Assembly: GCA_019262145.1 (NCBI GenBank)
Contig: CP076745.1
Coordinates: 1,051,093-1,115,092 of the forward strand
Length of the DNA stretch: 64,000 nucleotides
Reading direction: 5' to 3'
Origin: Candidatus Methanogranum gryphiswaldense
GTDB taxonomy: Archaea > Thermoplasmatota > Thermoplasmata > Methanomassiliicoccales > Methanomethylophilaceae
Position numbers and translations under genes: made by a program. A model generated the notes under the pieces. That model saw only the letters and a list, made by a program, of their open reading frames with translations, was not told where the DNA came from and did no database searches. Positions 1-64,000 of this stretch are shown piece by piece. The stretch's first letter is position 1; each line of letters opens with the position of its first letter.

Positions 1-1723
1 CTTCGCTCATCATCATCAATCTAAGGTCTCCATTTCTCATCAAATAACATGTAGAACGAATGCCATAATCTTCTCCCAAATGCCGTTCTAATGCTTCTAA
101 TGCCGATTCAACGGTCTTTGCAGCTGTCAACTCATGACACAGATCATGTTGCACAGATACGAATTTGTAACGTCTCTCATATATACGATTGGCATTGCGT
201 ATTTTTGTAGAAAAGAAGCTCACGATCAGAGTAACAGGTATAAGCGTGAACAAAGAAACGATGTCCACAAAATTAGTTATCCAAATGGTCCCGAACGGAT
301 AGACAAAAAAGATGTCTATCCCTATGATTGTTATTACTGCCACATACAAAGAAGATATTATCTCCATGAAGATAGAACATATAACAACACCAATTATTGC
401 AATAAGGAGTATGAATATCCAATACTGTTCATTCTTCGAAAAAAGTATACCTCCCAGAATAAGGATGACAGCTGATACAAATGTACCTATGATCATCTGT
501 TTTTTAATTTCTGATAACTGAAAACCATCCTTGGAGATATTTTCTTTTTGATTTTCTTTTTGAATCCCTTTGTTTTCCTTGGAAATGGTCACAACAACAA
601 TATCCGCATTCAATGGGGTTCTGGTTAATTGCTTAATTGTACTGTTACCGAAATAGCTAAGTTTTTCAGAAAATATTGCATTCCCTACAATTATGCGCGT
701 TGCCATCGAACTCTTTGAATATTTTAATATTCCTTCCACGACGGAAAGACCATGTATCGTATCTGTCTTGGCACCCAATGATTTTGCCAACTCCAAACTA
801 CGCAGTGCTTCTTCTGAAATGGTTTCTATCTGTTTATTCGAATGGATCTCGACATAAAGAACATCCCAATCAATTTTTGCTTCATCAGCATATCTTTTTC
901 CTGTACTGATGAGTTTTTCATTCAACTCTTTAGAATCTCCGACACAAACAAGGACTTTTTCTTTTATTTGCCACTGTCCATCGATGAAATTAGATTTCAT
1001 ATATTCCATCATTTTTTCATCTACATGCTCTGCAGCAGCACGGAATGATAATTCACGAAGAGCCATCAAATTTCCTTCGTTGAAAAAATTCTTTACAGCC
1101 ACTTCTGCTTGTTCTGGAACATATATCTTCCCTTCCTGGAATCTTGAAAGAAGGTCTTTTGGTGGAATGTCTACTAATTTTATGTCATCTGCTTCATTTA
1201 ATATTTTATCTGGAAGGGTCTCCATAACCTTTATTTTAGTTATCTGCTCCACCATGGAATTCATACTTTCAATATGTTGGATGTTAAGGGTAGTATAGAC
1301 GTCAATACCTGCATTCAATAACTCATACACATCTTGATGGCGCTTAAGATTCCTGGATCCTGGCACATTTGTATGTGCCAACTCATCTACAAGCGCAATC
1401 TCTGGCTTGATTTCCAAGAGATGATCCAAATTCAACTCTTCAATTGTGATTCCTTTATACTGAATCTTCAAAGGTTCGATTACTTCTAAACCATGTGTTA
1501 AAACCTCAGTTTCTTTACGACCGTGCGTAACCACAACACCGATAACAACATTTTTTCCTTGTCTCTTTTGACGTTTTGCAGTTTCCAACATGGCGTATGT
1601 TTTGCCCACTCCTGCAGAATATCCCAGGAATACAGTTAATTTTCCACGACCGACCTTTTTTTCCTCTTTTTTGACCATGTCAAGAAGAGAATTCGGATCT
1701 GGTCTTCCATCACCTAACATCAT
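1..1723 (-). CDS. kdpD: KdpD sensor kinase, N-terminal part (runs off left edge)
   Basis: Potassium/turgor sensor protein, read on the minus strand without a stop to base 1, so the C-terminus is missing. From the start one sees the KdpD domain with Walker A GYSAGVGKT (about residues 34-42) and a Walker-B-like LVDELAHTN. A universal-stress-protein-like domain follows (motif VGNAIFSEKL). Then come several hydrophobic segments and the start of a GAF-like region. Two ATGs lie in tandem (1723 and 1720). The second has the better spacing from GGAGGG at 1725-1730. The gene follows kdpCA by 78 bp in the same direction, as expected for a kdp operon. Whether a histidine kinase domain and kdpE follow lies outside the window; archaeal KdpD homologues are often shortened. 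Confidence 0.9.
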   Translation of the reverse strand, partial: MMLGDGRPDPNSLLDMVKKEEKKVGRGKLTVFLGYSAGVGKTYAMLETAKRQKRQGKNVVIGVVVTHGRKETEVLTHGLEVIEPLKIQYKGITIEELNLDHLLEIKPEIALVDELAHTNVPGSRNLKRHQDVYELLNAGIDVYTTLNIQHIESMNSMVEQITKIKVMETLPDKILNEADDIKLVDIPPKDLLSRFQEGKIYVPEQAEVAVKNFFNEGNLMALRELSFRAAAEHVDEKMMEYMKSNFIDGQWQIKEKVLVCVGDSKELNEKLISTGKRYADEAKIDWDVLYVEIHSNKQIETISEEALRSLELAKSLGAKTDTIHGLSVVEGILKYSKSSMATRIIVGNAIFSEKLSYFGNSTIKQLTRTPLNADIVVVTISKENKGIQKENQKENISKDGFQLSEIKKQMIIGTFVSAVILILGGILFSKNEQYWIFILLIAIIGVVICSIFMEIISSLYVAVITIIGIDIFFVYPFGTIWITNFVDIVSLFTLIPVTLIVSFFSTKIRNANRIYERRYKFVSVQHDLCHELTAAKTVESALEALERHLGEDYGIRSTCYLMRNGDLRLMMMSE

Positions 1724-1801
1724 TCCCTCCAAAAATTAAAGGTAAAGATGTGTCCAAAAAAGAAAATCAATACGTGTTCCTGTATATATTTCAACATTTG
1801 A

Positions 1802-4222
1802 TCACATTCCTGATAACGCCTCTGCAATCGGACCAAGTGAGATGCATAGGAAGAAACTCAATATGCCGAGCAAAAATATTATTGCCAATAACCAAACGGC
1901 AAATGTACGTGTGTTTGTAGGAAGAGTACCGGCACTCATAGGTACTATTTTCTTCTCGCTCATCGATCCAGCAAAGGCTATCACGAGTGCAATGGATCCA
2001 AATCTACCTACAAGCATACAAATGGCCAAGGATATATTGTAAAACGGTGTATTTGCATTCAACCCTGCAAAGGCACTGCCATTATTACTAGACGCTGAAG
2101 TGAATGCGTACAGGATCTCACTAAAGCCGTGTATTCCAGAATTATTTGTAGAATCCGTTGCACCTGGCCACAATATAGCTATAGCTGTTCCGCCCACAAT
2201 TAGAACGACGGGGAGAATTACCGCGGCAGAAGCCAGTTTCATCTCGCGAGGTCCTATCTTTTTTCCCAGATATTCTGGAATTCTTCCGATCATCAATCCA
2301 GCAATGAATACTGCCAGAATAACGAACATGAACATTCCGTACAATCCACATCCTACCCCGCCGAAGCATATCTCGCCTATCTGCATAAGGAGCATGGGAC
2401 ACATTCCTCCTATCGCAGTATATGAATCGAACATTGAATTTACAGCACCACAAGAAGTCGCTGTAGAAGCGATCCCGAATAGAACCGAACCTACAACACC
2501 GAATCTGACTTCCTTTCCTTCCATATTCCCGCCAAACTGATAATTTGTATATTCTTGTGAAACACCAGATATCGATTCTACTGCAGGATTTCCTCCGAGT
2601 TCAGCTGATAAACATATCAAAAAGAACGCTACGAATATCACTACCATAACAGACATTATCACAGCGCTCTGACGCCTGTCTTTTATCATTTTACCGAATA
2701 CCAAACATAAGGCGATAGGGATCAATAAAATAGAAACGATCTCGACGATGTTTGTAATGGCATTGGGATTCTCAAAAGGATGGGAAGAATTGGCGTTCAT
2801 AAAACCGGCACCATTGGTACCAAGCAATTTTATGGACTCCAAGGATGCTATAGGACCAACAGATATCGTCTGCGTATCTATGTAATTCCCACTGCTATCT
2901 GTATACGGGAACGTTAGGATCGCTTCTATCGATCCATCAAGAGTTTGTGGAACGCCTTGTGAGATGAGAATTATGGAAATTATGATTGCAATGGGAAGAA
3001 GTATGAAAGTTGCTTTTGTCACATCTATCCAGAAATTACCTAGATTCTTCACAGACCTGTTACGTAGACCGCGGATAACCGCGATGAGAACGGCCAATCC
3101 AGTCGCTGCTGAAAGAAAACACTGAGCGGTCAATCCGAACATTTGAGAGAAATAACTCAACGTCGTTTCTCCTCCATATGCCTGCCAATCGGTATTTGTG
3201 ACCATACTGACCGCAGTATTGAATGCCAAATATGGGTCCATTCCGTCAAATCCTTCTGGATTCAATGGAAGGTAGTCTTGGAACATCAATACCAAGAACA
3301 ATGTCAAAAAACCGAACAGATTAAAGATCAAAACCGACAACAGATATGTTTTCCAAGATGTTTCCCCACCTACCTTTGCTGGACGACAAATAAGATTGAC
3401 CGCTTTTCTATATTTCTCTCCAACTTTGGTTTTTTCTTCATATACGTTAAAAATGAATTTGGCTACAAAAAATGTCAACACGATCAACATCGCCAAAACG
3501 ATTATGATCAACAACCAATCTGATACGGATATCCCCAAAATTATATTCGATGCATCATCCAGATCTGCTGCGGTTGAGTCAGATGCTGTGTATATCTCGC
3601 TTAGACTCAGATTAAGTTCTAAAACATTGATATATTCATTTCCCAACACATCTTTTTCCGTTGCCGCATTTACAAGTGCAATAACCTCTTCTTCTGTCAA
3701 GGAATTCCCATTATCTTTTAATTGATACTCAATGACCCTATCCACTTGGTAGATTGCCGCCGCATAACTTATATTCGAATCCAGTCCGCTGGCTGATGCG
3801 GTAACAAGGTCCGAAGGGATCGCCATTGTATTGTCAGGATCAAATTCCATTAAAAGATCTACCCGTTCTTGCACCAGTTCGGCCAATTCCTCACTGGTTG
3901 GTCCAAGATTACTGCCCCCTGACGTGGATGCATCATAATTTATCGCAGATAGTCTGGACCAGAACAATTCAGGATATTCTTCCTCATCTACATATTGCCC
4001 GATGAGGACCGAACCTATTACATTGCCGTCCTCATCATACATGAGACTACCATCGGCCTCGTCTTCGAATGCTACCTGAGCTATTGCAGTTACTGAAAGG
4101 GGATATACTATACCCGTCAAAAGAACCAGTAGTGTGAATATTACCAGAGCAGGCCTGATCTGTCCTTTGGTAGCCCTGATGAATCCATGTGAACCGTTTG
4201 AAACCTTCGTTTTGAAGCTCAA
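1802..4222 (-). CDS. kdpA: Fused KdpC-KdpA potassium-transporting ATPase subunits
   Basis: An 806-residue fusion. Residues 1 to about 205 resemble KdpC: one N-terminal membrane segment (about 25-50), then an extracytoplasmic domain with the family features [16 protein letters not shown] and the Q-rich end. Residues from about 220 resemble KdpA, the K+-selective channel subunit with about ten membrane segments and four filter loops: [29 protein letters not shown] with [16 protein letters not shown] and [10 protein letters not shown]. The start is a TTG overlapping the kdpB stop (TTGA), so translation is coupled. KdpA and KdpC are separate proteins in most species, with the usual order A-B-C. 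Here the order is B, then C fused ahead of A. Two filter loops differ from the forms I remember (NTNW, GTNGGGF). Pump assembly is inferred, not shown. Confidence 0.93.
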
Positions 4223-6339
4223 ACAAACACCCCCATTGTAGATATCAACATATCGATGAGTTTGATGAAGATGAATGGCACTACCAATCCACCGAGTCCG
4301 TATATCAATAGATTCCTACGGAACATCTTTTCAGCTGGCATAGGCCTATATTTCACACCGTGAAGTGCCAGCGGTATAAGTGCCACAATGATCAATGCAT
4401 TGAATATAACGGCCGAAAGAACCGCATTTTCAAGCCCCATGAAATTCAGTTTGCCCAAAGCCGGATATATACTGATAAAAGCAGCAGGTATTATGGCAAA
4501 ATACTTTGCAAGATCATTTGTTATGCTGAACGCCGTAAGGGCACCCCTGGTCGTTAAGAGCTGCTTTCCAGTCTCCACGATCTCTATTAGTTTTGTCGGG
4601 TCGCTGTCCAAGTCTATCATGTTAGCAGCTTCTTTCGCTGCCTGTGTTCCACTGTTCATTGCAACCGCCACATCCGCTTGGGCAAGTGCTGGAGCATCAT
4701 TTGTACCATCACCGGTCATTGCAACGGTCTTACCTTCTGCCTGGTACTTTTTTATAACTTCTATCTTATTCTCAGGAGTAGCTTCAGCAAGATAATCATC
4801 AACACCTGCCTCGGCTGCAACCGCTGCGGCAGTTATCTTATTGTCACCCGTTACCATAACGGTCGTTATTCCCATTTTACGTAACTGGGCAAATCTCACT
4901 TTAATACCTGGTTTAATGACATCTTTGAGATATATCGTACCAATAGCAGATCCGTCTTTACATATCACAAGGGGCGTACCACCTGTCTCTGCAATAGAAC
5001 GAACACGGACTCTTATGGAATCTGGCATGATGTTGCCATTTGCTGCGACAATCTTTTCGATGGCATCGCCAGCTCCTTTTCTGATGGTTGTTTTTCCAAT
5101 ATCGACACCAGAAACTCTCGTCTGAGCTGTGAACGGAATAAACTCCATTCTATCTTCTTTTAAATCGGACTCCTTGATCCCATATTCCTTGGATAGAAGT
5201 GTAATTATGCTGCGACCTTCCGGAGTGTCGTCAGCCAATGATGAAAGGAACGCTACATTGGCCAATTCCATCTCATCTATCCCATCTGCAGGATAAATTG
5301 CAACTGCGTGACGATTTCCGTGAGTTATGGTACCTGTTTTATCCAAAAGTAAAACATCGACATCACCGGCTGCTTCGATGGCCTGCCCCGATGTCGCGAT
5401 CACGTTCTTCTTCATCAAACGGTCCATTCCTGCAATTCCGATAGCATTCAAAAGTCCACTTATCGTTGTAGGTGCCAGACATACAAATAATGCCGTTACT
5501 ACGGATATGGATATTACTTTTCCTTGATCCGCCGTTTCAACCGCATACATCGAATAAGGTATGAGTGCTATACAAATCACAAGGAATATTGCTGTCAGAG
5601 CCATTAAAAGTGTATTTAACGCTATTTCATTGGGCGTTTTCTTCCTTTCAGCACTCTCTACCAGATTTATCATTTTATCAATAAATCCCTCTCCTGGATC
5701 AGAAGTAACTTTAACAACTATCCAGTCAGAAAGTACTTTTGTACCTCCTGTAACAGTGTTGAAATCACTTCCTGCCTCTCTGATAACAGGCGAACTTTCT
5801 CCGGTTATGGCACTCTCATCAACGGATGCTATTCCTACTACTATTTCTCCGTCATTAGGTATTGATTCGCCTGCCTTTACAAAAAACAAATCACCTTTAC
5901 GTAATTCCGCTGAAGAACATTTAACAACCTCATTTTCTCCAGGAGAAATACCCTTGCTAAGAACATATGATGAATTCACCTTATTAGCAGAGGTGGTGGC
6001 ACGCATACGTCTTAATTCGTCTGCCTGAGCCTTTCCACGGTTTTCTGCCAATGCTTCCGAATAATATGAAAAAAACAAAGTGAACCATAACCATATTGCA
6101 ACAAGACCAGTAAAAACCGCACCTGATCCAGAAATTTCCTTGTCAAATAAAGATATTATAAACGAGATCGTAACAATTATACTTCCGATCTCCACGATCA
6201 ACATAACAGGATTGTGGATCGCTACTCTAGGATCCGTCTTCTTCAGCATCCTCCATACAATATCTTTACTGAAGAAGTTATAACCAAAACTCCGCTGTTT
6301 CGACATGTATATCTCTGGACCGTTTACTGTATCTGACAT
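4219..6339 (-). CDS. kdpB: KdpB, P-type K+-transporting ATPase catalytic subunit
   Basis: Catalytic subunit of the high-affinity Kdp potassium pump. At 706 residues it has the normal length. Visible P-type ATPase motifs in order: ITGES (actuator domain), a membrane segment with CLAPTTISG, the phosphorylation site DKTGTIT, MVTGDNK, and the hinge motif [24 protein letters not shown] split over the nucleotide-binding/P domain. Membrane segments lie near residues 45-85, 245-300 and 605-700. The start is ATG at 6339; no strong ribosome-binding site precedes it. It is the first gene of the operon and overlaps kdpCA by four bases. A TATA-like AT-rich box and a perfect 16-bp palindrome lie just upstream. 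Confidence 0.97.
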
Positions 6340-6697
6340 GGAAGAAATTAGCTTTCACATCTATTATGTCTGATATCAGACACTTGATATTTAATATTTA
6401 ACTTTTTAACGTGGGTAAATCATTTTTTTAACATTACATAATAAAAAAATAATCTGTACGTAATATTTAGAACACTATTTTACCAAAATAACAAGAATAA
6501 TCTTCTGGTAGTTTAACTAAAAAATTGAGAACGATATATCAATACGCCACATACGCATTCGATCTAAAATTATGCATTTTGACTTAGGTGAAATTTAATA
6601 TCGGTTACGATATCAGAACAATACTCGCACGATGGATCAACATCATAAAAAAAACTAGATGTTATCTCTTTGACGTTTGATCAAGAGGGTCTGCAAA
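6340..6697. other. Divergent intergenic region between kdpB and the purH-like gene
   Basis: About 350 bp, very AT-rich. It holds the kdpB TATA-like box and palindrome at the left. On the right is GAGGGT (6685-6690), the ribosome-binding site of the purH-like gene. No convincing small reading frame or RNA gene was seen in between. Confidence 0.6.
6367..6382. promoter_or_regulatory. 16-bp perfect palindrome in the kdpB promoter
   Basis: The sequence TGTCTGATATCAGACA is its own reverse complement. It starts 28 bp before the kdpB start codon. A TATA-like stretch (TTAAATATTAAATA on the minus strand, about 6387-6402) sits just upstream, which would put transcription initiation at or inside the palindrome. 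That is a typical place for an archaeal repressor. The binding protein is unknown. Confidence 0.55.
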
Positions 6698-7870
6698 ATG
6701 AATGAAATGCAATTGAAATATGGATGCAACCCAAACCAACAACCAGCACGGATATTTATGAAAAATGGGGAATTACCCATAAAGGTCCTAAACGGAAAAC
6801 CCGGTTATATCAACTTATTAGATGCCTTCAACGGATGGCAACTTGTTACAGGTCTGAAAAAAGCAACAGGATATCCTGCAGCCGCATCATTCAAACATGT
6901 GAGTCCCGCGGGTGCAGCTATCGGAACTCCAATGAGTGAAACTCTCAAGAAAATATGTTTTGTGGATGATATGAAAATGTCCCCGATCGCCATGGCATAT
7001 GCCAAAGCAAGGGGTGCTGATAGAATGTCCTCATACGGTGATTTTGTTTCATTGTCTGATGTATGTGATGTACCTACAGCCAAACTCATCTCCAGAGAAG
7101 TATCTGATGGTGTCATAGCACCCGGATACGAGGACGCGGCCCTTGAGATACTAAAGTCCAAACGTAAAGGTACCTATGCTGTGATACAAATTGATGAGAA
7201 CTATGTGCCAGATACCATAGAACAAAAAGATGTCTATGGTGTTACATTCGAACAGGCAAGGAACGAGGTCGAAATATCAGATAAACTATTGAATAATATG
7301 CCGACCAAGAACAAAAATATCCCACAAAATGCAAAGAACGACCTTTTGATCTCTTTAATTGTACTGAAATACACACAATCCAACTCCGTCTGTTATGTAA
7401 AGGACGGACAGACCATAGGAATAGGGGCAGGACAACAATCTAGGGTCCACTGCACCCGTTTGGCAGGAGAAAAGGCAGATAAATGGTATCTGCGTCAAAG
7501 CCCGAAGGCCTTGAACCTTCCTTTTAGGAACGATATACACCGCCCAGACCGTGACAATGCGATCGATGTCTATCTTTCAGATTATTACGAGGATGTCCTC
7601 TCCGAAGGAAATTGGGAGAACATTTTCACTGAGAGACCGGAACCTCTAACAAGGGAAGAGAGAGAACAGTGGATCAAAACCTTAAAAGGAGTATCTGTAG
7701 GTTCCGATGCATTCTTCCCATTCGGCGACAACATCGAGAGAGCACGCAGAAGCGGAGTGGATTATGTGGCACAGACAGGAGGATCCATCCGCGATGACAA
7801 TGTCATAGAAACGTGTGACAAATACAACATCGCAATGGCCTTTACCGGTGTGAGACTTTTCCATCACTGA
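6698..7870 (+). CDS. purH: Stand-alone AICAR formyltransferase (PurH C-domain-like)
   Basis: Predicted phosphoribosylaminoimidazolecarboxamide formyltransferase, the penultimate step of purine synthesis, using 10-formyl-tetrahydrofolate or an equivalent. About 390 residues match only the transformylase half of bacterial PurH; the IMP cyclohydrolase domain is absent. The catalytic Lys-His is visible in SFKHVSPAGAA (near residue 62). Further family blocks are GAGQQSRVHCTRLAGEKAD and the C-terminal FPFGDNIERARRSGV with VAQTGGSIRDD. The start is ATG at 6698, seven bases after GAGGGT; an upstream TTG at 6677 is less likely. It is a single gene, followed by a terminator-like hairpin. Cyclohydrolase must come from another gene, such as an archaeal PurO, not seen here. 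Confidence 0.88.
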   Translation: MNEMQLKYGCNPNQQPARIFMKNGELPIKVLNGKPGYINLLDAFNGWQLVTGLKKATGYPAAASFKHVSPAGAAIGTPMSETLKKICFVDDMKMSPIAMAYAKARGADRMSSYGDFVSLSDVCDVPTAKLISREVSDGVIAPGYEDAALEILKSKRKGTYAVIQIDENYVPDTIEQKDVYGVTFEQARNEVEISDKLLNNMPTKNKNIPQNAKNDLLISLIVLKYTQSNSVCYVKDGQTIGIGAGQQSRVHCTRLAGEKADKWYLRQSPKALNLPFRNDIHRPDRDNAIDVYLSDYYEDVLSEGNWENIFTERPEPLTREEREQWIKTLKGVSVGSDAFFPFGDNIERARRSGVDYVAQTGGSIRDDNVIETCDKYNIAMAFTGVRLFHH

Positions 7871-7883
7871 TGAATATTACATT

Positions 7884-7919
7884 GACTCGGACCCCATATT
7901 TTTAACACAGGTCCGAGTC
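7884..7919. terminator. Hairpin after the purH-like gene
   Basis: Perfect 10-bp inverted repeat GACTCGGACC / GGTCCGAGTC around a 16-base loop, starting 13 bp after the stop codon. Only a short T-run (CACTTTTG) follows. It probably marks the 3' end of the transcript. Confidence 0.55.
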
Positions 7920-8114
7920 GAACACTTTTGATCTAAGAACAATATATTTCAAAGAGCCAGTATACGTTTTCATAAATATGTCATGGGTTTAATTCTAACC
8001 ATCAATAAATGTGCCAGATATAAATTTTGAAATACATCATTTACTAAAATATTTCAACTAAATAAATTAAAATTGAACGAAAGTATTATTTCACTGTGCT
8101 CGATTCTAAATATC

Positions 8115-9059
8115 ATGTCAGAAACGGTCCGAAATAACATATCCATCTTGAGAAAAGTAAATCTGATTTTCAGATTCAGTTACACCATTCCTTTTTTTCT
8201 GGCATCGATATGCGGATCCATACTTGCATTGCCCTATAGTCCATCCCTATGGATGGCCGTACTGATACCTCTTGTAGTACAGATATTGGCAGTTTTTGTG
8301 AATTTCTCCAATGATTACTTTGATCATGGTTCGGGGGTCGATGCTATGCGTTTCGAAATGACGAAGAGCCATATCACCGATAGCGAAGTACTGAGCAAGA
8401 TATACTGGGAAGGAAACCAATTCGATACTGGAATGATTACTGAGAAACAAGGAAAGATCATCATGGCTGTGATCGTCGCCGCAATCGTATTGATGTCTCT
8501 ACCGATCATAGCATATTCTGGATGGAAAGTCATCGTCCTCGGACTCGTAGGATTGTTCTTCGCATACTTTTACACAGCTCCTCCCCTCAATCTTGGAGCC
8601 AGGGGACTGGGTGAGACAGTCGTTGGAATATCTTTCCTCATGATGGTCGCATGCACATTCTATGTTCTTACTGGAACTATCACTCAAGAAGTCTTGCTTG
8701 TCTCACTTGTGATAGGCATAGCAGTCGGTACCATGAGGATGGTCGACTCAATGTCAGCCCAAGAAGCGCACATAGCAAATCATGAGGTCAGCGTATCGGT
8801 CATACTTGGTACGAACGGCACTATCCCAGTTGCAAAATTCATGATCCTGACGATGTATGTATTGGCAGCATGCCTTTCGATATTCAACCCTATTTTCCTA
8901 CTCATCTTCTTGAGCATCCCGCTATCATACAAGGCCTGGAAAACAATGGACCCAGGAAGATCAGGATGGGAAATAAGAGTGATACCATACTTCTTCGGGA
9001 TATCTTTGTCGATCGAGATACTTGCAATGGCTGCCGCATTATTGTCAATGGCGATCTGA
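8115..9059 (+). CDS. UbiA-family prenyltransferase, substrate unknown
   Basis: Integral-membrane aromatic or lipid prenyltransferase of the UbiA superfamily. About 314 residues with eight or nine hydrophobic segments. The first Asp-rich motif is clear: NFSNDYFDHGSGVD, near residue 70. The second is poorly conserved (RMVDSMSAQEAH region). The start ATG at 8115 is preferred over a TTG at 8073, because it removes a short non-conserved leader. It looks closest to MenA-type enzymes, but methanogens of this order are not known to make menaquinone, so the acceptor could be another ring compound or a lipid. Its last 15 bases overlap the end of the convergent radical SAM gene. Confidence 0.8.
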   Translation: MSETVRNNISILRKVNLIFRFSYTIPFFLASICGSILALPYSPSLWMAVLIPLVVQILAVFVNFSNDYFDHGSGVDAMRFEMTKSHITDSEVLSKIYWEGNQFDTGMITEKQGKIIMAVIVAAIVLMSLPIIAYSGWKVIVLGLVGLFFAYFYTAPPLNLGARGLGETVVGISFLMMVACTFYVLTGTITQEVLLVSLVIGIAVGTMRMVDSMSAQEAHIANHEVSVSVILGTNGTIPVAKFMILTMYVLAACLSIFNPIFLLIFLSIPLSYKAWKTMDPGRSGWEIRVIPYFFGISLSIEILAMAAALLSMAI

Positions 9060-9989
9060 AGAGGATTTTGAAGCAGCAAAGACAGACGACATCTCCAATA
9101 TGGTCGATGGATTGCCCCTACCTATCAGATAATATTCCCTTACGGCTGCATACCCACAATGCTTACAAGATTCGGTTCCCGTCATCGGGCAGCCATTCAT
9201 ATGTATCTCGCCAGGCAGCATGAATGCAGACATCTTCCTAGGACACTTTAGATCCCAATCCTCATGGATAAGAAGTTCCAGACCTTTATTTGAATTTAAT
9301 ATCGGAAAACCTTTTTTCTTCAATTCTTTAATCTCTACGATCGCAGCAGAACGTTCTTCAAAAGAGGGCATTATAGAATACGGCGGAGGCGTTATGAAAT
9401 TGAAAACGATACCTGCGATATTAGGATGCTGGACAATAGTTTCTGCCATTTCACGTATATACATTATATTGTCCTTTTGCAAAACTGCATTGGCGTATAT
9501 CTTACCATCAAAATCCAGATCATCGATGGTCTTCATGAGTTTATCGAATACACCTTCACCGCGTATCGAATCGTGTATCTCTTTTGGACCGTCAAGGCTG
9601 ATCGATATCACATCAGAATTCGTGAACACTGTTCCGGTGGTTCCGTTGGTAGTATAACCGATATTGTAATAACCCATATCCTTGGCAGCATCTATGAGGT
9701 CTCCCAGGTCCTTTTCCCCATCCTTCCACATTGTAGGCTCCCCGCCTTCAAAATATGCGATCTTGGCACCTTTTTTATGCATTTCTTTCAGATCTTTGAT
9801 TATCTGATCATAAGAAAGCGAGGTCTCTGCCTTCGGATTAGACTCTACAGCATCTGCTATCCCGCAATGCTTACACCTGAGATTGCATCCATAATGTATC
9901 CCTATGGTATCCACAAGAGGAACATCCTTACCTAACTTGAAAAGCATCCACCATTGTGCATAACCAAAGAACTCAGATATATTGCCCAT
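9045..9989 (-). CDS. Radical SAM protein with extra C-terminal cysteines
   Basis: A 314-residue radical SAM enzyme. The [4Fe-4S]-AdoMet motif is CNLRCKHC, near residue 36, followed by the FEGGEPT and ISLDGP strands of the TIM barrel. After about residue 245 come further cysteines (LKCPRK, NGCPMTG, ESCKHCGY), suggesting an auxiliary cluster of the SPASM/twitch kind. It resembles the PqqE/HpnH-like group, but no specific substrate is evident. It converges on the UbiA gene and overlaps it by 15 bp. Start: ATG at 9989. Function unassigned; a role with the neighbouring prenyltransferase is only a guess. Confidence 0.8.
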   Translation of the reverse strand: MGNISEFFGYAQWWMLFKLGKDVPLVDTIGIHYGCNLRCKHCGIADAVESNPKAETSLSYDQIIKDLKEMHKKGAKIAYFEGGEPTMWKDGEKDLGDLIDAAKDMGYYNIGYTTNGTTGTVFTNSDVISISLDGPKEIHDSIRGEGVFDKLMKTIDDLDFDGKIYANAVLQKDNIMYIREMAETIVQHPNIAGIVFNFITPPPYSIMPSFEERSAAIVEIKELKKKGFPILNSNKGLELLIHEDWDLKCPRKMSAFMLPGEIHMNGCPMTGTESCKHCGYAAVREYYLIGRGNPSTILEMSSVFAASKSSSDRH

Positions 9990-10110
9990 TACAGTGTAAA
10001 CGGCTATGGTCTAAAAAAGTATTTCTTTATTTTTCCTTTATTGAAAAAGCACACATTTCTGCGTATGTTGCGATTTGTTCATAGCTTACGCTGATAGAAC
10101 CATCCTGTAA

Positions 10111-10159
10111 GACGAACAGACGGACTTGATGTACCCGATCACGTCCGTCAGTTCGTCTG
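10111..10159. other. Long composite hairpin between the CobW-like and radical SAM genes
   Basis: A 49-base near-perfect stem-loop: AGACGAAC, A, GACGGAC, T, TGAT, loop GTACCCG, ATCA, C, GTCCGTC, A, GTTCGTCT. That is 8+7+4 base pairs separated by an A.A and a T.C mismatch. It lies 48 bp after the stop of the CobW-like gene and 121 bp before the radical SAM start, both on the minus strand. It could be a terminator, a leader structure, or a small repeat element. Confidence 0.6.
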
Positions 10160-10206
10160 TAGGCTCAAAGGGTTTTTGGAACAACCTCAGATTACAGGAG
10201 CTGTGT

Positions 10207-11313
10207 TCAGTAACGATCATCTATACAATTTTTCAAATTGCTTATGATATCGTCCCTATTGTAATCCCTGCCAATGAGAACGAGTTCGTTCTTCCTGTCT
10301 CCGTATTTCTCATCCCAGTTCTCCTTTATATCGGGATAGTAACTGAAGATCTCTTCCCTCTCCTTTTTGGAATACGCTGCCACCCATTCAGAGACACCAG
10401 TGAGCATCAGGTTCTTTCCTGCTTGTTCAAAGAGCATCATGATCTTCGGCTTATTGGAGAACCATATGTAACCTTTCGAACGGATCAATGTCTTCGGATA
10501 GTTGTCTAAGAACTTTGAGAATTTCTTGTAGTTGAGAGGTCTCTTTTCCACGAATACGAACGATGTTATCCCAAAATCGTCCATACCTTTCTTCTCGTTT
10601 GCTTGATCTCTGTCCAGGGATTTTTGATAGGTTGAAGAGGACAACACCTTGAAGAAATCGAATACGTTCGAATCGAAAATGTCTGTTGTATCAACTTTTC
10701 CTTGAACTGTCTCGATAAGTTTCGCATCTGGTTGCAATCCTTTGACCACCGATCTTACATTTTCCAGATCTTCTTTGTTCAACAGATCGCATTTGTTCAA
10801 TATGAGCACATTGCAGAATTCAATCTGATCCATGACCAGATTGACTATGTCCGAGTCCTCTGTATCATTCCCCTTCTTTGAGATATCATCCAAAAATTCG
10901 GTGAAGATTCTTGAAGCATCGACGACAGAAATAACATTGTTTAGATAAAATGCCATTTCTCTTTTCTGTTGTTCATATATCATGAAACCTTGACATATCC
11001 CTGTGGGATTGCTCACTCCAGAAGCCTCTACCAGAATAGACTCGAATTTGCCAGTTACTGCGACCTGCTGCAATTCAGACATGAATTTATCCCTCAATGT
11101 ACAGCAGATGCATCCCCCTGTCATCTCACGAAGAGTTTTGTTCTCGATCACATTCCCATTTTTGATCAGGTTGCTGTCGACATTGACAGTCCCAAGATCG
11201 TTGACGATGAGCGCGATCTGTTTATCCTGATTTTTTTTAAGAAAATCGTTCATTAAAGTGGTTTTTCCTGAACCTAGGTATCCAGTTATGATTGTGACAG
11301 GTGTCTTACTCAT
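10207..11313 (-). CDS. CobW/G3E-family GTP-binding protein (metal chaperone type)
   Basis: G3E P-loop GTPase of the CobW/YjiA/ZNG group, which load metals or assist metal insertion. 368 residues. Walker A GYLGSGKTT lies near residue 11. The family metal-binding motif is GGCICC (CxCC), and the guanine-specificity motif is NKCD. A CobW C-terminal-like domain occupies about residues 250-368. ATG at 11313. No metalloenzyme partner is adjacent. Candidates within the window are the beta carbonic anhydrase (zinc) and the corrinoid systems (cobalt), but the sequence does not decide this. Confidence 0.85.
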   Translation of the reverse strand: MSKTPVTIITGYLGSGKTTLMNDFLKKNQDKQIALIVNDLGTVNVDSNLIKNGNVIENKTLREMTGGCICCTLRDKFMSELQQVAVTGKFESILVEASGVSNPTGICQGFMIYEQQKREMAFYLNNVISVVDASRIFTEFLDDISKKGNDTEDSDIVNLVMDQIEFCNVLILNKCDLLNKEDLENVRSVVKGLQPDAKLIETVQGKVDTTDIFDSNVFDFFKVLSSSTYQKSLDRDQANEKKGMDDFGITSFVFVEKRPLNYKKFSKFLDNYPKTLIRSKGYIWFSNKPKIMMLFEQAGKNLMLTGVSEWVAAYSKKEREEIFSYYPDIKENWDEKYGDRKNELVLIGRDYNRDDIISNLKNCIDDRY

Positions 11314-11696
11314 TTCTCATTTTCTCCATATTTCAATTAAGATAACAATCAGATATGACGAAAATGCAACCGTTGATTGCAAAAGTCATTTTTTTCATGT
11401 TGGGAGGCCTTAAAATTTTTCAAATAGATAACAATTTGCATAACTTTATTAAAATTACAATAAGAATAGACCTATTTATTAATAACATTACCAATCGATC
11501 GGACCGGAAGCATCAAGATACATGCCACGAAACAAGCTAATATTCGGACATGAAACGTCTACGAATGATTGCTTCGGTCCTCTTTCTCCCATATCAATAC
11601 CTCTGAAAAAATGTAATTTTATAACTTTACAAAATGCCAGGTCTTACCATATTGCCTCACAAAAAAAATATAACCTACGTGACTGATATTTCAAAG
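11314..11696. other. Divergent gap holding a structured element
   Basis: About 380 bp between the CobW-like gene (minus) and the cysteine-rich gene (plus). It contains the foldable segment 11501-11580 described separately. It also has a TATA-like TTTTATAACTTT at about 11613-11624, which suits transcription of the plus-strand gene. Nothing else recognisable. Confidence 0.55.
11501..11580. ncRNA. Candidate 80-nt structured RNA or small inverted-repeat element
   Basis: Ends GGACCGGAAGCATC and GATTGCTTCGGTCC pair over about 13 bp, with one bulged G and one bulged T. Inside, ATTCG-GAC, loop ATGAAAC, GTC-TA-CGAAT forms a second hairpin (5+3 bp). Nested pairing without coding potential in a divergent gap suggests a leader RNA, a small RNA or a miniature inverted-repeat element. 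It does not match any riboswitch I recognise. The strand is undecided. Confidence 0.4.
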
Positions 11697-12119
11697 ATGA
11701 CGGCCATCGATGATATCGATAAAGATCTGATAGCCCCATGCGGTATGAATTGCAGACTTTGCATGGCCTACCAGAGAGAAAAAAATCACTGCGATGGTTG
11801 TCGCAAAGACGACGGCCTCAAACCAAATCAATGCAAAGTGTGCATCATCAAAAACTGTACTACCATTCAGACCAACTTATCCGGGTTTTGTTTTGAATGC
11901 AACTCTTTTCCGTGCCGCAGATTGAAACAATTAGACAAAAGATACATAGGAAAATACCACATGAGCATGCTAGAAAATCTAGAATTCATAAAATCTAGTG
12001 GCATGACTGCTTTTCTTGAAAAAGAAAAAGAACGTTGGACCTGTGAAAAATGTGGCAATATCGTATGCGTCCACCGCGACTTATGTCCAATGTGTAATGA
12101 ACCTAAGAAATATGAATGA
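11697..12119 (+). CDS. Cysteine-rich DUF3795-like protein
   Basis: About 140 residues dominated by cysteine pairs: CGMNCRLC, HCDGCRKD, QCKVCIIKNC, FCFECNSFPC, and a C-terminal zinc-ribbon-like CEKCGNIVC...CPMCNE. The N-terminal part fits the DUF3795 family, which has no known function and is common in anaerobes. The C-terminal knuckle may be an added zinc site. I prefer the ATG at 11697 over 11634, because the TATA-like box at about 11613-11624 would place transcription start after the earlier ATG. Probably a zinc or Fe-S protein in the cytoplasm. Confidence 0.7.
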   Translation: MTAIDDIDKDLIAPCGMNCRLCMAYQREKNHCDGCRKDDGLKPNQCKVCIIKNCTTIQTNLSGFCFECNSFPCRRLKQLDKRYIGKYHMSMLENLEFIKSSGMTAFLEKEKERWTCEKCGNIVCVHRDLCPMCNEPKKYE

Positions 12120-12154
12120 AAATTGGCCTCAAACTATTATTAGAACTGTTTAGA

Positions 12155-12526
12155 TCAAAATTCAATTGTGTTCTCCTTCACTTTCTTACATAGATTTTTC
12201 GAAAGCATGCCCAATTCCATCCATGCAACATCGAAGATCGCTGATGTTATCAAACACGGTGGAGAGATGTCACCACGTATCTCTGGTGCATTCACCTTAC
12301 TTGAAGAAAAATCTATGGCATCCATCACTGTGATCCTCTCAAGCCTTTTACCATAATCCTGTATCTTCTGACAATCAGAATCTATGTGTATATCGATGTC
12401 ACCGTCATCACGCAGTGTCGCTGTCACCTTATGCGTCTTACTGCATGTATTCATCTTTACCGTAACTGTTGAAGAAATATCATCACCTCGATGATCATCA
12501 GATATCCCTAAATGGCACAATATCAC
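12155..12526 (-). CDS. Conserved hypothetical protein (paralogue of 30665-31009)
   Basis: About 110-123 residues of unknown function. It aligns along its length with the protein at 30665-31009. Shared blocks are CxKTHKVT/CGKTHRIT, RDDGDIDIHIDSDCQK / REDGDIDISIESDCPK, YGKRLERI / YGERLKTL and LEMGMLSKN. The shared SDC and KTH motifs could bind a metal. I recall a small methanogen family (DUF6951) of this kind, unverified. The start is uncertain. A GTG at 12526 overlaps the radical SAM gene by 29 bp. A good ribosome-binding sequence (GAGGTGAT) lies inside this overlap but has no standard start codon at the right distance, so initiation may occur further in. Confidence 0.6.
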   Translation of the reverse strand: MILCHLGISDDHRGDDISSTVTVKMNTCSKTHKVTATLRDDGDIDIHIDSDCQKIQDYGKRLERITVMDAIDFSSSKVNAPEIRGDISPPCLITSAIFDVAWMELGMLSKNLCKKVKENTIEF

Positions 12527-13532
12527 AGCATGTGCATTCCAAACACATTGTATTGCATGTCATAGTGGTGAGTCCATATCTTTCCATAATGGTCTTCTGC
12601 ATCTTTGAGACCCTTATCGCCCTCTCCGGAGTGACCTTGGGTATATCTCCGATAGCAGACCTCAAACTTTCCCTGTTGTAAGGATTGTACCTCAACGCTC
12701 TCAGACCCGGGATCACACCCTCAGAAGCTAAGCGACCCATTATGTCCCTCAAATCTCCATCCGTCTCACCTAGCCCGTATATTATGTTAGAAGAAACTTT
12801 CCCTTTCCCAAAGACCTTGACCGCCTTCACAAGCATCTCATTTATCAGGTCATAGTCCAACTCAGGACATACCTTTGAGAATATCGTCTTATTAGCTGCC
12901 TCAATGTTCAATTTGATCTCGGTAGCACCTGCATCCTTCAAAGATCTCAAATCCTCTTCACCAGATATGTATGGCTCTACACCTATCGGTATGTTTGGAA
13001 ATTCCGCCCTTATTGCTTTTACGCAAGATATGAACCTTTTGACTGTGGTCTCTGCATTTTCTATTACTCCGCTGGTAAGAGATACTGAGACGACCTTTTG
13101 ATCTTCCATCGCATCCTTGATCATAGCTACAATATCCGTATCTGTTAGGCCTTTGGTGATGCTCTTATCAAGACGAGGGGACGCACAGAATGCACAATTG
13201 TATATGCACCTTTGATCTAGATTGAAAAATGCTTGTTCGGGACAATGAAATACCACAGGTTTTATCTCGACCTTTTTCAAGAAGACCTCATTGTTCTTCG
13301 TAAGAAACAATGTACCATCCTGTGAAACATTGAGTTCAAATTCTCCCACATCATAAGATATTGCTTTCTTGACCCTACAACCATCGAAAGAGAACACCGC
13401 GGATGTTGAACCGGCGCCAGGTCCTGCTGTTGATTGGGATAGTCTGTAGGGCATCACAAATCCCTTTGGTAGTTTTATGCCTCCTCCCAATGAGAGTTCG
13501 GCCTTCTTGATCGTTCTTTCATCGCATTCCAT
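12498..13532 (-). CDS. Radical SAM protein, biotin-synthase-related (COG2516-like)
   Basis: About 344 residues. The radical SAM cluster motif is CIYNCAFC (near residue 109), followed by TSGVIEN and an IEAANKTIF strand. The C-terminus has six cysteines in a short run (CNTMCLECTCC), suggesting an auxiliary cluster. It resembles archaeal 'biotin-synthase-related' proteins of unknown reaction. ATG at 13532 is chosen over the TTG at 13544. A GAAGGA sequence precedes it. Transcribed just after the PLP enzyme (57 bp gap) and overlapping the small conserved protein downstream, so probably one operon. Confidence 0.75.
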   Translation of the reverse strand: MECDERTIKKAELSLGGGIKLPKGFVMPYRLSQSTAGPGAGSTSAVFSFDGCRVKKAISYDVGEFELNVSQDGTLFLTKNNEVFLKKVEIKPVVFHCPEQAFFNLDQRCIYNCAFCASPRLDKSITKGLTDTDIVAMIKDAMEDQKVVSVSLTSGVIENAETTVKRFISCVKAIRAEFPNIPIGVEPYISGEEDLRSLKDAGATEIKLNIEAANKTIFSKVCPELDYDLINEMLVKAVKVFGKGKVSSNIIYGLGETDGDLRDIMGRLASEGVIPGLRALRYNPYNRESLRSAIGDIPKVTPERAIRVSKMQKTIMERYGLTTMTCNTMCLECTCCDIVPFRDI

Positions 13533-13589
13533 TTTTAACACCAATCCTTCTTTGAAAAATATTTGAAATTGAAAAAGTTTTGATTTGAC

Positions 13590-14783
13590 TCATAAGAGAC
13601 CTGTTTTTTCCAATGCCTGATCTATGTCTTTTATCAGATCATCAAGATCCTCTATTCCTACACTGAATCTGAAGAATCCCTTGTTGAACTCCTTCGGATA
13701 TAGATACTGTCTCTCATCATTCTCTCCTAGGAATACTATCAAACTCTCATCGTGACCGAGAGATACCGCAGATGTTATGATCCTAAGGTGACTTATGAAT
13801 TTGTTATGAGCGTCATGATCAGCCTTCAATCCAAAGGCCAGAACACCTCCAAATCCTGGATGCATCTGCTTCAAGGCCGTGTGATAATTCTTATGGCTTT
13901 TTAATCCTGGATATGAAACAAAACTTACACATGGCAAACATTCCAGATATTCAGCTATCTTTAACGCATTGTAATTATGTACCTTCATACGAAGAGGCAA
14001 TGTGACCGAACCACGCATTATAAGCCAGGCATTGAAAGGACTTATCACTCCCCCCAAATTGATCTGCGACTGTGTACGTATGACATCCAATTGCGTCTTT
14101 TTTCCTATTATCGCACCACCCATTGCGTCACCGTGTCCATTTATGTATTTGGTCAAGCTCTCAATTGAAAAATCAGCATCCAGTTCGATTGGACGCTGGT
14201 TGAAAGGTGAGGCAAAGGTATTATCGACCGAAAGTAACGCATGATTATCGTGTGCTATTTTGGCTATTTCTGTTATGTCCGATACAGAAAGAGTGGGATT
14301 TCCTGGTGTTTCAATATGTACCAACTTAGTATTCGGACGTATGGCAGCCCTTACTGCATCAAGGTCTGTGGTATCTACAATAGTGGTCTCCACATTGAAT
14401 TTACTTTTCAGAAGCTCATTCAAAAGACGATAGACCGCTATGTACGTCACACTTGAGAATACCACATGGTCTCCACTCTTCAATAATGCAAAGAAAAGTC
14501 CAGATAACGCAGAAACACCGCTAGCCAGAACTATACAATCTTCCCCGCCTTCCAGGGATGCGATCTTCTCTTCCAAATAACGTTGATTGGTACCTCCGTT
14601 ACGTGTGTATAGGTTTACATCTGCATCGCTCCAATTCAAATTCGTTGGATCGTACGGAAGTTCATAGCTATTCGCCATAGTTATAGGCCTTTTTATTGCC
14701 CCTGATTCTTTATCTACATCATTACCTGTATGAACCGATCTTGTCTGAAAACCAAGTTCATTGCCATATTTTCTTTCACTCAT
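13590..14783 (-). CDS. Cys/Met metabolism PLP-dependent enzyme
   Basis: Cystathionine gamma-synthase / methionine gamma-lyase / O-acetylhomoserine sulfhydrylase superfamily, 397 residues, the typical length. The PLP lysine lies in SIESLTKYINGHGDAMGG (near residue 210), with the substrate/cofactor blocks YTRNGGTNQRYLEEKIASLEGG and ASGVSAL upstream and VDNTFASPFNQRP in the middle. The exact reaction cannot be told from sequence alone. It is clearly distinct from the second member at 24652-25809, which sits next to mccA. Start ATG at 14783. It precedes the radical SAM gene in the same direction. Confidence 0.82.
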   Translation of the reverse strand: MSERKYGNELGFQTRSVHTGNDVDKESGAIKRPITMANSYELPYDPTNLNWSDADVNLYTRNGGTNQRYLEEKIASLEGGEDCIVLASGVSALSGLFFALLKSGDHVVFSSVTYIAVYRLLNELLKSKFNVETTIVDTTDLDAVRAAIRPNTKLVHIETPGNPTLSVSDITEIAKIAHDNHALLSVDNTFASPFNQRPIELDADFSIESLTKYINGHGDAMGGAIIGKKTQLDVIRTQSQINLGGVISPFNAWLIMRGSVTLPLRMKVHNYNALKIAEYLECLPCVSFVSYPGLKSHKNYHTALKQMHPGFGGVLAFGLKADHDAHNKFISHLRIITSAVSLGHDESLIVFLGENDERQYLYPKEFNKGFFRFSVGIEDLDDLIKDIDQALEKTGLL

Positions 14784-14897
14784 TCAATCACATTCAATAA
14801 AAAATTACATTTAAAAACTAAAATACAACTGATACATTGATCACGCATTATAACCAGCAAACAACTTTATCTTCATTTTTGATTTAAGAAACAGATC

Positions 14898-14931
14898 GCA
14901 GGATATCAGGAACGCGAAATAGATATCCTGC
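14898..14931 (-). terminator. Hairpin after the carbonic anhydrase gene
   Basis: Perfect 10-bp stem GCAGGATATC / GATATCCTGC with a 14-base loop, 12 bp beyond the carbonic anhydrase stop on the minus strand. It is followed by GATCTGTTTCTTAAATC on that strand, which is only moderately T-rich. Confidence 0.55.
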
Positions 14932-14942
14932 TTGTTGACTCA

Positions 14943-15524
14943 TTATCTAACTTTTCCAACCTTCGTTGCTTCTTTCACCTCTTTCAATTTTCCATTTCTT
15001 ACATCGTACACATACCCGTATATCGGTATATCTCCCGGAACAAGCGGATGATTCCGTATCCTGTCAACATCGTCGGTTACGCTCTTCTCTAGGTTACTGA
15101 ATGGAAGGAAATTGATGTATTGTCCTTCTTCTGACCCACCTTCTTCGGAGGTGTTTTTCCACTCTTTTCCATCGAACTCAGCACTCTTCAGACTTCCTTT
15201 TAATAGGTCTCCGATGACCTCATTGGTAAATGTCAACATTCCACAGTCACTGTGATGTATGACGAACCATTCTTGTGTCCCAAGCAATTTGTGAGAAACA
15301 ATCAGGGAACGGATGGCGTCATCACTGGCTCTGCCTCCCGCATTCCTGATCACATGCGCGTCACCCTCCGACAATCCGGCGAACTTTGCTGGATCGAGTC
15401 TTGCATCCATACATGTCAGAACGGCAAATTTTCTTCCGGGTGGTAAAGGGAGATTCTTTTTATCTCCGAAATTCAAGGCATACTGTTTATTTGCTTCCAA
15501 CACTTCATTCAAGACCTTACTCAT
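14943..15524 (-). CDS. Beta-class carbonic anhydrase
   Basis: Zinc enzyme interconverting CO2 and bicarbonate, 193 residues. Zinc ligands and catalytic dyad are visible: CMDARLD (Cys, Asp, Arg, near residue 38) and HHSDCGM (His, Cys, near residue 90). RNAGG and the SDDAIRSL strand also match the archaeal plant-type (Cab-like) group. Methanogens use it to supply CO2 or bicarbonate for anabolism. It is a single gene with its own upstream region, which contains a duplicated regulatory-looking element (15576-15630). Terminator-like hairpin downstream. Confidence 0.93.
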
Positions 15525-15575
15525 TGTTTCATTCTCCTATTGAAAGGGATCTTCACAGATTCTCGCATATATATG

Positions 15576-15630
15576 TAACAATTGTTAATATTTATTATGA
15601 ATTGTCTATATTATTCATTAATGAATATTA
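15576..15630. promoter_or_regulatory. Two-box element upstream of carbonic anhydrase (copy A)
   Basis: Begins with the 12-bp perfect palindrome TAACAATTGTTA. A degenerate second box (GAATTG) lies 20 bp further, and TTCATTAATGAA comes later. The whole 55-bp segment matches 22876-22930 at 43 of 55 positions by my hand alignment. The 20-bp box spacing (two DNA turns) suits a dimeric or tetrameric regulator. It starts 52 bp before the carbonic anhydrase start. Confidence 0.5.
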
Positions 15631-15758
15631 TTTAAGATATTATATTATTATAATACGTTTTTAAAAGATAAAACCAAGCTTATTTGACATAATATGCAAC
15701 TAATTTCAATAAAGTATAGATTTAAATGTCATATCTATGATGTATCGAACTGATATTG

Positions 15759-16526
15759 ATGCAGGATGCCTATTCATTGTTCGGAGATTACCTAAAATCT
15801 GCGGGTAAGGTAGCGATAGCGTATTCCGGAGGATTTGACAGTGCATTCATGCTCGCAGCCGCATCTGAATTCATACCAGATGATCATATCGCTATATTCG
15901 TGGATACTCCGATGGTATCCAACCGTCAAAGAAAAAATGCAAAGATAATCGCGGAAACACTAAACTCTCCATTGATAATAGTAAATTTAGAATGGCAAGA
16001 TATGCCAGAAGTTACAAAAAACAATGGACAGAGATGCTATTTTTGTAAATCAGCAATATATGATAATGTCAGATCTATTGCTTTGGATCTTGGGTGCGAT
16101 GTCTCCATCTGCGGTGATAACTATGATGACCTTAGCGCAGATCGTCCAGGAAGAAAGGCCGTCGATGAATACCACATCTCAAAACCATTGGAAGACCTCA
16201 AGATTTCAAGAAAAGACATTGTAGAAAAGGTCAAATCCCTTGATCTTGGATGCACAATAATCAAAGATACTTGTCTATCAACACGTATTCCGTTTGGAAC
16301 ACCGATAAATGAGAATACCATGAGATCGATAGAATCCTATGAACAAGCCGTACGTGATCTATGTGGGATTGAACAAGTAAGATTCAGATATCAAGAATAT
16401 CACGCCAAGATACAAACATCACCACCAGAAATATACAGACTCAAAGAAAAAGAATCAGAGCTCAGAAACTATTTCTCAAAAAAAGGAATCAGTATAGAAA
16501 TCGATCCAGATGGTTACAAAGGATAA
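15759..16526 (+). CDS. larE: LarE-family ATP-dependent sacrificial sulfur transferase
   Basis: PP-loop protein of the LarE/ExsB group, about 255 residues. The PP-loop is AYSGGFDSAF (near residue 20). The motif QRCYFCK holds the cysteine that in bacterial LarE donates its sulfur to the nickel-pincer cofactor precursor. Conserved LSTRIPFGTPI and a C-terminal EIDPDGYKG complete the family pattern. No larB or larC is adjacent, so the acceptor may be another molecule. ATG at 15759; a TTG directly before it is less likely. Divergent from the carbonic anhydrase and convergent with the ThiI catalytic half, another sulfur transferase. Confidence 0.85.
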   Translation: MQDAYSLFGDYLKSAGKVAIAYSGGFDSAFMLAAASEFIPDDHIAIFVDTPMVSNRQRKNAKIIAETLNSPLIIVNLEWQDMPEVTKNNGQRCYFCKSAIYDNVRSIALDLGCDVSICGDNYDDLSADRPGRKAVDEYHISKPLEDLKISRKDIVEKVKSLDLGCTIIKDTCLSTRIPFGTPINENTMRSIESYEQAVRDLCGIEQVRFRYQEYHAKIQTSPPEIYRLKEKESELRNYFSKKGISIEIDPDGYKG

Positions 16527-16566
16527 AATTAAACGGAAATGGTTTGGATTTTGAATAAAAATAAGG

Positions 16567-17238
16567 TCAACTGACCCTTATCGTATTCCTTGCCGCTGTT
16601 TCAGCTAGTGACTGAAGTTGCACCGACTTATCAAAAACGTAAATTTTTTCTGGGTTTGCTTCGGTTATTGGATTAGTAGGCAATATGGTGCATCCTGAAA
16701 CCTGTTTTATGGAAATATCAAATGTTCCTATCTCTTTTGCTATGGCCTCAATTTCCAATTTATCATAACCGATAAGGGGACGGATGACTGGGTAATTAAG
16801 CTCTATATTTTCAGAACGTATATTCTTAAGTGTCTGCGAAGCTACTTGTCCCAAAGAATCTCCCATTATCACACCGCTGCAACCAAGTTCGGTACCAAGG
16901 ATCTTTGCAGTTCTTTGCATAGCTCTTTTACACATTACGCACTGGTAATTGCGATCGCATGACTTTGATATTATATCCTGTGAAATGCCATGAGGTGCAG
17001 AATACAACGGCATTTCTTGTCCAGTTACCTCTCTAAGTCTGACTGCCAATTCTTTTACTCTCTCTATCGCACGATCATCGGCAAATGGACGATTATCCAT
17101 ATGTAGTAGCACAACCTCTGCGCCCATTTTGGTCATTATGTAAGATGAGACCGGAGAATCAATACCTCCTGAAATCAATGATATGAATTTTATCTGTTTG
17201 TATTCGTTAGATTCGTATTTTGAAGTTGTTCCTGACAT
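16567..17238 (-). CDS. thiI: ThiI catalytic (PP-loop) domain as a separate protein
   Basis: About 223 residues matching only the PP-loop sulfurtransferase domain of ThiI, which makes 4-thiouridine at position 8 of tRNA. Visible: SLISGGIDSPVSSY (PP-loop), YQCVMCKRAM (first catalytic Cys), GDSLGQVASQT, and SGCTILPTNP, whose Cys would be the second catalytic cysteine. The THUMP and ferredoxin-like domains are missing and are encoded divergently at 17425-18270. ATG at 17238 is preferred; GTG at 17280 is possible. A TATA-like CCTATAAG lies upstream on the minus strand. The two halves probably act as one enzyme. Confidence 0.88.
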   Translation of the reverse strand: MSGTTSKYESNEYKQIKFISLISGGIDSPVSSYIMTKMGAEVVLLHMDNRPFADDRAIERVKELAVRLREVTGQEMPLYSAPHGISQDIISKSCDRNYQCVMCKRAMQRTAKILGTELGCSGVIMGDSLGQVASQTLKNIRSENIELNYPVIRPLIGYDKLEIEAIAKEIGTFDISIKQVSGCTILPTNPITEANPEKIYVFDKSVQLQSLAETAARNTIRVS

Positions 17239-17424
17239 ATTTACAACCTTTACTTGACTGCTACCTGTGTTTGATATCACACGTTTATGGCCCGTATTAT
17301 CTTTACAATACTTATAGGTTTAATATGTTTTGGTCTATCAACCTAAAAATTACCATCTGCAGATAACATCATTTGTAAGATATGAATGCAAAATCTTTAT
17401 ACTTATCAATTGTTAAGTCCTACT

Positions 17425-18270
17425 ATGCCTATAGTTCTAATAAGATATTCGGAAATAGGTTTGAAAAGCACGCCTGTTAGAACAAGATTTGAAAACCAAT
17501 TGAAGGGAAAGATAATCTCCATGCTTGCATCAGACCGTATAGAAGCATTGGTCAAAAAGGGAAATGCTAGATTTTATGTAGAGTCGAATGACACCGATGG
17601 AGCAATCCGTTCTTTGAAAAAGGTCTTCGGTATTGCATCGATCTCGATAACTGAAGTATGCGGTACGAAAATGGATGAGATCTGCTCAAAGGCCGCAGAA
17701 TACTCAATAAGCAGAATATCTGAGAATCAATCCTTTGCTGTAAAGGCGAGAAGAGAAGGAACACAACCCTACACTAGCATGGATGTGGGAAGAGAGGCAG
17801 GTTCAGCGATATACGAGACCAATAAAGAAAAAAACATCAGGGTAGATCTTAGCAAACCGGATGTAAAAATATACATTGAGGTTCGGGACAATAAAACATA
17901 CATTTTCGATTCATACATACAATGCCACGCTGGACTACCACTTGGAAGCCAAGGTAATGTAATGGCGGAAGTTAACGATGACCGTGGAGTCCTTTCTGCT
18001 TGGTTGATGATGAAACGTGGATGCAAGGTTTTCATAAGAGGCGATGCAGACGTATCTTTACTCAAGAACTACGACCCCAAGCTTAAGATCCTGAACGATC
18101 GTCCTAATGATCCAAAAAGCATACTTGGATTTGTTAAGGGTACCGACATCGATACAATACGCTCTATCGACACTTCCAAGTATGATTTACCTATATTCTT
18201 CCCGACCATCGGAATGAACGATGAAGATGTAAAGATCTATCTGGACAAATTGGTAGCAGAATGCGAATGA
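17425..18270 (+). CDS. THUMP-domain half of a split ThiI (tRNA binding)
   Basis: About 281 residues beginning in the ThiI manner (MPIVLIRYSEIGLKS). An N-terminal ferredoxin-like domain with RTRFENQLKGKI is followed by a THUMP domain (about residues 55-165; FAVKARREGTQPYTSMDVGREAG). A Rossmann-like region (about 175-280) starts like ThiI (GLPLGSQGNV) but lacks the SGGxDS loop and catalytic cysteines. It therefore looks like a degenerate PP-loop domain. Start ATG 17425; the ATG at 17386 lies upstream of the TATA-like CTTTATACTT. An ATCAATTGTT box (17405-17414), similar to the carbonic anhydrase element, sits just before the start. Partner of the protein at 16567-17238. Confidence 0.82.
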   Translation: MPIVLIRYSEIGLKSTPVRTRFENQLKGKIISMLASDRIEALVKKGNARFYVESNDTDGAIRSLKKVFGIASISITEVCGTKMDEICSKAAEYSISRISENQSFAVKARREGTQPYTSMDVGREAGSAIYETNKEKNIRVDLSKPDVKIYIEVRDNKTYIFDSYIQCHAGLPLGSQGNVMAEVNDDRGVLSAWLMMKRGCKVFIRGDADVSLLKNYDPKLKILNDRPNDPKSILGFVKGTDIDTIRSIDTSKYDLPIFFPTIGMNDEDVKIYLDKLVAECE

Positions 18271-18319
18271 AATAAAATCTTACTTAATTCTTAGAAGTAT
18301 GTAATTTTAAACTGTTTTT

Positions 18320-18348
18320 TCGGACGGGAAAAAATTTCTCCCGTCCGA
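18320..18348. terminator. Bidirectional terminator-like hairpin
   Basis: Perfect 10-bp stem TCGGACGGGA / TCCCGTCCGA with a 9-base loop between two convergent genes. On the minus strand it comes before an A-run and on the plus strand after a T-run. Confidence 0.6.
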
Positions 18349-18360
18349 GGATCTTACTTA

Positions 18361-20358
18361 TCAAACTCTCAATTGTTTAGGCTTTCCAACCGCAGTGATC
18401 TTGACCTGTGTTTCCAAAATTATATCCCTCATTGTATCTGTACCAAGAGAATATTTCTTTTCTTTGAACTCGGACGATATGCATATATCTTCTGCACCAG
18501 ACCTCTCAGCAGCTAAAAAGACGTATTCCTCTCCTTTTTCCTTTGCAAATCTGGTACCTTCCAAATAACTATCGAAATCGAATTTACCAAATTTGGTGAA
18601 CACGGTGCATGGTGTCACCTCAGGGTCTCCATCCGAAAGAGGTTTGATCAATATGTCAAGGCTCTCAGATATCCCACCGGTTATCGCACCCAATGCATTT
18701 CCTACTTCTGAACACTCAGGTATTATCAAATCGGTATGGAATCTCTTTGCCACATCGGGCAGATATGCACCGACAGGAGCACCTATGCCGATTATAGGTT
18801 TGTTCAAAACAATAGAACATGCAAAATCTGGACCTGATCCATTCAAAACTGCTTTTGATATCAAAGATTCTGCGGTCTTATCGATCTCTTCTGTTCCCAC
18901 ATCCTCTATCAACAGTTTCTTCATGAGCTCAATGCAGAGTTTATCGATTATCTGTCCTTTGACCTTCTTTATGAATTCCTCTGAGGTTATCCTTAGTTTT
19001 GCTGCCTGATATGCAACACCCAAAACAGATGCGGCCCTATCATACTGGACATAACTGTTCTCTGCGTGCAACAGATCTGTTGGTGTTAGCCCGACCCTCT
19101 GTATTATCCTCTGCTCTTCCAACCTTACAACATTGAAAGATAAAGGTTGAATTCCAAATTGTTCACTTGCCTCTCTGAGCGAACGCGGTCCATCCTTAAG
19201 GAATTCAAGGAATTTCAGATCATTATCTGATATGCTCCTGCCCGAATAATCCTTTGTCAGGACGAAGAATTCGATATCCTGTACGATGTTGCTTACCTCT
19301 ACAGACTCTGGTGAAGGACGGGATGGCTTCTCTGATACTACCTTGAGATGATCGGTTATACTTGGCCATTTGGAAGCTGCTATGCACAAGGGTATTACAC
19401 GTATGGGCGTAAGTATAACCCTGTTACCATTGACAACTATGCGACTATCCCCTCCGATACCTGAAGTAGATATCTCAGCAGCCATCACACGTGTCCTCAC
19501 ACCACTTATAAGAGCGCCTTCCTTTTCTAGTCTGGGCACGCCGTTTCTCAATATGCCTATATCTGTGGTCGTCCCACCTATGTCCATTATTATCGCATCT
19601 TCTTTGCCTGTGAGCCTTTTTGCACCTATTAGACTTGCAGCAGGACCTGAAAGAATGGTCTCTATTGGCCTCTCTGCAGCTGTATCCACATTCATGACAG
19701 AACCGTCCCCTTTAACTATCATCAAAGGGGCTTTGATATCATTCTCAAGCAGAACCTTGTTGACTGATGCTATCAACTCTTTTATTATAGGTATCAAACG
19801 CGAATTCATTACTGAAGTAACTGTACGTTCATTGAACCCTAAAGTGGATGAAAGTTCATGACCACAGACCACAGGTACGTCTAATATCTCTTGCGCAAGT
19901 TCCTTTACACGTTTTTCGTGCTCTGGATTCCTGACACTGAGATATCCTGTGATGGCCAACCCATCCACCTTTCCTTTGATCGATCTCAGGAACTCTTCAG
20001 CCGCCTTCTCATCCAAAGGTTCAGTCTCAGTTCCTGACATGTTATGTCTTCCCTTGATGCACGTGTGAAGATCGACATTTATAAGATTATCAGGCTTACG
20101 ATCTATGCATATCAATCCTACTCTGCACCCCTTACCCTCAACAATAGAATTTGTTGCCAGTGTTGATGATAGAGACACGATTGATATCTCCTTGAACAGT
20201 TTCTTATCGAAATTAGATATCGCATTCCTTATTCCGATTGAAAGATCTTCCCTTGTTGTCAACGCCTTTGATTTGCTTACAATTATGTCTGTATCAAAGT
20301 TCACAAGAACGGCATCCGTATATGTGCCGCCTGTATCAAATCCTAATCCGTAACTCAT
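18361..20358 (-). CDS. HyuA-like ASKHA ATPase of a corrinoid operon
   Basis: A 665-residue hydantoinase/oxoprolinase (HyuA)-family protein. Nucleotide-binding signatures of the ASKHA fold are GFDTGGTYTDAVL (residues 5-17) and IMDIGGTTTDIG (near residue 245). A later glycine-rich block is IGIGAPVGAYLP. Around residues 385-420 lies an insert that reads like a winged helix (GPRSLREASEQFGI...EEQRIIQRVG). The family includes ATP-dependent ring-opening enzymes, but the operon holds a corrinoid protein and its methyltransferase. RamA, the known activator of such proteins, is also an ASKHA protein, so ATP-driven reactivation of the corrinoid is a reasonable alternative. RamA-type Fe-S motifs are absent here. 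Starts 5 bp after the zinc-ribbon gene ends. Confidence 0.75.
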   Translation of the reverse strand: MSYGLGFDTGGTYTDAVLVNFDTDIIVSKSKALTTREDLSIGIRNAISNFDKKLFKEISIVSLSSTLATNSIVEGKGCRVGLICIDRKPDNLINVDLHTCIKGRHNMSGTETEPLDEKAAEEFLRSIKGKVDGLAITGYLSVRNPEHEKRVKELAQEILDVPVVCGHELSSTLGFNERTVTSVMNSRLIPIIKELIASVNKVLLENDIKAPLMIVKGDGSVMNVDTAAERPIETILSGPAASLIGAKRLTGKEDAIIMDIGGTTTDIGILRNGVPRLEKEGALISGVRTRVMAAEISTSGIGGDSRIVVNGNRVILTPIRVIPLCIAASKWPSITDHLKVVSEKPSRPSPESVEVSNIVQDIEFFVLTKDYSGRSISDNDLKFLEFLKDGPRSLREASEQFGIQPLSFNVVRLEEQRIIQRVGLTPTDLLHAENSYVQYDRAASVLGVAYQAAKLRITSEEFIKKVKGQIIDKLCIELMKKLLIEDVGTEEIDKTAESLISKAVLNGSGPDFACSIVLNKPIIGIGAPVGAYLPDVAKRFHTDLIIPECSEVGNALGAITGGISESLDILIKPLSDGDPEVTPCTVFTKFGKFDFDSYLEGTRFAKEKGEEYVFLAAERSGAEDICISSEFKEKKYSLGTDTMRDIILETQVKITAVGKPKQLRV

Positions 20359-20363
20359 CTACA

Positions 20364-20771
20364 TCACCTGTTAGCTTTTACACCTAGATCGCTGTTCCTC
20401 TCAGAGACAATTTTGCATATATGATCTGCAATCGACCTCTGTTGAGCCTCATTCTGTATGTCTGGAAATTCTCCGATTGGGAATTCATTGTCGCATTTAT
20501 TGCATCTAACTTTGGGGCATCCCTTTGCTGCCTCTGAGCACCCTTGGCATGCAAACGTCCTTGCATAAACTAATGAGAACCTAAATCCGCAGAATGGACA
20601 GTCAAACTTTCTGACTGATGCGGTTGTATTGTATGAGAAGTCTTGAGCCCTCATCGATTCGTAATATCCATTTGTCATCTGTATCCCTTTACCAATTGCG
20701 TCGGGGTATCCACATTTATCACGGATTACCCCGACTAATATGTTTGAAATGTTTTCATGTAACCCGTTCAA
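20364..20771 (-). CDS. Small zinc-ribbon protein of the corrinoid operon
   Basis: About 135 residues of unknown function. The first 55 or so residues have no recognised domain. Then three cysteine knuckles follow: FDCPFCGF, ACQGCSEAAKGC and RCNKCDNEF, a zinc-ribbon or rubredoxin-like arrangement. The start is a TTG overlapping the stop of the methyltransferase gene (TTGA), which indicates translational coupling; the next ATG would remove about 31 residues. Conserved placement between a corrinoid methyltransferase and a HyuA-like ATPase suggests it belongs to the same complex, perhaps as a metal or electron carrier. That role is inference. Confidence 0.65.
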   Translation of the reverse strand: MNGLHENISNILVGVIRDKCGYPDAIGKGIQMTNGYYESMRAQDFSYNTTASVRKFDCPFCGFRFSLVYARTFACQGCSEAAKGCPKVRCNKCDNEFPIGEFPDIQNEAQQRSIADHICKIVSERNSDLGVKANR

Positions 20772-21856
20772 TCGAGTCTTCCATATTTTTCCACAGTTTT
20801 GACCACTGCTTCGATGTTTTCCAATTTTGTATTTATGTCAGGGGGTACCTCACAACCAGATGCGATACAGTACCTGGAATTCAGTCCACGTTTGCATAGA
20901 GCGGTCTTGACCTCTTGACATAGATCTTTTGTTACCTTCGTTATTGTTTCAACGGACCCTCTACGGAATAATTGAGGATCGATATTACCTGCAACGAGAC
21001 AATTGTCCGCATATCCTGAACCGATAACCTCTGAAGCAGTTAACGATCCCTCGATATCCGGATAGTAGGCCATTGAATAAATCGCAGGCTTGAACTTATT
21101 GATCTGGGTATCGAGATGTGGAAGGTCCGCGCAATTGTGTATGGCAACAGCCATTCCATTATCCCTCGTCTCCTGGTTCAACCTCTTTGCATATACATCG
21201 CCTTCAAACTCTCCGTACTCATCGTCACCCAAACAAGAATAATTACCCCAGAGATAGTCCCAGCATAATCCATTAACGCCGGTCTGTCCGATCTCTTTAA
21301 CGATCTCTGAATCAAACTCTGTCATTACTTTGAGTGCCTTATGAACAGGTGCAGGATCTGTGAACATATCCATGAATAATCTTTCCGCACTGGCACTCTG
21401 TGACAATGCAAGTAGAGGTCCTTCCAGGAATGCAGATGTCACTACCTTACCATTCAACTTGTCCGCGATTATCCTTGTGCCCTCGATTATCACTCTGGAT
21501 CTTCCTTTTTTTACATCAGGAACCTCGAGTTTCTCATAATCTTCGATAGATTTTATGATCGGTCTGTTCACATAAGGTGTGTTCTCCTCATCGAATTTCA
21601 CGCCTGCTCCAAGATCTCCAGCCATTACTGAAAGGTCCATCAAACCAATAGCGAAATCAAATCCGAAACGTTTCTGTCCCTGAATAAATGCCTCAGCATA
21701 CAGCTTTGGATCGCTGGCCCATTCTCTGTATGTAACACCATTTTTACCAATAAGCTTCCTATTTACACCACATGCTATTGGATATGTTGGTAATCTGTCG
21801 ATTTTTTCATTATTGATTGCACCGAGTGCTCTCTGTGCATGTGTTATTTCTGTCAT
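20768..21856 (-). CDS. Zinc methyltransferase of the MtaA/MtbA/CmuA (UroD-like) family
   Basis: About 362 residues, uroporphyrinogen-decarboxylase fold. The zinc-thiolate signature of corrinoid:thiol methyltransferases is present: IHNCAD (His-x-Cys, near residue 240) and, about 80 residues later, ASGCEVPPD (third ligand Cys). Known relatives move a methyl group from a methyl-corrinoid protein to coenzyme M, or, in CmuA- and O-demethylase-type proteins, from substrate to corrinoid. Its own corrinoid protein is encoded directly upstream with an ATGA overlap. No MtmB/MtaB-type substrate methyltransferase is adjacent. The natural methyl donor is therefore unknown. ATG at 21856 is set by the overlap. 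Confidence 0.82.
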   Translation of the reverse strand: MTEITHAQRALGAINNEKIDRLPTYPIACGVNRKLIGKNGVTYREWASDPKLYAEAFIQGQKRFGFDFAIGLMDLSVMAGDLGAGVKFDEENTPYVNRPIIKSIEDYEKLEVPDVKKGRSRVIIEGTRIIADKLNGKVVTSAFLEGPLLALSQSASAERLFMDMFTDPAPVHKALKVMTEFDSEIVKEIGQTGVNGLCWDYLWGNYSCLGDDEYGEFEGDVYAKRLNQETRDNGMAVAIHNCADLPHLDTQINKFKPAIYSMAYYPDIEGSLTASEVIGSGYADNCLVAGNIDPQLFRRGSVETITKVTKDLCQEVKTALCKRGLNSRYCIASGCEVPPDINTKLENIEAVVKTVEKYGRLD

Positions 21857-22494
21857 TGCTGAACCCTCTTTAACCAAGATACACAATCTTGTGCGTTGAT
21901 GTCTCTGTGGTCTGCACCTATCTCTTCCGCAAACGAATTCGATGTCGGAGGCCCTCCGATAGTGACCTTACATTTACTACGATATCCGTTCTCTTTCAAT
22001 GCGTCCACTGTCACACCCATGTAATCCAATGTAGGGGTCATGATAGTACTAAGAGCGATCACATTTATTCCAAGCCTCTTTGCTTCATCAGCGATCAATT
22101 CTGATGGGACGTCTTTTCCTAGATCGGTAACATAATAACCGCCAGCTGTCAACATTGCTTTAACAATGTTTTTACCGATATCATGAACATCTCCCTCTAC
22201 GACCGCGGTTATGCATGTTTTTCTGCTGACACGATCTTCCACTGGAATAGCAGGAAGAAGGACATCGAGTCCAGCATACATGCTCTTAGCCGCAGCTAAT
22301 ATCTGAGGAAGGAACAATTTATGAGCCGCGAATAATTCGCTCACAATTGACATTCCTCTTACCAATCCATCATTTATGGCTTCAACTGGATCTATTTCCT
22401 CTTCAAGTGCTCTCTCAGCCGCAGCTTTGGAACGGACCCAATTCAATTCCACAACGGAATCAGTCAATTCTCCAATTATTTTTTCCTTTGACAT
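21853..22494 (-). CDS. Corrinoid protein of an unassigned methyltransferase system
   Basis: A 213-residue B12-binding protein of the MtaC/MtbC/MttC type. A four-helix cap (residues 1-85) is followed by a Rossmann-like B12 domain. The cobalt-ligating His lies in EGDVHDIGKNI (near residue 105), with later ALSTIMTPTL and GGPPTSNSFAEEIGAD for the nucleotide tail. First gene of a four-gene operon (corrinoid protein, methyltransferase, zinc ribbon, HyuA-like). It is unlike the two corrinoid proteins at the right end of the window, so it probably serves a different methyl donor. A TATA-like CTTTATTTAAAC (about 22545-22556) and two dyads lie upstream. Confidence 0.88.
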   Translation of the reverse strand: MSKEKIIGELTDSVVELNWVRSKAAAERALEEEIDPVEAINDGLVRGMSIVSELFAAHKLFLPQILAAAKSMYAGLDVLLPAIPVEDRVSRKTCITAVVEGDVHDIGKNIVKAMLTAGGYYVTDLGKDVPSELIADEAKRLGINVIALSTIMTPTLDYMGVTVDALKENGYRSKCKVTIGGPPTSNSFAEEIGADHRDINAQDCVSWLKRVQQ

Positions 22495-22589
22495 TTACTT
22501 TCCTCGATCTTTTTTTATTATTTTTCGACACATTCGTGAATTCAATGTTTAAATAAAGTTCATATTATTCATATGACCCAGATAAACAA

Positions 22590-22606
22590 AATGGACAATG
22601 TCCATT
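22590..22606. promoter_or_regulatory. Dyad upstream of the corrinoid operon
   Basis: AATGGACA-A-TGTCCATT, an 8-bp perfect inverted repeat around one base, about 35 bp upstream of the TATA-like box (22545-22556) of the corrinoid operon. Position suits an activator or a regulator that also acts on other promoters in this gap. Confidence 0.5.
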
Positions 22607-22626
22607 AAGAATTCAAGGACCTATGT

Positions 22627-22640
22627 ATCAGTCAACTGAT
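22627..22640. promoter_or_regulatory. Second dyad upstream of the corrinoid operon
   Basis: ATCAGT-CA-ACTGAT, a 6-bp inverted repeat with a two-base spacer, 20 bp beyond the first dyad. Short, so chance occurrence is possible. Confidence 0.35.
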
Positions 22641-22875
22641 CACATTCTCAAAGACCCATTTTTATGAGTGATTGAGATATTCTTCGATTCGATCAGTATC
22701 AAATTAATTCTCGATACATGAATAACGACAAACACCGATGTTCTTACAACAGAAACTAAAATGCTGTTTTAATTCCACGGATACGTAATATTTTCCACTC
22801 TGGATCTTTATTTTTTTTACCATGTTATACACCTTATCGAGAGCTATTGGTCCTCTATGCTTTCGCAATATAATG

Positions 22876-22930
22876 TATCAATTGTTAATATTAATAAACA
22901 ATTGTTAAATATATTCATTAAAGAATATAA
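22876..22930. promoter_or_regulatory. Two-box element (copy B)
   Basis: Two CAATTGTTA boxes (ATCAATTGTT at 22877-22886 and AACAATTGTT at 22897-22906) are exactly 20 bp apart, followed by ATTCATTAAAGAATAT. It matches copy A at 15576-15630 in the same orientation and spacing. It lies about 380 bp from the corrinoid gene start and 320 bp from the Rrf2 start, so its target is unclear. Confidence 0.5.
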
Positions 22931-23222
22931 TTAGAATTATTAAGGAAAATTTTACTAAGAATAAAGTAAAATAATTAAAAATATGACAACATTTAAGAAA
23001 AAAAGAATTATATTAATTCAAATTAATTTACAAAAAATAATAATATCCAGTAAAAATAATATTTATATTTTTAATTAAAATTTGATAAATAATAAGATGA
23101 TAAAAAAAAATATTCTTATATTGTCATAAAAACAAGTAATATCCTAATTGAATTGCAAAAATAATCATAGTAAACCTATATGATACCTATAAATAATAAG
23201 TTCTAAGATATATCTATTATAT

Positions 23223-23237
23223 AGGTCATATTGACCT
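23223..23237. promoter_or_regulatory. Dyad at the rrf2 promoter
   Basis: AGGTCA-TAT-TGACCT, 6-bp arms around TAT, ending 15 bp before the GTG start. Placed where an autoregulating repressor would bind. Confidence 0.5.
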
Positions 23238-23252
23238 TAATAATTTAAACTG

Positions 23253-23699
23253 GTGGCAAATTTGAAAATATCAACTAAAGGAAGATATGCATTACGTATG
23301 ATACTTGACCTAGCCGAACACAAAGATCAAGGATTCATTGCGTTAAAGGATATAGCTGAAAGACAAGAGATATCAAAAAAGTATTTAGAACAGATAGTGC
23401 CACTTCTCAATAATTCTAATATGCTAAAGACAAATCGCGGATATCAAGGAGGATATATGCTAGCTAGATCCCCAGATAAATATACGGTCTGGGACATACT
23501 TAGTCTTACAGAAGGAAGCATGACCTTGGTATCATGCCTTGATACTCCAGACAACACTTGCCCACGCAGCGAATACTGTATGACCCTACCTGTTTGGAAG
23601 GGCTTGAACAAAGTGATCTCCGATTATCTAAAAAGTGTCACAATACAAGATATATTGGATCAATACAAAAACCGTGAAATTAACGTCTACATCATATGA
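23253..23699 (+). CDS. Rrf2-family transcriptional regulator (IscR/CymR-like) 1
   Basis: About 145-148 residues. An N-terminal winged helix opens with the family signature KISTKGRYALRMILDLA, and the recognition-helix region is ISKKYLEQIVPLL. Three C-terminal cysteines (SCLDTPDNTCPRSEYC) are spaced as in IscR-type proteins that bind a [2Fe-2S] cluster. The start may be GTG at 23253 or TTG at 23262. The latter gives the canonical MKISTKGRYALR start and has GGTG five bases ahead. It converges on mccA-mccB. CymR, a member of this family, controls cysteine genes in bacteria, so control of mccAB is plausible. Upstream dyad suggests autoregulation. Confidence 0.85.
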   Translation: MANLKISTKGRYALRMILDLAEHKDQGFIALKDIAERQEISKKYLEQIVPLLNNSNMLKTNRGYQGGYMLARSPDKYTVWDILSLTEGSMTLVSCLDTPDNTCPRSEYCMTLPVWKGLNKVISDYLKSVTIQDILDQYKNREINVYII

Positions 23700-23704
23700 T
23701 AATA

Positions 23705-23730
23705 ATGTGACAGGGATCATCCTGTCACAT
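23705..23730. terminator. Bidirectional hairpin between rrf2 and mccA
   Basis: Perfect 10-bp stem ATGTGACAGG / CCTGTCACAT with a 6-base loop, between the ends of two convergent genes. Confidence 0.6.
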
Positions 23731-23734
23731 CTCA

Positions 23735-24646
23735 TCAAATATAAAGATTTTTACTGATGTAACGATCCCCACGATCGGGGAATACTACAACAATGTTCCC
23801 TTTATGAATTGTTCTTGCGAGTTCCAATGCAGCATACATTGCTGCACCTGAAGAAGATCCAGCAAACACACCTTCACGTCTAGCAAGTTCACGGCACATA
23901 CCAAACGATTGTTCATCGTTGATCTTTATTACTTGATCTACCAAAGACATATCCATTGTTTTTGCAATAAAATCGTTTCCAATACCTTCGATATCATAAT
24001 CTCCGTGTTCTCCTCCCCCAATCGTAGAACCGACAGGATCTGCGAGGACACCTTTGATATTCTTATTTTTCTCTTTAAGATACTTAAGAACTCCGGAATA
24101 GGTTCCACCACTACCTGCCCCAGCTACCAAATAATCTATTTGTCCATCAAGATCCTCATAGATTTCTGGACCTGTTGTCTCATAATGGGCAAGAGGATTG
24201 CTCATGTTATTGAATTGTTCCAAGGATATAGAATTAGGATGTACTTTCCTTAATTCATCTGCCTTTTTTGTCGCTCCTTGCATACCGTCCTCACGAGGCG
24301 TATTTATTATCTCTGCACCCAAGGCACGCATCAAAACTTGTTTTTCCATTGAGAACTTAAGAGGTACAACAAAAATAACATGATATCCGCGATTCAATGC
24401 TGCAAATGCTATACCTATTCCTGTGTTCCCAGCTGTTGCCTCTATTATTGTATATCCTGGTTTCAAAGACCCTTTTTTCTCTGCATCCTTGATCATATAG
24501 ATTCCTACACGATCTTTGACACTGCCAGCAGGATTGGATAACTCCAATTTGGCAAATATGTTCACCCCGTCTGGAACGTCCATATTATTTAATTTCAGAA
24601 GGGGGGTGTGCCCTATCATATCCTGCATAGAATTGTAATAATGCAT
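23735..24646 (-). CDS. mccA: Cystathionine beta-synthase / cysteine synthase-like PLP enzyme (MccA type)
   Basis: Fold-type II PLP enzyme of the CysK/CBS family, about 303 residues. Start of the family pattern is MIGHTPLLKL; the PLP lysine is in NPAGSVKDR; the phosphate-binding loop is AGSGGTYSG; and the substrate loop is EATAGNTGIG. Its pairing with a gamma-type Cys/Met enzyme (24652-25809, with a short overlap) is the arrangement of mccAB. There an O-acetylserine-dependent cystathionine beta-synthase and a cystathionine gamma-lyase convert homocysteine to cysteine. ATG at 24646 follows AAGTGATC; GTG at 24655 is the alternative. Distinct from the second copy (cysK, 34975-35904). Confidence 0.85.
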   Translation of the reverse strand: MHYYNSMQDMIGHTPLLKLNNMDVPDGVNIFAKLELSNPAGSVKDRVGIYMIKDAEKKGSLKPGYTIIEATAGNTGIGIAFAALNRGYHVIFVVPLKFSMEKQVLMRALGAEIINTPREDGMQGATKKADELRKVHPNSISLEQFNNMSNPLAHYETTGPEIYEDLDGQIDYLVAGAGSGGTYSGVLKYLKEKNKNIKGVLADPVGSTIGGGEHGDYDIEGIGNDFIAKTMDMSLVDQVIKINDEQSFGMCRELARREGVFAGSSSGAAMYAALELARTIHKGNIVVVFPDRGDRYISKNLYI

Positions 24647-24651
24647 CAAGA

Positions 24652-25809
24652 TCACTTCTTGCTGAGATATATCGCATTCTGAAGATCAGAAGTAATGTCT
24701 CCAATGTTCTCTATTCCAACAGATAAACGGATCAACCCCTCAGTTATCCCTACCTTCTGACGTATGTCATATGGGATAGATGCATGGGTCATGCTTGCTG
24801 GATGGCAGATCAAGGATTCAACACCACCAAGACTTTCAGCAAGTGCGATTAATTCGAGTGAAGAGAAGAATTTTTTAACATCGTAATTCTCTTTTAACTC
24901 AAAGGACAGCATTGCCCCTCCGTTCTTGGCCTGTTTTTTATTTATATCGTAGCCATGAAAATCTGGACTTCCTGGATAGAACACTTTCTCCACGGCATCA
25001 TTGGATCTTAGGAATTCCACAACTGCCTTTGCATTCTCCACATGACGGTCCATACGAACAGCCAGGGTCTTGATCCCTCTTATGAGTAGAAAAGAATCGA
25101 ATGGTTGAAGTATGCCGCCTGTTGCATTCTGTATGAAATGTATACGGTCTGCCAATTCTTTCGAATTTACAACCACTAGGCCAGCGATTAGATCGCTATG
25201 GCCTCCGAGATATTTCGTTGCACTGTGTACTACAATATCTGCTCCGAGATCCAAAGGACGCTGAAGATAAGGTGTCATGAACGTATTGTCGACAATTGTG
25301 TATATTCCATGCTTCTTTGTTATTTCAGATACTCCTTTTATGTCTGTAATTGACATTAGAGGATTTGCTGGACTCTCGATGAATATGGCTTTTACATCAG
25401 GACCTATCTTCTTATCCAAAGATTTGAGGTCCGTTGTATCTTCGATCGAGTATTTTATTCCAAAATTAAGGAATATCTTATCCAATACACGAAATGTCCC
25501 ACCGTAAACATTACTGGATATTATTATCCTGTCTCCAGATTTGAATAGACTTAAAACCGCAGTTATGGCGGCCATGCCTGATGCGAATGCAAAACCCGCG
25601 GTACCGTTCTCGAGTTCCGATATTAATGATTCTAATGCGTCTCTCGTAGGGTTCCCGGTTCTCGAATACTCATATCCTTTATTGATCCCGAGACCCTGTT
25701 GTTGATACGTTGATGTCTGATATATCGGAACATTCACCGCACCTGTTCTCTCATCTCCGCTAATGCCTCCATGAATTAACGCAGACTCGATGTGTGTATG
25801 GTTGCTCAT
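24652..25809 (-). CDS. mccB: Cystathionine gamma-lyase / gamma-synthase (MccB type)
   Basis: PLP enzyme of the Cys/Met metabolism family, 385 residues. PLP lysine in SATKYLGGHSD (near residue 205); YSRTGNPTRDALE and SGMAAI upstream; VDNTFMTPYLQRPL in the middle. Lyase and synthase cannot be told apart by sequence alone; the adjacent mccA favours cystathionine gamma-lyase in reverse transsulfuration. Start ATG 25809 with GGAGATAA ahead. A TATA-like CATATTAAATAG (about 25843-25855, minus strand) and a dyad immediately beyond it suggest regulated transcription, possibly by the nearby Rrf2 protein. Confidence 0.87.
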   Translation of the reverse strand: MSNHTHIESALIHGGISGDERTGAVNVPIYQTSTYQQQGLGINKGYEYSRTGNPTRDALESLISELENGTAGFAFASGMAAITAVLSLFKSGDRIIISSNVYGGTFRVLDKIFLNFGIKYSIEDTTDLKSLDKKIGPDVKAIFIESPANPLMSITDIKGVSEITKKHGIYTIVDNTFMTPYLQRPLDLGADIVVHSATKYLGGHSDLIAGLVVVNSKELADRIHFIQNATGGILQPFDSFLLIRGIKTLAVRMDRHVENAKAVVEFLRSNDAVEKVFYPGSPDFHGYDINKKQAKNGGAMLSFELKENYDVKKFFSSLELIALAESLGGVESLICHPASMTHASIPYDIRQKVGITEGLIRLSVGIENIGDITSDLQNAIYLSKK

Positions 25810-25855
25810 TGCATTATCTCCATTAATGCATACAAAACATATCTATTTAATATGT

Positions 25856-25871
25856 ATTGTTGAACAACAAT
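25856..25871. promoter_or_regulatory. Dyad at the mccBA promoter
   Basis: ATTGTTG-AA-CAACAAT, 7-bp arms, directly upstream of the TATA-like box and 47 bp before the mccB start. A likely regulator site for the cysteine genes. Confidence 0.5.
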
Positions 25872-25991
25872 TCTATCAATTATTTTTTTTATCCTCCATG
25901 GTAAAATACAAGACTTTTTGTCTTACATTCAAAATAAAAAACACGTTAGTTGGTTGTATAAAATAAAATAACAGTACCATATTCTAGGAAT

Positions 25992-27392
25992 ATGCATAAT
26001 TTTGCTCACGGAATAGATAAAAAACATCTGTTGATACTATTCGTGGCAATATTCGTAGCCCTTATTGACGGAATGGATGGAAGTATCGTAAACATCGCTC
26101 TTCCAACCTTAGCGGCTGAAATGGGCACAGATACAGGAACGATATCTTGGGTTACCGTATCGTACTTTATGATGCTGGCGGGAACAATACTTCTTTTCGG
26201 AAGAATAGCCAATAATAATGCAGTAAAGACAATATTGATCCTTGGACTCATCTTGTTCACTGTAAGTTCTCTGTTCTGTGGATTATCTGATTCCATCTCA
26301 ATGATCCTTATCTCAAGGATATTGCAAGGTACAGGTGCAGCAATGATGAGCGCTGCAATGCCGATGATGTGCGTGAGATATCTGCCAGCAAATAAGTTAG
26401 GCCTTGCACTCGGCGCCATGACATTAGGTTGCTCGATCGGTTATGCTACTGGACCTGCCCTAGGCGGATTCATAATAGATGCATTGTCCTGGCATTGGGT
26501 ATTTTTTATTAACATACCAATAGCGATCATCGTGTTGCCAATAATACTATTGGCAATACCAAAAGATGCTCCCAGAATTAAAAAACATATAGATCTGGCA
26601 GGAGCCCTGGCCTTCCTTCTCATGATCGTATTCGGAATATATGCACTTCAAAGATTCTGTTACGAAGGGGAATTCATAACATCAATGATAGCGGCAATAC
26701 TTTTCGCCGTAATGATAGGAGCATTCATTTATCTAGAACTTAGAAGAAAGAATCCTCTTCTTAACGTGCGTGTTTTTAAAAATAGGGATTTCAACTTTGT
26801 TTTTATTTCATTCCTTATTGTTAACCTCGTATACATGGGAATATTGTATCTTATACCGTTCTACCTAGAGATCAACTTGAATTTATCTTCATCCATGAGC
26901 GGAGTCTACCTGCTAATACCATCGATCGTGACACTGATATTTGTCGTTCCTTTCTCAAGAAAATCTGATTTCATAGGAAGAAGGATATTCAGCATCATTT
27001 CTTGTTTTTTATTATTGCTTGCCTGTGTTTTTTGGGCCATATTCTCACCTTACAAAGAGGTGATACCGCTGATCATTGCTTTGATTCTAATGGGGCTTAC
27101 ATGGGCCACATGCGGAGGTGCTATGGCAAGTCGCATTGTTGAAAAAACTGTCAATGAAAGTCGTGAAATAGGATCATCTTTGATGAGCGAGGCCATCTAC
27201 ATCGGATGTGCTGTTGGCACAGCACTTTACGCAATGATGTTCGTGCTCTATACCGGTTCAGGAAATACTGATTTTAAAGACCTTCCACCAGATACATTCC
27301 TTGACGGTTTTGTCTTTACACTAATCATATCTATTGTACTCTGTATCGCAGCATTGGTAATGTCTGCAGTAGTAAGAGACAACAAAGAATGA
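25992..27392 (+). CDS. MFS transporter, DHA2 (14-TM drug:H+ antiporter) family
   Basis: 466 residues with about 14 hydrophobic segments. The start of TM1 reads ALIDGMDGSIVNIALPTLA, the DHA2 motif D1 pattern, and LGCSIGYATGPALGGFI is antiporter motif C in TM5. It is an exporter in the cell membrane with unknown substrate. A related but clearly separate tandem pair lies at 48966-52073. It stands alone, 176 bp before the ArsP-like permease, in the same direction. It could belong to the metalloid-resistance region, but nothing proves this. Confidence 0.82.
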   Translation: MHNFAHGIDKKHLLILFVAIFVALIDGMDGSIVNIALPTLAAEMGTDTGTISWVTVSYFMMLAGTILLFGRIANNNAVKTILILGLILFTVSSLFCGLSDSISMILISRILQGTGAAMMSAAMPMMCVRYLPANKLGLALGAMTLGCSIGYATGPALGGFIIDALSWHWVFFINIPIAIIVLPIILLAIPKDAPRIKKHIDLAGALAFLLMIVFGIYALQRFCYEGEFITSMIAAILFAVMIGAFIYLELRRKNPLLNVRVFKNRDFNFVFISFLIVNLVYMGILYLIPFYLEINLNLSSSMSGVYLLIPSIVTLIFVVPFSRKSDFIGRRIFSIISCFLLLLACVFWAIFSPYKEVIPLIIALILMGLTWATCGGAMASRIVEKTVNESREIGSSLMSEAIYIGCAVGTALYAMMFVLYTGSGNTDFKDLPPDTFLDGFVFTLIISIVLCIAALVMSAVVRDNKE

Positions 27393-27568
27393 TGAAAAGC
27401 TATTTTTATTGTCATTTATACAACATAATACTGTATCATCTTAAGTATAAACAATCTAAATAATCCACAATCATAAATATGATTTACTAATCGATTAATT
27501 GAATAAAAGTACATTTCAAGAAAAATTGAAATATAAGATTAGCCCTTCAATACCTGTTAAGGATTAAA

Positions 27569-28642
27569 ATGGCCCTAAATATTCTCTTTGATGCCCTGAA
27601 CAGCGGATTGGAATACGTGATAAGCTATCTAGCTGAACATGTGATCACATGTCTGATCCCAGCATTCTTTATTGCCGGAGCCATCGCTGCATTAATCAAA
27701 AAAGACTCAGTGATAAAATATCTTGGACCTAAAGTATCAAAATACAAATCCTATTCTGTAGCATCTGTTTCAGGTACTCTATTGGCAGTGTGCAGTTGTA
27801 CGATACTACCGCTCTTTGCTGGCATATATAAAAAAGGTGCAGGTTTAGGGCCTGCGATCACTTTCCTATTTGCTGGCCCAGCCATAAATGTATTGGCCAT
27901 CATCTACACCGCACAGGTACTAGGTTTTAATATCGGAGTGGCCAGAGCTGTAGCTGCCATTTCTCTATCCATAGTGGTTGGACTTATAATGGCGTTCCTT
28001 TTCAAAAAAAGCGAAAAGGAAAAAGAAGAAAGTATAGGGCCAGATCCATTCTCGGTTTCAGACGAATCTGTACCAAGACCTAAATGGGTGATACCAATAT
28101 TCTTTGCGTTACTTGTAGGCATATTGATCTTTGGAGCGTCGTCCTTGGATTGGATGATCAAACTACCGATCGTATACATATTCACGATATTGATAGCTGT
28201 GATATTGATCTATTATTTCACAAGAGACCAGGTCACAGAATGGGGAACAGAAACATGGATGCTCACAAAGAAGATATTCCCCATATTGATAATTGGAACA
28301 TTTATTGTTGGAGTGTTTGCTTATTTTGTTCCTCCGGAAACATTTGCCCCTTATCTCGGTAGCAACAGTTTAGGCTCCACTTTCCTTGCCTCTTTGATAG
28401 GCGCCGTAATTTACATGCCGACCTTGATGGAGGTCCCGATAATCGGGGGTGTTTTCGGATACACAACCGGTGCCATGGCTAGTGGACCGGCGTTGGCACT
28501 TTTGCTCAGCGGACCGACAACCAGTCTGCCATCAATAGCCGTATTGTACAAAATAATAGGACTGAAAAAAACCCTTACTTACTGGATACTCGTGGTCATC
28601 ATGGCTACCATTGCAGGAATGATATATGGGGCCATAACATAA
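27569..28642 (+). CDS. ArsP-like permease (DUF318/PF03773 family)
   Basis: 357 residues, about eight membrane segments in two related halves. The family signature is in the first half: LAVCSCTILPLFAGIYKKGAGLGPA, split by a membrane turn, then FLFAGPAINV. The second half has IYMPTLMEVPIIGG and GPALALLLSGPTTSLPS. Relatives export trivalent organoarsenicals (ArsP), and others are linked to copper or zinc. The next gene is an ArsR-ArsM fusion, so export of methylated arsenicals is a good guess. Start ATG 27569. Confidence 0.82.
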   Translation: MALNILFDALNSGLEYVISYLAEHVITCLIPAFFIAGAIAALIKKDSVIKYLGPKVSKYKSYSVASVSGTLLAVCSCTILPLFAGIYKKGAGLGPAITFLFAGPAINVLAIIYTAQVLGFNIGVARAVAAISLSIVVGLIMAFLFKKSEKEKEESIGPDPFSVSDESVPRPKWVIPIFFALLVGILIFGASSLDWMIKLPIVYIFTILIAVILIYYFTRDQVTEWGTETWMLTKKIFPILIIGTFIVGVFAYFVPPETFAPYLGSNSLGSTFLASLIGAVIYMPTLMEVPIIGGVFGYTTGAMASGPALALLLSGPTTSLPSIAVLYKIIGLKKTLTYWILVVIMATIAGMIYGAIT

Positions 28643-28686
28643 TCAAAATTTATATCTAAAAATATTATAAATTAATAGCAATGTAT

Positions 28687-28706
28687 GTATATATGTACAT
28701 ATATAC
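28687..28706. promoter_or_regulatory. 20-bp perfect palindrome before arsR-arsM
   Basis: GTATATATGT followed by its exact reverse complement, ending seven bases before the chosen ATG (28714). It is a long AT-rich dyad of the kind bound by ArsR/SmtB proteins, so the ArsR domain of the fusion probably binds it. It may also contain the TATA box, which would make repression simple. Confidence 0.55.
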
Positions 28707-28713
28707 AATTATT

Positions 28714-29760
28714 ATGAACCTAATAAATGCAAAGTTCTTCAAAGCTTTAGGAGACGAAACCAGATTGAATATTGTAGGTTATCTGCTAAAGAAAGATTAT
28801 TGCGCATGTAATTTTGATAAGATCAGCGATAAGGATCAGACCACCATCTCTAGACATCTTAAGATACTTACAGAAGCAGGTATAATTAAGAACACAAAAC
28901 ATGGCAGGAACAATATTTACAGCATAAATGATGAAGAAATGAGATCCCTCCTTCTAAAGATCGGAATTGAAGAATTGGACTGCGACTGCGATTGTATTGT
29001 AAATGACAGAGAACAGTTCGTCAAAGAATCTGTAAAGGAAAGATATGGTAAGATCGCAGTATCAGACGTCCCATGTGGTTGTGGAAACAGCTGCTGTAGC
29101 GATTCGTATGATCCCATGAAACTTTCCGCATCCGTAGGATATTCTGAGGATGAGTTAAAGGTCCTACCCGGGTCCAATCTAGGACTAGGATGCGGGAATC
29201 CTGGAGCGCTAGGCAATATCAAAGAAGGCCACATTGTCCTTGATCTCGGCAGCGGGGCAGGCATGGATGCATTCCTCGCAGCCCGTCGTGTTGGAAATTC
29301 AGGTAAGGTCATTGGTGTTGATTTTACACCAGAGATGATTAAAAAGGCCGAACGTAATGCAAAAGAAAATGGTATTACCAACGTAGAATTCAGATATGGG
29401 GATATTGAAAAACTCCCTGTTGATGACAACTCGATCGACATCATACTTAGCAACTGTGTCATAAATCTTGTACCAAATAAACTGAACGTCTTCAAGGAAG
29501 CGTACAGGGTCTTGAAAGATAACGGCAAAATGTACATCTCTGACATGGTCCTATTAGAAGAACTCACTGAAGAACAAAGAAACGACAAGGACCTTATCAC
29601 AGGGTGTGTTGGCGGGGCCATCCTTAAAAATGATTATCTGAACCTGATAAAACAAGCAGGATTCCACCTAGATAACATTTTAGAAGACAAAAAAATAAGT
29701 AAGGTACAATATCAAGGTCTCCCAGTAGAAAGCTTGAAGGTCGTTGCCAATAAAATTTAA
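28714..29760 (+). CDS. arsM: ArsR-ArsM fusion: regulator plus arsenite methyltransferase
   Basis: About 348 residues. Residues 1-90 form an ArsR/SmtB winged helix (FFKALGDETRLNIVGYLL, TTISRHLKILTEAGI) with cysteines in DYCACNF. A linker with DCDCDC follows. From about residue 125 comes an AdoMet-dependent As(III) methyltransferase. Cys pairs PCGCGNSCC lead into YDPMKLSASVGYSEDEL and the AdoMet-binding loop VLDLGSGAGMDAF. NCVINLVPNK carries the catalytic Cys, and GCVGGAI the next conserved Cys. ArsM turns As(III) into methylated, often volatile forms. The start ATG at 28714 is chosen because the region upstream is a palindrome. Regulator and enzyme in one chain imply self-regulation by the substrate. 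Confidence 0.9.
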   Translation: MNLINAKFFKALGDETRLNIVGYLLKKDYCACNFDKISDKDQTTISRHLKILTEAGIIKNTKHGRNNIYSINDEEMRSLLLKIGIEELDCDCDCIVNDREQFVKESVKERYGKIAVSDVPCGCGNSCCSDSYDPMKLSASVGYSEDELKVLPGSNLGLGCGNPGALGNIKEGHIVLDLGSGAGMDAFLAARRVGNSGKVIGVDFTPEMIKKAERNAKENGITNVEFRYGDIEKLPVDDNSIDIILSNCVINLVPNKLNVFKEAYRVLKDNGKMYISDMVLLEELTEEQRNDKDLITGCVGGAILKNDYLNLIKQAGFHLDNILEDKKISKVQYQGLPVESLKVVANKI

Positions 29761-29872
29761 AAACCTTTTTACAAACTATTTAATTGATCAGAATTCCAAA
29801 ATGATATGAACCCTATTTGATCGGCGATCACAACGCACGATATGACATATAATGATAAAAATTTATTAAATA

Positions 29873-29901
29873 TCAAAGCAGAACTTGTTTTTCTGCTTTG
29901 A
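29873..29901. terminator. Convergent terminator-like hairpin
   Basis: Perfect 11-bp stem TCAAAGCAGAA / TTCTGCTTTGA with a 7-base loop between the ends of arsM and the AhpD-like gene, followed by ATTTAATTT. Confidence 0.6.
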
Positions 29902-29932
29902 ATTTAATTTAAAATTTGGATCTGCAACAAGA

Positions 29933-30259
29933 TCATTTGATACAACCGCATTTGACATTCCCAGCGATGAGATCTTGCCAATCTTTAAGGACGTCATGTG
30001 TCCAACAGTCATCAGCACCCGCTGATTCACGCATCACCAATGCCAATATGTAATTCAATTCCTTGACTGTAGCTCCTGCTTCTAAGGCACCCTTGAAATG
30101 CTTTCTCACACATGGTGCGCTCCTGGACTTTATGGACAATGCAAAACATATGAACTGGTAAGTTTTTTCGTCAATAGATCTTTTTTCACGATACATATCA
30201 TCCATATCGTCCAACATCTCTGTGAATTCAGGAAAGAACTCCTCCAACATTCTTGTCAT
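29933..30259 (-). CDS. Carboxymuconolactone decarboxylase / AhpD-like protein
   Basis: 108 residues, the CMD/AhpD small helical fold. The family motif is SRSAPCVRKHFKGALEAGAT (a Cys...His pair). The usual CxxC is replaced by a single Cys four residues before the His. C-terminal KCGCIK adds two cysteines. Members include peroxidase-type disulfide reductases and alkylhydroperoxidase partners. Its start overlaps the stop of the thioredoxin-like gene by four bases, so the two are coupled. Possibly part of arsenic or thiol stress defence. Confidence 0.75.
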   Translation of the reverse strand: MTRMLEEFFPEFTEMLDDMDDMYREKRSIDEKTYQFICFALSIKSRSAPCVRKHFKGALEAGATVKELNYILALVMRESAGADDCWTHDVLKDWQDLIAGNVKCGCIK

Positions 30260-30558
30260 TTTTTCTCACCTTTGCTTATCAGTTCCACGATTTCCTGTGT
30301 ACTAAGGACCTTGCCCACAGATACTATATCCTTGCCTATCACTAGAGCAGGCGTGACCATAACGCCATATCTAGCTATCTCGTTGATGTCTGTTACGTGG
30401 CCGACCTCAAAATCCTTTCCAGATAGCTTGACTGCTTCTTTAGCATTGGATTCCAACTGTTTACATTTCAAACATCCGGTTCCAAGCACTTTCACATAGG
30501 CATCATCATTTGCATGACCTTCACATCTACCCTCGTTCTTTCTACTGAATAATCCCAT
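30256..30558 (-). CDS. Thioredoxin-like small redox protein (Thioredoxin_3 type)
   Basis: 100 residues. The redox motif is GTGCLKCKQLE, and the thioredoxin cis-proline is in VMVTPALVIG, typical of archaeal small disulfide proteins such as MTH895. It likely supplies electrons for the arsenate reductase or the AhpD-like protein coupled downstream. An N-terminal leader of about 20 residues contains one extra Cys. Same direction as the arsC operon, 106 bp after the small conserved gene. Confidence 0.82.
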   Translation of the reverse strand: MGLFSRKNEGRCEGHANDDAYVKVLGTGCLKCKQLESNAKEAVKLSGKDFEVGHVTDINEIARYGVMVTPALVIGKDIVSVGKVLSTQEIVELISKGEKK

Positions 30559-30664
30559 TTACATACACTCTCCGATTGATTGCTACTGACTTTAAAGAAT
30601 AAAAATGTGTACTGAGACCACGCAGTCTACTTTATTAGATGTTAACTTAAAATTGATCTTGATG

Positions 30665-31009
30665 TCAGAGCAATTCGCCTTTCTCATCCACGAAAACAAT
30701 GTCGTTCCTTTCGATCTTCTTGACCATATTTTTTGAAAGCATCCCCATTTCCAACCAAGCCGCGTTCATGACACCTGTTGGAACGAGACAGGTCAAAGAC
30801 ATATCTCCCCTCATATCTCTGGTATTCACCTTACTGGCCTCCAGATCTGTTATATCTACTATTGATAATGTTTTCAAACGTTCCCCATAGGCTTTTACCT
30901 TGGGACAATCCGATTCGATCGATATGTCAATGTCTCCGTCCTCCCGCATATTAGTTGTGATCCTATGTGTTTTTCCACAAACTCTCATGTTTACAATTAC
31001 ATTGGCCAT
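30665..31009 (-). CDS. Conserved hypothetical protein in the ars operon (paralogue of 12155-12526)
   Basis: 114 residues of unknown function. It aligns over nearly its whole length with the protein at 12155-12526. Both have CxKTH, DGDIDI(S/H)I(E/D)SDC, a YG(E/K)RL block and LEMGMLSKN. Only three bases separate it from arsC, in the same direction, so it is an operon member. The conserved Cys/His/Asp residues hint at metal or metalloid binding. Family possibly DUF6951, from memory and unverified. Confidence 0.65.
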   Translation of the reverse strand: MANVIVNMRVCGKTHRITTNMREDGDIDISIESDCPKVKAYGERLKTLSIVDITDLEASKVNTRDMRGDMSLTCLVPTGVMNAAWLEMGMLSKNMVKKIERNDIVFVDEKGELL

Positions 31010-31012
31010 ATC

Positions 31013-31411
31013 TCAAACCCCCATCTTAAGATCTGAATTCAATAATTCCTTGACCTTGCCTTCAATCAAAGTAATGACTTCCACGTATTTTTGATCGGAG
31101 ATGCCTTTGGGATCTGGAATATTCCATGCAACTCTTCTTTTGCACGGCATATACGGACAAGTTACACCGCAACCCATTGTGACCACAACATCCACGGGAG
31201 GCAGATCGGATATCAGTTTTGGGAATTGCTTATCGGTCATTTGAATTCCGAATATCTCCTTCAAATGACGCACAGCATCCGGATCGATGCATTCTGAAGG
31301 TTCTGATCCTGCAGAATAACATGTAAAACTTCCATCTGATAACGAATTGCCGATCGCCTCGGCTATTTGGCTTCTGCAGGAATTGTGTACGCAGATGAAT
31401 GCTATCTTCAT
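31013..31411 (-). CDS. arsC: Arsenate reductase, low-molecular-weight phosphatase type
   Basis: About 132 residues. N-terminal P-loop CVHNSCRSQ (Cys-x5-Arg-Ser) is the arsenate-binding catalytic loop. Further conserved cysteines occur in TMGCGVTCPYMPCK, whose pair would form the disulfide relay of thioredoxin-coupled ArsC. DPKG and the last helix match the family. It reduces As(V) to As(III) for export by ACR3. Start ATG 31411 is selected because it aligns with the family start (MKIAFIC) and has GGACAG upstream. Confidence 0.9.
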   Translation of the reverse strand: MKIAFICVHNSCRSQIAEAIGNSLSDGSFTCYSAGSEPSECIDPDAVRHLKEIFGIQMTDKQFPKLISDLPPVDVVVTMGCGVTCPYMPCKRRVAWNIPDPKGISDQKYVEVITLIEGKVKELLNSDLKMGV

Positions 31412-31440
31412 ATTGATCTGTCCAATTAATTGAAAAAAGT

Positions 31441-32067
31441 TCAATCTTTATACTCACCCAATGTCAAATACGCCGGAAGTTCGAAACCACTTTTTGGACC
31501 GACGACCGTTTTCCATTTCGTGATCATCTCTACCTGACGCTCTATCCCTTCACAAAGTCCAGGCAGTATTATTGTGCGTCCGGTCACTTTATTGGCGATA
31601 CCTGATGTTGTAATTCCTTTCATTACCGTAGCTGGCGTCATGACATGCATGATGGCGGCATGATCGATGGTGAATCCCTTGGTATCCGTTGGCACGATCC
31701 ATACACTTACATCCGGGGCATTTCTGAAGATCAACTTGAGAACATAATGAGTTACCGTGCAATTACCTGTTACTATCACAGGCGAATCGGCTGTTGGAGA
31801 ATTTATCTCTATCAGTGTCTCTGGTATCACGCTCATAGAATAATCGGCCTCGCGCACTTCCAATCTTATGGAAAGAGGACCCCCAAGTGATTCCATCATC
31901 ATCAATGCCATCTCAGGACATTGCTCTGTTTTCACAGTACCTTCGCTCAAAGCTTTTGCAAATGCCAGACAATCAACATGCCCGCATCCGCCGCAATCCT
32001 TACCTGGCAAATATTTCACTATATCGTCAGGTGACAACCCATAGAAATCCACTGCTGCTATTACCAT
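31441..32067 (-). CDS. Mini CdhE-like Fe-S protein in the ars operon
   Basis: About 208 residues. The N-terminus has the four-Cys cluster motif of the acetyl-CoA synthase corrinoid protein large subunit: KDCGGCGHVDCLAFA plus QCP. The later part matches the C-terminal domain of the same protein (VTGNCTVTHYVL, VPTDTKGFTIDHA, GITTSGIANKV, IILPGL, KWKTVVGPKSGFELPAYL). The large TIM-barrel middle of CdhE (normally about 450 residues in all) is missing. Located between acr3 and arsC. Whether it still binds a corrinoid is unknown. The start ATG 32067 has GGAGAG ahead. Its presence in an arsenic operon suggests a redox or methyl-handling role. Confidence 0.7.
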   Translation of the reverse strand: MVIAAVDFYGLSPDDIVKYLPGKDCGGCGHVDCLAFAKALSEGTVKTEQCPEMALMMMESLGGPLSIRLEVREADYSMSVIPETLIEINSPTADSPVIVTGNCTVTHYVLKLIFRNAPDVSVWIVPTDTKGFTIDHAAIMHVMTPATVMKGITTSGIANKVTGRTIILPGLCEGIERQVEMITKWKTVVGPKSGFELPAYLTLGEYKD

Positions 32068-32124
32068 TATTATCTCTCCTTTACCTTCAATATCTGTATT
32101 TTTTATCAATTTTTATTTGATCTA

Positions 32125-33267
32125 TTACGATTCTCTGCATCTGCCCTTTTTATTATCGATCCTTTTTACATGTCCTTCACTGTCATAGTATTTCCTTTGG
32201 AAATACAACGACAGATGAACGAATCCTATCATTACCGGCACCTCTACAAGAGGGCCTATAACCGCTGCGAAAGCCACTCCTGAACTGATACCGAACACTC
32301 CGACTGCAACTGCGATAGCGAGTTCGAAATTGTTACTGGAAGCGGTGAACGATTGTGCTGCTGCATGCGGATAATCAAATTTGAAACGCCATGATAGGCC
32401 GAATGACAAAAGGAACATTATCGCAAAATAGCAAAGCAGGGGTATAGCGATCCTGATCACATCGACCGGCAATTGCACAATGTAATCACTCTTAAGAGAG
32501 AACATTATCACTATCGTGAACAAAAGGGCAAGCAAGGAGATCTTTCCGGCGATAGGCATGAATTTATCATCATACCATTCCTTGCCCATGCGGGGCCTCA
32601 ACAGGTACCTTGTAGCTATGCCAGAAAAGAATGGTATCCCAAGATAGATCAACACACTTATGGCTATGGATGCCATCGATATCTCTACATCCACTCCGGA
32701 ACCTGGCGAGATGAAATCCGATAACACTGCTATCAAGAAATAAGCATAGAAGGAGAACATTATTATCTGGAACACAGAATTTATTGCAACAAGTATAGCT
32801 GCATATTCGTTGTCTCCCTTGGCCAATTCGTTCCACACCAGCACCATGGCTATGCATCTGGCGATACCAACAATTATGACACCTATACGATACTCTGGCA
32901 TATCTGGAAGGAATATCCATGCCAGAGCGAACATCAGAAAAGGCCCCACTACATAATTCAAGAATAAGGACGTGGAGAACATCTTCTTCGCTCCTGGCAT
33001 ATGGGTGACCTTTCCAAGTTCCTCATACTTCACTTTGGCAAGAGGCGGATACATCATCAATATCAGACCGATGGCCAAAGGTATGGACGTCGTACCGATA
33101 CTAAGAGAACCTATGAAATCAGCTAAACCTGGAATTAGTATGCCTAGCCCTATACCGAGGGCCATTGCTACGAATATCCAAATTGTAAGATATCTGCTTA
33201 GAAAGGGCAATCTTTCTGAAACTTTTAAACTCCCGTTGGATCTTGCATTACTGTTCGAACCGACCAT
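32125..33267 (-). CDS. acr3: ACR3-family arsenite efflux permease
   Basis: 380 residues, ten hydrophobic segments. The conserved essential Cys is seen in [19 protein letters not shown] (TM4), and [17 protein letters not shown] is the second family signature. It expels As(III) using the membrane potential or proton gradient. First gene of the ars operon, divergent from the ArsR gene at 33413. The shared gap has an inverted repeat. Confidence 0.93.
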
Positions 33268-33284
33268 ATCTCTTCCCTACCATA

Positions 33285-33302
33285 TTTCAAATAATATTGA
33301 AA
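33285..33302. promoter_or_regulatory. Dyad between acr3 and arsR
   Basis: TTTCAA-ATAATA-TTGAAA, 6-bp arms, between the divergent arsenite exporter and ArsR genes. A probable ArsR site. Confidence 0.5.
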
Positions 33303-33412
33303 TGATATTCTCGGTATAAATATATTCTCAGTCGTGTTCCTGAAAAGAAACATGTTTGCACAATATTCAAGTCGACAGGTTTGGACAATTTACGTATGAA
33401 ATGGAGAATAAG

Positions 33413-33805
33413 ATGACAAAAAAAGAGTGCGTTAAAGAAACTTGTTGTTCGAATATAATAGACCTTCCAACAGAAATGGAGGAGATTATGTGTCTCAACG
33501 GAGGTCTCAAGGAAATAAAGAAACGTGTCCCAAAAAAAGAAGAATTGGTCAATGAATCAATGACCTTCAAAGCCCTATCCGATCCGATACGTCTACAGAT
33601 AATACACGCACTTCTGATATCTGATTTGTGCCCCTGCATATTGAAGGAAATAACAGATACAACAGACTCTAAACTATCATATCATCTAAATATATTGGAA
33701 GAAGCAGGTCTAATATCAAATTCTCCTAGGAAAAAATGGCGCATTTATGGATTAACCGAATATGGTAGATCTGTGATCAACAATTATTTATCATTATCAA
33801 AATAA
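33413..33805 (+). CDS. arsR: ArsR-family metalloid-responsive repressor
   Basis: About 130 residues. The ArsR winged helix spans roughly residues 45-125 (TFKALSDPIRLQIIHALL, DSKLSYHLNILEEAGLI, RKKWRIYGLTEYG). Metal-ligand candidates: CVKETCCSN near the N-terminus and DLCPCIL in the alpha-3/4 position. ATG at 33413 has GGAG seven bases ahead; ATG 33401 is also possible. Divergent from acr3, which it probably represses until As(III) binds. Confidence 0.87.
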   Translation: MTKKECVKETCCSNIIDLPTEMEEIMCLNGGLKEIKKRVPKKEELVNESMTFKALSDPIRLQIIHALLISDLCPCILKEITDTTDSKLSYHLNILEEAGLISNSPRKKWRIYGLTEYGRSVINNYLSLSK

Positions 33806-33822
33806 AAACAGATATCCTGTTT
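33806..33822. terminator. Short hairpin between convergent arsR and rrf2
   Basis: AAACAG-ATATC-CTGTTT directly after the arsR stop. The stem is short (6 bp). Confidence 0.4.
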
Positions 33823-33857
33823 GTCGATTGAAACAAAACAATCTAAGCCCATTACAA

Positions 33858-34301
33858 TCAAATATCGATCTGTATGACGTTGCCCGCCCTTTCCCACGAG
33901 ATCAGATCGGCAAGCGTTATATTGTCTATGACTGAGGACATTGCATCATCTATCTTGGTCCACAGTTTCACTGTTGTGCAATTCTCGAATCTGTCACAAT
34001 ACTCCAAGCCTTCCTTTACACATGGCACTATCGAAAGATCTCCTTCGACTGCCCTAATTATGCTGCCCACTGTGTATTCTTCAGGTCTTCTAGTCAACAC
34101 ATATCCACCCTGAGGTCCTCTTACACTTCTGACAAACCCCGCACGGTTAAGACTCGAAATTATCGCCTCAAGATACTTTGGTGAGATATCCTGCCTATCG
34201 GATATGTCCTTGATCTTGATCGCGCCGTCCTTTTGGTAGAGTGCAATATCAAGCATCAAACGCATGGCGTACCTTCCTTTCGTAGATATCAGCTTTGACA
34301 T
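33858..34301 (-). CDS. Rrf2-family regulator 2 (IscR/CymR-like)
   Basis: 147 residues. Opens with LISTKGRYAMRLMLDIA, recognition helix ISPKYLEAIISSLNRAG, then GPQGGYVLTRRPEEYTV. Three cysteines (PCVKEGLEYCDRFENC) match the cluster-binding spacing of IscR. Unlike regulator 1, it sits at the downstream end of a cysteine and Fe-S assembly block (iscS, iscU, cysK), so control of these genes in answer to Fe-S status or cysteine is likely. Start ATG 34301. Confidence 0.87.
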   Translation of the reverse strand: MSKLISTKGRYAMRLMLDIALYQKDGAIKIKDISDRQDISPKYLEAIISSLNRAGFVRSVRGPQGGYVLTRRPEEYTVGSIIRAVEGDLSIVPCVKEGLEYCDRFENCTTVKLWTKIDDAMSSVIDNITLADLISWERAGNVIQIDI

Positions 34302-34349
34302 TACTTTACACCCTTGCTATTTTTGTTTCCATCGAGATGTCTGAAATTT

Positions 34350-34874
34350 TCATATACGTACAAATCCTAATTTTGAATAGTCCTCTCTTGAGAACCTATG
34401 ATATGTCAAATGTCCACACTCTGTAGTTATGCAATACACATAAGGGTCTGTGCCATCCTTGAAATATACAACAGAATCGAACTCTTCTCCTTCTATGTCC
34501 TTCCATATGCAATCTGCTGAGATATTCTGTAACCTTGCCTTCAATTCTTTGGTTTCCACATGTTCAAGAACAGAATCCACAAATACCTTCAGAACAGGAC
34601 TAACAGGAAGAGTGCTGACATATCTGCATCCTTCTTCAGGCACTATTATTCTTACCCTGTTGTCCAAAATGGAACACTCGACTTTACCAAGCCGTTCCTT
34701 CGAGTCCTCCATGAACTCATCCAATATCTCATTCGATCCATTACAGATCCCGTCGGGAGAAAATAGACTGTCCAAAGGAATGTAAAGTGAAACAGCTCCC
34801 TTAGCGAGACCCAATTTCACCTGTGTTTCCTGAATGGTCGATATGACCGCGTTCTCCAACTCTTTTGAATCCAT
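34350..34874 (-). CDS. Hypothetical cytoplasmic protein
   Basis: 174 residues, no membrane segment, family not recognised with confidence (possibly DUF3877, unverified). It starts with a helical stretch (MDSKELENAVISTIQETQVKLGLAKGAV cut short here), has a VRIIVPEEGCRYVS strand in the middle, and ends with CGHLTYHRFSREDYSKLGFVRI. Located between cysK and the Rrf2 gene, transcribed with them, so it may take part in sulfur or Fe-S metabolism. That link is based on position only. Confidence 0.55.
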   Translation of the reverse strand: MDSKELENAVISTIQETQVKLGLAKGAVSLYIPLDSLFSPDGICNGSNEILDEFMEDSKERLGKVECSILDNRVRIIVPEEGCRYVSTLPVSPVLKVFVDSVLEHVETKELKARLQNISADCIWKDIEGEEFDSVVYFKDGTDPYVYCITTECGHLTYHRFSREDYSKLGFVRI

Positions 34875-34974
34875 CTATATTCTCCCTTCTCCCGTGAGAT
34901 CGTAAATAGTTTGAAAGATCGTTGCTTTTTTGTAGACTACTCAGTAACAACATGATATATTGATCCAAATATTC

Positions 34975-35904
34975 TCAATTGAACAAAGGCGTCGAAAGAT
35001 ATCTGTCTCCGTTATCAGGAAGTATCACTACTATGGTCTTGCCCTCATTCTCTTTTCTGGATGCAACTTCCAGTGCTGCCCAAAGAGCTGCACCTGATGA
35101 TATCCCAACAAGCACACCTTCTGCACGTGCCACTTCTTTTCCAACAACGAATGCGTCGGTGTCCTTCACCGCGATCACCTCATTGTATATCTTCGTGTCA
35201 AGTACTTCTGGAACAAATCCGGCACCGATACCTTGTATCTTGTGTGGACCTGCGCGACCTTCGGAAAGTACAGGTGAATCTTTTGGCTCCACTGCAATGA
35301 TCTTTAGATCAGGATTCTTTGATCTAAGATATTCTCCAGCACCGGTGATGGTACCGCCAGTACCTACTCCTGCTACCAGAATGTCTACCTTTCCGCCCGT
35401 ATCCTTCCATATCTCAGGACCTGTTGTCTTCCTGTGGGTCTCTGGATTCGCCTGATTGACGAATTGACCTGGAATTATACTATTCGGTATCTCTTTTGCA
35501 AGTTGATTTGCCTTGTCAATGGCCCCTTTCATTCCTTTTGTGCCATCGGTCAACACGATATCCGCACCATATGCGGCTATCATCTGCCTTCTTTCTATAG
35601 ACATTGTTTCTGGCATGGTCAATATGACCTTGTAACCTCTAGCGGCACCAATGGCGGCAAGTCCTATTCCAGTGTTTCCGGAAGTGGGCTCTATCAACGT
35701 TCCACCTTTCTTTATTGCGCCTTGCTTCTCTGCAGCCTCTACCATGGATAGCGCTATCCTATCCTTTACAGACCCAGAAGGATTGAACATCTCTAATTTG
35801 GCTAATATTCTGGCTTTGCTGCCGTGTGCTTTCGCTATGTTACCGAACTCTACCAACGGTGTATTGCCGACGAGTTCTGCTACCCCTGAATATATCTTGC
35901 TCAT
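34975..35904 (-). CDS. cysK: Cysteine synthase (O-acetylserine sulfhydrylase)
   Basis: PLP enzyme making cysteine from O-acetylserine and sulfide. 309 residues, standard length. ELVGNTPLV, PLP lysine in NPSGSVKDR, TSGNTGIGLA substrate loop, GVGTGGTITG phosphate loop, and QGIGAGFVPE near the C-terminus all match CysK. Sulfide supply is abundant in a methanogen. Lies next to iscU and iscS on the same strand. The paralogue at 23735-24646 is the MccA-type enzyme. Confidence 0.95.
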   Translation of the reverse strand: MSKIYSGVAELVGNTPLVEFGNIAKAHGSKARILAKLEMFNPSGSVKDRIALSMVEAAEKQGAIKKGGTLIEPTSGNTGIGLAAIGAARGYKVILTMPETMSIERRQMIAAYGADIVLTDGTKGMKGAIDKANQLAKEIPNSIIPGQFVNQANPETHRKTTGPEIWKDTGGKVDILVAGVGTGGTITGAGEYLRSKNPDLKIIAVEPKDSPVLSEGRAGPHKIQGIGAGFVPEVLDTKIYNEVIAVKDTDAFVVGKEVARAEGVLVGISSGAALWAALEVASRKENEGKTIVVILPDNGDRYLSTPLFN

Positions 35905-35951
35905 TATATCATATCCTAATTTTTTATTACTGTAACTATTATAAATTCAAC

Positions 35952-36401
35952 TTATCTGGAACATGCGATTTCTTCATCATTTATATCAGTCTTTGGTTTC
36001 TTTAGACCCTCGATGACGATACCATTTTTTTCAGCATAGTCCCATAATGCAGCATGCACCGCCTCTTCTGCAAGAAGTGAACAGTGGATCTTTATCTGCG
36101 GAAGTCCTCCCAAAGCTTGCATAACGGCGACATTTGTCAATTCCAGTGCCTCTTGCACCGTTTTACCCTTTATCATCTCTGTCGCCATGCTACTTGTAGC
36201 TACTGCCGCTCCGCAACCAAACGTCTTGAATTTGCAATCCCGGATTATCTGATTCTCATCAATATCCAAGAATATGCGCATTATATCTCCGCACTTCGCG
36301 TTACCGACAGTTCCTACACCGCTTGCATTTGCGATCTCGCCCACATTACGTGGATTTGTAAAATGGTCGATGACCTTCTCGCTATATTCGCCGTCATACA
36401 T
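35952..36401 (-). CDS. iscU: IscU/NifU-like Fe-S scaffold protein
   Basis: About 149 residues. Cluster ligands are seen: KCGDIM (Cys-x-Asp), TFGCGAA and KIHCSLLA, the three Cys and the Asp of the IscU active site, with an LPQIKIHC variant of the LPPVK chaperone motif. A further Cys lies at the end (ACSR). ATG 36401, with GGAGG nine bases ahead, overlaps the iscS stop. Builds Fe-S clusters with sulfur from IscS; many are needed by the radical SAM, HdrD and RamA proteins here. Confidence 0.93.
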   Translation of the reverse strand: MYDGEYSEKVIDHFTNPRNVGEIANASGVGTVGNAKCGDIMRIFLDIDENQIIRDCKFKTFGCGAAVATSSMATEMIKGKTVQEALELTNVAVMQALGGLPQIKIHCSLLAEEAVHAALWDYAEKNGIVIEGLKKPKTDINDEEIACSR

Positions 36402-37608
36402 CTTTAGTAACCTCCTTCTTAACGAAATCATCGTACAAAGGTGATAGTGATCTCAACCTCTCTACCGATGCTTTCAACACATCCACGGCATAATCTACCT
36501 CTTCAAATGTTGTGGTCGAAGAGATGGTTATTCTTATTGAACCGTGGGCCCCCTCATGTGGGAGACCTATCGCAAGCAACACATGTGATGGATCCAAGGA
36601 ACCGGATGCACATGCGGACCCTGTGGAGACACATATCCCCTTTTGGCTCATGGACATCAACACGCTCTCACCTTCAACGAATTGAAAACTTATATTGACA
36701 TTACCGGGCAATCTTTCGGTTCTATGACCATTAAGACTGCTGTATGGTATCTCAGAGAGAATGCGACCTATGACGTGATCCCTAATCTTGACCTCATGAG
36801 CCACCTTCTTGGACATGTCCCTCTCGGCGATCTCTGCCGCCTTTCCCATTCCTACAATGCCTGGAACATTGGATGTCCCTGCACGCTGACCCCATTCCTG
36901 GGCCCCTCCGTGAATCAAAGGTTCCATCCTTATTCCTTTCCTGATATACAGGATGCCTACGCCTTTCGGACCATAGACCTTATGACCACTGGCACTCAAC
37001 AGATCGATGTTCATTTCATTGACATCGATTGGTATTTGACCGAAGGCTTGTACGGCATCTGTGTGAAACAAAATGCCGTGCTTTTTTGCAATGACCCCTA
37101 TTTCTTTTATCGGTTCGATCGTCCCGATTTCATTGTTGGCGAACATGACAGAAATGAGTATCGTTCCAGGACGTATCGCCCTCTCAACATCCTTAGGATC
37201 TACGCGTCCGTATTTATCAACATCCAGATACGTTACTTCAATACCATTTTTTTCGAGGAATTTACATGTATTTATGATTGCATGATGCTCTATCTTTGTC
37301 ACAATGATATGATTTCCTTTTGATTTCTGCGTGTAGGCAATCGACTTTAAGGCCCAGTTGTCGGATTCAGAACCTCCAGATGTAAAAAAGATCTCTTCAT
37401 CTTTTGCATTGATCAAATGAGCTATTGAATGGCGTGCTGCATTGCATGCATCTCTTGCCCTTTTAGCCGCTATATGAAGACTCGAAGGGTTTGCCGATGC
37501 CTCGATGAAGTAGGGAAGCATGGCTTCCAAAACCTCAGGATCGACCGCTGTTGTAGCCGCATTATCCAAGTATACAGGTTTCGCGTTCTGTACGCCGTCT
37601 TGTTTCAT
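36394..37608 (-). CDS. iscS: Cysteine desulfurase (IscS/NifS)
   Basis: PLP enzyme releasing sulfur from cysteine, 404 residues. Starts YLDNAATTAVDPEVL. The PLP lysine is in SASGHKVYGPKG (near residue 210), and the mobile persulfide loop is STGSACASGSLDPSHVL with the catalytic Cys. HHAIINTCKFLE also matches. First gene of iscS-iscU-cysK. Upstream, AATAAGCTTATT (37638-37649) is a 12-bp palindrome that may be a regulator site. Together with IscU it gives this archaeon a bacterial-type ISC pair. Confidence 0.95.
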   Translation of the reverse strand: MKQDGVQNAKPVYLDNAATTAVDPEVLEAMLPYFIEASANPSSLHIAAKRARDACNAARHSIAHLINAKDEEIFFTSGGSESDNWALKSIAYTQKSKGNHIIVTKIEHHAIINTCKFLEKNGIEVTYLDVDKYGRVDPKDVERAIRPGTILISVMFANNEIGTIEPIKEIGVIAKKHGILFHTDAVQAFGQIPIDVNEMNIDLLSASGHKVYGPKGVGILYIRKGIRMEPLIHGGAQEWGQRAGTSNVPGIVGMGKAAEIAERDMSKKVAHEVKIRDHVIGRILSEIPYSSLNGHRTERLPGNVNISFQFVEGESVLMSMSQKGICVSTGSACASGSLDPSHVLLAIGLPHEGAHGSIRITISSTTTFEEVDYAVDVLKASVERLRSLSPLYDDFVKKEVTKDV

Positions 37609-37704
37609 ACAATTCCCATAGAAGTAGTAGGAATTATAATAAGCTTATTGTTATTGCATGTTACAAAAATGAATAAATAAAACAAAAAATAAAAAAATTA
37701 CAAT

Positions 37705-38364
37705 TCAAGAAGCTACATAATGACCATCTGTGATCCTTAAAACTACTTTTGAACGAGCACATAAACGATCTTTATTTTCACTATGAATCGAATATATCAT
37801 GCGAACAGATACATGATTTTTAGAATTTAGAGTGCCGAATCCTTGTTTCGTAACCTTTCTGATCATTATTAAGATCTTAGATGGCCTCGATACATGGGTC
37901 CGACACTCTAATTCATTGTTGCATTTATTTTCAAAGCTGTGACAATCTGTTGGAGGATCAAACATGCAATAACTATCCTTTACAAACATTCCATCCCACA
38001 CATAATTAAGAACAGAGCCGCCTTTACTTTCCATTATAATAACGCTCAATAATATGTCTGGAATATCTGTTAAACAAGATATAAATAATTCTAAATTTGA
38101 GATATTGCCACGCTCTAAAAATAATACCTGAGGCCTTTCGACAGAGCTCTGATACGTGATACCGTGCCATTCCTCTGCGATTTGTTCTTCCATCTCTACT
38201 TTGATCAAAGGAACAAAAAACATATGATGTATAACATCAACGCCACTTTGTATCGCCATTCTTTCAATCGATCCGGAGATCGATATTATCCTGATGGCCC
38301 TGACCTTTGTAGATACTATCCTCATCAATAGCATATTTTGATTTATATTATTAAAATATTGCAT
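37705..38364 (-). CDS. Hypothetical protein
   Basis: Up to 219 residues, not recognised. No clear membrane segments. The middle part alternates hydrophobic strands (VLFLERGNISNLELFISCLTD cut short here) with a Cys-containing loop (CMFDPPTDCH...KCNNELEC). Several internal ATGs make the true start uncertain (38364 or about 38331). Flanks on both sides are AT-rich. It may be a lineage-specific gene. Coding is supported by length and by the lack of a better frame. Confidence 0.45.
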   Translation of the reverse strand: MQYFNNINQNMLLMRIVSTKVRAIRIISISGSIERMAIQSGVDVIHHMFFVPLIKVEMEEQIAEEWHGITYQSSVERPQVLFLERGNISNLELFISCLTDIPDILLSVIIMESKGGSVLNYVWDGMFVKDSYCMFDPPTDCHSFENKCNNELECRTHVSRPSKILIMIRKVTKQGFGTLNSKNHVSVRMIYSIHSENKDRLCARSKVVLRITDGHYVAS

Positions 38365-38547
38365 AGATGTTAATAATATTAAACTATATTAAATGAAATA
38401 ATTATTAATCATTATTAAATTTCAAACAAAATGATCAATTAGTTAACAATAAAAAAATACGGAATGCTGCCCGATATGCGAGAAAATATTGTAACCTGAT
38501 GTAAAAAAAACAATTATACATGAATATCGTAAATGAAATTTAGATAT

Positions 38548-39249
38548 TCATTGAAGTTCTTCTGGTGTCTTCACATTCCTGATCATCGAGATATCTTTAT
38601 GACCTAGCCAATCGTAAAATCCGCTATCCTTCAAAAATTTAGTAAAGAAACGAACGATAAATCCGATAGATACCGCGGCAAATATTGTTCCTTCACGAAT
38701 GCCGTTCAAAGCACCGAAGAAAAAGAACGAAGCAACGATCGCTATTGATATCATGGTGATATCGAACAACACCTTGACCTTTCCAAACTCTACCCCTGTC
38801 CTTATTGACACGAAACTTACCAGATACTCACCAGGCATCATCGTTACATTCGCGGCAAGCTCCAAACTTATTCCAAAAGAAAGAACAACGGCTGCCAATA
38901 TGACCATACCCCATTGTACGATGTAATTTGTCAACACGATCCAATCAACAATATACGAAAAAACATCACATAATGCACTGAACATTACGACCATGACTAT
39001 CTGAAAAAGATATATGGGCTTATACAAACGACCCATCATTAAGATCCCAAACGCCACCATTATAAGATTGATGATGAACATTGTCAATCCGATGCTCATA
39101 TGAATGCCAAGACTGAGAACATAAGGTATGGATGATATCGGGGATGTTCCCAGAACCGCCTTGGTGGACAGGATTACACCCAATGCCATGATAGTGACCG
39201 CTAAAAAGAAAACAACTGTTTTCCTTAAAGGACGGCTGCCTACATTCAT
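38548..39249 (-). CDS. YczE/YitT-like membrane protein
   Basis: 233 residues, five or six hydrophobic segments. Reads like the YczE/YyaS group (LGVILSTKAVLGTSPISSIPYV at the start cut short; a second half with LAANVTMMPGEYLV). The function of these proteins is unknown; some are linked to export or lipid-related roles. Start ATG 39249, near the divergent gene at 39300, leaving about 50 bp for both promoters. Confidence 0.7.
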   Translation of the reverse strand: MNVGSRPLRKTVVFFLAVTIMALGVILSTKAVLGTSPISSIPYVLSLGIHMSIGLTMFIINLIMVAFGILMMGRLYKPIYLFQIVMVVMFSALCDVFSYIVDWIVLTNYIVQWGMVILAAVVLSFGISLELAANVTMMPGEYLVSFVSIRTGVEFGKVKVLFDITMISIAIVASFFFFGALNGIREGTIFAAVSIGFIVRFFTKFLKDSGFYDWLGHKDISMIRNVKTPEELQ

Positions 39250-39299
39250 GTCATTGCGATATGCTCCGTATATTTACACCTTCACCAATTACCAGACCA

Positions 39300-40265
39300 A
39301 TGAATGATGGAACATACATACTTCTCAGCAGCATTGATCCTTCGGCTGAAGCGATCCATATGGGTGAGATGACAATATGTTCTGTTGATGATACTAATGA
39401 TATATTCACTCTTTTCGATTCACAGTTCATAGACGATGATGATAGAAAACTCTACAAAAAGAATGAAAAATTCACATTTCTATATTCTAAGAACACTTCA
39501 AAGGATATTTCTGAGACAATAATTGCTATAGATGCATTAAGACTTTTCAAATTGTCATCTCTAGGTGCAGGTCTGACCATGATCGTAGATGGGGGCTCGC
39601 ACACTTATTGTCGCAGATGCATGGAAACATTTAATGAAGAATCAATGAAATTTCCTAGATTCTCACTCAATGATCATGAAAGATGTGAACTTTCCTCATT
39701 CTTTACAAAATTCTCTGAACAATACAATAACCCGGAATGGGATGGCTTCTTACCTGAATTACTTGACTTCTACAGAGAAGCTTACAGGATAGAGAACCCT
39801 CAGACCGCATTCATGAATCTTATGGTGGCGATGGAGATGTATCGTAAATGGATGGACGAATACATAGACAAATCCTCCAACACCAAAGATACTCAAATCA
39901 TAGAAATTGAGACAAGAGGAAGAAATGGAAGGCCATCTGGGACCAAAAAGATAGCAGTTTTCTCATCAAGACTATTGTCGGAACATGATCCAGATATGTA
40001 CCGGGACATGAAACGTCTGATATCTCAATTATATTATCAACGCAATAATTTTATCCATGGCGGAGTCCAGATAGAGGACATCTGCCATCGCATGATGTTC
40101 AACGTTGTCAGATGCGTGTTGGGAAAGATCTCTGTATGCAATTGCACCAAAGATGTGCTTTTCAAGGCCATAATGGAAAATAACGTTTCTAAAGTAGTAA
40201 AAGACTCCCACTTCTGCATATCAAAAAATGAGATCGATGCGTTCATAATGAGTTTCGATCGTTAA
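39300..40265 (+). CDS. Protein with a C-terminal HEPN-like RNase motif
   Basis: About 321 residues, family not recognised. An N-terminal mixed region with a CRRC pair (HTYCRRCMETF, near residue 106) precedes a helical C-terminal half. There LYYQRNNFIHGG carries the Rx4H signature (R248, H253) of HEPN ribonucleases, after a helix LMVAMEMYRKWMDEYI. HEPN proteins act in toxin-antitoxin, phage defence or rRNA processing. No obvious antitoxin (MNT type) is adjacent. ATG 39300 is chosen over 39261, because it leaves a workable divergent promoter space. A defence role is inference. Confidence 0.5.
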   Translation: MNDGTYILLSSIDPSAEAIHMGEMTICSVDDTNDIFTLFDSQFIDDDDRKLYKKNEKFTFLYSKNTSKDISETIIAIDALRLFKLSSLGAGLTMIVDGGSHTYCRRCMETFNEESMKFPRFSLNDHERCELSSFFTKFSEQYNNPEWDGFLPELLDFYREAYRIENPQTAFMNLMVAMEMYRKWMDEYIDKSSNTKDTQIIEIETRGRNGRPSGTKKIAVFSSRLLSEHDPDMYRDMKRLISQLYYQRNNFIHGGVQIEDICHRMMFNVVRCVLGKISVCNCTKDVLFKAIMENNVSKVVKDSHFCISKNEIDAFIMSFDR

Positions 40266-40342
40266 ACAGAATAGGCAAAATAAGATCAAACTCGCTGAAT
40301 GTACTCAAAAACAATGGGGAAATATTGAAAAAGATTTTAAAT

Positions 40343-40356
40343 GGGGGCTGGCCCCC
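40343..40356 (-). terminator. thrS terminator
   Basis: GC hairpin GGGGGC-TG-GCCCCC, 9 bp after the thrS stop on the minus strand, followed there by ATTTAAAATCTTTTTC. The GC block followed by a T-rich run is typical. Confidence 0.65.
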
Positions 40357-40364
40357 GTTGAGTT

Positions 40365-42122
40365 TCAGCTAATCCTTTCGGAATCCTCTTTCTTGACCTG
40401 AACGATGAAATCATCAGTCAGCATGCTTCCCAGATCGCCTTTGTCTCTGCTCCTGACTGACACAGAATTTCCATTTTCGGTCTCTTTCTCCCCGATGATG
40501 AGCATGTATGGTGCCTTCTCGAGTTGAGCCTCACGGATCTTGTATCCGATCTTTTCCTCTCTGTTGTCGAGCTCTACCCTTATGCCAGCGACTTTGCATT
40601 TATCCGCTATCTGCTTTGCATAATCATAAGATTTCTCGGAAACCGAAAGGACCTTGACCTGAACCGGAGCTAACCATGTAGGGAACCTTCCTGCATAATG
40701 TTCTATCAAAATGCCTATGAATCTCTCAATGGACCCATATATCACTCTGTGGACCATTATCGGCCTGTGCTTCTCGCCATCGGCACCGGTGTATGACATT
40801 TCAAATCTCTGCGGCATCTGGAAGTCCAGCTGTATCGTACCGCATTGCCAGGTCCTTCCGATCGTATCCTCCAGATGGAAATCGATCTTAGGTCCATAGA
40901 ATGCACCGTCGCCTTCATTGACAGTATATTTCAGATTGGATGCCTCGAGAGCATGTATGAGACCATTTGTAGCGTTCTCCCAGTCCTCATCACTTCCCAT
41001 GCTGTTCTCAGGCCTTGTGGAAAGCTCGACATGGTATTTGAACCCGAATTTGGAATAAACCTCGTCCACAAGCCTTACCACACCTTTGATCTCATCTATG
41101 ATCTGATCTTGCATCATGAAGATGTGCGCATCATCCTGAGTAAAGCATCTGACCCTAAACAATCCGTGGAGTGTTCCTGACCTCTCGTGCCTGTGGACCA
41201 ATCCGAACTCCCCCATCCTGATGGGCAACTCCCTGTATGAGTGGGGCTCGTTCTTGTAAACCAATATGCAACCAGGACAATTCATCGGCTTCACACAGAA
41301 CTCCTGATCATCGATGAGCGTCGTGTACATGTTGTCCTTGTAATGGTCCCAGTGACCTGAGGTCTCCCAAAGCTCCTTGCTGAGCATCATGGGGGTGCAT
41401 ATCTCCTTGTACCCTTCCCTTGTGTGAAGTTCTCTCCAATAGCTCATCAAGGTGTTCTTCAGGATCGTTCCTTTAGGAAGGAAGAATGGAAATCCAGGAC
41501 CTTCATCCATCAATGCAAAGATCCCCAATTCCTTTCCGAGTTTACGGTGGTCCCTCTTCTTTGCCTCTTCAAGCATGTTGAGGTATGCTTCCAATTTATC
41601 CTTACTTTCAAATGCCGTACCATATATCCTGGACAGCATCTTGTTCTTCTCGCTTCCACGCCAATATGCGCCTGCGAGTGTCGTAAGTTTGAATGCCTTG
41701 ACCCCTTTTGTGTACAAAAGATGAGGGCCAGCACAGAGATCGACGAACTCTCCCTGTTTGTAGAATGTTATCCTAGCATCCTCTGGAAGGTCCCTTACAA
41801 GCTCCACCTTGTAGATCTCTCCCTTGTCTGCCAGATATTTCAATGCTTCTTCTCTGGGAAGGGGATATGTCTCGATCTTCAAATTCTCTTTGATGATCTT
41901 CTTCATCTCTTCCTCTACTGCATCCAGATCCTCCTGTGAGAATCCTCCGTTTTTATCAAAATCGTAGTAAAAACCGTCATCGATGGCGGGTCCGATGGCC
42001 AACTTAGTCTCGGGGTAGAGCCTTTTTACTGCCTGTGCTAGGACATGCGCAGTAGTGTGCCTGAGAACCTTAAGTTCATCTTCACATTCCTCTACTCTGC
42101 CATCGTTGTATAATGCCTTCAT
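40365..42122 (-). CDS. thrS: Threonyl-tRNA synthetase, bacterial type without TGS domain
   Basis: About 585 residues. N-terminal editing domain of bacterial ThrRS: HTTAHVLAQAV (HxxxH, near residue 22) and DLCAGPHL. Class II catalytic core zinc ligands Cys in KPMNCPGC, His in DDAHIF, His in IMVHRVIYGS. The C-terminal anticodon-binding domain is PVQVKVLSVSEKSYDYA, then VELDNREEKIGYKIREAQ. The extreme N-terminal TGS domain (about 60 residues) is missing. Archaeal ThrRS normally has an unrelated editing domain, so this is probably a gene acquired from bacteria. ATG 42122 with GAGGT upstream. Single gene with terminator. Confidence 0.93.
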   Translation of the reverse strand: MKALYNDGRVEECEDELKVLRHTTAHVLAQAVKRLYPETKLAIGPAIDDGFYYDFDKNGGFSQEDLDAVEEEMKKIIKENLKIETYPLPREEALKYLADKGEIYKVELVRDLPEDARITFYKQGEFVDLCAGPHLLYTKGVKAFKLTTLAGAYWRGSEKNKMLSRIYGTAFESKDKLEAYLNMLEEAKKRDHRKLGKELGIFALMDEGPGFPFFLPKGTILKNTLMSYWRELHTREGYKEICTPMMLSKELWETSGHWDHYKDNMYTTLIDDQEFCVKPMNCPGCILVYKNEPHSYRELPIRMGEFGLVHRHERSGTLHGLFRVRCFTQDDAHIFMMQDQIIDEIKGVVRLVDEVYSKFGFKYHVELSTRPENSMGSDEDWENATNGLIHALEASNLKYTVNEGDGAFYGPKIDFHLEDTIGRTWQCGTIQLDFQMPQRFEMSYTGADGEKHRPIMVHRVIYGSIERFIGILIEHYAGRFPTWLAPVQVKVLSVSEKSYDYAKQIADKCKVAGIRVELDNREEKIGYKIREAQLEKAPYMLIIGEKETENGNSVSVRSRDKGDLGSMLTDDFIVQVKKEDSERIS

Positions 42123-42202
42123 TCGATTACCTCTTACTCTAAGTAAGCACACACTCGATTACTGTTATTTTATAAATAACTTGCAACGGCCAAAGGAAGA
42201 AC

Positions 42203-43177
42203 TCAGATCTTCAACTTGATGTTATGATATTTCAAGGTAGAATTATCTCCAGCGGCCATAGCGATAAGTTCTACGATGTGGAGCACGGGGATGCCATTAG
42301 AAACCAAATCATATCTGGAAAAACACATTGGACATGCAACAATGACAACATCTGCACCTTCCATCTCCTTTTGTCTCTCCTTCATCAATCCTTCTGAGAC
42401 CACTGGGATGGACTTCCCACAGCATCCGAACTTATTTTCGATATATTCGACGCCCGTTGCCTTTACGATCTTGACAAGATCGTCATATATTGTATCGTAA
42501 TGGCATCCTGGTTCGATCGCTACCTTCAATGTTGTACTTTTCAAAACTTGTATCTTATCCGCATGTTTGACCATTAGATTCACAAAATTTATGGCATATA
42601 CACCGGACCGATTCAATTCTGCGTCACATCCAGGACATATTGTTATTATGTTCTTGCCTGCCGAGGAATTGCCGATCTCATGCTTGTATGCATCCCTCTC
42701 TTTCTCAGTGAGCTGTCTGAAAGGAATTGGATATGTACAACATGAATTCTTAGGCAACTCCTGACATCCTTCCCCTACCGAGTTCAAAGCCAATGTGGCC
42801 GCATAGATCAAAAAAGGCGCCTTACTTTCAACGGTGCAACCTGACATCAAATAGTTGTTCCCTTCCCATTGTGGTTTAAGCTCAGAACGTGAAACATCTG
42901 ATTGCGGCAACACAAACCCTGTCCTAAGAAAAATATCAGGAACCTTCGAACCAAGTGCCTTTGACCTCATAAAATGCATCACGTAAGTAGGGTCCGTGAA
43001 ATCACATGATCTGGAACATTCGCCACAGCCAATGCATTTTACAACATTGCCATCCTCTCCTGACATTACGGCCATGGGATCGCATCCACCATAGCGTAAT
43101 GATGGACAATTATCTTGACACAAGCCACATTTTATGCACTTTGTCATTAGATCTGAGATCTCAATTGGAACTTCCAT
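42203..43177 (-). CDS. hdrD: HdrD-like heterodisulfide reductase subunit
   Basis: About 324 residues. The N-terminal ferredoxin domain has two 4Fe-4S motifs (CIKCGLCQDNCP and CIGCGECSRSC). Two CCG domains follow, each with Cys...CysCys...CysxxCys: GCTV / CCTYP / CPGC, then PGCHYD / FGCCGKS / CPMC. These bind the unusual clusters that reduce CoM-S-S-CoB. In this order, HdrD-type proteins are thought to take electrons from an Fpo-like complex. It is shorter than typical HdrD (about 400). ATG 43177. A small zinc-ribbon membrane protein lies just upstream. Confidence 0.85.
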   Translation of the reverse strand: MEVPIEISDLMTKCIKCGLCQDNCPSLRYGGCDPMAVMSGEDGNVVKCIGCGECSRSCDFTDPTYVMHFMRSKALGSKVPDIFLRTGFVLPQSDVSRSELKPQWEGNNYLMSGCTVESKAPFLIYAATLALNSVGEGCQELPKNSCCTYPIPFRQLTEKERDAYKHEIGNSSAGKNIITICPGCDAELNRSGVYAINFVNLMVKHADKIQVLKSTTLKVAIEPGCHYDTIYDDLVKIVKATGVEYIENKFGCCGKSIPVVSEGLMKERQKEMEGADVVIVACPMCFSRYDLVSNGIPVLHIVELIAMAAGDNSTLKYHNIKLKI

Positions 43178-43208
43178 AGACGTCAATGGCCTTCTAGATT
43201 ATTTACAC

Positions 43209-43409
43209 TCATCTCAAAAGTGCGAAATATATCAGACCCAAAATTATAACGACCAGAGCAACTCCCAGAGATACCATCTTGCCTTTGATCGCGCCCATCC
43301 GTACGACAGAGTTCGTCGGGACCTTTGAACCTCCCGATGCACCGCACTTGGGACAAAAACGCTCATCATCCGACATGAGAGTGCCGCACTTTTTGCAGAA
43401 TTTTGCCAT
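43209..43409 (-). CDS. Zinc-ribbon plus single membrane-helix protein
   Basis: 66 residues. N-terminal zinc ribbon FCKKCGTLM...FCPKCGASGG (two CxxC pairs), a short basic linker, then one hydrophobic segment (residues about 45-64). Such small 'zinc-ribbon domain' proteins are common in archaea, function unknown. 31 bp upstream of hdrD on the same strand; a role as membrane anchor for HdrD is imaginable but unsupported. Confidence 0.65.
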   Translation of the reverse strand: MAKFCKKCGTLMSDDERFCPKCGASGGSKVPTNSVVRMGAIKGKMVSLGVALVVIILGLIYFALLR

Positions 43410-43552
43410 ATGACAATAATATGTAACGAGATATATAAATTAAAAGCTAAAAACATAAATTTTTCAATTTATACTGGTGTTAAATATGATTCTGGCCAGA
43501 TACTCTAATCAGAGATAAATATTATATAATGATAAATAAAGTACACAACCCG

Positions 43553-44332
43553 ATGCACAAGGTATTCGCGATAAACGGAAGTCCAAGAAGGAACAAGAAC
43601 ACGGCCTCTATGCTTGACAGTTTCTTAAATGGGGTCAATGACATGGGAGACTTCGAAACCGAAAGGATCGACCTATTCGACTATAACATACGCGGATGCA
43701 CAAGTTGCTTTGCCTGTAAGAGAAAAGACCCCGACACATATGGCAAATGTGCATTGAATGATGATGTCAGCGAAATAATTGAAAGGACCTGCAACGCAGA
43801 TGGTCTCGTTTTCGGTTCTCCGATATATTTCAGCAATATAACAGGACAAATGCTTTGCTTTTTGGAACGATTGTTATACCCGCAACTCAGTTATGAACAG
43901 GATTACAAGATACTTACCAACAAAAAAATGCCAACAGCGTTCATATACACCATGAACGCCACTGAAGAAGATTCAATAAAATACAACTACCCGCTCGCAT
44001 GGGAAACCATGGAAAATTACATTGACATCGTATTCTCCAAACCAGAACGCATATGCGCTTATTACACATATCAATTCGACAATTACGGAAGATACCATAC
44101 CGGCGTATTCGATGAATCTGATAAGGCCAAATACAGAGATACACAATTCCCAGAAGATCTAAAGAAAGCATATTATTCCGGGGCCAAAATGGCAGAGAAG
44201 ATCAAACTTGGCCCCGATTTCAATGATAAAGATAGATCAAGATTCAACCAGAAGGGTCAGCCTTCAGATCCTCAAGCGAATAATAACTCGCTTTTAGGTT
44301 CTTGGCGAATTTTTGGGCGTTGTGGGTCATAG
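43553..44332 (+). CDS. NADPH-dependent FMN reductase-like flavoprotein
   Basis: About 259 residues. Flavodoxin-like fold: FAINGSPRRNKNTASML binds the FMN phosphate, and a Cys block GCTSCFACKRKDPDTYGKC suggests an Fe-S cluster as in iron-sulfur flavoproteins. GSPIYFSNITGQMLCFLERL closes the FMN site. ATG 43553 is favoured, because the TATA-like ATATTATATAATG overlaps the earlier ATG at 43529. It ends in TAG, one of only two genes in the window that do. Its last 89 bases overlap the convergent chelatase gene, so the C-terminal end may be altered. Confidence 0.75.
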   Translation: MHKVFAINGSPRRNKNTASMLDSFLNGVNDMGDFETERIDLFDYNIRGCTSCFACKRKDPDTYGKCALNDDVSEIIERTCNADGLVFGSPIYFSNITGQMLCFLERLLYPQLSYEQDYKILTNKKMPTAFIYTMNATEEDSIKYNYPLAWETMENYIDIVFSKPERICAYYTYQFDNYGRYHTGVFDESDKAKYRDTQFPEDLKKAYYSGAKMAEKIKLGPDFNDKDRSRFNQKGQPSDPQANNNSLLGSWRIFGRCGS

Positions 44333-46130
44333 AGTATGAATTCTCCGAATCAATTAGTATCCAATGAACATTGGGGATGTTGATCTTCAAAGCTATTCCC
44401 AATGCTTCATCGACTGGGTCTGTGACCTCATCGTCGGGGTCAAGACATACGTTCGAATTGCCATCGGTGACAAGAATGACGTAGCACTTCTCGTCCTTGT
44501 GCCTTTTAGTGAAAACTGTCATGTAATTATTCATATACAGTAACGCCGCCGACATTGGGGTCCTTCTGCCAACAGGAAGATTGTCCAAAAGACCGTATAT
44601 GCACTCAACGGATTTCGTAGGTGGCAGAAGCATCTGTATGGCCGTAGAATTGAATGTCATGAATCCCACACGATCCCTTTTCACATAATGCTGCTTGAGT
44701 AAAGACAATATTGCTCCTTTTACAGCCATCATCCTATTACGAATTATCAATGAACCACTTGTATCCACCGCAAAAAGGAAAGTTGATGAGCTTCTTACCT
44801 CTCTTACCCTTTCCCTCAGATCCTGTTTTTCGATTATAACTGCCATATCGGCTTCAAGGCCCTGATGGCGCTTGACCTGATACACCGCTGCCGCACGAAC
44901 GGTAGCATCAAATGCCAGATCTGGATTCTTATCATCGGTCACCCTAGAACCTACATACCTTCCACTTCTGCAATTGCTTTTCATGAAGGATCTTTTTCCC
45001 TTATCCTCAGCAGAACCGTGAGCCTTTCCTATTTCATTCTCAAAAAGATCTATGGCATCAAATGTCTCGCCGATCTTTGTTATCACATCTTCTATCTCGA
45101 TGGGCTTTATCGCCGATCCCTCTGACTCGTCCCCTTCATTATCTGGCTGGGTCTCTGATACGGCCATACGTTCTCTATCTGAGTCATCGTGTATGGCTCT
45201 CTTGATGTGCGATTCTCCACAACCTAGAATATCATGTTCCACTTTTTTCTGATTGTCTACCCTGCGACCTTTTTTCACTTTACGTCTGTGGGCGAGACAT
45301 AGTAATGATGCGTTCTCGATATCCTCTGTATCTACAAATGAGCGTCCTTCGAGGGCCGCCAGGGTCATTGAAACATTCATGACAGAGATGTCTCCGCGAA
45401 GACCATCAATATCCATACTGGCACATATTTTGGCTATGTTTGATATATTATCTTCTGTCAACCTTATTCCCTTGAGCAGGACCTTTGCATCCGATATTGT
45501 CTTTGAAAGGGTACTCTCTTGCTTAGAATATGTATTTAAAAATGCGTCTGGATCCTTCTCAAAATCCAAATTCCGTCTTAGTACCTCTTGTCTTCCATCC
45601 TGATCCTCCGGAAAATCGGCATTGACACATATGTCGAAACAATCCATGACCCTTGGATTCAAATAACAGTCATTGATGTTCATTGTCCCTATGAGCGTCG
45701 TATTGCATGCATATGATGTGGAAAGATTCTCTCTTTCCACTTTGACCTTGCCAATCAATACCGAATCCACCACTGAACTCAACATTCTTTGTTCGAATAG
45801 ATTGACATCGTCCATGTAAAGAAAATTACCATCTGCACGACTCATCAGACCTTCTTCCAATACTATCTTTCCTTCTTTTATGGCCATCTCGATGTTCAAA
45901 CAACCAAAAAGCTGTTCATCTGTCACATTCAACGGAACATTGACAATGCTCTTACCAGATATGTTCCCGAGAGAACGGGCCACCATGGTCTTACCGGTAC
46001 CTGAATTTCCCTTGATCAATATTCCTTTGATCCTAGGATTCACTACAGAACACAGTAGAGCTTTTTTCACTTGTTCCATACCGAATACGGCCGAGAATGA
46101 AAAATTAGCAGGGCTCAATAGCCCAGACAT
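44244..46130 (-). CDS. BchD/ChlD-like chelatase subunit (AAA+ with VWA domain)
   Basis: 628 residues. AAA+ domain with GNSGTGKTMVARSL (near residue 41), an acidic linker (about residues 300-400), and a C-terminal von Willebrand A domain with a full MIDAS: DTSGS, RTPMSA, VTDGNSN. It belongs to the ATPase part of Mg/Co chelatases. A methanogen makes no chlorophyll, so cobalt insertion for corrinoids together with CobN is the likely job (Ni insertion for F430 uses a different chelatase). Its start overlaps the end of the partner gene by 16 bases. Confidence 0.85.
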   Translation of the reverse strand: MSGLLSPANFSFSAVFGMEQVKKALLCSVVNPRIKGILIKGNSGTGKTMVARSLGNISGKSIVNVPLNVTDEQLFGCLNIEMAIKEGKIVLEEGLMSRADGNFLYMDDVNLFEQRMLSSVVDSVLIGKVKVERENLSTSYACNTTLIGTMNINDCYLNPRVMDCFDICVNADFPEDQDGRQEVLRRNLDFEKDPDAFLNTYSKQESTLSKTISDAKVLLKGIRLTEDNISNIAKICASMDIDGLRGDISVMNVSMTLAALEGRSFVDTEDIENASLLCLAHRRKVKKGRRVDNQKKVEHDILGCGESHIKRAIHDDSDRERMAVSETQPDNEGDESEGSAIKPIEIEDVITKIGETFDAIDLFENEIGKAHGSAEDKGKRSFMKSNCRSGRYVGSRVTDDKNPDLAFDATVRAAAVYQVKRHQGLEADMAVIIEKQDLRERVREVRSSSTFLFAVDTSGSLIIRNRMMAVKGAILSLLKQHYVKRDRVGFMTFNSTAIQMLLPPTKSVECIYGLLDNLPVGRRTPMSAALLYMNNYMTVFTKRHKDEKCYVILVTDGNSNVCLDPDDEVTDPVDEALGIALKINIPNVHWILIDSENSYSMTHNAQKFAKNLKASYYSLEDLKADPSG

Positions 46131-47152
46131 ATATCCAACTCCTTGTGATCGAAGATTACCTCCTCGAATGCACGTCTCTTCAAACGATGGGAAATTACCA
46201 GTGATGCTGTTTGACGAATGTCCTCTTTGGTCACTTCTGTCCTTCCCTCGAGAGCCGCATTGGCCTTAGCTGTCCGCATCATGGTTATATCTGCTCTGTG
46301 ACCTTCCATGCCGAAATGTATCGACACCATGACCACATCGTGCACAAGATCGTCGCTTATCTTTACATTAGGTAATAATTCCCTTGCCTTGATGATCTTG
46401 TTGCGGAGTACATCAGTGTCTTTCTGATATTGTGCCAGATATGCCTCAGGATCAAGATCGAACTGCATCCTACGCCTAATGACCTCCATTCTGGTCTGTA
46501 CGTCCTTCTCACCCTCAACATCAACAGATAACCCAAATCTATCAAGAAGTTGAGGTCTCAGACTTCCTTCTTCAGGATTCATTGTCCCGACCAAAATGAA
46601 TTTTGCAGGGTGTGAAAAAGAAACCCCCTCTCTCTCAACATAATTCGTTCCCATCGCTGCAGAATCCAAAAGAAGATCCACAATGTGGTCGTCCAATAGA
46701 TTGACCTCATCGACATAAAGGAGATTACCGTTTGCCTGTGCCAATACACCTGGTTCAAACTTCTTCTCACCGGTCTTCAACACATGTTCCAGATCTAATG
46801 TTCCAGATATACGGTCCTCGGTTGCGCTCAATGGAAGTTCGACAACACTCATTGGAAGTACTATTGATTCAAAGACCTCTCCTTTCGCCATTCTTTCACG
46901 GCACTGTATACACATCCTCTTTGGATATCTTGGATCGCAGTGGAAAAGACACCCCTTAACTGCTTGGATCGGAGGAAGGATCTGTGCCAATGATCTAACC
47001 GCTGTGGATTTTGCCGTCCCCTTCTCTCCTTTGATCAAAACTCCACCTATGCTTGGATCTACGATATTCAGAAGAAGCGCATTCTTCATTTTTTCCTGAC
47101 CTACTACACGCACGAAAGGAAATAATACTTGCTCGTTTGACATCTTTAACAT
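46115..47152 (-). CDS. BchI/ChlI-like chelatase ATPase subunit
   Basis: 345 residues, AAA+ ATPase. Walker A GEKGTAKST (near residue 42), a Cys-rich insert FHCDPRYPKRMCIQC, Walker B LLYVDEVNLLDDHIVD, and sensor GTMNPEEG are typical of the I subunit of Mg/Co chelatases. Forms a hexameric motor with the D subunit at 44244-46130. No CobN catalytic subunit is in the window. Start 47152 (or ATG 47143). A long inverted repeat lies 9-38 bp upstream. Confidence 0.88.
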   Translation of the reverse strand: MLKMSNEQVLFPFVRVVGQEKMKNALLLNIVDPSIGGVLIKGEKGTAKSTAVRSLAQILPPIQAVKGCLFHCDPRYPKRMCIQCRERMAKGEVFESIVLPMSVVELPLSATEDRISGTLDLEHVLKTGEKKFEPGVLAQANGNLLYVDEVNLLDDHIVDLLLDSAAMGTNYVEREGVSFSHPAKFILVGTMNPEEGSLRPQLLDRFGLSVDVEGEKDVQTRMEVIRRRMQFDLDPEAYLAQYQKDTDVLRNKIIKARELLPNVKISDDLVHDVVMVSIHFGMEGHRADITMMRTAKANAALEGRTEVTKEDIRQTASLVISHRLKRRAFEEVIFDHKELDICLGY

Positions 47153-47160
47153 CTCTGTGC

Positions 47161-47190
47161 CAGTCAGTTAATATTTTGATTTACTGACTG
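47161..47190. promoter_or_regulatory. Inverted repeat in front of the chelatase operon
   Basis: CAGTCAGT, a 14-base AT-rich spacer, then ACTGACTG: a perfect 8-bp dyad, beginning nine bases before the chelatase start. The spacer reads AAATCAAAATATTA on the minus strand and may contain the TATA box, so a bound protein would block transcription. Confidence 0.55.
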
Positions 47191-47377
47191 ATTTCTAAAT
47201 AGCTGTTAAGTTTTCTTACCCTATATATAGATGATATTGTTAAAGAAAATTTTTATGAATTGCATTGACAAAATAAGATATCATACAAATAATTAAATAA
47301 AAATGTTATAAAAGAACTATAATAATAAATAAATATAAATACGATAACAGTACACCAGTCTTTTTAAATAGATATAT

Positions 47378-47947
47378 TTAAATATTATTGATTAAACTCA
47401 AAAAATACCTATGAACTTTCAGATCATCGGTTAATTCAGGATGGAATGCCGTTACCAATTGATTTTTGAACCTTGCGGCAACGATCTTACCATTATACAC
47501 AGAAAGAATGGTGACACCCTCACCTACCGATTCTATGACTGGTGCTCTAATGAACTCCATAGGTATCATTCCCAGATCGTCAAAATTAGATACTGTGAAA
47601 AAGCTCCCGAGTTGCCTACCAAATGCATTGCGCCTAACACTCATTGGAAACGTACCAAGATACCTTCTGTCATCATTGATGATGGTATCAGAAAGAAGGA
47701 TCAGACCCGCACATGTACCAAAGACCGGTAGTCCGTCGATGATCCTCTGTCTGATGTCATCCAGCATCCCAAGGTCAGTAAGGAGTTTTCCGATCACTGT
47801 GCTCTCGCCGCCAGGTATTATGAGGCCGTCCATGTTTTTTTCTAGATCCGAAGGTTTCCTGATCTGGAAATGCTCTTGATCCAATCTATCGAGCATGGAT
47901 TCGTGCTCTGCAAATGCACCCTGGACGGCAAGAACACCGATCCTCAT
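47378..47947 (-). CDS. pdxT: PdxT, glutaminase subunit of PLP synthase
   Basis: 189 residues. Class I glutamine amidotransferase fold: [13 protein letters not shown] at the start, [12 protein letters not shown], nucleophile Cys in [10 protein letters not shown], and the catalytic His-x-Glu in [10 protein letters not shown]. Provides ammonia to PdxS for pyridoxal 5'-phosphate. Coupled to pdxS by an ATGA overlap. PLP is needed by the five PLP enzymes in this window. Confidence 0.96.
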
Positions 47948-48819
47948 TGTCCACGTTCCGCCATTATCGTTTTTATCTCTTGCTCGTTGATGCCGACCAT
48001 GGCCTGTCCGAGGTCTTCAGAAAGTTCTGCCAGGATCGCAGGGTCATTATAATTCGTGACCGCTTTCACGATAGCGGATGCGCGCTTGGCCGGATCCCCT
48101 GATTTGAATATACCTGAACCGACGAAAACTCCCTCTGCTCCTAATTGCATCATCAATGCCGCATCGGCAGGGGTCGCAATTCCTCCAGCTGCAAAATTTA
48201 CAACTGGAAGTCTGCCATTCTGATGAACATATCTCACAAGGTCCAACGGTACCTGTAATTGTTTTGCAGACTCGTAGAGCTCATCCTCAGATGTGCCCAC
48301 CACTCTCCTGATCTCAGAATTCATGGCCCTCATGTGCCTGACGGCCTGAATTATGTCTCCCGTACCTGGTTCTCCTTTCGTCCTGATCATGGATGCGCCC
48401 TCGGATATGCGCCTTAAGGCTTCTCCTAGATCCCTTGCACCGCATACGAATGGAACCTTGAATTTTGTTTTGTCGATATGATACACATCATCAGCTGGAG
48501 AAAGAACCTCGCTCTCATCTATGTAGTCTATCTCGATAGCTTCAAGGATCTGGGCCTCAACAAAATGACCTATGCGTACCTTTGCCATCACGGGTATGGA
48601 GACCGCTTCCTGTATGCCTTTGATCATTTTGGGATCGCTCATTCTAGAGACCCCTCCTGCAGCACGGATATCGGCAGGTATCCTCTCAAGTGCCATGACA
48701 GCGCAAGCCCCCGCTTTCTCTGCGATCTTTGCCTGTTCAGGATTTGTCACATCCATTATCACGCCACCTTTCAACATCTGGGCCAATTCCTTGTTCAATC
48801 CATATCTTTCATCGGTCAT
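47944..48819 (-). CDS. pdxS: PdxS, PLP synthase catalytic subunit
   Basis: About 291 residues, (beta/alpha)8 barrel building PLP from ribose 5-phosphate and glyceraldehyde 3-phosphate. [18 protein letters not shown], the reactive Lys in [11 protein letters not shown], and [10 protein letters not shown] with the second Lys are visible. [28 protein letters not shown] (cut) matches the phosphate site. Start ATG 48819; GTG 48828 is possible. Followed directly by pdxT. Confidence 0.96.
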
Positions 48820-48953
48820 ATTCAACACATGATGTTAGTACAGACCAAGTATATGTATTTAATTGGATATTGATGTATAATAAAATACATTCAAAAACAT
48901 AAAAACATCAAAAAATGAATTTTAAAAAGAAAAATAAGAAAATTAATTAAAAA

Positions 48954-48967
48954 GAGGGTTTCCCCTC
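48954..48967 (-). terminator. Terminator of the first tandem MFS gene
   Basis: GAGGG-TTTC-CCCTC overlapping the stop codon. On the minus strand it is followed by TTTTTAATTAATTTTC. Confidence 0.6.
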
Positions 48968-50423
48968 AGTTTACTGACATTGAATCTCTTATTTTCTTAT
49001 CCTTCAAGAACGTGGAGATCAAGAATGCACATAGGCATAACAAACATGCAACGAAGAATGCTGGCTTGAAAGCATCAACTATACTTCCGGGCAGCACCAT
49101 CGGCAAGATTATACCTGCGGCGAATATCGACTCGATGATCGCAACACCGACAGAACTCCCTGCCTGTCTGAATGTATTGATTATCGAAGACATCAAACCC
49201 TCCTCATTGGTTTGAGAATAGCTCAAACTGAGATTGGTGGAAGCGACCAAACTGGTTCCTACACCTGCACCCATTATGAACAATGTTATCAGGATAAACA
49301 TTAATGATGTCCCTTCATTGAAATGGATCATCATGAGGAAGCCTAAAGCTGATACAAGACATCCGATCGATAACATCTTGTTATTTATGCCAGTCTTGTC
49401 TGAGATCTTCCCTACAGTTGGACCGACGACCATCATTCCTATTGAGTTGGCCACAAGTATAAGGCCCATGTCCACTGTTGAATAACCCTTTACATATTCC
49501 AGATAATAAGGCAACAGTAAATAGGATCCAGCAACAGCAGCGAAGATCAACAGATTGACCAAGTTGCTACCAACGACATCCTTGATCCTCATGATCCTGA
49601 GAGATATGAGCGGGTCTTTTGCCCTCTGCTCCCACCATACCAACAATCCTGCAAATATAAATGCAGAAGCAAGAAGGGCAAGATTTCCATTAGAGAACCA
49701 TCCGCCATTGGTACGAGCTGTGTTGAGATAATAGATCAGTGAGAACATCATTATGACCATTAAGATCACACCGACGACGTCCGACTTCTGCTTATTATCG
49801 CGTACCTCATTAACATTGGCCATACTCTTCAAAGACATCAGAATACAAACGATTCCGACAGGAACGTTTATGAAGAATATATAGGACCAATCGAACTGAC
49901 AGAGAATCCCCCCTATTACTGGGCCGCAGGCTGTTCCAACTGATGAGGCTAAAGTGATCGCACCCACAGCTTTCCCTCTTATACCGGGCAGATATGATGT
50001 GATCATTGCCAATCCCATTGCCATTATCATACCTGCACCCAGACCTTGTATGATCCTTAGGGCGATCAATATGAACAATGTGGTTTGTCCATCACCACCT
50101 ATCTTCATAGTCCCTGTTAGACCGATTATCAAAGACATTCCTGCAAATATGCCAATACCTAAAATGAACAGTTTCTTGTATCCAAGATTGGTCCCTAATT
50201 TCCCCCAAAGAAGTATGAAACAACATAATGAGAGCGTATATCCAATCAAAATCCAAGAGACATCACTGGACAGATTACCAAGATTCAGATCGGACCTTAT
50301 CGTTGGCAAAGCCACCGAGACAATCGTAGCATCCAAAGATGCCATGAACGTTCCTAATACTATACTGATCAAAATCCATTTTTCTTTGGATGAGATCTTG
50401 GAAATGTTTGGATCACTGCCCAT
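48966..50423 (-). CDS. MFS exporter, DHA2 family (tandem copy 1)
   Basis: About 485 residues with about 14 membrane segments. TM1 SLDATIVSVALPTI (motif D1), TM4-5 loop with GAITLASSVGTACGPVIGG (motif C), and KISDKTGINNK, a motif-A-like loop. Strongly similar along the whole length to the next gene (50634-52073), so the pair is a tandem duplication. Substrate unknown. ATG 50423 aligns with the start of the sister gene. About 210 bp separates the two, with a conserved promoter-like block before each. Confidence 0.85.
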   Translation of the reverse strand: MGSDPNISKISSKEKWILISIVLGTFMASLDATIVSVALPTIRSDLNLGNLSSDVSWILIGYTLSLCCFILLWGKLGTNLGYKKLFILGIGIFAGMSLIIGLTGTMKIGGDGQTTLFILIALRIIQGLGAGMIMAMGLAMITSYLPGIRGKAVGAITLASSVGTACGPVIGGILCQFDWSYIFFINVPVGIVCILMSLKSMANVNEVRDNKQKSDVVGVILMVIMMFSLIYYLNTARTNGGWFSNGNLALLASAFIFAGLLVWWEQRAKDPLISLRIMRIKDVVGSNLVNLLIFAAVAGSYLLLPYYLEYVKGYSTVDMGLILVANSIGMMVVGPTVGKISDKTGINNKMLSIGCLVSALGFLMMIHFNEGTSLMFILITLFIMGAGVGTSLVASTNLSLSYSQTNEEGLMSSIINTFRQAGSSVGVAIIESIFAAGIILPMVLPGSIVDAFKPAFFVACLLCLCAFLISTFLKDKKIRDSMSVN

Positions 50424-50633
50424 AATGTGATAACAGATTTGAATGGATTTAATTATATTGTACAATGAGGAAAATAATCGACACTGAATCATCACTAATA
50501 TGACCTAAAAGTGTTAAGATCAAAAATAGAAATAATGCTTTTCTTGGTTTTAATGATTAAAAGAGCATAAAATTATAATCATCTCTCTAAGTACTTTACT
50601 CGTTTGTATAAGATATGCTTCTTGTTTCCAGCA

Positions 50634-52073
50634 TCATTTCGTAGACTCTGCGTCCCTGACCTTCTTATCTTTTAAGACCATCGAAAACACAAATGCGAGG
50701 AAACACAGTACACATGCAACAAAGAATGCCGGTTTGAATGCACTGACCATACTGCCATTCAATACAAATGACGCAGCTATGCTTGCAGTGAATACCGCAC
50801 CAAGAACTGCGACACCGACTGAACTTCCTGCTTGCCTGAACATATTGATTATTGATGACATGGAACCTTCTTCGTTATGTTCTGAATACCCCAATATAAG
50901 ATTGGTGGTGGCAACCAACCCCATTCCGATACCCACTCCCATCAAAAATAATGTAAAAATAATGTATAAAAGCGATGTATATTCATCAAAACGGATCATC
51001 AATAAGAAACTGAATGCCGATATCAAACAACCTATCGACGACATCCTGTTATTGATACCTGTCTTATCTGAGATCTTTCCTACTGTTGGACCGACCACCA
51101 TCATCCCTATCGATGTCGCCACCAGAATCAGACCCATGTCCACTGTTGAATATCCTCTTACTGTCTCAAGATAATAAGGTAACAGGAAATACGACCCTGA
51201 GAACGCAGCACAGATCAACAGATTGACCGCGTTACTGCCAACCACATCCTTTATCTTCATTATCCTGACCGATATGATTGGACTGTCTACTCTCTGTTCC
51301 CACCATATCAACAATCCAGTGAATATGAACGCTGTTGATAGGATGACAACATTCTCATCAGAAAACCACCCACTGTTATTCGCCGTATTTAGATAATAAA
51401 TGAACGAGAACAACATTATGACCATGAAAACGACACCCAAACCGTCCAGTTTCTGCTTCTCCCCGCGTTCCTCCTTGACATTGGCCATACTTTTTACGGA
51501 CAAAAGAATGCAAAGCAAACCTATCGGAACATTGATGAAGAATATGAACGACCAATGGAATTGACAAAGAAAACCACCTATTACTGGGCCGAAGGCCAAC
51601 CCGACTGAGGATGCTAATGTTATCGTTCCGACCGCTTTTCCTCGTATGTTGGGAAGATATGATGATACCATGGCAAGTCCCATCGCCGTGATCATGCCTG
51701 CGCCTAGGCCTTGCAACATTCTCAGCAGTATGATGATGTTGAGGCCACCTATTTTCAAAACACCGAAAACTCCTATGGTCAACGACATTCCAGCAAAAAT
51801 GATTACACCAAAAAGAAAAAGTCTCTTGTAACCATAATTAGTCCCTAACTTTCCCCACAACAAAATAAAACAACACAATGACAAAGTGTATCCGATCAAT
51901 ATCCATGATACATCGCTAGCCGGACCGGAGACCGTAAAATCGTGTTCTATCGTGGGCAAAGCTACAGCGACTATCGTGACATCCAAAGAAGCCATGAACG
52001 TTCCCAATACAATACTGATCAGGATCCATCTTTCTTTGGATGAACTTTTTGAAACGCTAGGATCGTTACCCAC
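50634..52073 (-). CDS. MFS exporter, DHA2 family (tandem copy 2)
   Basis: About 479 residues, 14-TM. SLDVTIVAVALPTI, ASSVGLAFGPVIGG and GKISDKTGINNRM match copy 1 closely. The start is GTG at 52073, in the same context as ATG in copy 1 (TTATCACA ahead of it in both). Upstream, TTGTACAATA is shared by both copies (about 52107-52116 and 50457-50466), showing that the duplication included the promoter. It follows the ramA terminator. Linked to the pyrrolysine block by position only. Confidence 0.85.
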   Translation of the reverse strand: MGNDPSVSKSSSKERWILISIVLGTFMASLDVTIVAVALPTIEHDFTVSGPASDVSWILIGYTLSLCCFILLWGKLGTNYGYKRLFLFGVIIFAGMSLTIGVFGVLKIGGLNIIILLRMLQGLGAGMITAMGLAMVSSYLPNIRGKAVGTITLASSVGLAFGPVIGGFLCQFHWSFIFFINVPIGLLCILLSVKSMANVKEERGEKQKLDGLGVVFMVIMLFSFIYYLNTANNSGWFSDENVVILSTAFIFTGLLIWWEQRVDSPIISVRIMKIKDVVGSNAVNLLICAAFSGSYFLLPYYLETVRGYSTVDMGLILVATSIGMMVVGPTVGKISDKTGINNRMSSIGCLISAFSFLLMIRFDEYTSLLYIIFTLFLMGVGIGMGLVATTNLILGYSEHNEEGSMSSIINMFRQAGSSVGVAVLGAVFTASIAASFVLNGSMVSAFKPAFFVACVLCFLAFVFSMVLKDKKVRDAESTK

Positions 52074-52120
52074 ATTGTGATAACAACTGTGAATTGTTTT
52101 AATACTATTGTACAAAAAGG

Positions 52121-52139
52121 ATTGGGGGTGGCCCCCAAT
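52121..52139 (-). terminator. ramA terminator
   Basis: Hairpin ATTGGGGG-TGG-CCCCCAAT six bases after the ramA stop on the minus strand, followed there by CCTTTTTG. Ends the pyl-ramA transcript just before the MFS promoter. Confidence 0.7.
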
Positions 52140-52144
52140 TTGAA

Positions 52145-53776
52145 TCAACCAGGTATTGTGAAATATCTAAGATTTAGAACCCCTTGTTTACACGCTCTTT
52201 CACAACGTCTGCAAGCAGTGCCCGCACATCTGTCGGACTTGACCTTAGCATATACCTTTCCTTCCTCACGGATTATGGACAGGGCATTTTCAGGACAAGC
52301 CTTGATACAGTGTCCGCATAATGTGCAATCCTTGACCTCGCCCATGATGATCGTCCCCGAATCCTCGAGTATGTTCACCTTGCGATTCTCGGTATCCGGA
52401 AGATCGGTACGTGCAAGCCTCTCTACAACGAGCTTCTTGGTCGGTTCAGACAGAGGAGGCAGATTGTAAATGTCCAACATGTTGTTGTATTCGGATGCTG
52501 GCATCCCGGTGCACCAAAGGGAGTATTCTATCGAATAGATATTTTTGAATGTTTCCGAGGTTGCGAACATGACATGAGTGGCCCTGAGTTTCTTGGCGAA
52601 TTCGCGTAGATCGTCGAGATCCATCTTTCCCATCGCGATCTCTCTCGCCATTTCAATGGAGGTATTACCGAACTGCACGATGTGCTCAGCACCGGGTACT
52701 ACCATTCCGATCTTCATTGCCTTAGCGGCATCCACATAGAGACCTGATGCTCCCGACATGTACGCTTTCTTAACATCGCCTGTCCATAATCCAGCCTCAT
52801 GCAAGAGCGTAAGGAATCCAGCACGTAAGGCACCTATTGCCTTGCCTGCCTCGTCCACATCGGCCGATGATATGCAGATGTCATCCTGAAGATGGATCTT
52901 CCCATCAGGTGTGAGTATCTTAGGAGTATCGATGAGCCCTGTCTCCATACCACAATACAGAGTCGCTACGACCCCTGTTCCGGTGACACCTATTGCCCGA
53001 CAGTTCATCTTTCCCTTCTCTACGGGTTTACCTGTTTTAGGATCGACAGTATCTCCTATCCTCTCTACCATGGCATCATCCAGGACCGTGCATTTCCATC
53101 CATCTTTGGTTATGTCCACATCACATATGGCTCCCGGAGCGGCCAACATACCTTTCTCTATCTGCTGTCCTTCAAGAGCGGGCCCTGCTGCTGCAGAACC
53201 TGTGAATATCTTTCCATTCACTATGAGCGCCATCTCTGCATTGGTACCGTAGTCCACTACAATGACAGGCTCCTTCTCACTGAGGATGTTGGTCATCTTC
53301 AGCATTGCAATGGCATCCGCACCAATCTCATGCGTCACGGCCGGGGGTATTACAAGTTCCGCATCCGGCATACCGACTATACCGAGATCGGATGCTTTAA
53401 GGACCTTTCCATTTCTTTCCGGAGGAACGACCCCGAGGTCCTTCAGCATATTCTTTCCCGCGTATGCAAGGTCCCTGATCTCTATATTTTCAAAAAGCGA
53501 CAATTGGAATGTGTTGCCGCTTACACCGACCCTCCTTACTTTGGAGAGATCGATACCGAGTGTCGAGAAGAGTTGATTCACCGCACCGATTATCAATCCG
53601 TTCGCGACATCCTCTCCGGATTGGATCGCGAAATTCACATGGTCTATGACGTTCATGCCAGGTATCGGATGACGCTGTGTGATCGATGTCGCAAGTGTCT
53701 CTCCTGTGCCCATATCAATGGCCTGACACCGAAGACCGCTTGTCCCTATATCCAATGCAATACAATAGTCTGTCAT
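52145..53776 (-). CDS. ramA: RamA, ATP-dependent reductive activase of methylamine corrinoid proteins
   Basis: About 543 residues. Activates MtmC, MtbC and MttC by reducing inactive Co(II) to Co(I) with ATP hydrolysis. The ASKHA ATPase domain is visible in DIGTSGLRCQAID (N-terminus), VDYGTNAEMALIV and SGASGLYVDA. Two C-terminal [4Fe-4S] motifs follow: CTLCGHCIKACP and CRRCERACK. Length and layout match RamA. ATG 53776 with GGAGATGA ahead, five bases after pylD. Here it ends the pyl operon, which ties corrinoid activation to pyrrolysine synthesis. Confidence 0.95.
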   Translation of the reverse strand: MTDYCIALDIGTSGLRCQAIDMGTGETLATSITQRHPIPGMNVIDHVNFAIQSGEDVANGLIIGAVNQLFSTLGIDLSKVRRVGVSGNTFQLSLFENIEIRDLAYAGKNMLKDLGVVPPERNGKVLKASDLGIVGMPDAELVIPPAVTHEIGADAIAMLKMTNILSEKEPVIVVDYGTNAEMALIVNGKIFTGSAAAGPALEGQQIEKGMLAAPGAICDVDITKDGWKCTVLDDAMVERIGDTVDPKTGKPVEKGKMNCRAIGVTGTGVVATLYCGMETGLIDTPKILTPDGKIHLQDDICISSADVDEAGKAIGALRAGFLTLLHEAGLWTGDVKKAYMSGASGLYVDAAKAMKIGMVVPGAEHIVQFGNTSIEMAREIAMGKMDLDDLREFAKKLRATHVMFATSETFKNIYSIEYSLWCTGMPASEYNNMLDIYNLPPLSEPTKKLVVERLARTDLPDTENRKVNILEDSGTIIMGEVKDCTLCGHCIKACPENALSIIREEGKVYAKVKSDRCAGTACRRCERACKQGVLNLRYFTIPG

Positions 53777-53780
53777 GTTT

Positions 53781-54611
53781 TCATCTCCTACACTTCTTCT
53801 TGTCAGGGCATGAGAATGATGCACTTTGCACTGCCATGACCGATACTCCAATGTCCAAAGGATCGTGAATTATCGTTGCCTTTGAATAAGCCTCATCATC
53901 AAATGTATGTGGCACTCCGGGAGACGATATGATCGCCCCCTTTCTGATATTCCGACTGTCGATATGGGCCGGGGATGCGTTGAATATCAGATCGTGCGAT
54001 GAGATCGCACTTTCTATATTGTCTGCGACCGTGATACCAGGATTGGATCTGGCGACCTTACCTGCTTTCTCCCCATCTATGTCCGCCACGACAACATTGG
54101 CACCTCTTGCCAAAAGCAAACCTGCGGCCCTGCTTCCTACTCTTCCGGCCCCCAACACAAGGACGGTCTTTCCCATCAGTCCCTTGGAAGCTCCATTCAG
54201 GGCAGCAACGTATCCCGCTGCTGTACAGAACGAATTGTTGGAATATTTCCTTGCTTTTGTATTATACGCGATAAATTCGTAATCGTCCGCAAGAAATACT
54301 ATATTGGCATCTTTGGCCAATGCTTCTGCCAATCCCGTTACATCATAACCGGATGTAACGAATGCATCCATTCCCAGAGCACGGCATATATCTGCCACAG
54401 ATTCCGAGAACCTTGTTATGACGCCCATTCCTGAGGTTATAGGCACCACACCGATGTTATAATCCTGCAGATCTATGGAATCAGGTGTTATCGCGACCGC
54501 GTCACATGCCATCTCCTTCGTTGTCATATTAGAACAGCGTACCAACATCTGGCTAACGCTTTCCAATGACTCTGATATGCCCCTCACGTCATCATCTGTA
54601 AGTCTGGTCAT
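53781..54611 (-). CDS. pylD: PylD, pyrrolysine-forming dehydrogenase
   Basis: 276 residues. Last step of pyrrolysine synthesis: oxidises the lysine-ornithine conjugate, which then cyclises. NAD-binding Rossmann loop VLGAGRVGSRAAG (near residue 152), preceded by the PylD-specific SGMGVITRFSESVADI and followed by NASPAHIDSR. Ends with a short Cys/Lys tail (SCPDKKKCRR). Its ATG overlaps the pylC stop by one base (TGATG). Confidence 0.95.
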   Translation of the reverse strand: MTRLTDDDVRGISESLESVSQMLVRCSNMTTKEMACDAVAITPDSIDLQDYNIGVVPITSGMGVITRFSESVADICRALGMDAFVTSGYDVTGLAEALAKDANIVFLADDYEFIAYNTKARKYSNNSFCTAAGYVAALNGASKGLMGKTVLVLGAGRVGSRAAGLLLARGANVVVADIDGEKAGKVARSNPGITVADNIESAISSHDLIFNASPAHIDSRNIRKGAIISSPGVPHTFDDEAYSKATIIHDPLDIGVSVMAVQSASFSCPDKKKCRR

Positions 54612-55771
54612 CAGATCATCTCCGGAGACCTGTCCACATATTCATCGAGTTCGCATTCGCTCATGACCTTGTTGATGAATTCCTTCCTCTTGACCAATAC
54701 ATCTGAGGAATTCTTACCGTGATTTATCACTGTGGCCCTCCACTCGTTCCTTCCAGGCATGTAATCGGTTATCACATCATCGGCACCGAACATCCCCTCG
54801 ACGATATACGGCATATCAACATGACCGAATTCCTTCTCACCGCACGTGTAGAGATTGCCATCGCGAATGACATAATGCTCATAGACAGAACATCCGCCAG
54901 AATTGTATCTGCCTGTTTTTTCTCCAAGGGCCGAATGGACAAGCTCCTCCAACAGATTGATACCTGTGGCCGCCTGAATGGCAGCTGGCGTCTGACTTGG
55001 TATCCTGGCATCGATCTCCAGTACGCGGAGTCCTTTCTTTGTGTATATGGCCTCTACATCCATCAATGCACGGAGACCTATATTGTCCGCAATATCTGTG
55101 CCGATCCTATCAAAAATGATATTGTCCTCGTCGCTAAGGATATTAGGTTCGCATACTACCATCTTGCAATCGTAGTTGTAGTCTAGGACCACTTCGGTCG
55201 TGACATATGCCCTGGAAGAACTCCCGTTTCCTATGACCTCTATCGAAACGCTCTTCCCGGATACGAACTCCTGTTGTATCGGAGTATCGTTCAACTTCTC
55301 GACGACCTTCAATGCCTTGTGTCTCTCATCCTCGTTATTTGCAACATTTACACCGATACTGCCACTCTGTGAGGAGGGCTTGACAACTATTGGATAACCG
55401 CACTCGGGCCATGGTTGGGGAAGAGGCACTCCCAACTCAGCCATAATTTGATTGGACCTTTCCTTGGAGCATGATATCTCGTATGAATGCATATCGAAGA
55501 GAAATGGTTTCCCTGTCTCGGGAACGATCTTATTCAAAAGCTGTAATCCATCCAACTCTTCGAACGCTGGTATTACCACATCACAATCCGAGAATGTTCT
55601 CTTGGCCTGTTCTGGGTCCTTCAAAATATTACAATGAACAAACTCATCGGCCAACGAAGACGCTGGTGCCGATGTTTTCCTATCTAGGACCACAGTCTCA
55701 AATCCTGCCTTCTTGGAAAGGAATACTGCTTCCATCCCCTGAAGGGCCCCCCCAACAATGCCGATCTTCAT
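54611..55771 (-). CDS. pylC: PylC, pyrrolysine biosynthesis ligase (ATP-grasp)
   Basis: 386 residues. Joins 3-methylornithine to the side-chain amine of lysine. N-terminal Rossmann-like domain (GIVGGALQGMEAVFL), then ATP-grasp with PIVVKPSSQSGSIGV and the Mg site EIDARIPSQTPAA. Preceded by pylB with one base between stop and start and followed by pylD with a one-base overlap. Confidence 0.95.
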   Translation of the reverse strand: MKIGIVGGALQGMEAVFLSKKAGFETVVLDRKTSAPASSLADEFVHCNILKDPEQAKRTFSDCDVVIPAFEELDGLQLLNKIVPETGKPFLFDMHSYEISCSKERSNQIMAELGVPLPQPWPECGYPIVVKPSSQSGSIGVNVANNEDERHKALKVVEKLNDTPIQQEFVSGKSVSIEVIGNGSSSRAYVTTEVVLDYNYDCKMVVCEPNILSDEDNIIFDRIGTDIADNIGLRALMDVEAIYTKKGLRVLEIDARIPSQTPAAIQAATGINLLEELVHSALGEKTGRYNSGGCSVYEHYVIRDGNLYTCGEKEFGHVDMPYIVEGMFGADDVITDYMPGRNEWRATVINHGKNSSDVLVKRKEFINKVMSECELDEYVDRSPEMI

Positions 55772-55772
55772 C

Positions 55773-56831
55773 CTACTCTCTCCTCAGCTTCGATTCGTGT
55801 TCTGTAAGGAACGATCTATACTCCGAATTACTGGCAACATGTCTTCCCATGTTCTCTAGCATTTCGATGACATAATCGACGGAACGATGTCCGTCGTCGA
55901 TATTCAGTTCTGGTTGTGCAACACCGGCCAATTCCTGGTGCGGTGGAATGATGGAAGTGATCACGTTAGCCCCTGCATCTATCCTTGTCTTCAGACCAGC
56001 TATGCCCTCGACATCCAAACTGGCCGGTATCAAACGATCCTGGAAGAGCAATCTCATGACCGCTATAGCCTTCAATTCCTCTGTGGAATCCTGAGGGACC
56101 AACCCCTGCATCGGAGTGCCTGCCTGAGGAACAAAGGTCATCGCACGTATCTGCTCACAACCCAATCCGCCCATGCAAAGGATCGCTTCCGCTCTATCAC
56201 GAGGTGTCTCGCCCATTCCGACAAGCATACCGTCCTCGGTGAGAATTCCTGCTTGTTTTGCCCAGATCCTTTGATCTATCCTGTTCTGATAGTCCTGTTC
56301 CAATCTCAGATTTTGGAACAGATCCCTGTTGTATGTTTCCTGATAGCATGCAAACCAATCTGCACCAGCATCTCTCAGTTTGGGAAATGCCTCCTTATCG
56401 ATGGCCCCGGGGGATATCATTATGCCTGTATCCACGGTATCCCTTACGCTCTGGACAAGATCTATCAGGTTCTCGTGGCCATTGACGTACATCCTCGGAT
56501 CCTCGCCCATCGTCAGATCGACCAGATTGACACCGGCATCCTCTAAACTTGCGGATAATTCCAATACCTCTTCCTTGGTCTTCCTGTATCTTGGAAGCTC
56601 ATTGGTACTCCTGTAATAGCAGAAAGCACAATTATTTTTACAGTAAGTAGAAAAGTATACGAATCCGTAGATGTAAACCTTGTTCCCGAAACGCCTATCC
56701 CTGACCCTTCTGGCAGCTGAGAATAAGGCATCAACCTCCTCTTTATCGGATGCTGAGATCAGCGCAATGACCTCGTTAAGATCTAACTGCTTCCCTTTCT
56801 CTGCATCATTGATCAGTTGAAAAACGTTCAA
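55773..56831 (-). CDS. pylB: PylB, methylornithine synthase (radical SAM)
   Basis: 352 residues. Turns lysine into 3-methylornithine. Radical SAM cluster motif YCKNNCAFCYYR (near residue 67); DLTMGEDPRMY and GMLVGMGETPRDRAE match PylB. First of the three biosynthetic genes. The stop codon is TAG, unusual in this window; if read as pyrrolysine, the frame would run 24 more codons, to a TGA, inside pylC. ATG 56831 is nine bases after pylS. Confidence 0.95.
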   Translation of the reverse strand: MNVFQLINDAEKGKQLDLNEVIALISASDKEEVDALFSAARRVRDRRFGNKVYIYGFVYFSTYCKNNCAFCYYRSTNELPRYRKTKEEVLELSASLEDAGVNLVDLTMGEDPRMYVNGHENLIDLVQSVRDTVDTGIMISPGAIDKEAFPKLRDAGADWFACYQETYNRDLFQNLRLEQDYQNRIDQRIWAKQAGILTEDGMLVGMGETPRDRAEAILCMGGLGCEQIRAMTFVPQAGTPMQGLVPQDSTEELKAIAVMRLLFQDRLIPASLDVEGIAGLKTRIDAGANVITSIIPPHQELAGVAQPELNIDDGHRSVDYVIEMLENMGRHVASNSEYRSFLTEHESKLRRE

Positions 56832-56840
56832 ACCCTCACC

Positions 56841-57665
56841 TCAACTTATCTTGTAACCATTAAGATAATTCAGACTCCTGCCTGTCTTCTTCACACTTCC
56901 GTCCCCGTCCCTCATCATGACGAGACGCTCCAGACCGAATCCTACACCGCACCATGGTTCGTGTACATCGTGTGCAGGGTCCAGAACATGAGGCCCTACG
57001 GCCCCAGAAGATACTTCCTCCCCATCGACCAGGACATCGATCGTCTCTTTGTAGACATCGGATTCCTCTCTGGAAAGGGTGTAATCGATGCCGACCGTTC
57101 TCATCACAACATCGATGTAACCCTTGAGTTTCTCGGTCGCATCGCCTTGTGGACCCATATCCACCAGATTAAGCATGGTGAATTCTTCCAGATGATCATT
57201 GCTATGCGATTCGGCCCTGAAACAGGACCCTATCTCGAAGATCTTCACCGGACCATCCGTATGGTCCCTGAGTTTCCTCATGACATAGTACAGATTTGGT
57301 GCAAGCATGGGCCTGAGACACCTCTTATCATCGATGAAGAACACTTGTTTGTAGAGCGGATGATCTTCAGTTATTGTCATTTTAGCCAAAGCGGCCTTCG
57401 ACATCATACATGGCGTACGTACTTCTATGAACCCCTCAGCTATAAGCGCCGCTGCGAGATCGTTCTCTAGTTGGACCAATCTGTTCTTACGAGGATTGAT
57501 GACCATTTCTTTGATCCCTTTCTCGTTCTTTACGGTCAACTGTGACATTACCTTCGAGAAGACTCTGTCTCTCTCCGACTCGCTTTCAAATGTCGAATTA
57601 TCACGGGGATCGTCACCGAATTCCCTTAGACGCTGGATCTGTGGGTCTGTAAATTTGTACTCCAT
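56841..57665 (-). CDS. pylS: PylS, pyrrolysyl-tRNA synthetase (catalytic domain only)
   Basis: About 274 residues, class II synthetase charging tRNA-Pyl with pyrrolysine. Only the catalytic domain is present. The N-terminal tRNA-binding domain (PylSn) of Methanosarcina is absent and no pylSn gene is in the window, as in other members of this order. Motif 2 region FEIGSCFRAESHSNDHLEEFTMLNLVDMG (cut here), substrate-pocket LAPNLYYVM and MLNLVD, and motif 3 PWCGVGFGLERL are clear. ATG 57665; pylT lies 34 bp upstream on the same strand. Confidence 0.96.
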   Translation of the reverse strand: MEYKFTDPQIQRLREFGDDPRDNSTFESESERDRVFSKVMSQLTVKNEKGIKEMVINPRKNRLVQLENDLAAALIAEGFIEVRTPCMMSKAALAKMTITEDHPLYKQVFFIDDKRCLRPMLAPNLYYVMRKLRDHTDGPVKIFEIGSCFRAESHSNDHLEEFTMLNLVDMGPQGDATEKLKGYIDVVMRTVGIDYTLSREESDVYKETIDVLVDGEEVSSGAVGPHVLDPAHDVHEPWCGVGFGLERLVMMRDGDGSVKKTGRSLNYLNGYKIS

Positions 57666-57699
57666 GGTGATCACTTCAAGAATCGCTGACAATAACAAA

Positions 57700-57770
57700 T
57701 GGCGAGAGACCGGGGTGTCGACCCCCGCTGGCTAGGTTCTAGAGACCCGCTGCTCGCCGGAGCGTCCCCC
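57700..57770 (-). tRNA. pylT: tRNA-Pyl (anticodon CUA)
   Basis: A 71-base gene including encoded CCA. Acceptor GGGGGAC pairs with GUCUCUC. A single base separates acceptor and D stem. The D-arm is very short. Anticodon CTA at 57742-57740 sits in the loop CTCTAGA closed by GGGT / ACCT. T stem CGGGG / CCCCG with a 7-base loop. Discriminator G, then CCA. The sequence closely resembles the tRNA-Pyl of Methanomethylophilus that I remember. Decodes UAG in mtmB. Confidence 0.96.
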
Positions 57771-57797
57771 ATTGTTCTATGCGAACGACGATATCGT

Positions 57798-57827
57798 TGA
57801 TACAAGTGCCTTAAGCGACTCGTATCA
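57798..57827. other. Stem-loop between mtmB2 and pylT
   Basis: TGATAC ... GTATCA with an inner helix AGTGC / GC(G)ACT and loop CTTAA. A second small hairpin, AACGA-CGATA-TCGTT, abuts it (57784-57798). No clear TATA box is visible between mtmB2 and pylT, so these may be processing sites in a shared transcript or a terminator. Confidence 0.45.
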
Positions 57828-57856
57828 TCAATGCCTAGGCAGCCATATACATCTCC

Positions 57857-59235
57857 TCAGATATCGAGACCGCATTTTCTAAGCGTAGCAAGCGCTCTGT
57901 CGTAGACCTTCAGGTACTCGTTGGAAGGCACGACCTCTTTCACATCATAACAATCTTGGAATCTCTTCCCTGCCGGGGGATGGGGAACTCCTTCTCGTAG
58001 ATACTGACCACATTGTTCAAGACCTTGTTGGTATCGGCGGTTCCCATACCAGCCGCTGCTGTGGCAGCCTCTCCCAACATCCTTGCCTCCATTCCTGTGG
58101 TCTTGTCCTTTACCACACCTTTAGAAGATGCAGCACCCGATACAAGCTCTCTTCCTGATACGGTGTCAGTGATCGCTTGGGCCGCGACCTCCAGCAGGCA
58201 CATCTCCGTACATGGACCAGCCAGTGTGTAATATTGATTTCCCAACAATAGATTCGTATTCGCATCTATCGCACAGGCGGCATGAGCAGCTACCTGAAGG
58301 GTCTCCCTTGTAGTGGTAGTGCCCCACCTTATGTGAATGGGACCGTCCAAATGCAGATCACAGTTGAACAGCACGAAAGATGCGACCATGGTTGCAACAT
58401 CGCATATTGCGGTCTCCTCGATACCTCCGCTGTATCCTCCAAATATAGGCATTTGTTCGATCATAATAGTATCATTGTTTGATACCCATCCTGCAAGCAT
58501 GTTGAGCCCTCCCATGTCCATCTTCATCTCATTCAACTGAGATGCCTCGTGGAGATCGTAGGGGTTCAGACCGTAATCGGTCAATTCAGAAGAAAGACGC
58601 CCCGCTGCGGACAGCGGTGTCTGTGGACCCTATATGGACATACCAGGTCTCCCGACCATTGCACATGCCTCTCTGACATGCCTGATCTCTGCAAGTGTAG
58701 CTCTTATCTCCCAAGGTGTGTTGGTGGTGGCAGGATTACCGTTAACAGTGTTCAATACACCGCTTACCAAAGTGTCCACTCCCCTTTCCTGAGCATAACT
58801 CTGCATCATGTAGGGGAATATCTCCTCAGATACAGGTGCCCCGGTAGGTCCACCCTGAATGATCGGTCTCTTCTTTGAATCTCTGTGTCTGGATTTACAG
58901 ACAACCCTGTCCTTACCCTTTCCAAGCTTAAGTTTGGTGGGAGCCGTCTTGAGACCGTCAAATACTTCATCCTCACTCAAAGTAAGGACTTTACCCAGAT
59001 TCGTATTGTAAAAGCCAGTGGTTATGAGCATATCGACACCGGCCATGAATAGCCTGTCGATAAGGTCCTCATCCTCAGGAATTATGCCCGGTCCGAATTT
59101 GATGTTGTACTTCTCTTTCATCACCATGGCATTGGTTGGAACTGTAACATAGTCCCAGGTATCCTCACGGACCTTTTTGCCAGAGTTGAATCTGTTGAAT
59201 GCTTCGAAGACATCAATAGTCCTGGCTGCTGTCAT
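57857..59235 (-). CDS. mtmB2: Monomethylamine methyltransferase MtmB, copy 2 (in-frame UAG; frameshift near 3' end)
   Basis: About 459 residues if repaired. Transfers the methyl group of monomethylamine to MtmC. TAG at 58630-58632 is codon 202, the pyrrolysine site of MtmB, in RPGMSI-O-GPQTPLS. IFGGYSGGIEETAICD and GPCTEMCLLE follow as in the family. Near the end the frame breaks. In a run of five C (57975-57979 on this strand) one base seems lost, giving a premature TGA about 35 codons early. In the shifted frame, the correct ending PAGKRFQDCYDV ... LATLRKCGLDI continues to TGA at 57857. It is either a recent mutation or a homopolymer sequencing error. TATA-like box close upstream. Confidence 0.88.
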
Positions 59236-59253
59236 AATCAGAATATGGATTAG

Positions 59254-59265
59254 TTAAATATATAA
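59254..59265 (-). promoter_or_regulatory. TATA-like box of mtmB2
   Basis: TTATATATTTAA on the minus strand, 19-30 bases before the mtmB2 ATG. This would start transcription at about the ATG, giving a leaderless or very short-leader mRNA. Confidence 0.5.
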
Positions 59266-59433
59266 GCTTTATGCATATAAAATCAGAAGTATTAAATATG
59301 TATTTCTAATACTAAACCACTTTAAGCAATTAGTATTTAAAACAATGGTATTAAAAATGATTAGGTCCCGGGAAACCCACTCGATCTATGTTATCTTGGA
59401 GGAAATTACATGCCTTCAGAGCAGATTTTTTGA

Positions 59434-59447
59434 GGGGCCGAAGCCCC
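59434..59447 (-). terminator. cUUCGg hairpin after mtmB1
   Basis: GGGGC-TTCG-GCCCC on the minus strand, an extra-stable UUCG tetraloop hairpin 55 bases after the mtmB1 stop. It is followed by TCAAAAAATC rather than a T-run, so mRNA end protection is as likely as termination. Confidence 0.5.
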
Positions 59448-59501
59448 CCAAATGTCCTCCCGGGGTGGACTGTTATTTTGTAAAAAGTTTGAACAAAGCA
59501 C

Positions 59502-60887
59502 TCAGTGCTTAATGTGCAGTCCAGCATCACGGAGTGTTGCAAGAGCTGTATCGTAAACAGCCAAATACTCAGCAGTGGGCTTGACGGTCACAACATCATA
59601 ACACTCGCGGAAGGTCTTACCCTCTGGTGCATCGTTGTAGTGCTTCTCGTAGCCAGAAACGAGGGTGTTGATGATCTCATTGAGATCGGAAACCTTCATT
59701 CCGGCAGCTGTCCTTGCTGCTTCTCCCATTACCCTTGCTTCCATTCCAGTTGTCTTGTCCTGAACCACACCCTTTGCGGCTGCGGATCCTGAAAGAAGCT
59801 CTCTTCCAGAACCTGTATCTGTGATTGCCTGAGTTGCTGTCTCGATGAGACACATCTCTGTGCAAGGTCCTGCCATCGGATAGTACTGGTTTGCGAGCAA
59901 GAGGTCGGTGTTCGCATCGACTGCTGCTGCTGCGTGTGCCGCTATCTGGAGTGTTTCTCTGGAAGTTGTTATTCCCCATCTTATGTGGATGGGTCCATCA
60001 AGGTGGAAGTTTCCGCTGAAGAGTGCAAATGATCCCAATGTTGTTGCTACATCGCATATTGCTGTCTCCTCGATACCTCCTGTGTATCCTCCGAAGATTG
60101 GCATCTGCTCGATCATTATGGTATCGCCGTTTGCTGTCCATCCAGTGAGCATGTTCAATCCGGACATGTCCATCTTGAGCTCATTGAGCTGGGAGCACTC
60201 GTGTGCATCTGTGATCCTGTGTCCTGCATTTACGCTGTCTGCGACGAGACGTCCACCTGTTGTCAGGGGAGTCTCGGGTCCCTATACGCCGAGTCCGGGG
60301 CGTCCGGCCCTTATCCTTGCTTCTTTGGTAGCACGGAGTTCTGCCATTGTTGCACGTATCTCGTAAGGGGTTCCTGATTTTGCAGGGTGTCCCTCGATCG
60401 TTGTCAATACACCGTTCACAAGGTCATCGACAACTGCCTCTTGGGCGTAAGACTGCATGACCTGCACGAATATGTCCTCTGATATGGGGGATCCAGTAGG
60501 TCCTCCCTGTATGATTGGCTTGACAGGACTGTTTCCATGTCTGGGATAGAAACGGGCAATGTCCCTTCCCTCACCGAGTATGAGCTTGGTTGGAGTTTTC
60601 TTTATTCCCTCCCAAACTTCCTCCTCGGTGACCTTCATAACACGTCCCAGATCTTGACAGTAATATCCGGTGTTGACAAGCATCTCAAGGCCGGCCTGGA
60701 ACAGGTCGTTCTTGGTCTTGTTGTCTTCGGGAATTGTTTTCTTTCCGAAGTTGAGTTTGTATTTCTCTTTAAGTGCGGTTGCATTCTGTGGAATGATGGT
60801 GTAATCCCAGTCACTCTCAGGAACCCTCTTTCCCTTAACGAATCTGTCGTAAACGTCGTAAACTGTAAGTGGTCTTGTTGCTGCCAT
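59502..60887 (-). CDS. mtmB1: Monomethylamine methyltransferase MtmB, copy 1 (in-frame UAG)
   Basis: 461 residues with pyrrolysine. TAG at 60282-60284 is codon 202 (RPGLGV-O-GPETPLTT), the same place as in Methanosarcina MtmB. The reading continues in frame to TGA at 59502. Blocks IFGGYTGGIEETAICD, LDGPIHIRWG and GPCTEMCLIE match. The C-terminal PEGKTFRECYDV ... LATLRDAGLHIKH is intact, unlike in copy 2. ATG 60887 with GAGGTG ahead, ten bases after mtmC. MtmB methylates the cobalt of MtmC with methylamine, using the electrophilic pyrrolysine ring. Confidence 0.96.
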
Positions 60888-60897
60888 AATTAACACC

Positions 60898-61530
60898 TCA
60901 CATGAAAGACTTGACAAGATCTACGATCTCACCAGCGGTCTTTGAATATCCATCTGCTCCGATATCATCGCACCACTGCTTGCTGCAAGGTGCACCACCG
61001 AAGATTGCCTTGTATGGGGCATCTACTTCTTTGATTGCAAGGACGAGTTCTCTCTGTCCTTCGAGCGTTGTGGTCATAAGTGCAGATCCTCCAATGACCT
61101 TTGCATCATTATCTTCTGCAGCATCAAGGAAGTCCTGTGCAGACACGTCTGGTCCGAGATCGATTACATTGAATCCTGCACCGCGAAGCATCGCACAGCA
61201 GACGTTCTTTCCAATCTCGTGGATATCTCCCTCGACGGTTCCCATTACTACTGTACCGCGAAGTCCTCCGGTTCCAGCTGTCATCAATGGTTCAAGGATC
61301 TTAAGTGCTACTTCCATTGTTTTGGAAGCTGCGACTACCTGAGGTAGGAAGATCTCAGCTCTATCGAATCTAACTCCGATGCTTTCCATACCCCTTCCAA
61401 GCCCGAACTCTACGATCTCCTTCACTGGGATCTTCTCATCGACTGCCTTCTGCGTTGCCTCCTGGACCAGCTTGATGTTCCAGGTTTCGACTGCGGTTTT
61501 AAGGTCCGCCAGAATCTTCTCTTTTGACAT
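60898..61530 (-). CDS. mtmC: MtmC, monomethylamine corrinoid protein
   Basis: 210 residues. Helical cap (1-85), then the B12 domain with VEGDIHEIGKNV (cobalt-ligating His near residue 105), GGSALMTTTLEGQ and GGAPCSKQWCDDIGAD. Carries the methyl group from MtmB to the MtbA-type CoM methyltransferase. ATG 61530 with AAGGAGAGG upstream. A TATA-like box at 61616-61627 gives a leader of about 60 bases. Upstream member of mtmC-mtmB1-mtmB2. Confidence 0.94.
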   Translation of the reverse strand: MSKEKILADLKTAVETWNIKLVQEATQKAVDEKIPVKEIVEFGLGRGMESIGVRFDRAEIFLPQVVAASKTMEVALKILEPLMTAGTGGLRGTVVMGTVEGDIHEIGKNVCCAMLRGAGFNVIDLGPDVSAQDFLDAAEDNDAKVIGGSALMTTTLEGQRELVLAIKEVDAPYKAIFGGAPCSKQWCDDIGADGYSKTAGEIVDLVKSFM

Positions 61531-61615
61531 GTTCTTCCTCTCCTTGACCTGAAATGCACAGGCCTTCACCTCTCCAAGCGTCATCTTTTCGAAGTTATAA
61601 TTTATTATCTTAATA

Positions 61616-61627
61616 CATATATTTAAA
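61616..61627 (-). promoter_or_regulatory. TATA-like box of mtmC
   Basis: TTTAAATATATG on the minus strand, 86-97 bases before mtmC, after the terminator of the preceding operon. Further upstream an inverted pair AGAATAT / ATATTCT (61654-61689) may be regulatory. Confidence 0.5.
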
Positions 61628-61767
61628 TTTTTTCTAACATAATTTGACCCTTAAGAATATAGTATATATATTTATGTATTTGATATTCTAATGGGTTTAA
61701 ATATATGTTTCAAAAATAGCTAAATTCTAAACTGACCAAACATTGATAAAAACAAAAATAGAAAGAA

Positions 61768-61783
61768 GACGGCGTGAGCCGTC
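61768..61783 (-). terminator. Terminator of the permease operon
   Basis: GACGGC-GTGA-GCCGTC hairpin 17 bases beyond the stop of the small membrane protein gene. It is followed on the minus strand by TTCTTTCTATTTTTG, a T-rich tail. Confidence 0.7.
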
Positions 61784-61800
61784 AGTTTATTGCTATTGTC

Positions 61801-61938
61801 TCAGATCTTAGAGACCATCTTTCTTGCAATGTAGAATCCGAAGATGCTAAACGCAACAATGACAATGATCCAGAGGTATTCCGATCCTGGAATTCCGCCG
61901 GAGAAATAGTCAACCAACGCTTGCCAATTCTCAGACAT
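61801..61938 (-). CDS. 45-residue single-pass membrane protein
   Basis: Too short for usual gene lists. Reading from ATG 61938: an acidic/aromatic start (MSENWQALVDYFSGGIPG), then a membrane helix (about residues 21-38, EYLWIIVIVAFSIFGFYIA cut), then RKMVSKI, a basic end predicting a cytoplasmic C-terminus. Only one base separates it from the preceding stop (TAAGATG), with AGGGGGC as ribosome-binding site. It ends 17 bases before the terminator, so it is the last gene of the permease operon. A small subunit or stabiliser of the permease is likely by position. Confidence 0.75.
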   Translation of the reverse strand: MSENWQALVDYFSGGIPGSEYLWIIVIVAFSIFGFYIARKMVSKI

Positions 61939-61939
61939 C

Positions 61940-62254
61940 TTATGCCCCCTTCACTTTTGCACAAAGTTCATCGTACTGTCCCTTTCCGAGTGAAGTGATC
62001 TTGTATTTGTTCAACAAGGCACCCTGCCTTAATTTACCACTTTCATCAACTTCAGATTCGACAGCCTCGATGAAACCGGAAGCCTGCAATTCAATCAGAT
62101 CGAAATTTACATTATCTCTCTGAAAATTTGAGGTCATACCGTACTCATCCATCATCTGCTTTACTATATCGTAGTTCCACATTGTAGAACCGTCTGCGAG
62201 AACCTCGAGTAGACGGAACTTCAAAGGACGTCCTTTCATGAGATCCTTCATCAT
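61940..62254 (-). CDS. Winged-helix protein of the methylamine permease operon
   Basis: 104 residues. PLKFRLLEVLADGSTMWNYDIVKQMMDEYGM reads (in part) like a winged-helix DNA-binding domain, with the recognition region NVNFDLIELQASGFIEAVES and a wing LLNKYKITSLGKGQYDEL. PadR/MarR-like in layout. Its ATG overlaps the permease stop, and its stop is one base from the small membrane protein gene. Probably senses methylamine supply or regulates this cluster; no effector site can be seen. Confidence 0.7.
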   Translation of the reverse strand: MMKDLMKGRPLKFRLLEVLADGSTMWNYDIVKQMMDEYGMTSNFQRDNVNFDLIELQASGFIEAVESEVDESGKLRQGALLNKYKITSLGKGQYDELCAKVKGA

Positions 62255-63297
62255 TCAGTCCCCCTTAGAGAATGCATTTCATCTGTCTTTTCAGTGAACA
62301 GCATGAATGTACCAGCGATACAAATTATGGCACCTACTATATACACCCATTCAAACGTTCCACAGAATATGAATATGAATATGACGGCCATTAGACCATA
62401 TAGCGATCCCACTGCCTGTCCTCTTCCGACCCCTATCAATGGGAACGCCTTGTACCATGTGACATAACAGAAACCAAAAGTGATTCCCATCATCAACAAT
62501 ACCAGGAAAGTTGTAGGCTCGAATATTCCTGCAAATCCATCCAGTATCGGTACACCTGCAATGAGCAATATTGGAATCGCAATTACCCACCAGATGATAC
62601 ATTCCATAACGAATCTCAGCGTAAGTGCAACATCTGGCTCAGATACGTCGAGTCCCTTGGCAGCAACTGCTCCCTCAATTCCCCAACCTAAGATGGCCAT
62701 CAATCCACCGATATAACCGAGTGCATTTGCATTACCGGACTGAAGATCGCTTATCAAACTGGTAGAGTAAACGACAATACCACCGATAAGGATCACGAAC
62801 AGTCCTGACAACGCACGCTTCGAGATCTTCTGCTTCAACCATATGACCGAGAGTGTAACTCCGATGACTGGATAACAAAGTGCTGCAACTGCAGAAAATC
62901 CTGCTCCAATGAAATATGAAGCGATATAACTTCCCATAATTGCCATAGGTCCACCAAAAATGGCTCCCAGGAAGTAATACTTTGTACAACATCTAAGCTC
63001 AACGATCGATCTCTTCATTTCCTTAAATTTACCGAGCCCTGCACACCAGAACAACAGCGCAAGAACAACAAACAAAGCATTGATACCAGTGATCAAGACA
63101 CACAAAAGGAGTCCTGCAACATTGGGGTCGTACATTGTTTCTAATTGCGTCAGAAGTGTAGTGAACGGAGTCAGGCTGAAGGATAGGTTACCAGGTATGT
63201 ACCAGGCTCCCCAGAACACAGCACAGAGCAGTGCCATGATATATCCTAACTTGACACGCTGTTTCGTGTTATTTCTTTTTATTTCCTCAACATCCAT
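62251..63297 (-). CDS. Probable methylamine permease (10-TM, DMT/GRP-like)
   Basis: About 348 residues, ten hydrophobic segments. The first helix reads MALLCAVFWGAWYIPGNL, followed by pairs of helices typical of drug/metabolite transporters of the sugar-uptake (GRP/RhaT) type. LSGLFVILIGGIVVY is the fifth or sixth helix. Position between corrinoid genes matches the permease genes (mtmP/mttP) of Methanosarcina methylamine clusters, so it is the likely importer of mono- or dimethylamine. ATG 63297 with GGAGG upstream. First gene of a three-gene operon after mtbC. Confidence 0.78.
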   Translation of the reverse strand: MDVEEIKRNNTKQRVKLGYIMALLCAVFWGAWYIPGNLSFSLTPFTTLLTQLETMYDPNVAGLLLCVLITGINALFVVLALLFWCAGLGKFKEMKRSIVELRCCTKYYFLGAIFGGPMAIMGSYIASYFIGAGFSAVAALCYPVIGVTLSVIWLKQKISKRALSGLFVILIGGIVVYSTSLISDLQSGNANALGYIGGLMAILGWGIEGAVAAKGLDVSEPDVALTLRFVMECIIWWVIAIPILLIAGVPILDGFAGIFEPTTFLVLLMMGITFGFCYVTWYKAFPLIGVGRGQAVGSLYGLMAVIFIFIFCGTFEWVYIVGAIICIAGTFMLFTEKTDEMHSLRGTE

Positions 63298-63329
63298 TGT
63301 TTTTCCTCCAAACAATAAAAAAATTTGAT

Positions 63330-63351
63330 GAAGGTGCCCGGAGGCACCTTC
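63330..63351 (-). terminator. Terminator after mtbC
   Basis: Perfect 9-bp hairpin GAAGGTGCC-CGGA-GGCACCTTC. On the minus strand it is followed by ATCAAATTTTTTTATTG. It lies 11 bases after the mtbC stop and would limit read-through into the permease operon. Confidence 0.75.
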
Positions 63352-63362
63352 GATTAACATGT

Positions 63363-64000
63363 TTATTTTTTCTCGAAGGCAGCCGTGAATTTGGCTGTAG
63401 CATCGGATGCATTCTCAGTGTAGAGATCTGCACCGATCTCGTCTGCCCAGTGCTGAGTAACAGGTGCTCCTCCGACATTTGTGAGCAACTTGTTCCTAAT
63501 ACCGGCCTTCTTGAGTTTCTCCTCGAGTGTCTTCTGACCGACCATTGTGGAGGTCATGAGTGCAGATGTACCAACAGCGACTGGCTGGTACTTCTTGCAG
63601 GCCTCTACGATCTGGTCGAGGGGGATGTCCCTTCCGATGTTCTGAACATCGAATCCGGATACTTTCAGCATAATGGCGACAATGTCCTTTCCGATGGAGT
63701 GGATATCTCCCTCGATAGAACATATGACGACAGTTCCGAGTTCCGATTTGACTGTTTTTCCCCTCTTCTCGAGTTCAGGCGAGAGGATGTCCATCGCAGC
63801 GTTCATCGCTGCGGCTGCTGCCATGACGTGAGGCAAGTAGAGTTTCTTTGCTTCGAACAGGACTCCAACCTCGGTCATTCCTTTTGTAAATCCATCCTGG
63901 ATGACCTCGACTATGTCGACATCGCCCGCAATGGCCCTCTTCGCTACCTCGACCGCCTCTTTATTGTTGTAGGTCATGACAGCGTGTTTTGCTTCCTTGA
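63363..64000 (-). CDS. mtbC: Dimethylamine corrinoid protein MtbC (start beyond right edge)
   Basis: The reading frame is open to base 64000 on the minus strand, upstream of an internal ATG (63977), so the N-terminus is outside. B12 domain: SIEGDIHSIGKDI (cobalt-ligating His), ALMTSTMVGQKTLEE, VGGAPVTQHWADEIGADLYTENASDA. The cap contains GVLFEAKKLYLPHVM and the end IGRDIPLDQIVEA, closer to MtbC of Methanosarcina as I remember it than to MtmC or MttC. Its partner mtbB should lie to the right. Terminator directly after. Confidence 0.82.
   Translation of the reverse strand, partial: KEAKHAVMTYNNKEAVEVAKRAIAGDVDIVEVIQDGFTKGMTEVGVLFEAKKLYLPHVMAAAAAMNAAMDILSPELEKRGKTVKSELGTVVICSIEGDIHSIGKDIVAIMLKVSGFDVQNIGRDIPLDQIVEACKKYQPVAVGTSALMTSTMVGQKTLEEKLKKAGIRNKLLTNVGGAPVTQHWADEIGADLYTENASDATAKFTAAFEKK

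Follow-up and report, generated by a model that had tools for sequence, protein, structure and literature searches.

A predicted split Mts-type corrinoid methyltransferase encoded with a HyuA-like ATPase and a zinc-ribbon protein in Candidatus Methanogranum gryphiswaldense

The four-gene operon and its relatives

The window, a 64-kb stretch of the Candidatus Methanogranum gryphiswaldense genome, contains four ORFs on the minus strand that the initial annotation had described as a corrinoid methyltransferase operon, a description borne out by the ORFs and their domains (Table 1). The corrinoid protein (Corr) has B12-binding and cap domains (1e-20 and 3e-18 in profile searches), with the cobalt-ligand motif DxHxxG present as D102-V-H104-D-I-G107. 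The second protein carries a URO-D domain (3.9e-49) and the expected HxC...C zinc motif, H240-N-C242...C335, which is invariant in 11 of 11 unit copies aligned. These are followed by a zinc-ribbon protein (ZnR) and a HyuA-like ASKHA ATPase. The unit sits among cysteine/methionine genes, and Rfam and tRNA scans of the 64-kb window gave no matches.

Table 1. Features of the operon, with positions in the window
Feature	Position	Strand	Length and basis
Corrinoid protein (Corr), MtsB-like, counterpart of the N-terminal half of Mts-type fusions	21853..22494	-	213 aa; profile matches, cobalt-ligand motif
URO-D-fold zinc methyltransferase	20768..21856	-	362 aa, ATG start; URO-D domain, zinc ligands, HMM, tree
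Zinc ribbon (ZnR)	20364..20678	-	104 aa, probable start ATG 20678; 7 invariant Cys
Zinc ribbon, longer ORF	20364-20771	-	TTG start at 20771
HyuA-like ASKHA ATPase	18361..20358	-	665 aa; domain match, alignment, model, HyuA fold
Winged-helix-like insert of HyuA-like protein	19087..19269	-	about residues 364-424; alignment and model

As originally described, the Corr and URO-D genes overlap by 4 bases (ATGA, 21853-21856) and the zinc-ribbon and HyuA-like genes are 5 bases apart. The further 4-base overlap that had been read between the URO-D and zinc-ribbon genes is probably an artifact of the TTG start. Zinc-ribbon relatives are mostly about 104-111 aa long, and their alignments begin at residue 26-32 of the ORF, for which reason we take the ATG as the probable start; this would leave a gap of about 90 bases after the URO-D gene. 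Seven Cys of the zinc ribbon are invariant, and its predicted structure is poor (pLDDT 57).

The cluster recurs throughout Methanomassiliicoccales, and this genome has a second copy of it. Among 33 other loci, which were selected through the zinc ribbon so that all co-occurrence counts are conditional on it, URO-D and HyuA-like genes were present in essentially all, Corr and URO-D were adjacent in 30, and the zinc ribbon adjoined HyuA in 21. The genes of these loci are thus associated more than by chance, and the co-occurrence in other genomes that the initial annotation had set as a check is supported. A G3E GTPase and a HisR gene were present at 25 of the 33; neither these nor DUF1638 adjoin the window's own unit, and no RamA gene lies within the unit itself.

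Affinity of the methyltransferase half

In the phylogeny, the 34 URO-D proteins of the unit clustered together, and their sister group (100/100) was a set of five Methanosarcina proteins in which corrinoid and URO-D domains are fused; we call these fusions Mts by architecture and number rather than by accession match. Unit and fusion proteins together lay far from all other URO-Ds, including MtaA/MtbA. HMM scores were about 583-728 bits for full-length unit URO-Ds of the main group and about 465-475 for two divergent ones; the fusions scored 235-273, and the remaining URO-Ds 69 or less. Outside the unit, the best matches of the URO-D protein were the Methanosarcina fusions (35-37%, versus about 24% or less for MtaA/MtbA-type proteins), and the corrinoid halves of the fusions were among the best matches of the corrinoid protein (38-43%). 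The URO-D protein scored 49-100 bits against curated MtaA/MtbA models, below every cut-off (235-600); together with the HMM and the tree, these scores reject it as an MtaA/MtbA paralogue.

M. acetivorans has three such fusions, MtsD/F/H, serving DMS/MeSH (PMC7374477) and also termed 'fused corrinoid/methyltransferase' (PMC11619418), and homologues of both 'mtsAB' and 'mtsDFH' have been reported previously in Methanomassiliicoccales. Because its URO-D is sister to the fusions and mts homologues are known in the order, the unit is, as judged from tree and profile scores, a split Mts-type methyltransferase, a two-piece relative of MtsD/F/H. It shares their two domains and their HxC...C and DxHxxG motifs; however, MtsD, MtsF, and MtsH are fused, whereas here there are two separate proteins with overlapping genes, and a zinc ribbon and a HyuA-like ATPase are encoded alongside. 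MtsA/MtsB of Methanosarcina barkeri have the same two-subunit URO-D plus corrinoid arrangement, and the unit is probably what earlier papers name mtsAB in Methanomassiliicoccales; the portions of those texts available on MtsA/MtsB and on 'mtsAB' do not mention the accessory genes. The operon had been called uncharacterized, which holds for one half only: the methyltransferase half stands beside a known family and is less novel than claimed, and the accessory half (HyuA-like protein plus zinc ribbon) is new.

The initial annotation had further proposed that the methyl donor may be a direct substrate of the URO-D protein. By analogy this may be so, as the closest relatives of this protein are Mts-type fusions and both half-reactions are reported to be catalyzed by M. 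barkeri MtsA. A long branch separates the unit from the fusions in the tree, so that its donor may differ. The enzyme could instead provide an anabolic methyl supply or demethylate methylated arsenic or selenium rather than serve growth on methyl sulfides, a reading that we consider rather unlikely. It draws on the weak dimethylarsenite demethylation by Methanomassiliicoccus (PMC10579292), on growth on methyl sulfides having been shown for no Methanomassiliicoccales isolate (PMC10805028), and on the position of the window's unit among cysteine/methionine genes, but the phylogenetic affinity is to Mts-type fusions, and it is the methyl-sulfide genes that are reported as expressed in situ by peatland members (PMC10805028).

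The HyuA-like ATPase family and its gene neighborhoods

The HyuA-like protein matches Pfam Hydant_A_N and only the N-terminal half of Hydantoinase_A. Its model (pLDDT 88.7) adopts the fold of HyuA, not that of RACo, with N-methylhydantoinase, acetone carboxylase, and caprolactamase as the best PDB matches, and it shares the two N-terminal ASKHA lobes with HyuA of hydantoinase, oxoprolinase, and acetone carboxylase. In contrast to those complexes, the GPACYGRGG loop of true HyuA is replaced in 38 of 38 family members (aligned against one true HyuA) by the winged-helix-like insert, which in the window's protein is modeled as helices 378-387, 394-401, and 410-415 and strand 419-423 and is followed by a TPTDxLH motif. 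HyuB was absent from this genome and from 60 of 61 genomes (present in one), whereas control true HyuAs adjoin HyuB. On alignment and structure comparison, the protein is a member of a distinct ASKHA family without the HyuA active-site loop, and loss of loop and HyuB rejects it as a true hydantoinase. The ring-opening role initially suggested, in which ATP-dependent amidohydrolase activity on a cyclic methylated compound (e.g., N-methylhydantoin) prepares the donor, would fit the Pfam names and overall fold; given the missing HyuB and loop, and the presence of the same family beside Mts-, MttB-, and MtaA/MtbA-type systems whose donors differ, we regard this as highly improbable.

Similarity to MutL/GlmL was found in 37 of 38 family members, whereas all five true HyuAs compared failed to exceed the cut-off. 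For the window's protein the Pfam MutL score was 32.2 bits (cut-off 27) over only about 60 of 450 positions, and the NCBIfam GlmL score was 31 (cut-off 475). GlmL/MutL and EutJ (both ASKHA) and MeaB (a G3E GTPase) are helpers of B12 enzymes, although they serve different enzymes and the GlmL/MutL likeness is weak and short, about 60 residues at the phosphate loop.

In archaea and bacteria alike, family members adjoin corrinoid proteins, RamA, MttB, MtrH, and DUF1638, which upholds the proposed connection of the ATPase to corrinoid systems. Such linkage (Corr, MttB, MtrH, RamA, or DUF1638) was seen at 20 of 80 named loci. Corr-HyuA-URO-D-RamA operons occur in Methanomassiliicoccales, MttB-Corr-HyuA-MtrH layouts in L102, L107, and L111, and a HyuA-like gene lies between two corrinoid/URO-D fusions in Methanosarcina (L109). 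Orphan HyuA-like genes occur in many bacteria (Rhizobium, roseobacters), so that corrinoid work may not be the family's sole role.

Most relatives also encode a G3E GTPase together with a GHxK protein, to which HisR is related (E 1.1e-5, hhalign). The same pair adjoins RamA, lying upstream of it in this genome and in at least 19 of 36 places, and DUF1638 has been tied genetically to B12 reactivation (PMC5764234). Like RamA/RACo, the HyuA-like proteins are ASKHA ATPases whose genes are linked to those of corrinoid methyltransferases and to this pair. However, domain searches found in the HyuA-like protein neither the RACo C-terminal ASKHA domain (PF14574), which the genome's true RamA matches, nor an Fe-S cluster domain, and the family is present besides RamA, which occurs in 61 of 61 genomes. 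The two share operons at L258-L260, at L263 (the only one of these with a stated 4-base overlap of the two genes), and in bacterial clusters.

These common operons weaken the HyuA-like protein as a stand-alone RamA substitute. Since a second HyuA subfamily lies in RamA operons, reduction itself is presumably RamA's task, and loss of loop and HyuB together with RamA-operon linkage argues against both a hydantoinase and a simple substitute for RamA. The initial idea of a RamA-like reactivation pair therefore survives in spirit, not literally. We judge it quite unlikely that the HyuA-like protein and zinc ribbon replace RamA here as reductive activator of the unit's corrinoid protein: the ATPase does occupy RamA's place when G3E-GHxK-RamA (L217) is set against G3E-HisR-ZnR-HyuA (L051 and others), and the unit is without a RamA gene, but the fold, the missing Fe-S domain, and the ubiquity of RamA speak against replacement.

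A candidate corrinoid-protein maintenance module

On balance, we favor a reading in which the operon specifies a corrinoid methyltransferase of Mts type, made of two subunits, along with a dedicated ATP-dependent module maintaining its corrinoid protein. Sequence comparison supports this for the families, the gene linkage, the Mts affinity, the lost hydantoinase features, and the linkage to RamA and DUF1638. In an order of steps that we infer, the Co(I) corrinoid protein would be methylated by a small donor molecule. Methylated sulfur compounds are the likeliest donors, for example methanethiol, dimethylsulfide, or a methylthio acid. The zinc-bearing URO-D protein would catalyze demethylation of the donor and then transfer to coenzyme M, as reported for MtsA. 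The HyuA-like ATPase and, presumably, the zinc ribbon would act on the corrinoid protein. Driven by ATP, the ATPase would recognize its inactive state, with Co(II) or a damaged corrinoid, and remodel or recycle it, working alongside the RamA proteins of the cell and not in their place. In most relatives the G3E GTPase, the His-rich GHxK protein, and DUF1638 would join the module.

Metallochaperones typically include G3E/CobW GTPases and His-rich proteins, and the accessory genes could accordingly encode loading factors rather than repair factors, supplying the corrinoid protein with corrinoid or cobalt, or the URO-D protein with zinc. The invariant Cys of the zinc ribbon and the CobN/ChlI-type chelatase-like and CbiMNQO-like genes flanking some copies point the same way. 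Loading nevertheless appears unlikely, as the GTPase-GHxK pair also adjoins RamA, a reactivation protein, nearby DUF1638 is tied to reactivation, and the window's unit has no adjacent GTPase.

Within the maintenance reading, we tentatively suggest, as a possibility short of our favored interpretation, that HyuA-like proteins could be a third kind of corrinoid-methyltransferase helper in archaea and bacteria, distinct from RamA/RACo and the MetH activation domain: an ATP-driven remodeler that frees or resets inactivated corrinoid, in Methanomassiliicoccales with zinc ribbon, G3E, and GHxK proteins. Methanogens and acetogens both have corrinoid methyltransferase clusters with unexplained 'hydantoinase' genes, and a single family without hydantoinase features, tied to RamA and DUF1638, is a testable candidate for a missing upkeep step of B12 methyltransferases, which bears on the substrate range of Methanomassiliicoccales, methane producers of guts and wetlands. 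In the literature, PMC9768040 was the sole match to hydantoinase plus corrinoid. HydA of acetogen glycine-betaine clusters (Ca. Formimonas, Sporomusa) is such a 'hydantoinase' gene within a corrinoid methyltransferase cluster, for which the available part of the source text proposes no function; in gene layout, these clusters resemble L102, L107, and L111.

The zinc ribbon, for its part, has a distant paralogue in nearly all relatives. Copies inspected had housekeeping neighbors and no consistent corrinoid link, and several adjoin geranylgeranylglyceryl-phosphate-synthase-like and RadA-like genes (named by inspection).

A recurrent four-gene corrinoid unit

The source genome, that of a Methanomassiliicoccales methanogen, is a single contig of 1,516,968 bases, and all four genes of the minus-strand operon described in the initial annotation are present. 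The 4-base overlap said to join the corrinoid protein (Corr) and URO-D genes is real (21853-21856). The one said to join the URO-D and zinc-ribbon genes is probably false; zinc-ribbon relatives are mostly ~104-111 aa long and the alignment begins at about residue 26-32 of the ORF, so the start is likely ATG 20678. With this start, ~90 bases likely separate the URO-D stop from the zinc ribbon, and the gap from the zinc ribbon to HyuA is 5 bases, as described.

Features of the four-gene unit and of the surrounding window
Feature	Position	Strand	Length or content
Four-gene unit	18361-22494	-	
Corrinoid protein (Corr)	first gene of unit	-	213 aa
URO-D-fold protein	within unit	-	362 aa
Zinc ribbon	within unit; likely start ATG 20678	-	ORF 135 aa
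HyuA-like protein	within unit	-	665 aa
Split ThiI	16567-18270		two divergent genes
ThiI, PP-loop part	16567-17280	-	
ThiI, ferredoxin-like and THUMP part	17386-18270	+	
Sulfur amino acid genes	13590-14783, 23253-25809		
Methylamine island	52145-63977		
RamA	52145-53851		
MtmB, two genes	57940-59235, 59502-60917		

We searched 61 genomes with the zinc ribbon and read the regions around its close copies. More than half of these genomes had the close family and nearly all had a distant paralogue, and the regions around close copies carried the same cluster, bearing out the recurrence of the gene set in other genomes. Across 33 loci, Corr and URO-D were adjacent in 30 (Corr is missing from the remaining three because the contig or fetched stretch stops there), the zinc ribbon and HyuA in 21, and a G3E/CobW GTPase and a small His-rich GHxK protein, HisR, in 25; DUF1638 (Pfam) was found in 15. 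Another group of loci has the HyuA gene divergent from the zinc ribbon, downstream of CbiNQO-like cobalt-transport genes (named by inspection) and followed by two DGC-like proteins. The same genome carries the complete unit a second time, at ~404.8-409.0 kb (locus L049, 5805-10028), and its proteins share 52-69% identity with the window copies.

About half of the loci have a conserved ~96-aa gene near the unit, often upstream and divergent, with an NADCxCGCM motif and no Pfam match (locus L055, 5934-6224, and relatives). The distant zinc-ribbon paralogue (locus L050, 5617-5961) has the same seven cysteines, and several of its copies belong to a housekeeping cluster with geranylgeranylglyceryl-phosphate-synthase-like and RadA-like genes.

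Affinity of the methyltransferase half

The comparison covered every URO-D protein of five genomes, two of them Methanosarcina. With a model built from the unit URO-Ds, full-length main-group members scored ~583-728 bits and a divergent pair ~465-475; the single-chain corrinoid/URO-D fusions of Methanosarcina scored 235-273, and no other URO-D exceeded 69. In the tree, 34 unit sequences formed one group and five fusions another, as sisters with 100/100 support. The fusions were also the best non-unit pairwise matches of the window URO-D protein, and their corrinoid halves were among the best matches of the corrinoid protein, level with corrinoid proteins of the RamA-operon subfamily.

A fused corrinoid/methyltransferase is the hallmark of MtsD/F/H, whose substrates are dimethylsulfide and methanethiol (PMC7374477, PMC11619418). 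The Mts name given to the fusions here rests on architecture, copy number (three in one genome) and nearby FilR1-type regulators. Genes for mtsAB have been reported from M. luminyensis and Ca. M. alvus (PMC4153887), and peatland Methanomassiliicoccales encode mtsA and mtsDFH homologues and express methyl-sulfide genes (PMC10805028). Given this affinity and these reports in the order, the methyltransferase half is a known kind in split form; the earlier label "uncharacterised" thus holds only in part.

The HyuA-like protein and its neighborhood

A ring-opening hydantoinase role, suggested initially for HyuA, is contradicted by several results. This genome has no HyuB, nor have 60 of the 61 genomes searched; the sole HyuB-bearing relative has a true HyuA next to HyuB (locus L218), which served as control. 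The window protein matched 139 of 291 positions of the Hydantoinase_A model and true HyuAs nearly all of them, and the GPACYGRGG loop was replaced in 38/38 aligned family members by an insert, predicted to form short helices and a strand, with TPTDxLH next. Among plasmid records, 80% length coverage was reached in 17 of 903 for the window protein and 884 of 952 for the true HyuA. Judged by sequence, the window protein falls outside the hydantoinases. Its predicted structure (pLDDT 88.7) has the HyuA fold (TM ~0.6), and a search with this model gave no RACo among the matches listed. Similarity to GlmL/MutL, which reached E <=0.001 in 37 of 38 family members while all five true HyuAs tested stayed below the cut-off, would fit a helper function, though the matched stretch is short.

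Family members with 31-58% identity occur in named genomes of Methanosarcina, Syntrophomonadaceae, Desulfobacterales, Chloroflexi, Rhizobium and roseobacters, and a scan of these found Corr, MttB, MtrH, RamA or DUF1638 within ~8 kb in 20 of 80 loci. At one Methanosarcina locus (L109), the HyuA-like gene is flanked by two corrinoid/URO-D fusions. A second subfamily in Methanomassiliicoccales shows Corr-HyuA-URO-D-RamA arrangements at L258 and L260 and likewise at L259, with no Corr ORF called; at L263 the HyuA and RamA genes overlap by 4 bases. In the family tree, unit members formed one group (99%), and elsewhere linked and orphan genes were intermixed; orphans are numerous among the alphaproteobacterial copies, one example adjoining malate synthase G. 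Corr-HyuA-URO-D(-RamA) arrangements of the second subfamily were observed at L257-L263 and L267, and members at L259, L260, L264 and L268 have an additional N-terminal stretch with CFDVKKSGNSYYVYYQTTRYN.

RamA modules and a proposed mechanism

Elsewhere in the same genome (~874.1-877.0 kb; L217, 8141-11048), three consecutive genes encode a G3E GTPase, a GHxK-type His/Cys-rich protein and the corrinoid reductive activase RamA, with two MtaC-MtaB pairs divergent from them. GHxK family members, for which Pfam gave no match, lie ahead of RamA in at least 19 of 36 places, and in 28 of 30 loci examined they come after a G3E GTPase. By hhalign, HisR proteins of the unit are related to the GHxK family (probability 82%, E 1.1e-5), and HisR of the unit type adjoins RamA at L261, L262 and L267. 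In Phaeobacter, DUF1638 and a RamA-like protein have been genetically tied to B12 reactivation (PMC5764234).

We propose that a methyl-sulfur compound would donate its methyl group to the corrinoid protein through the URO-D protein, which would then pass it to coenzyme M; the precedent is MtsA (cited in PMC4153887). The HyuA-like ATPase and zinc ribbon may serve upkeep of the corrinoid protein. Since RamA shares operons with the HyuA-like family, a step beside reduction is expected for the HyuA-like protein, and release or exchange of damaged corrinoid is a candidate.

The methylamine island of the window holds, besides RamA, corrinoid proteins and ORFs read as pylB/C/D/S; an ARAGORN scan of the window gave no pylT. 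In-frame stops seemingly break both MtmB genes, as pyrrolysine would lead one to expect (pyl and MtmB names by inspection). Sulfur amino acid genes lie some distance off on both sides of the unit: two Cys/Met PLP enzymes, a cysteine-synthase-like PLP enzyme and an Rrf2 regulator.
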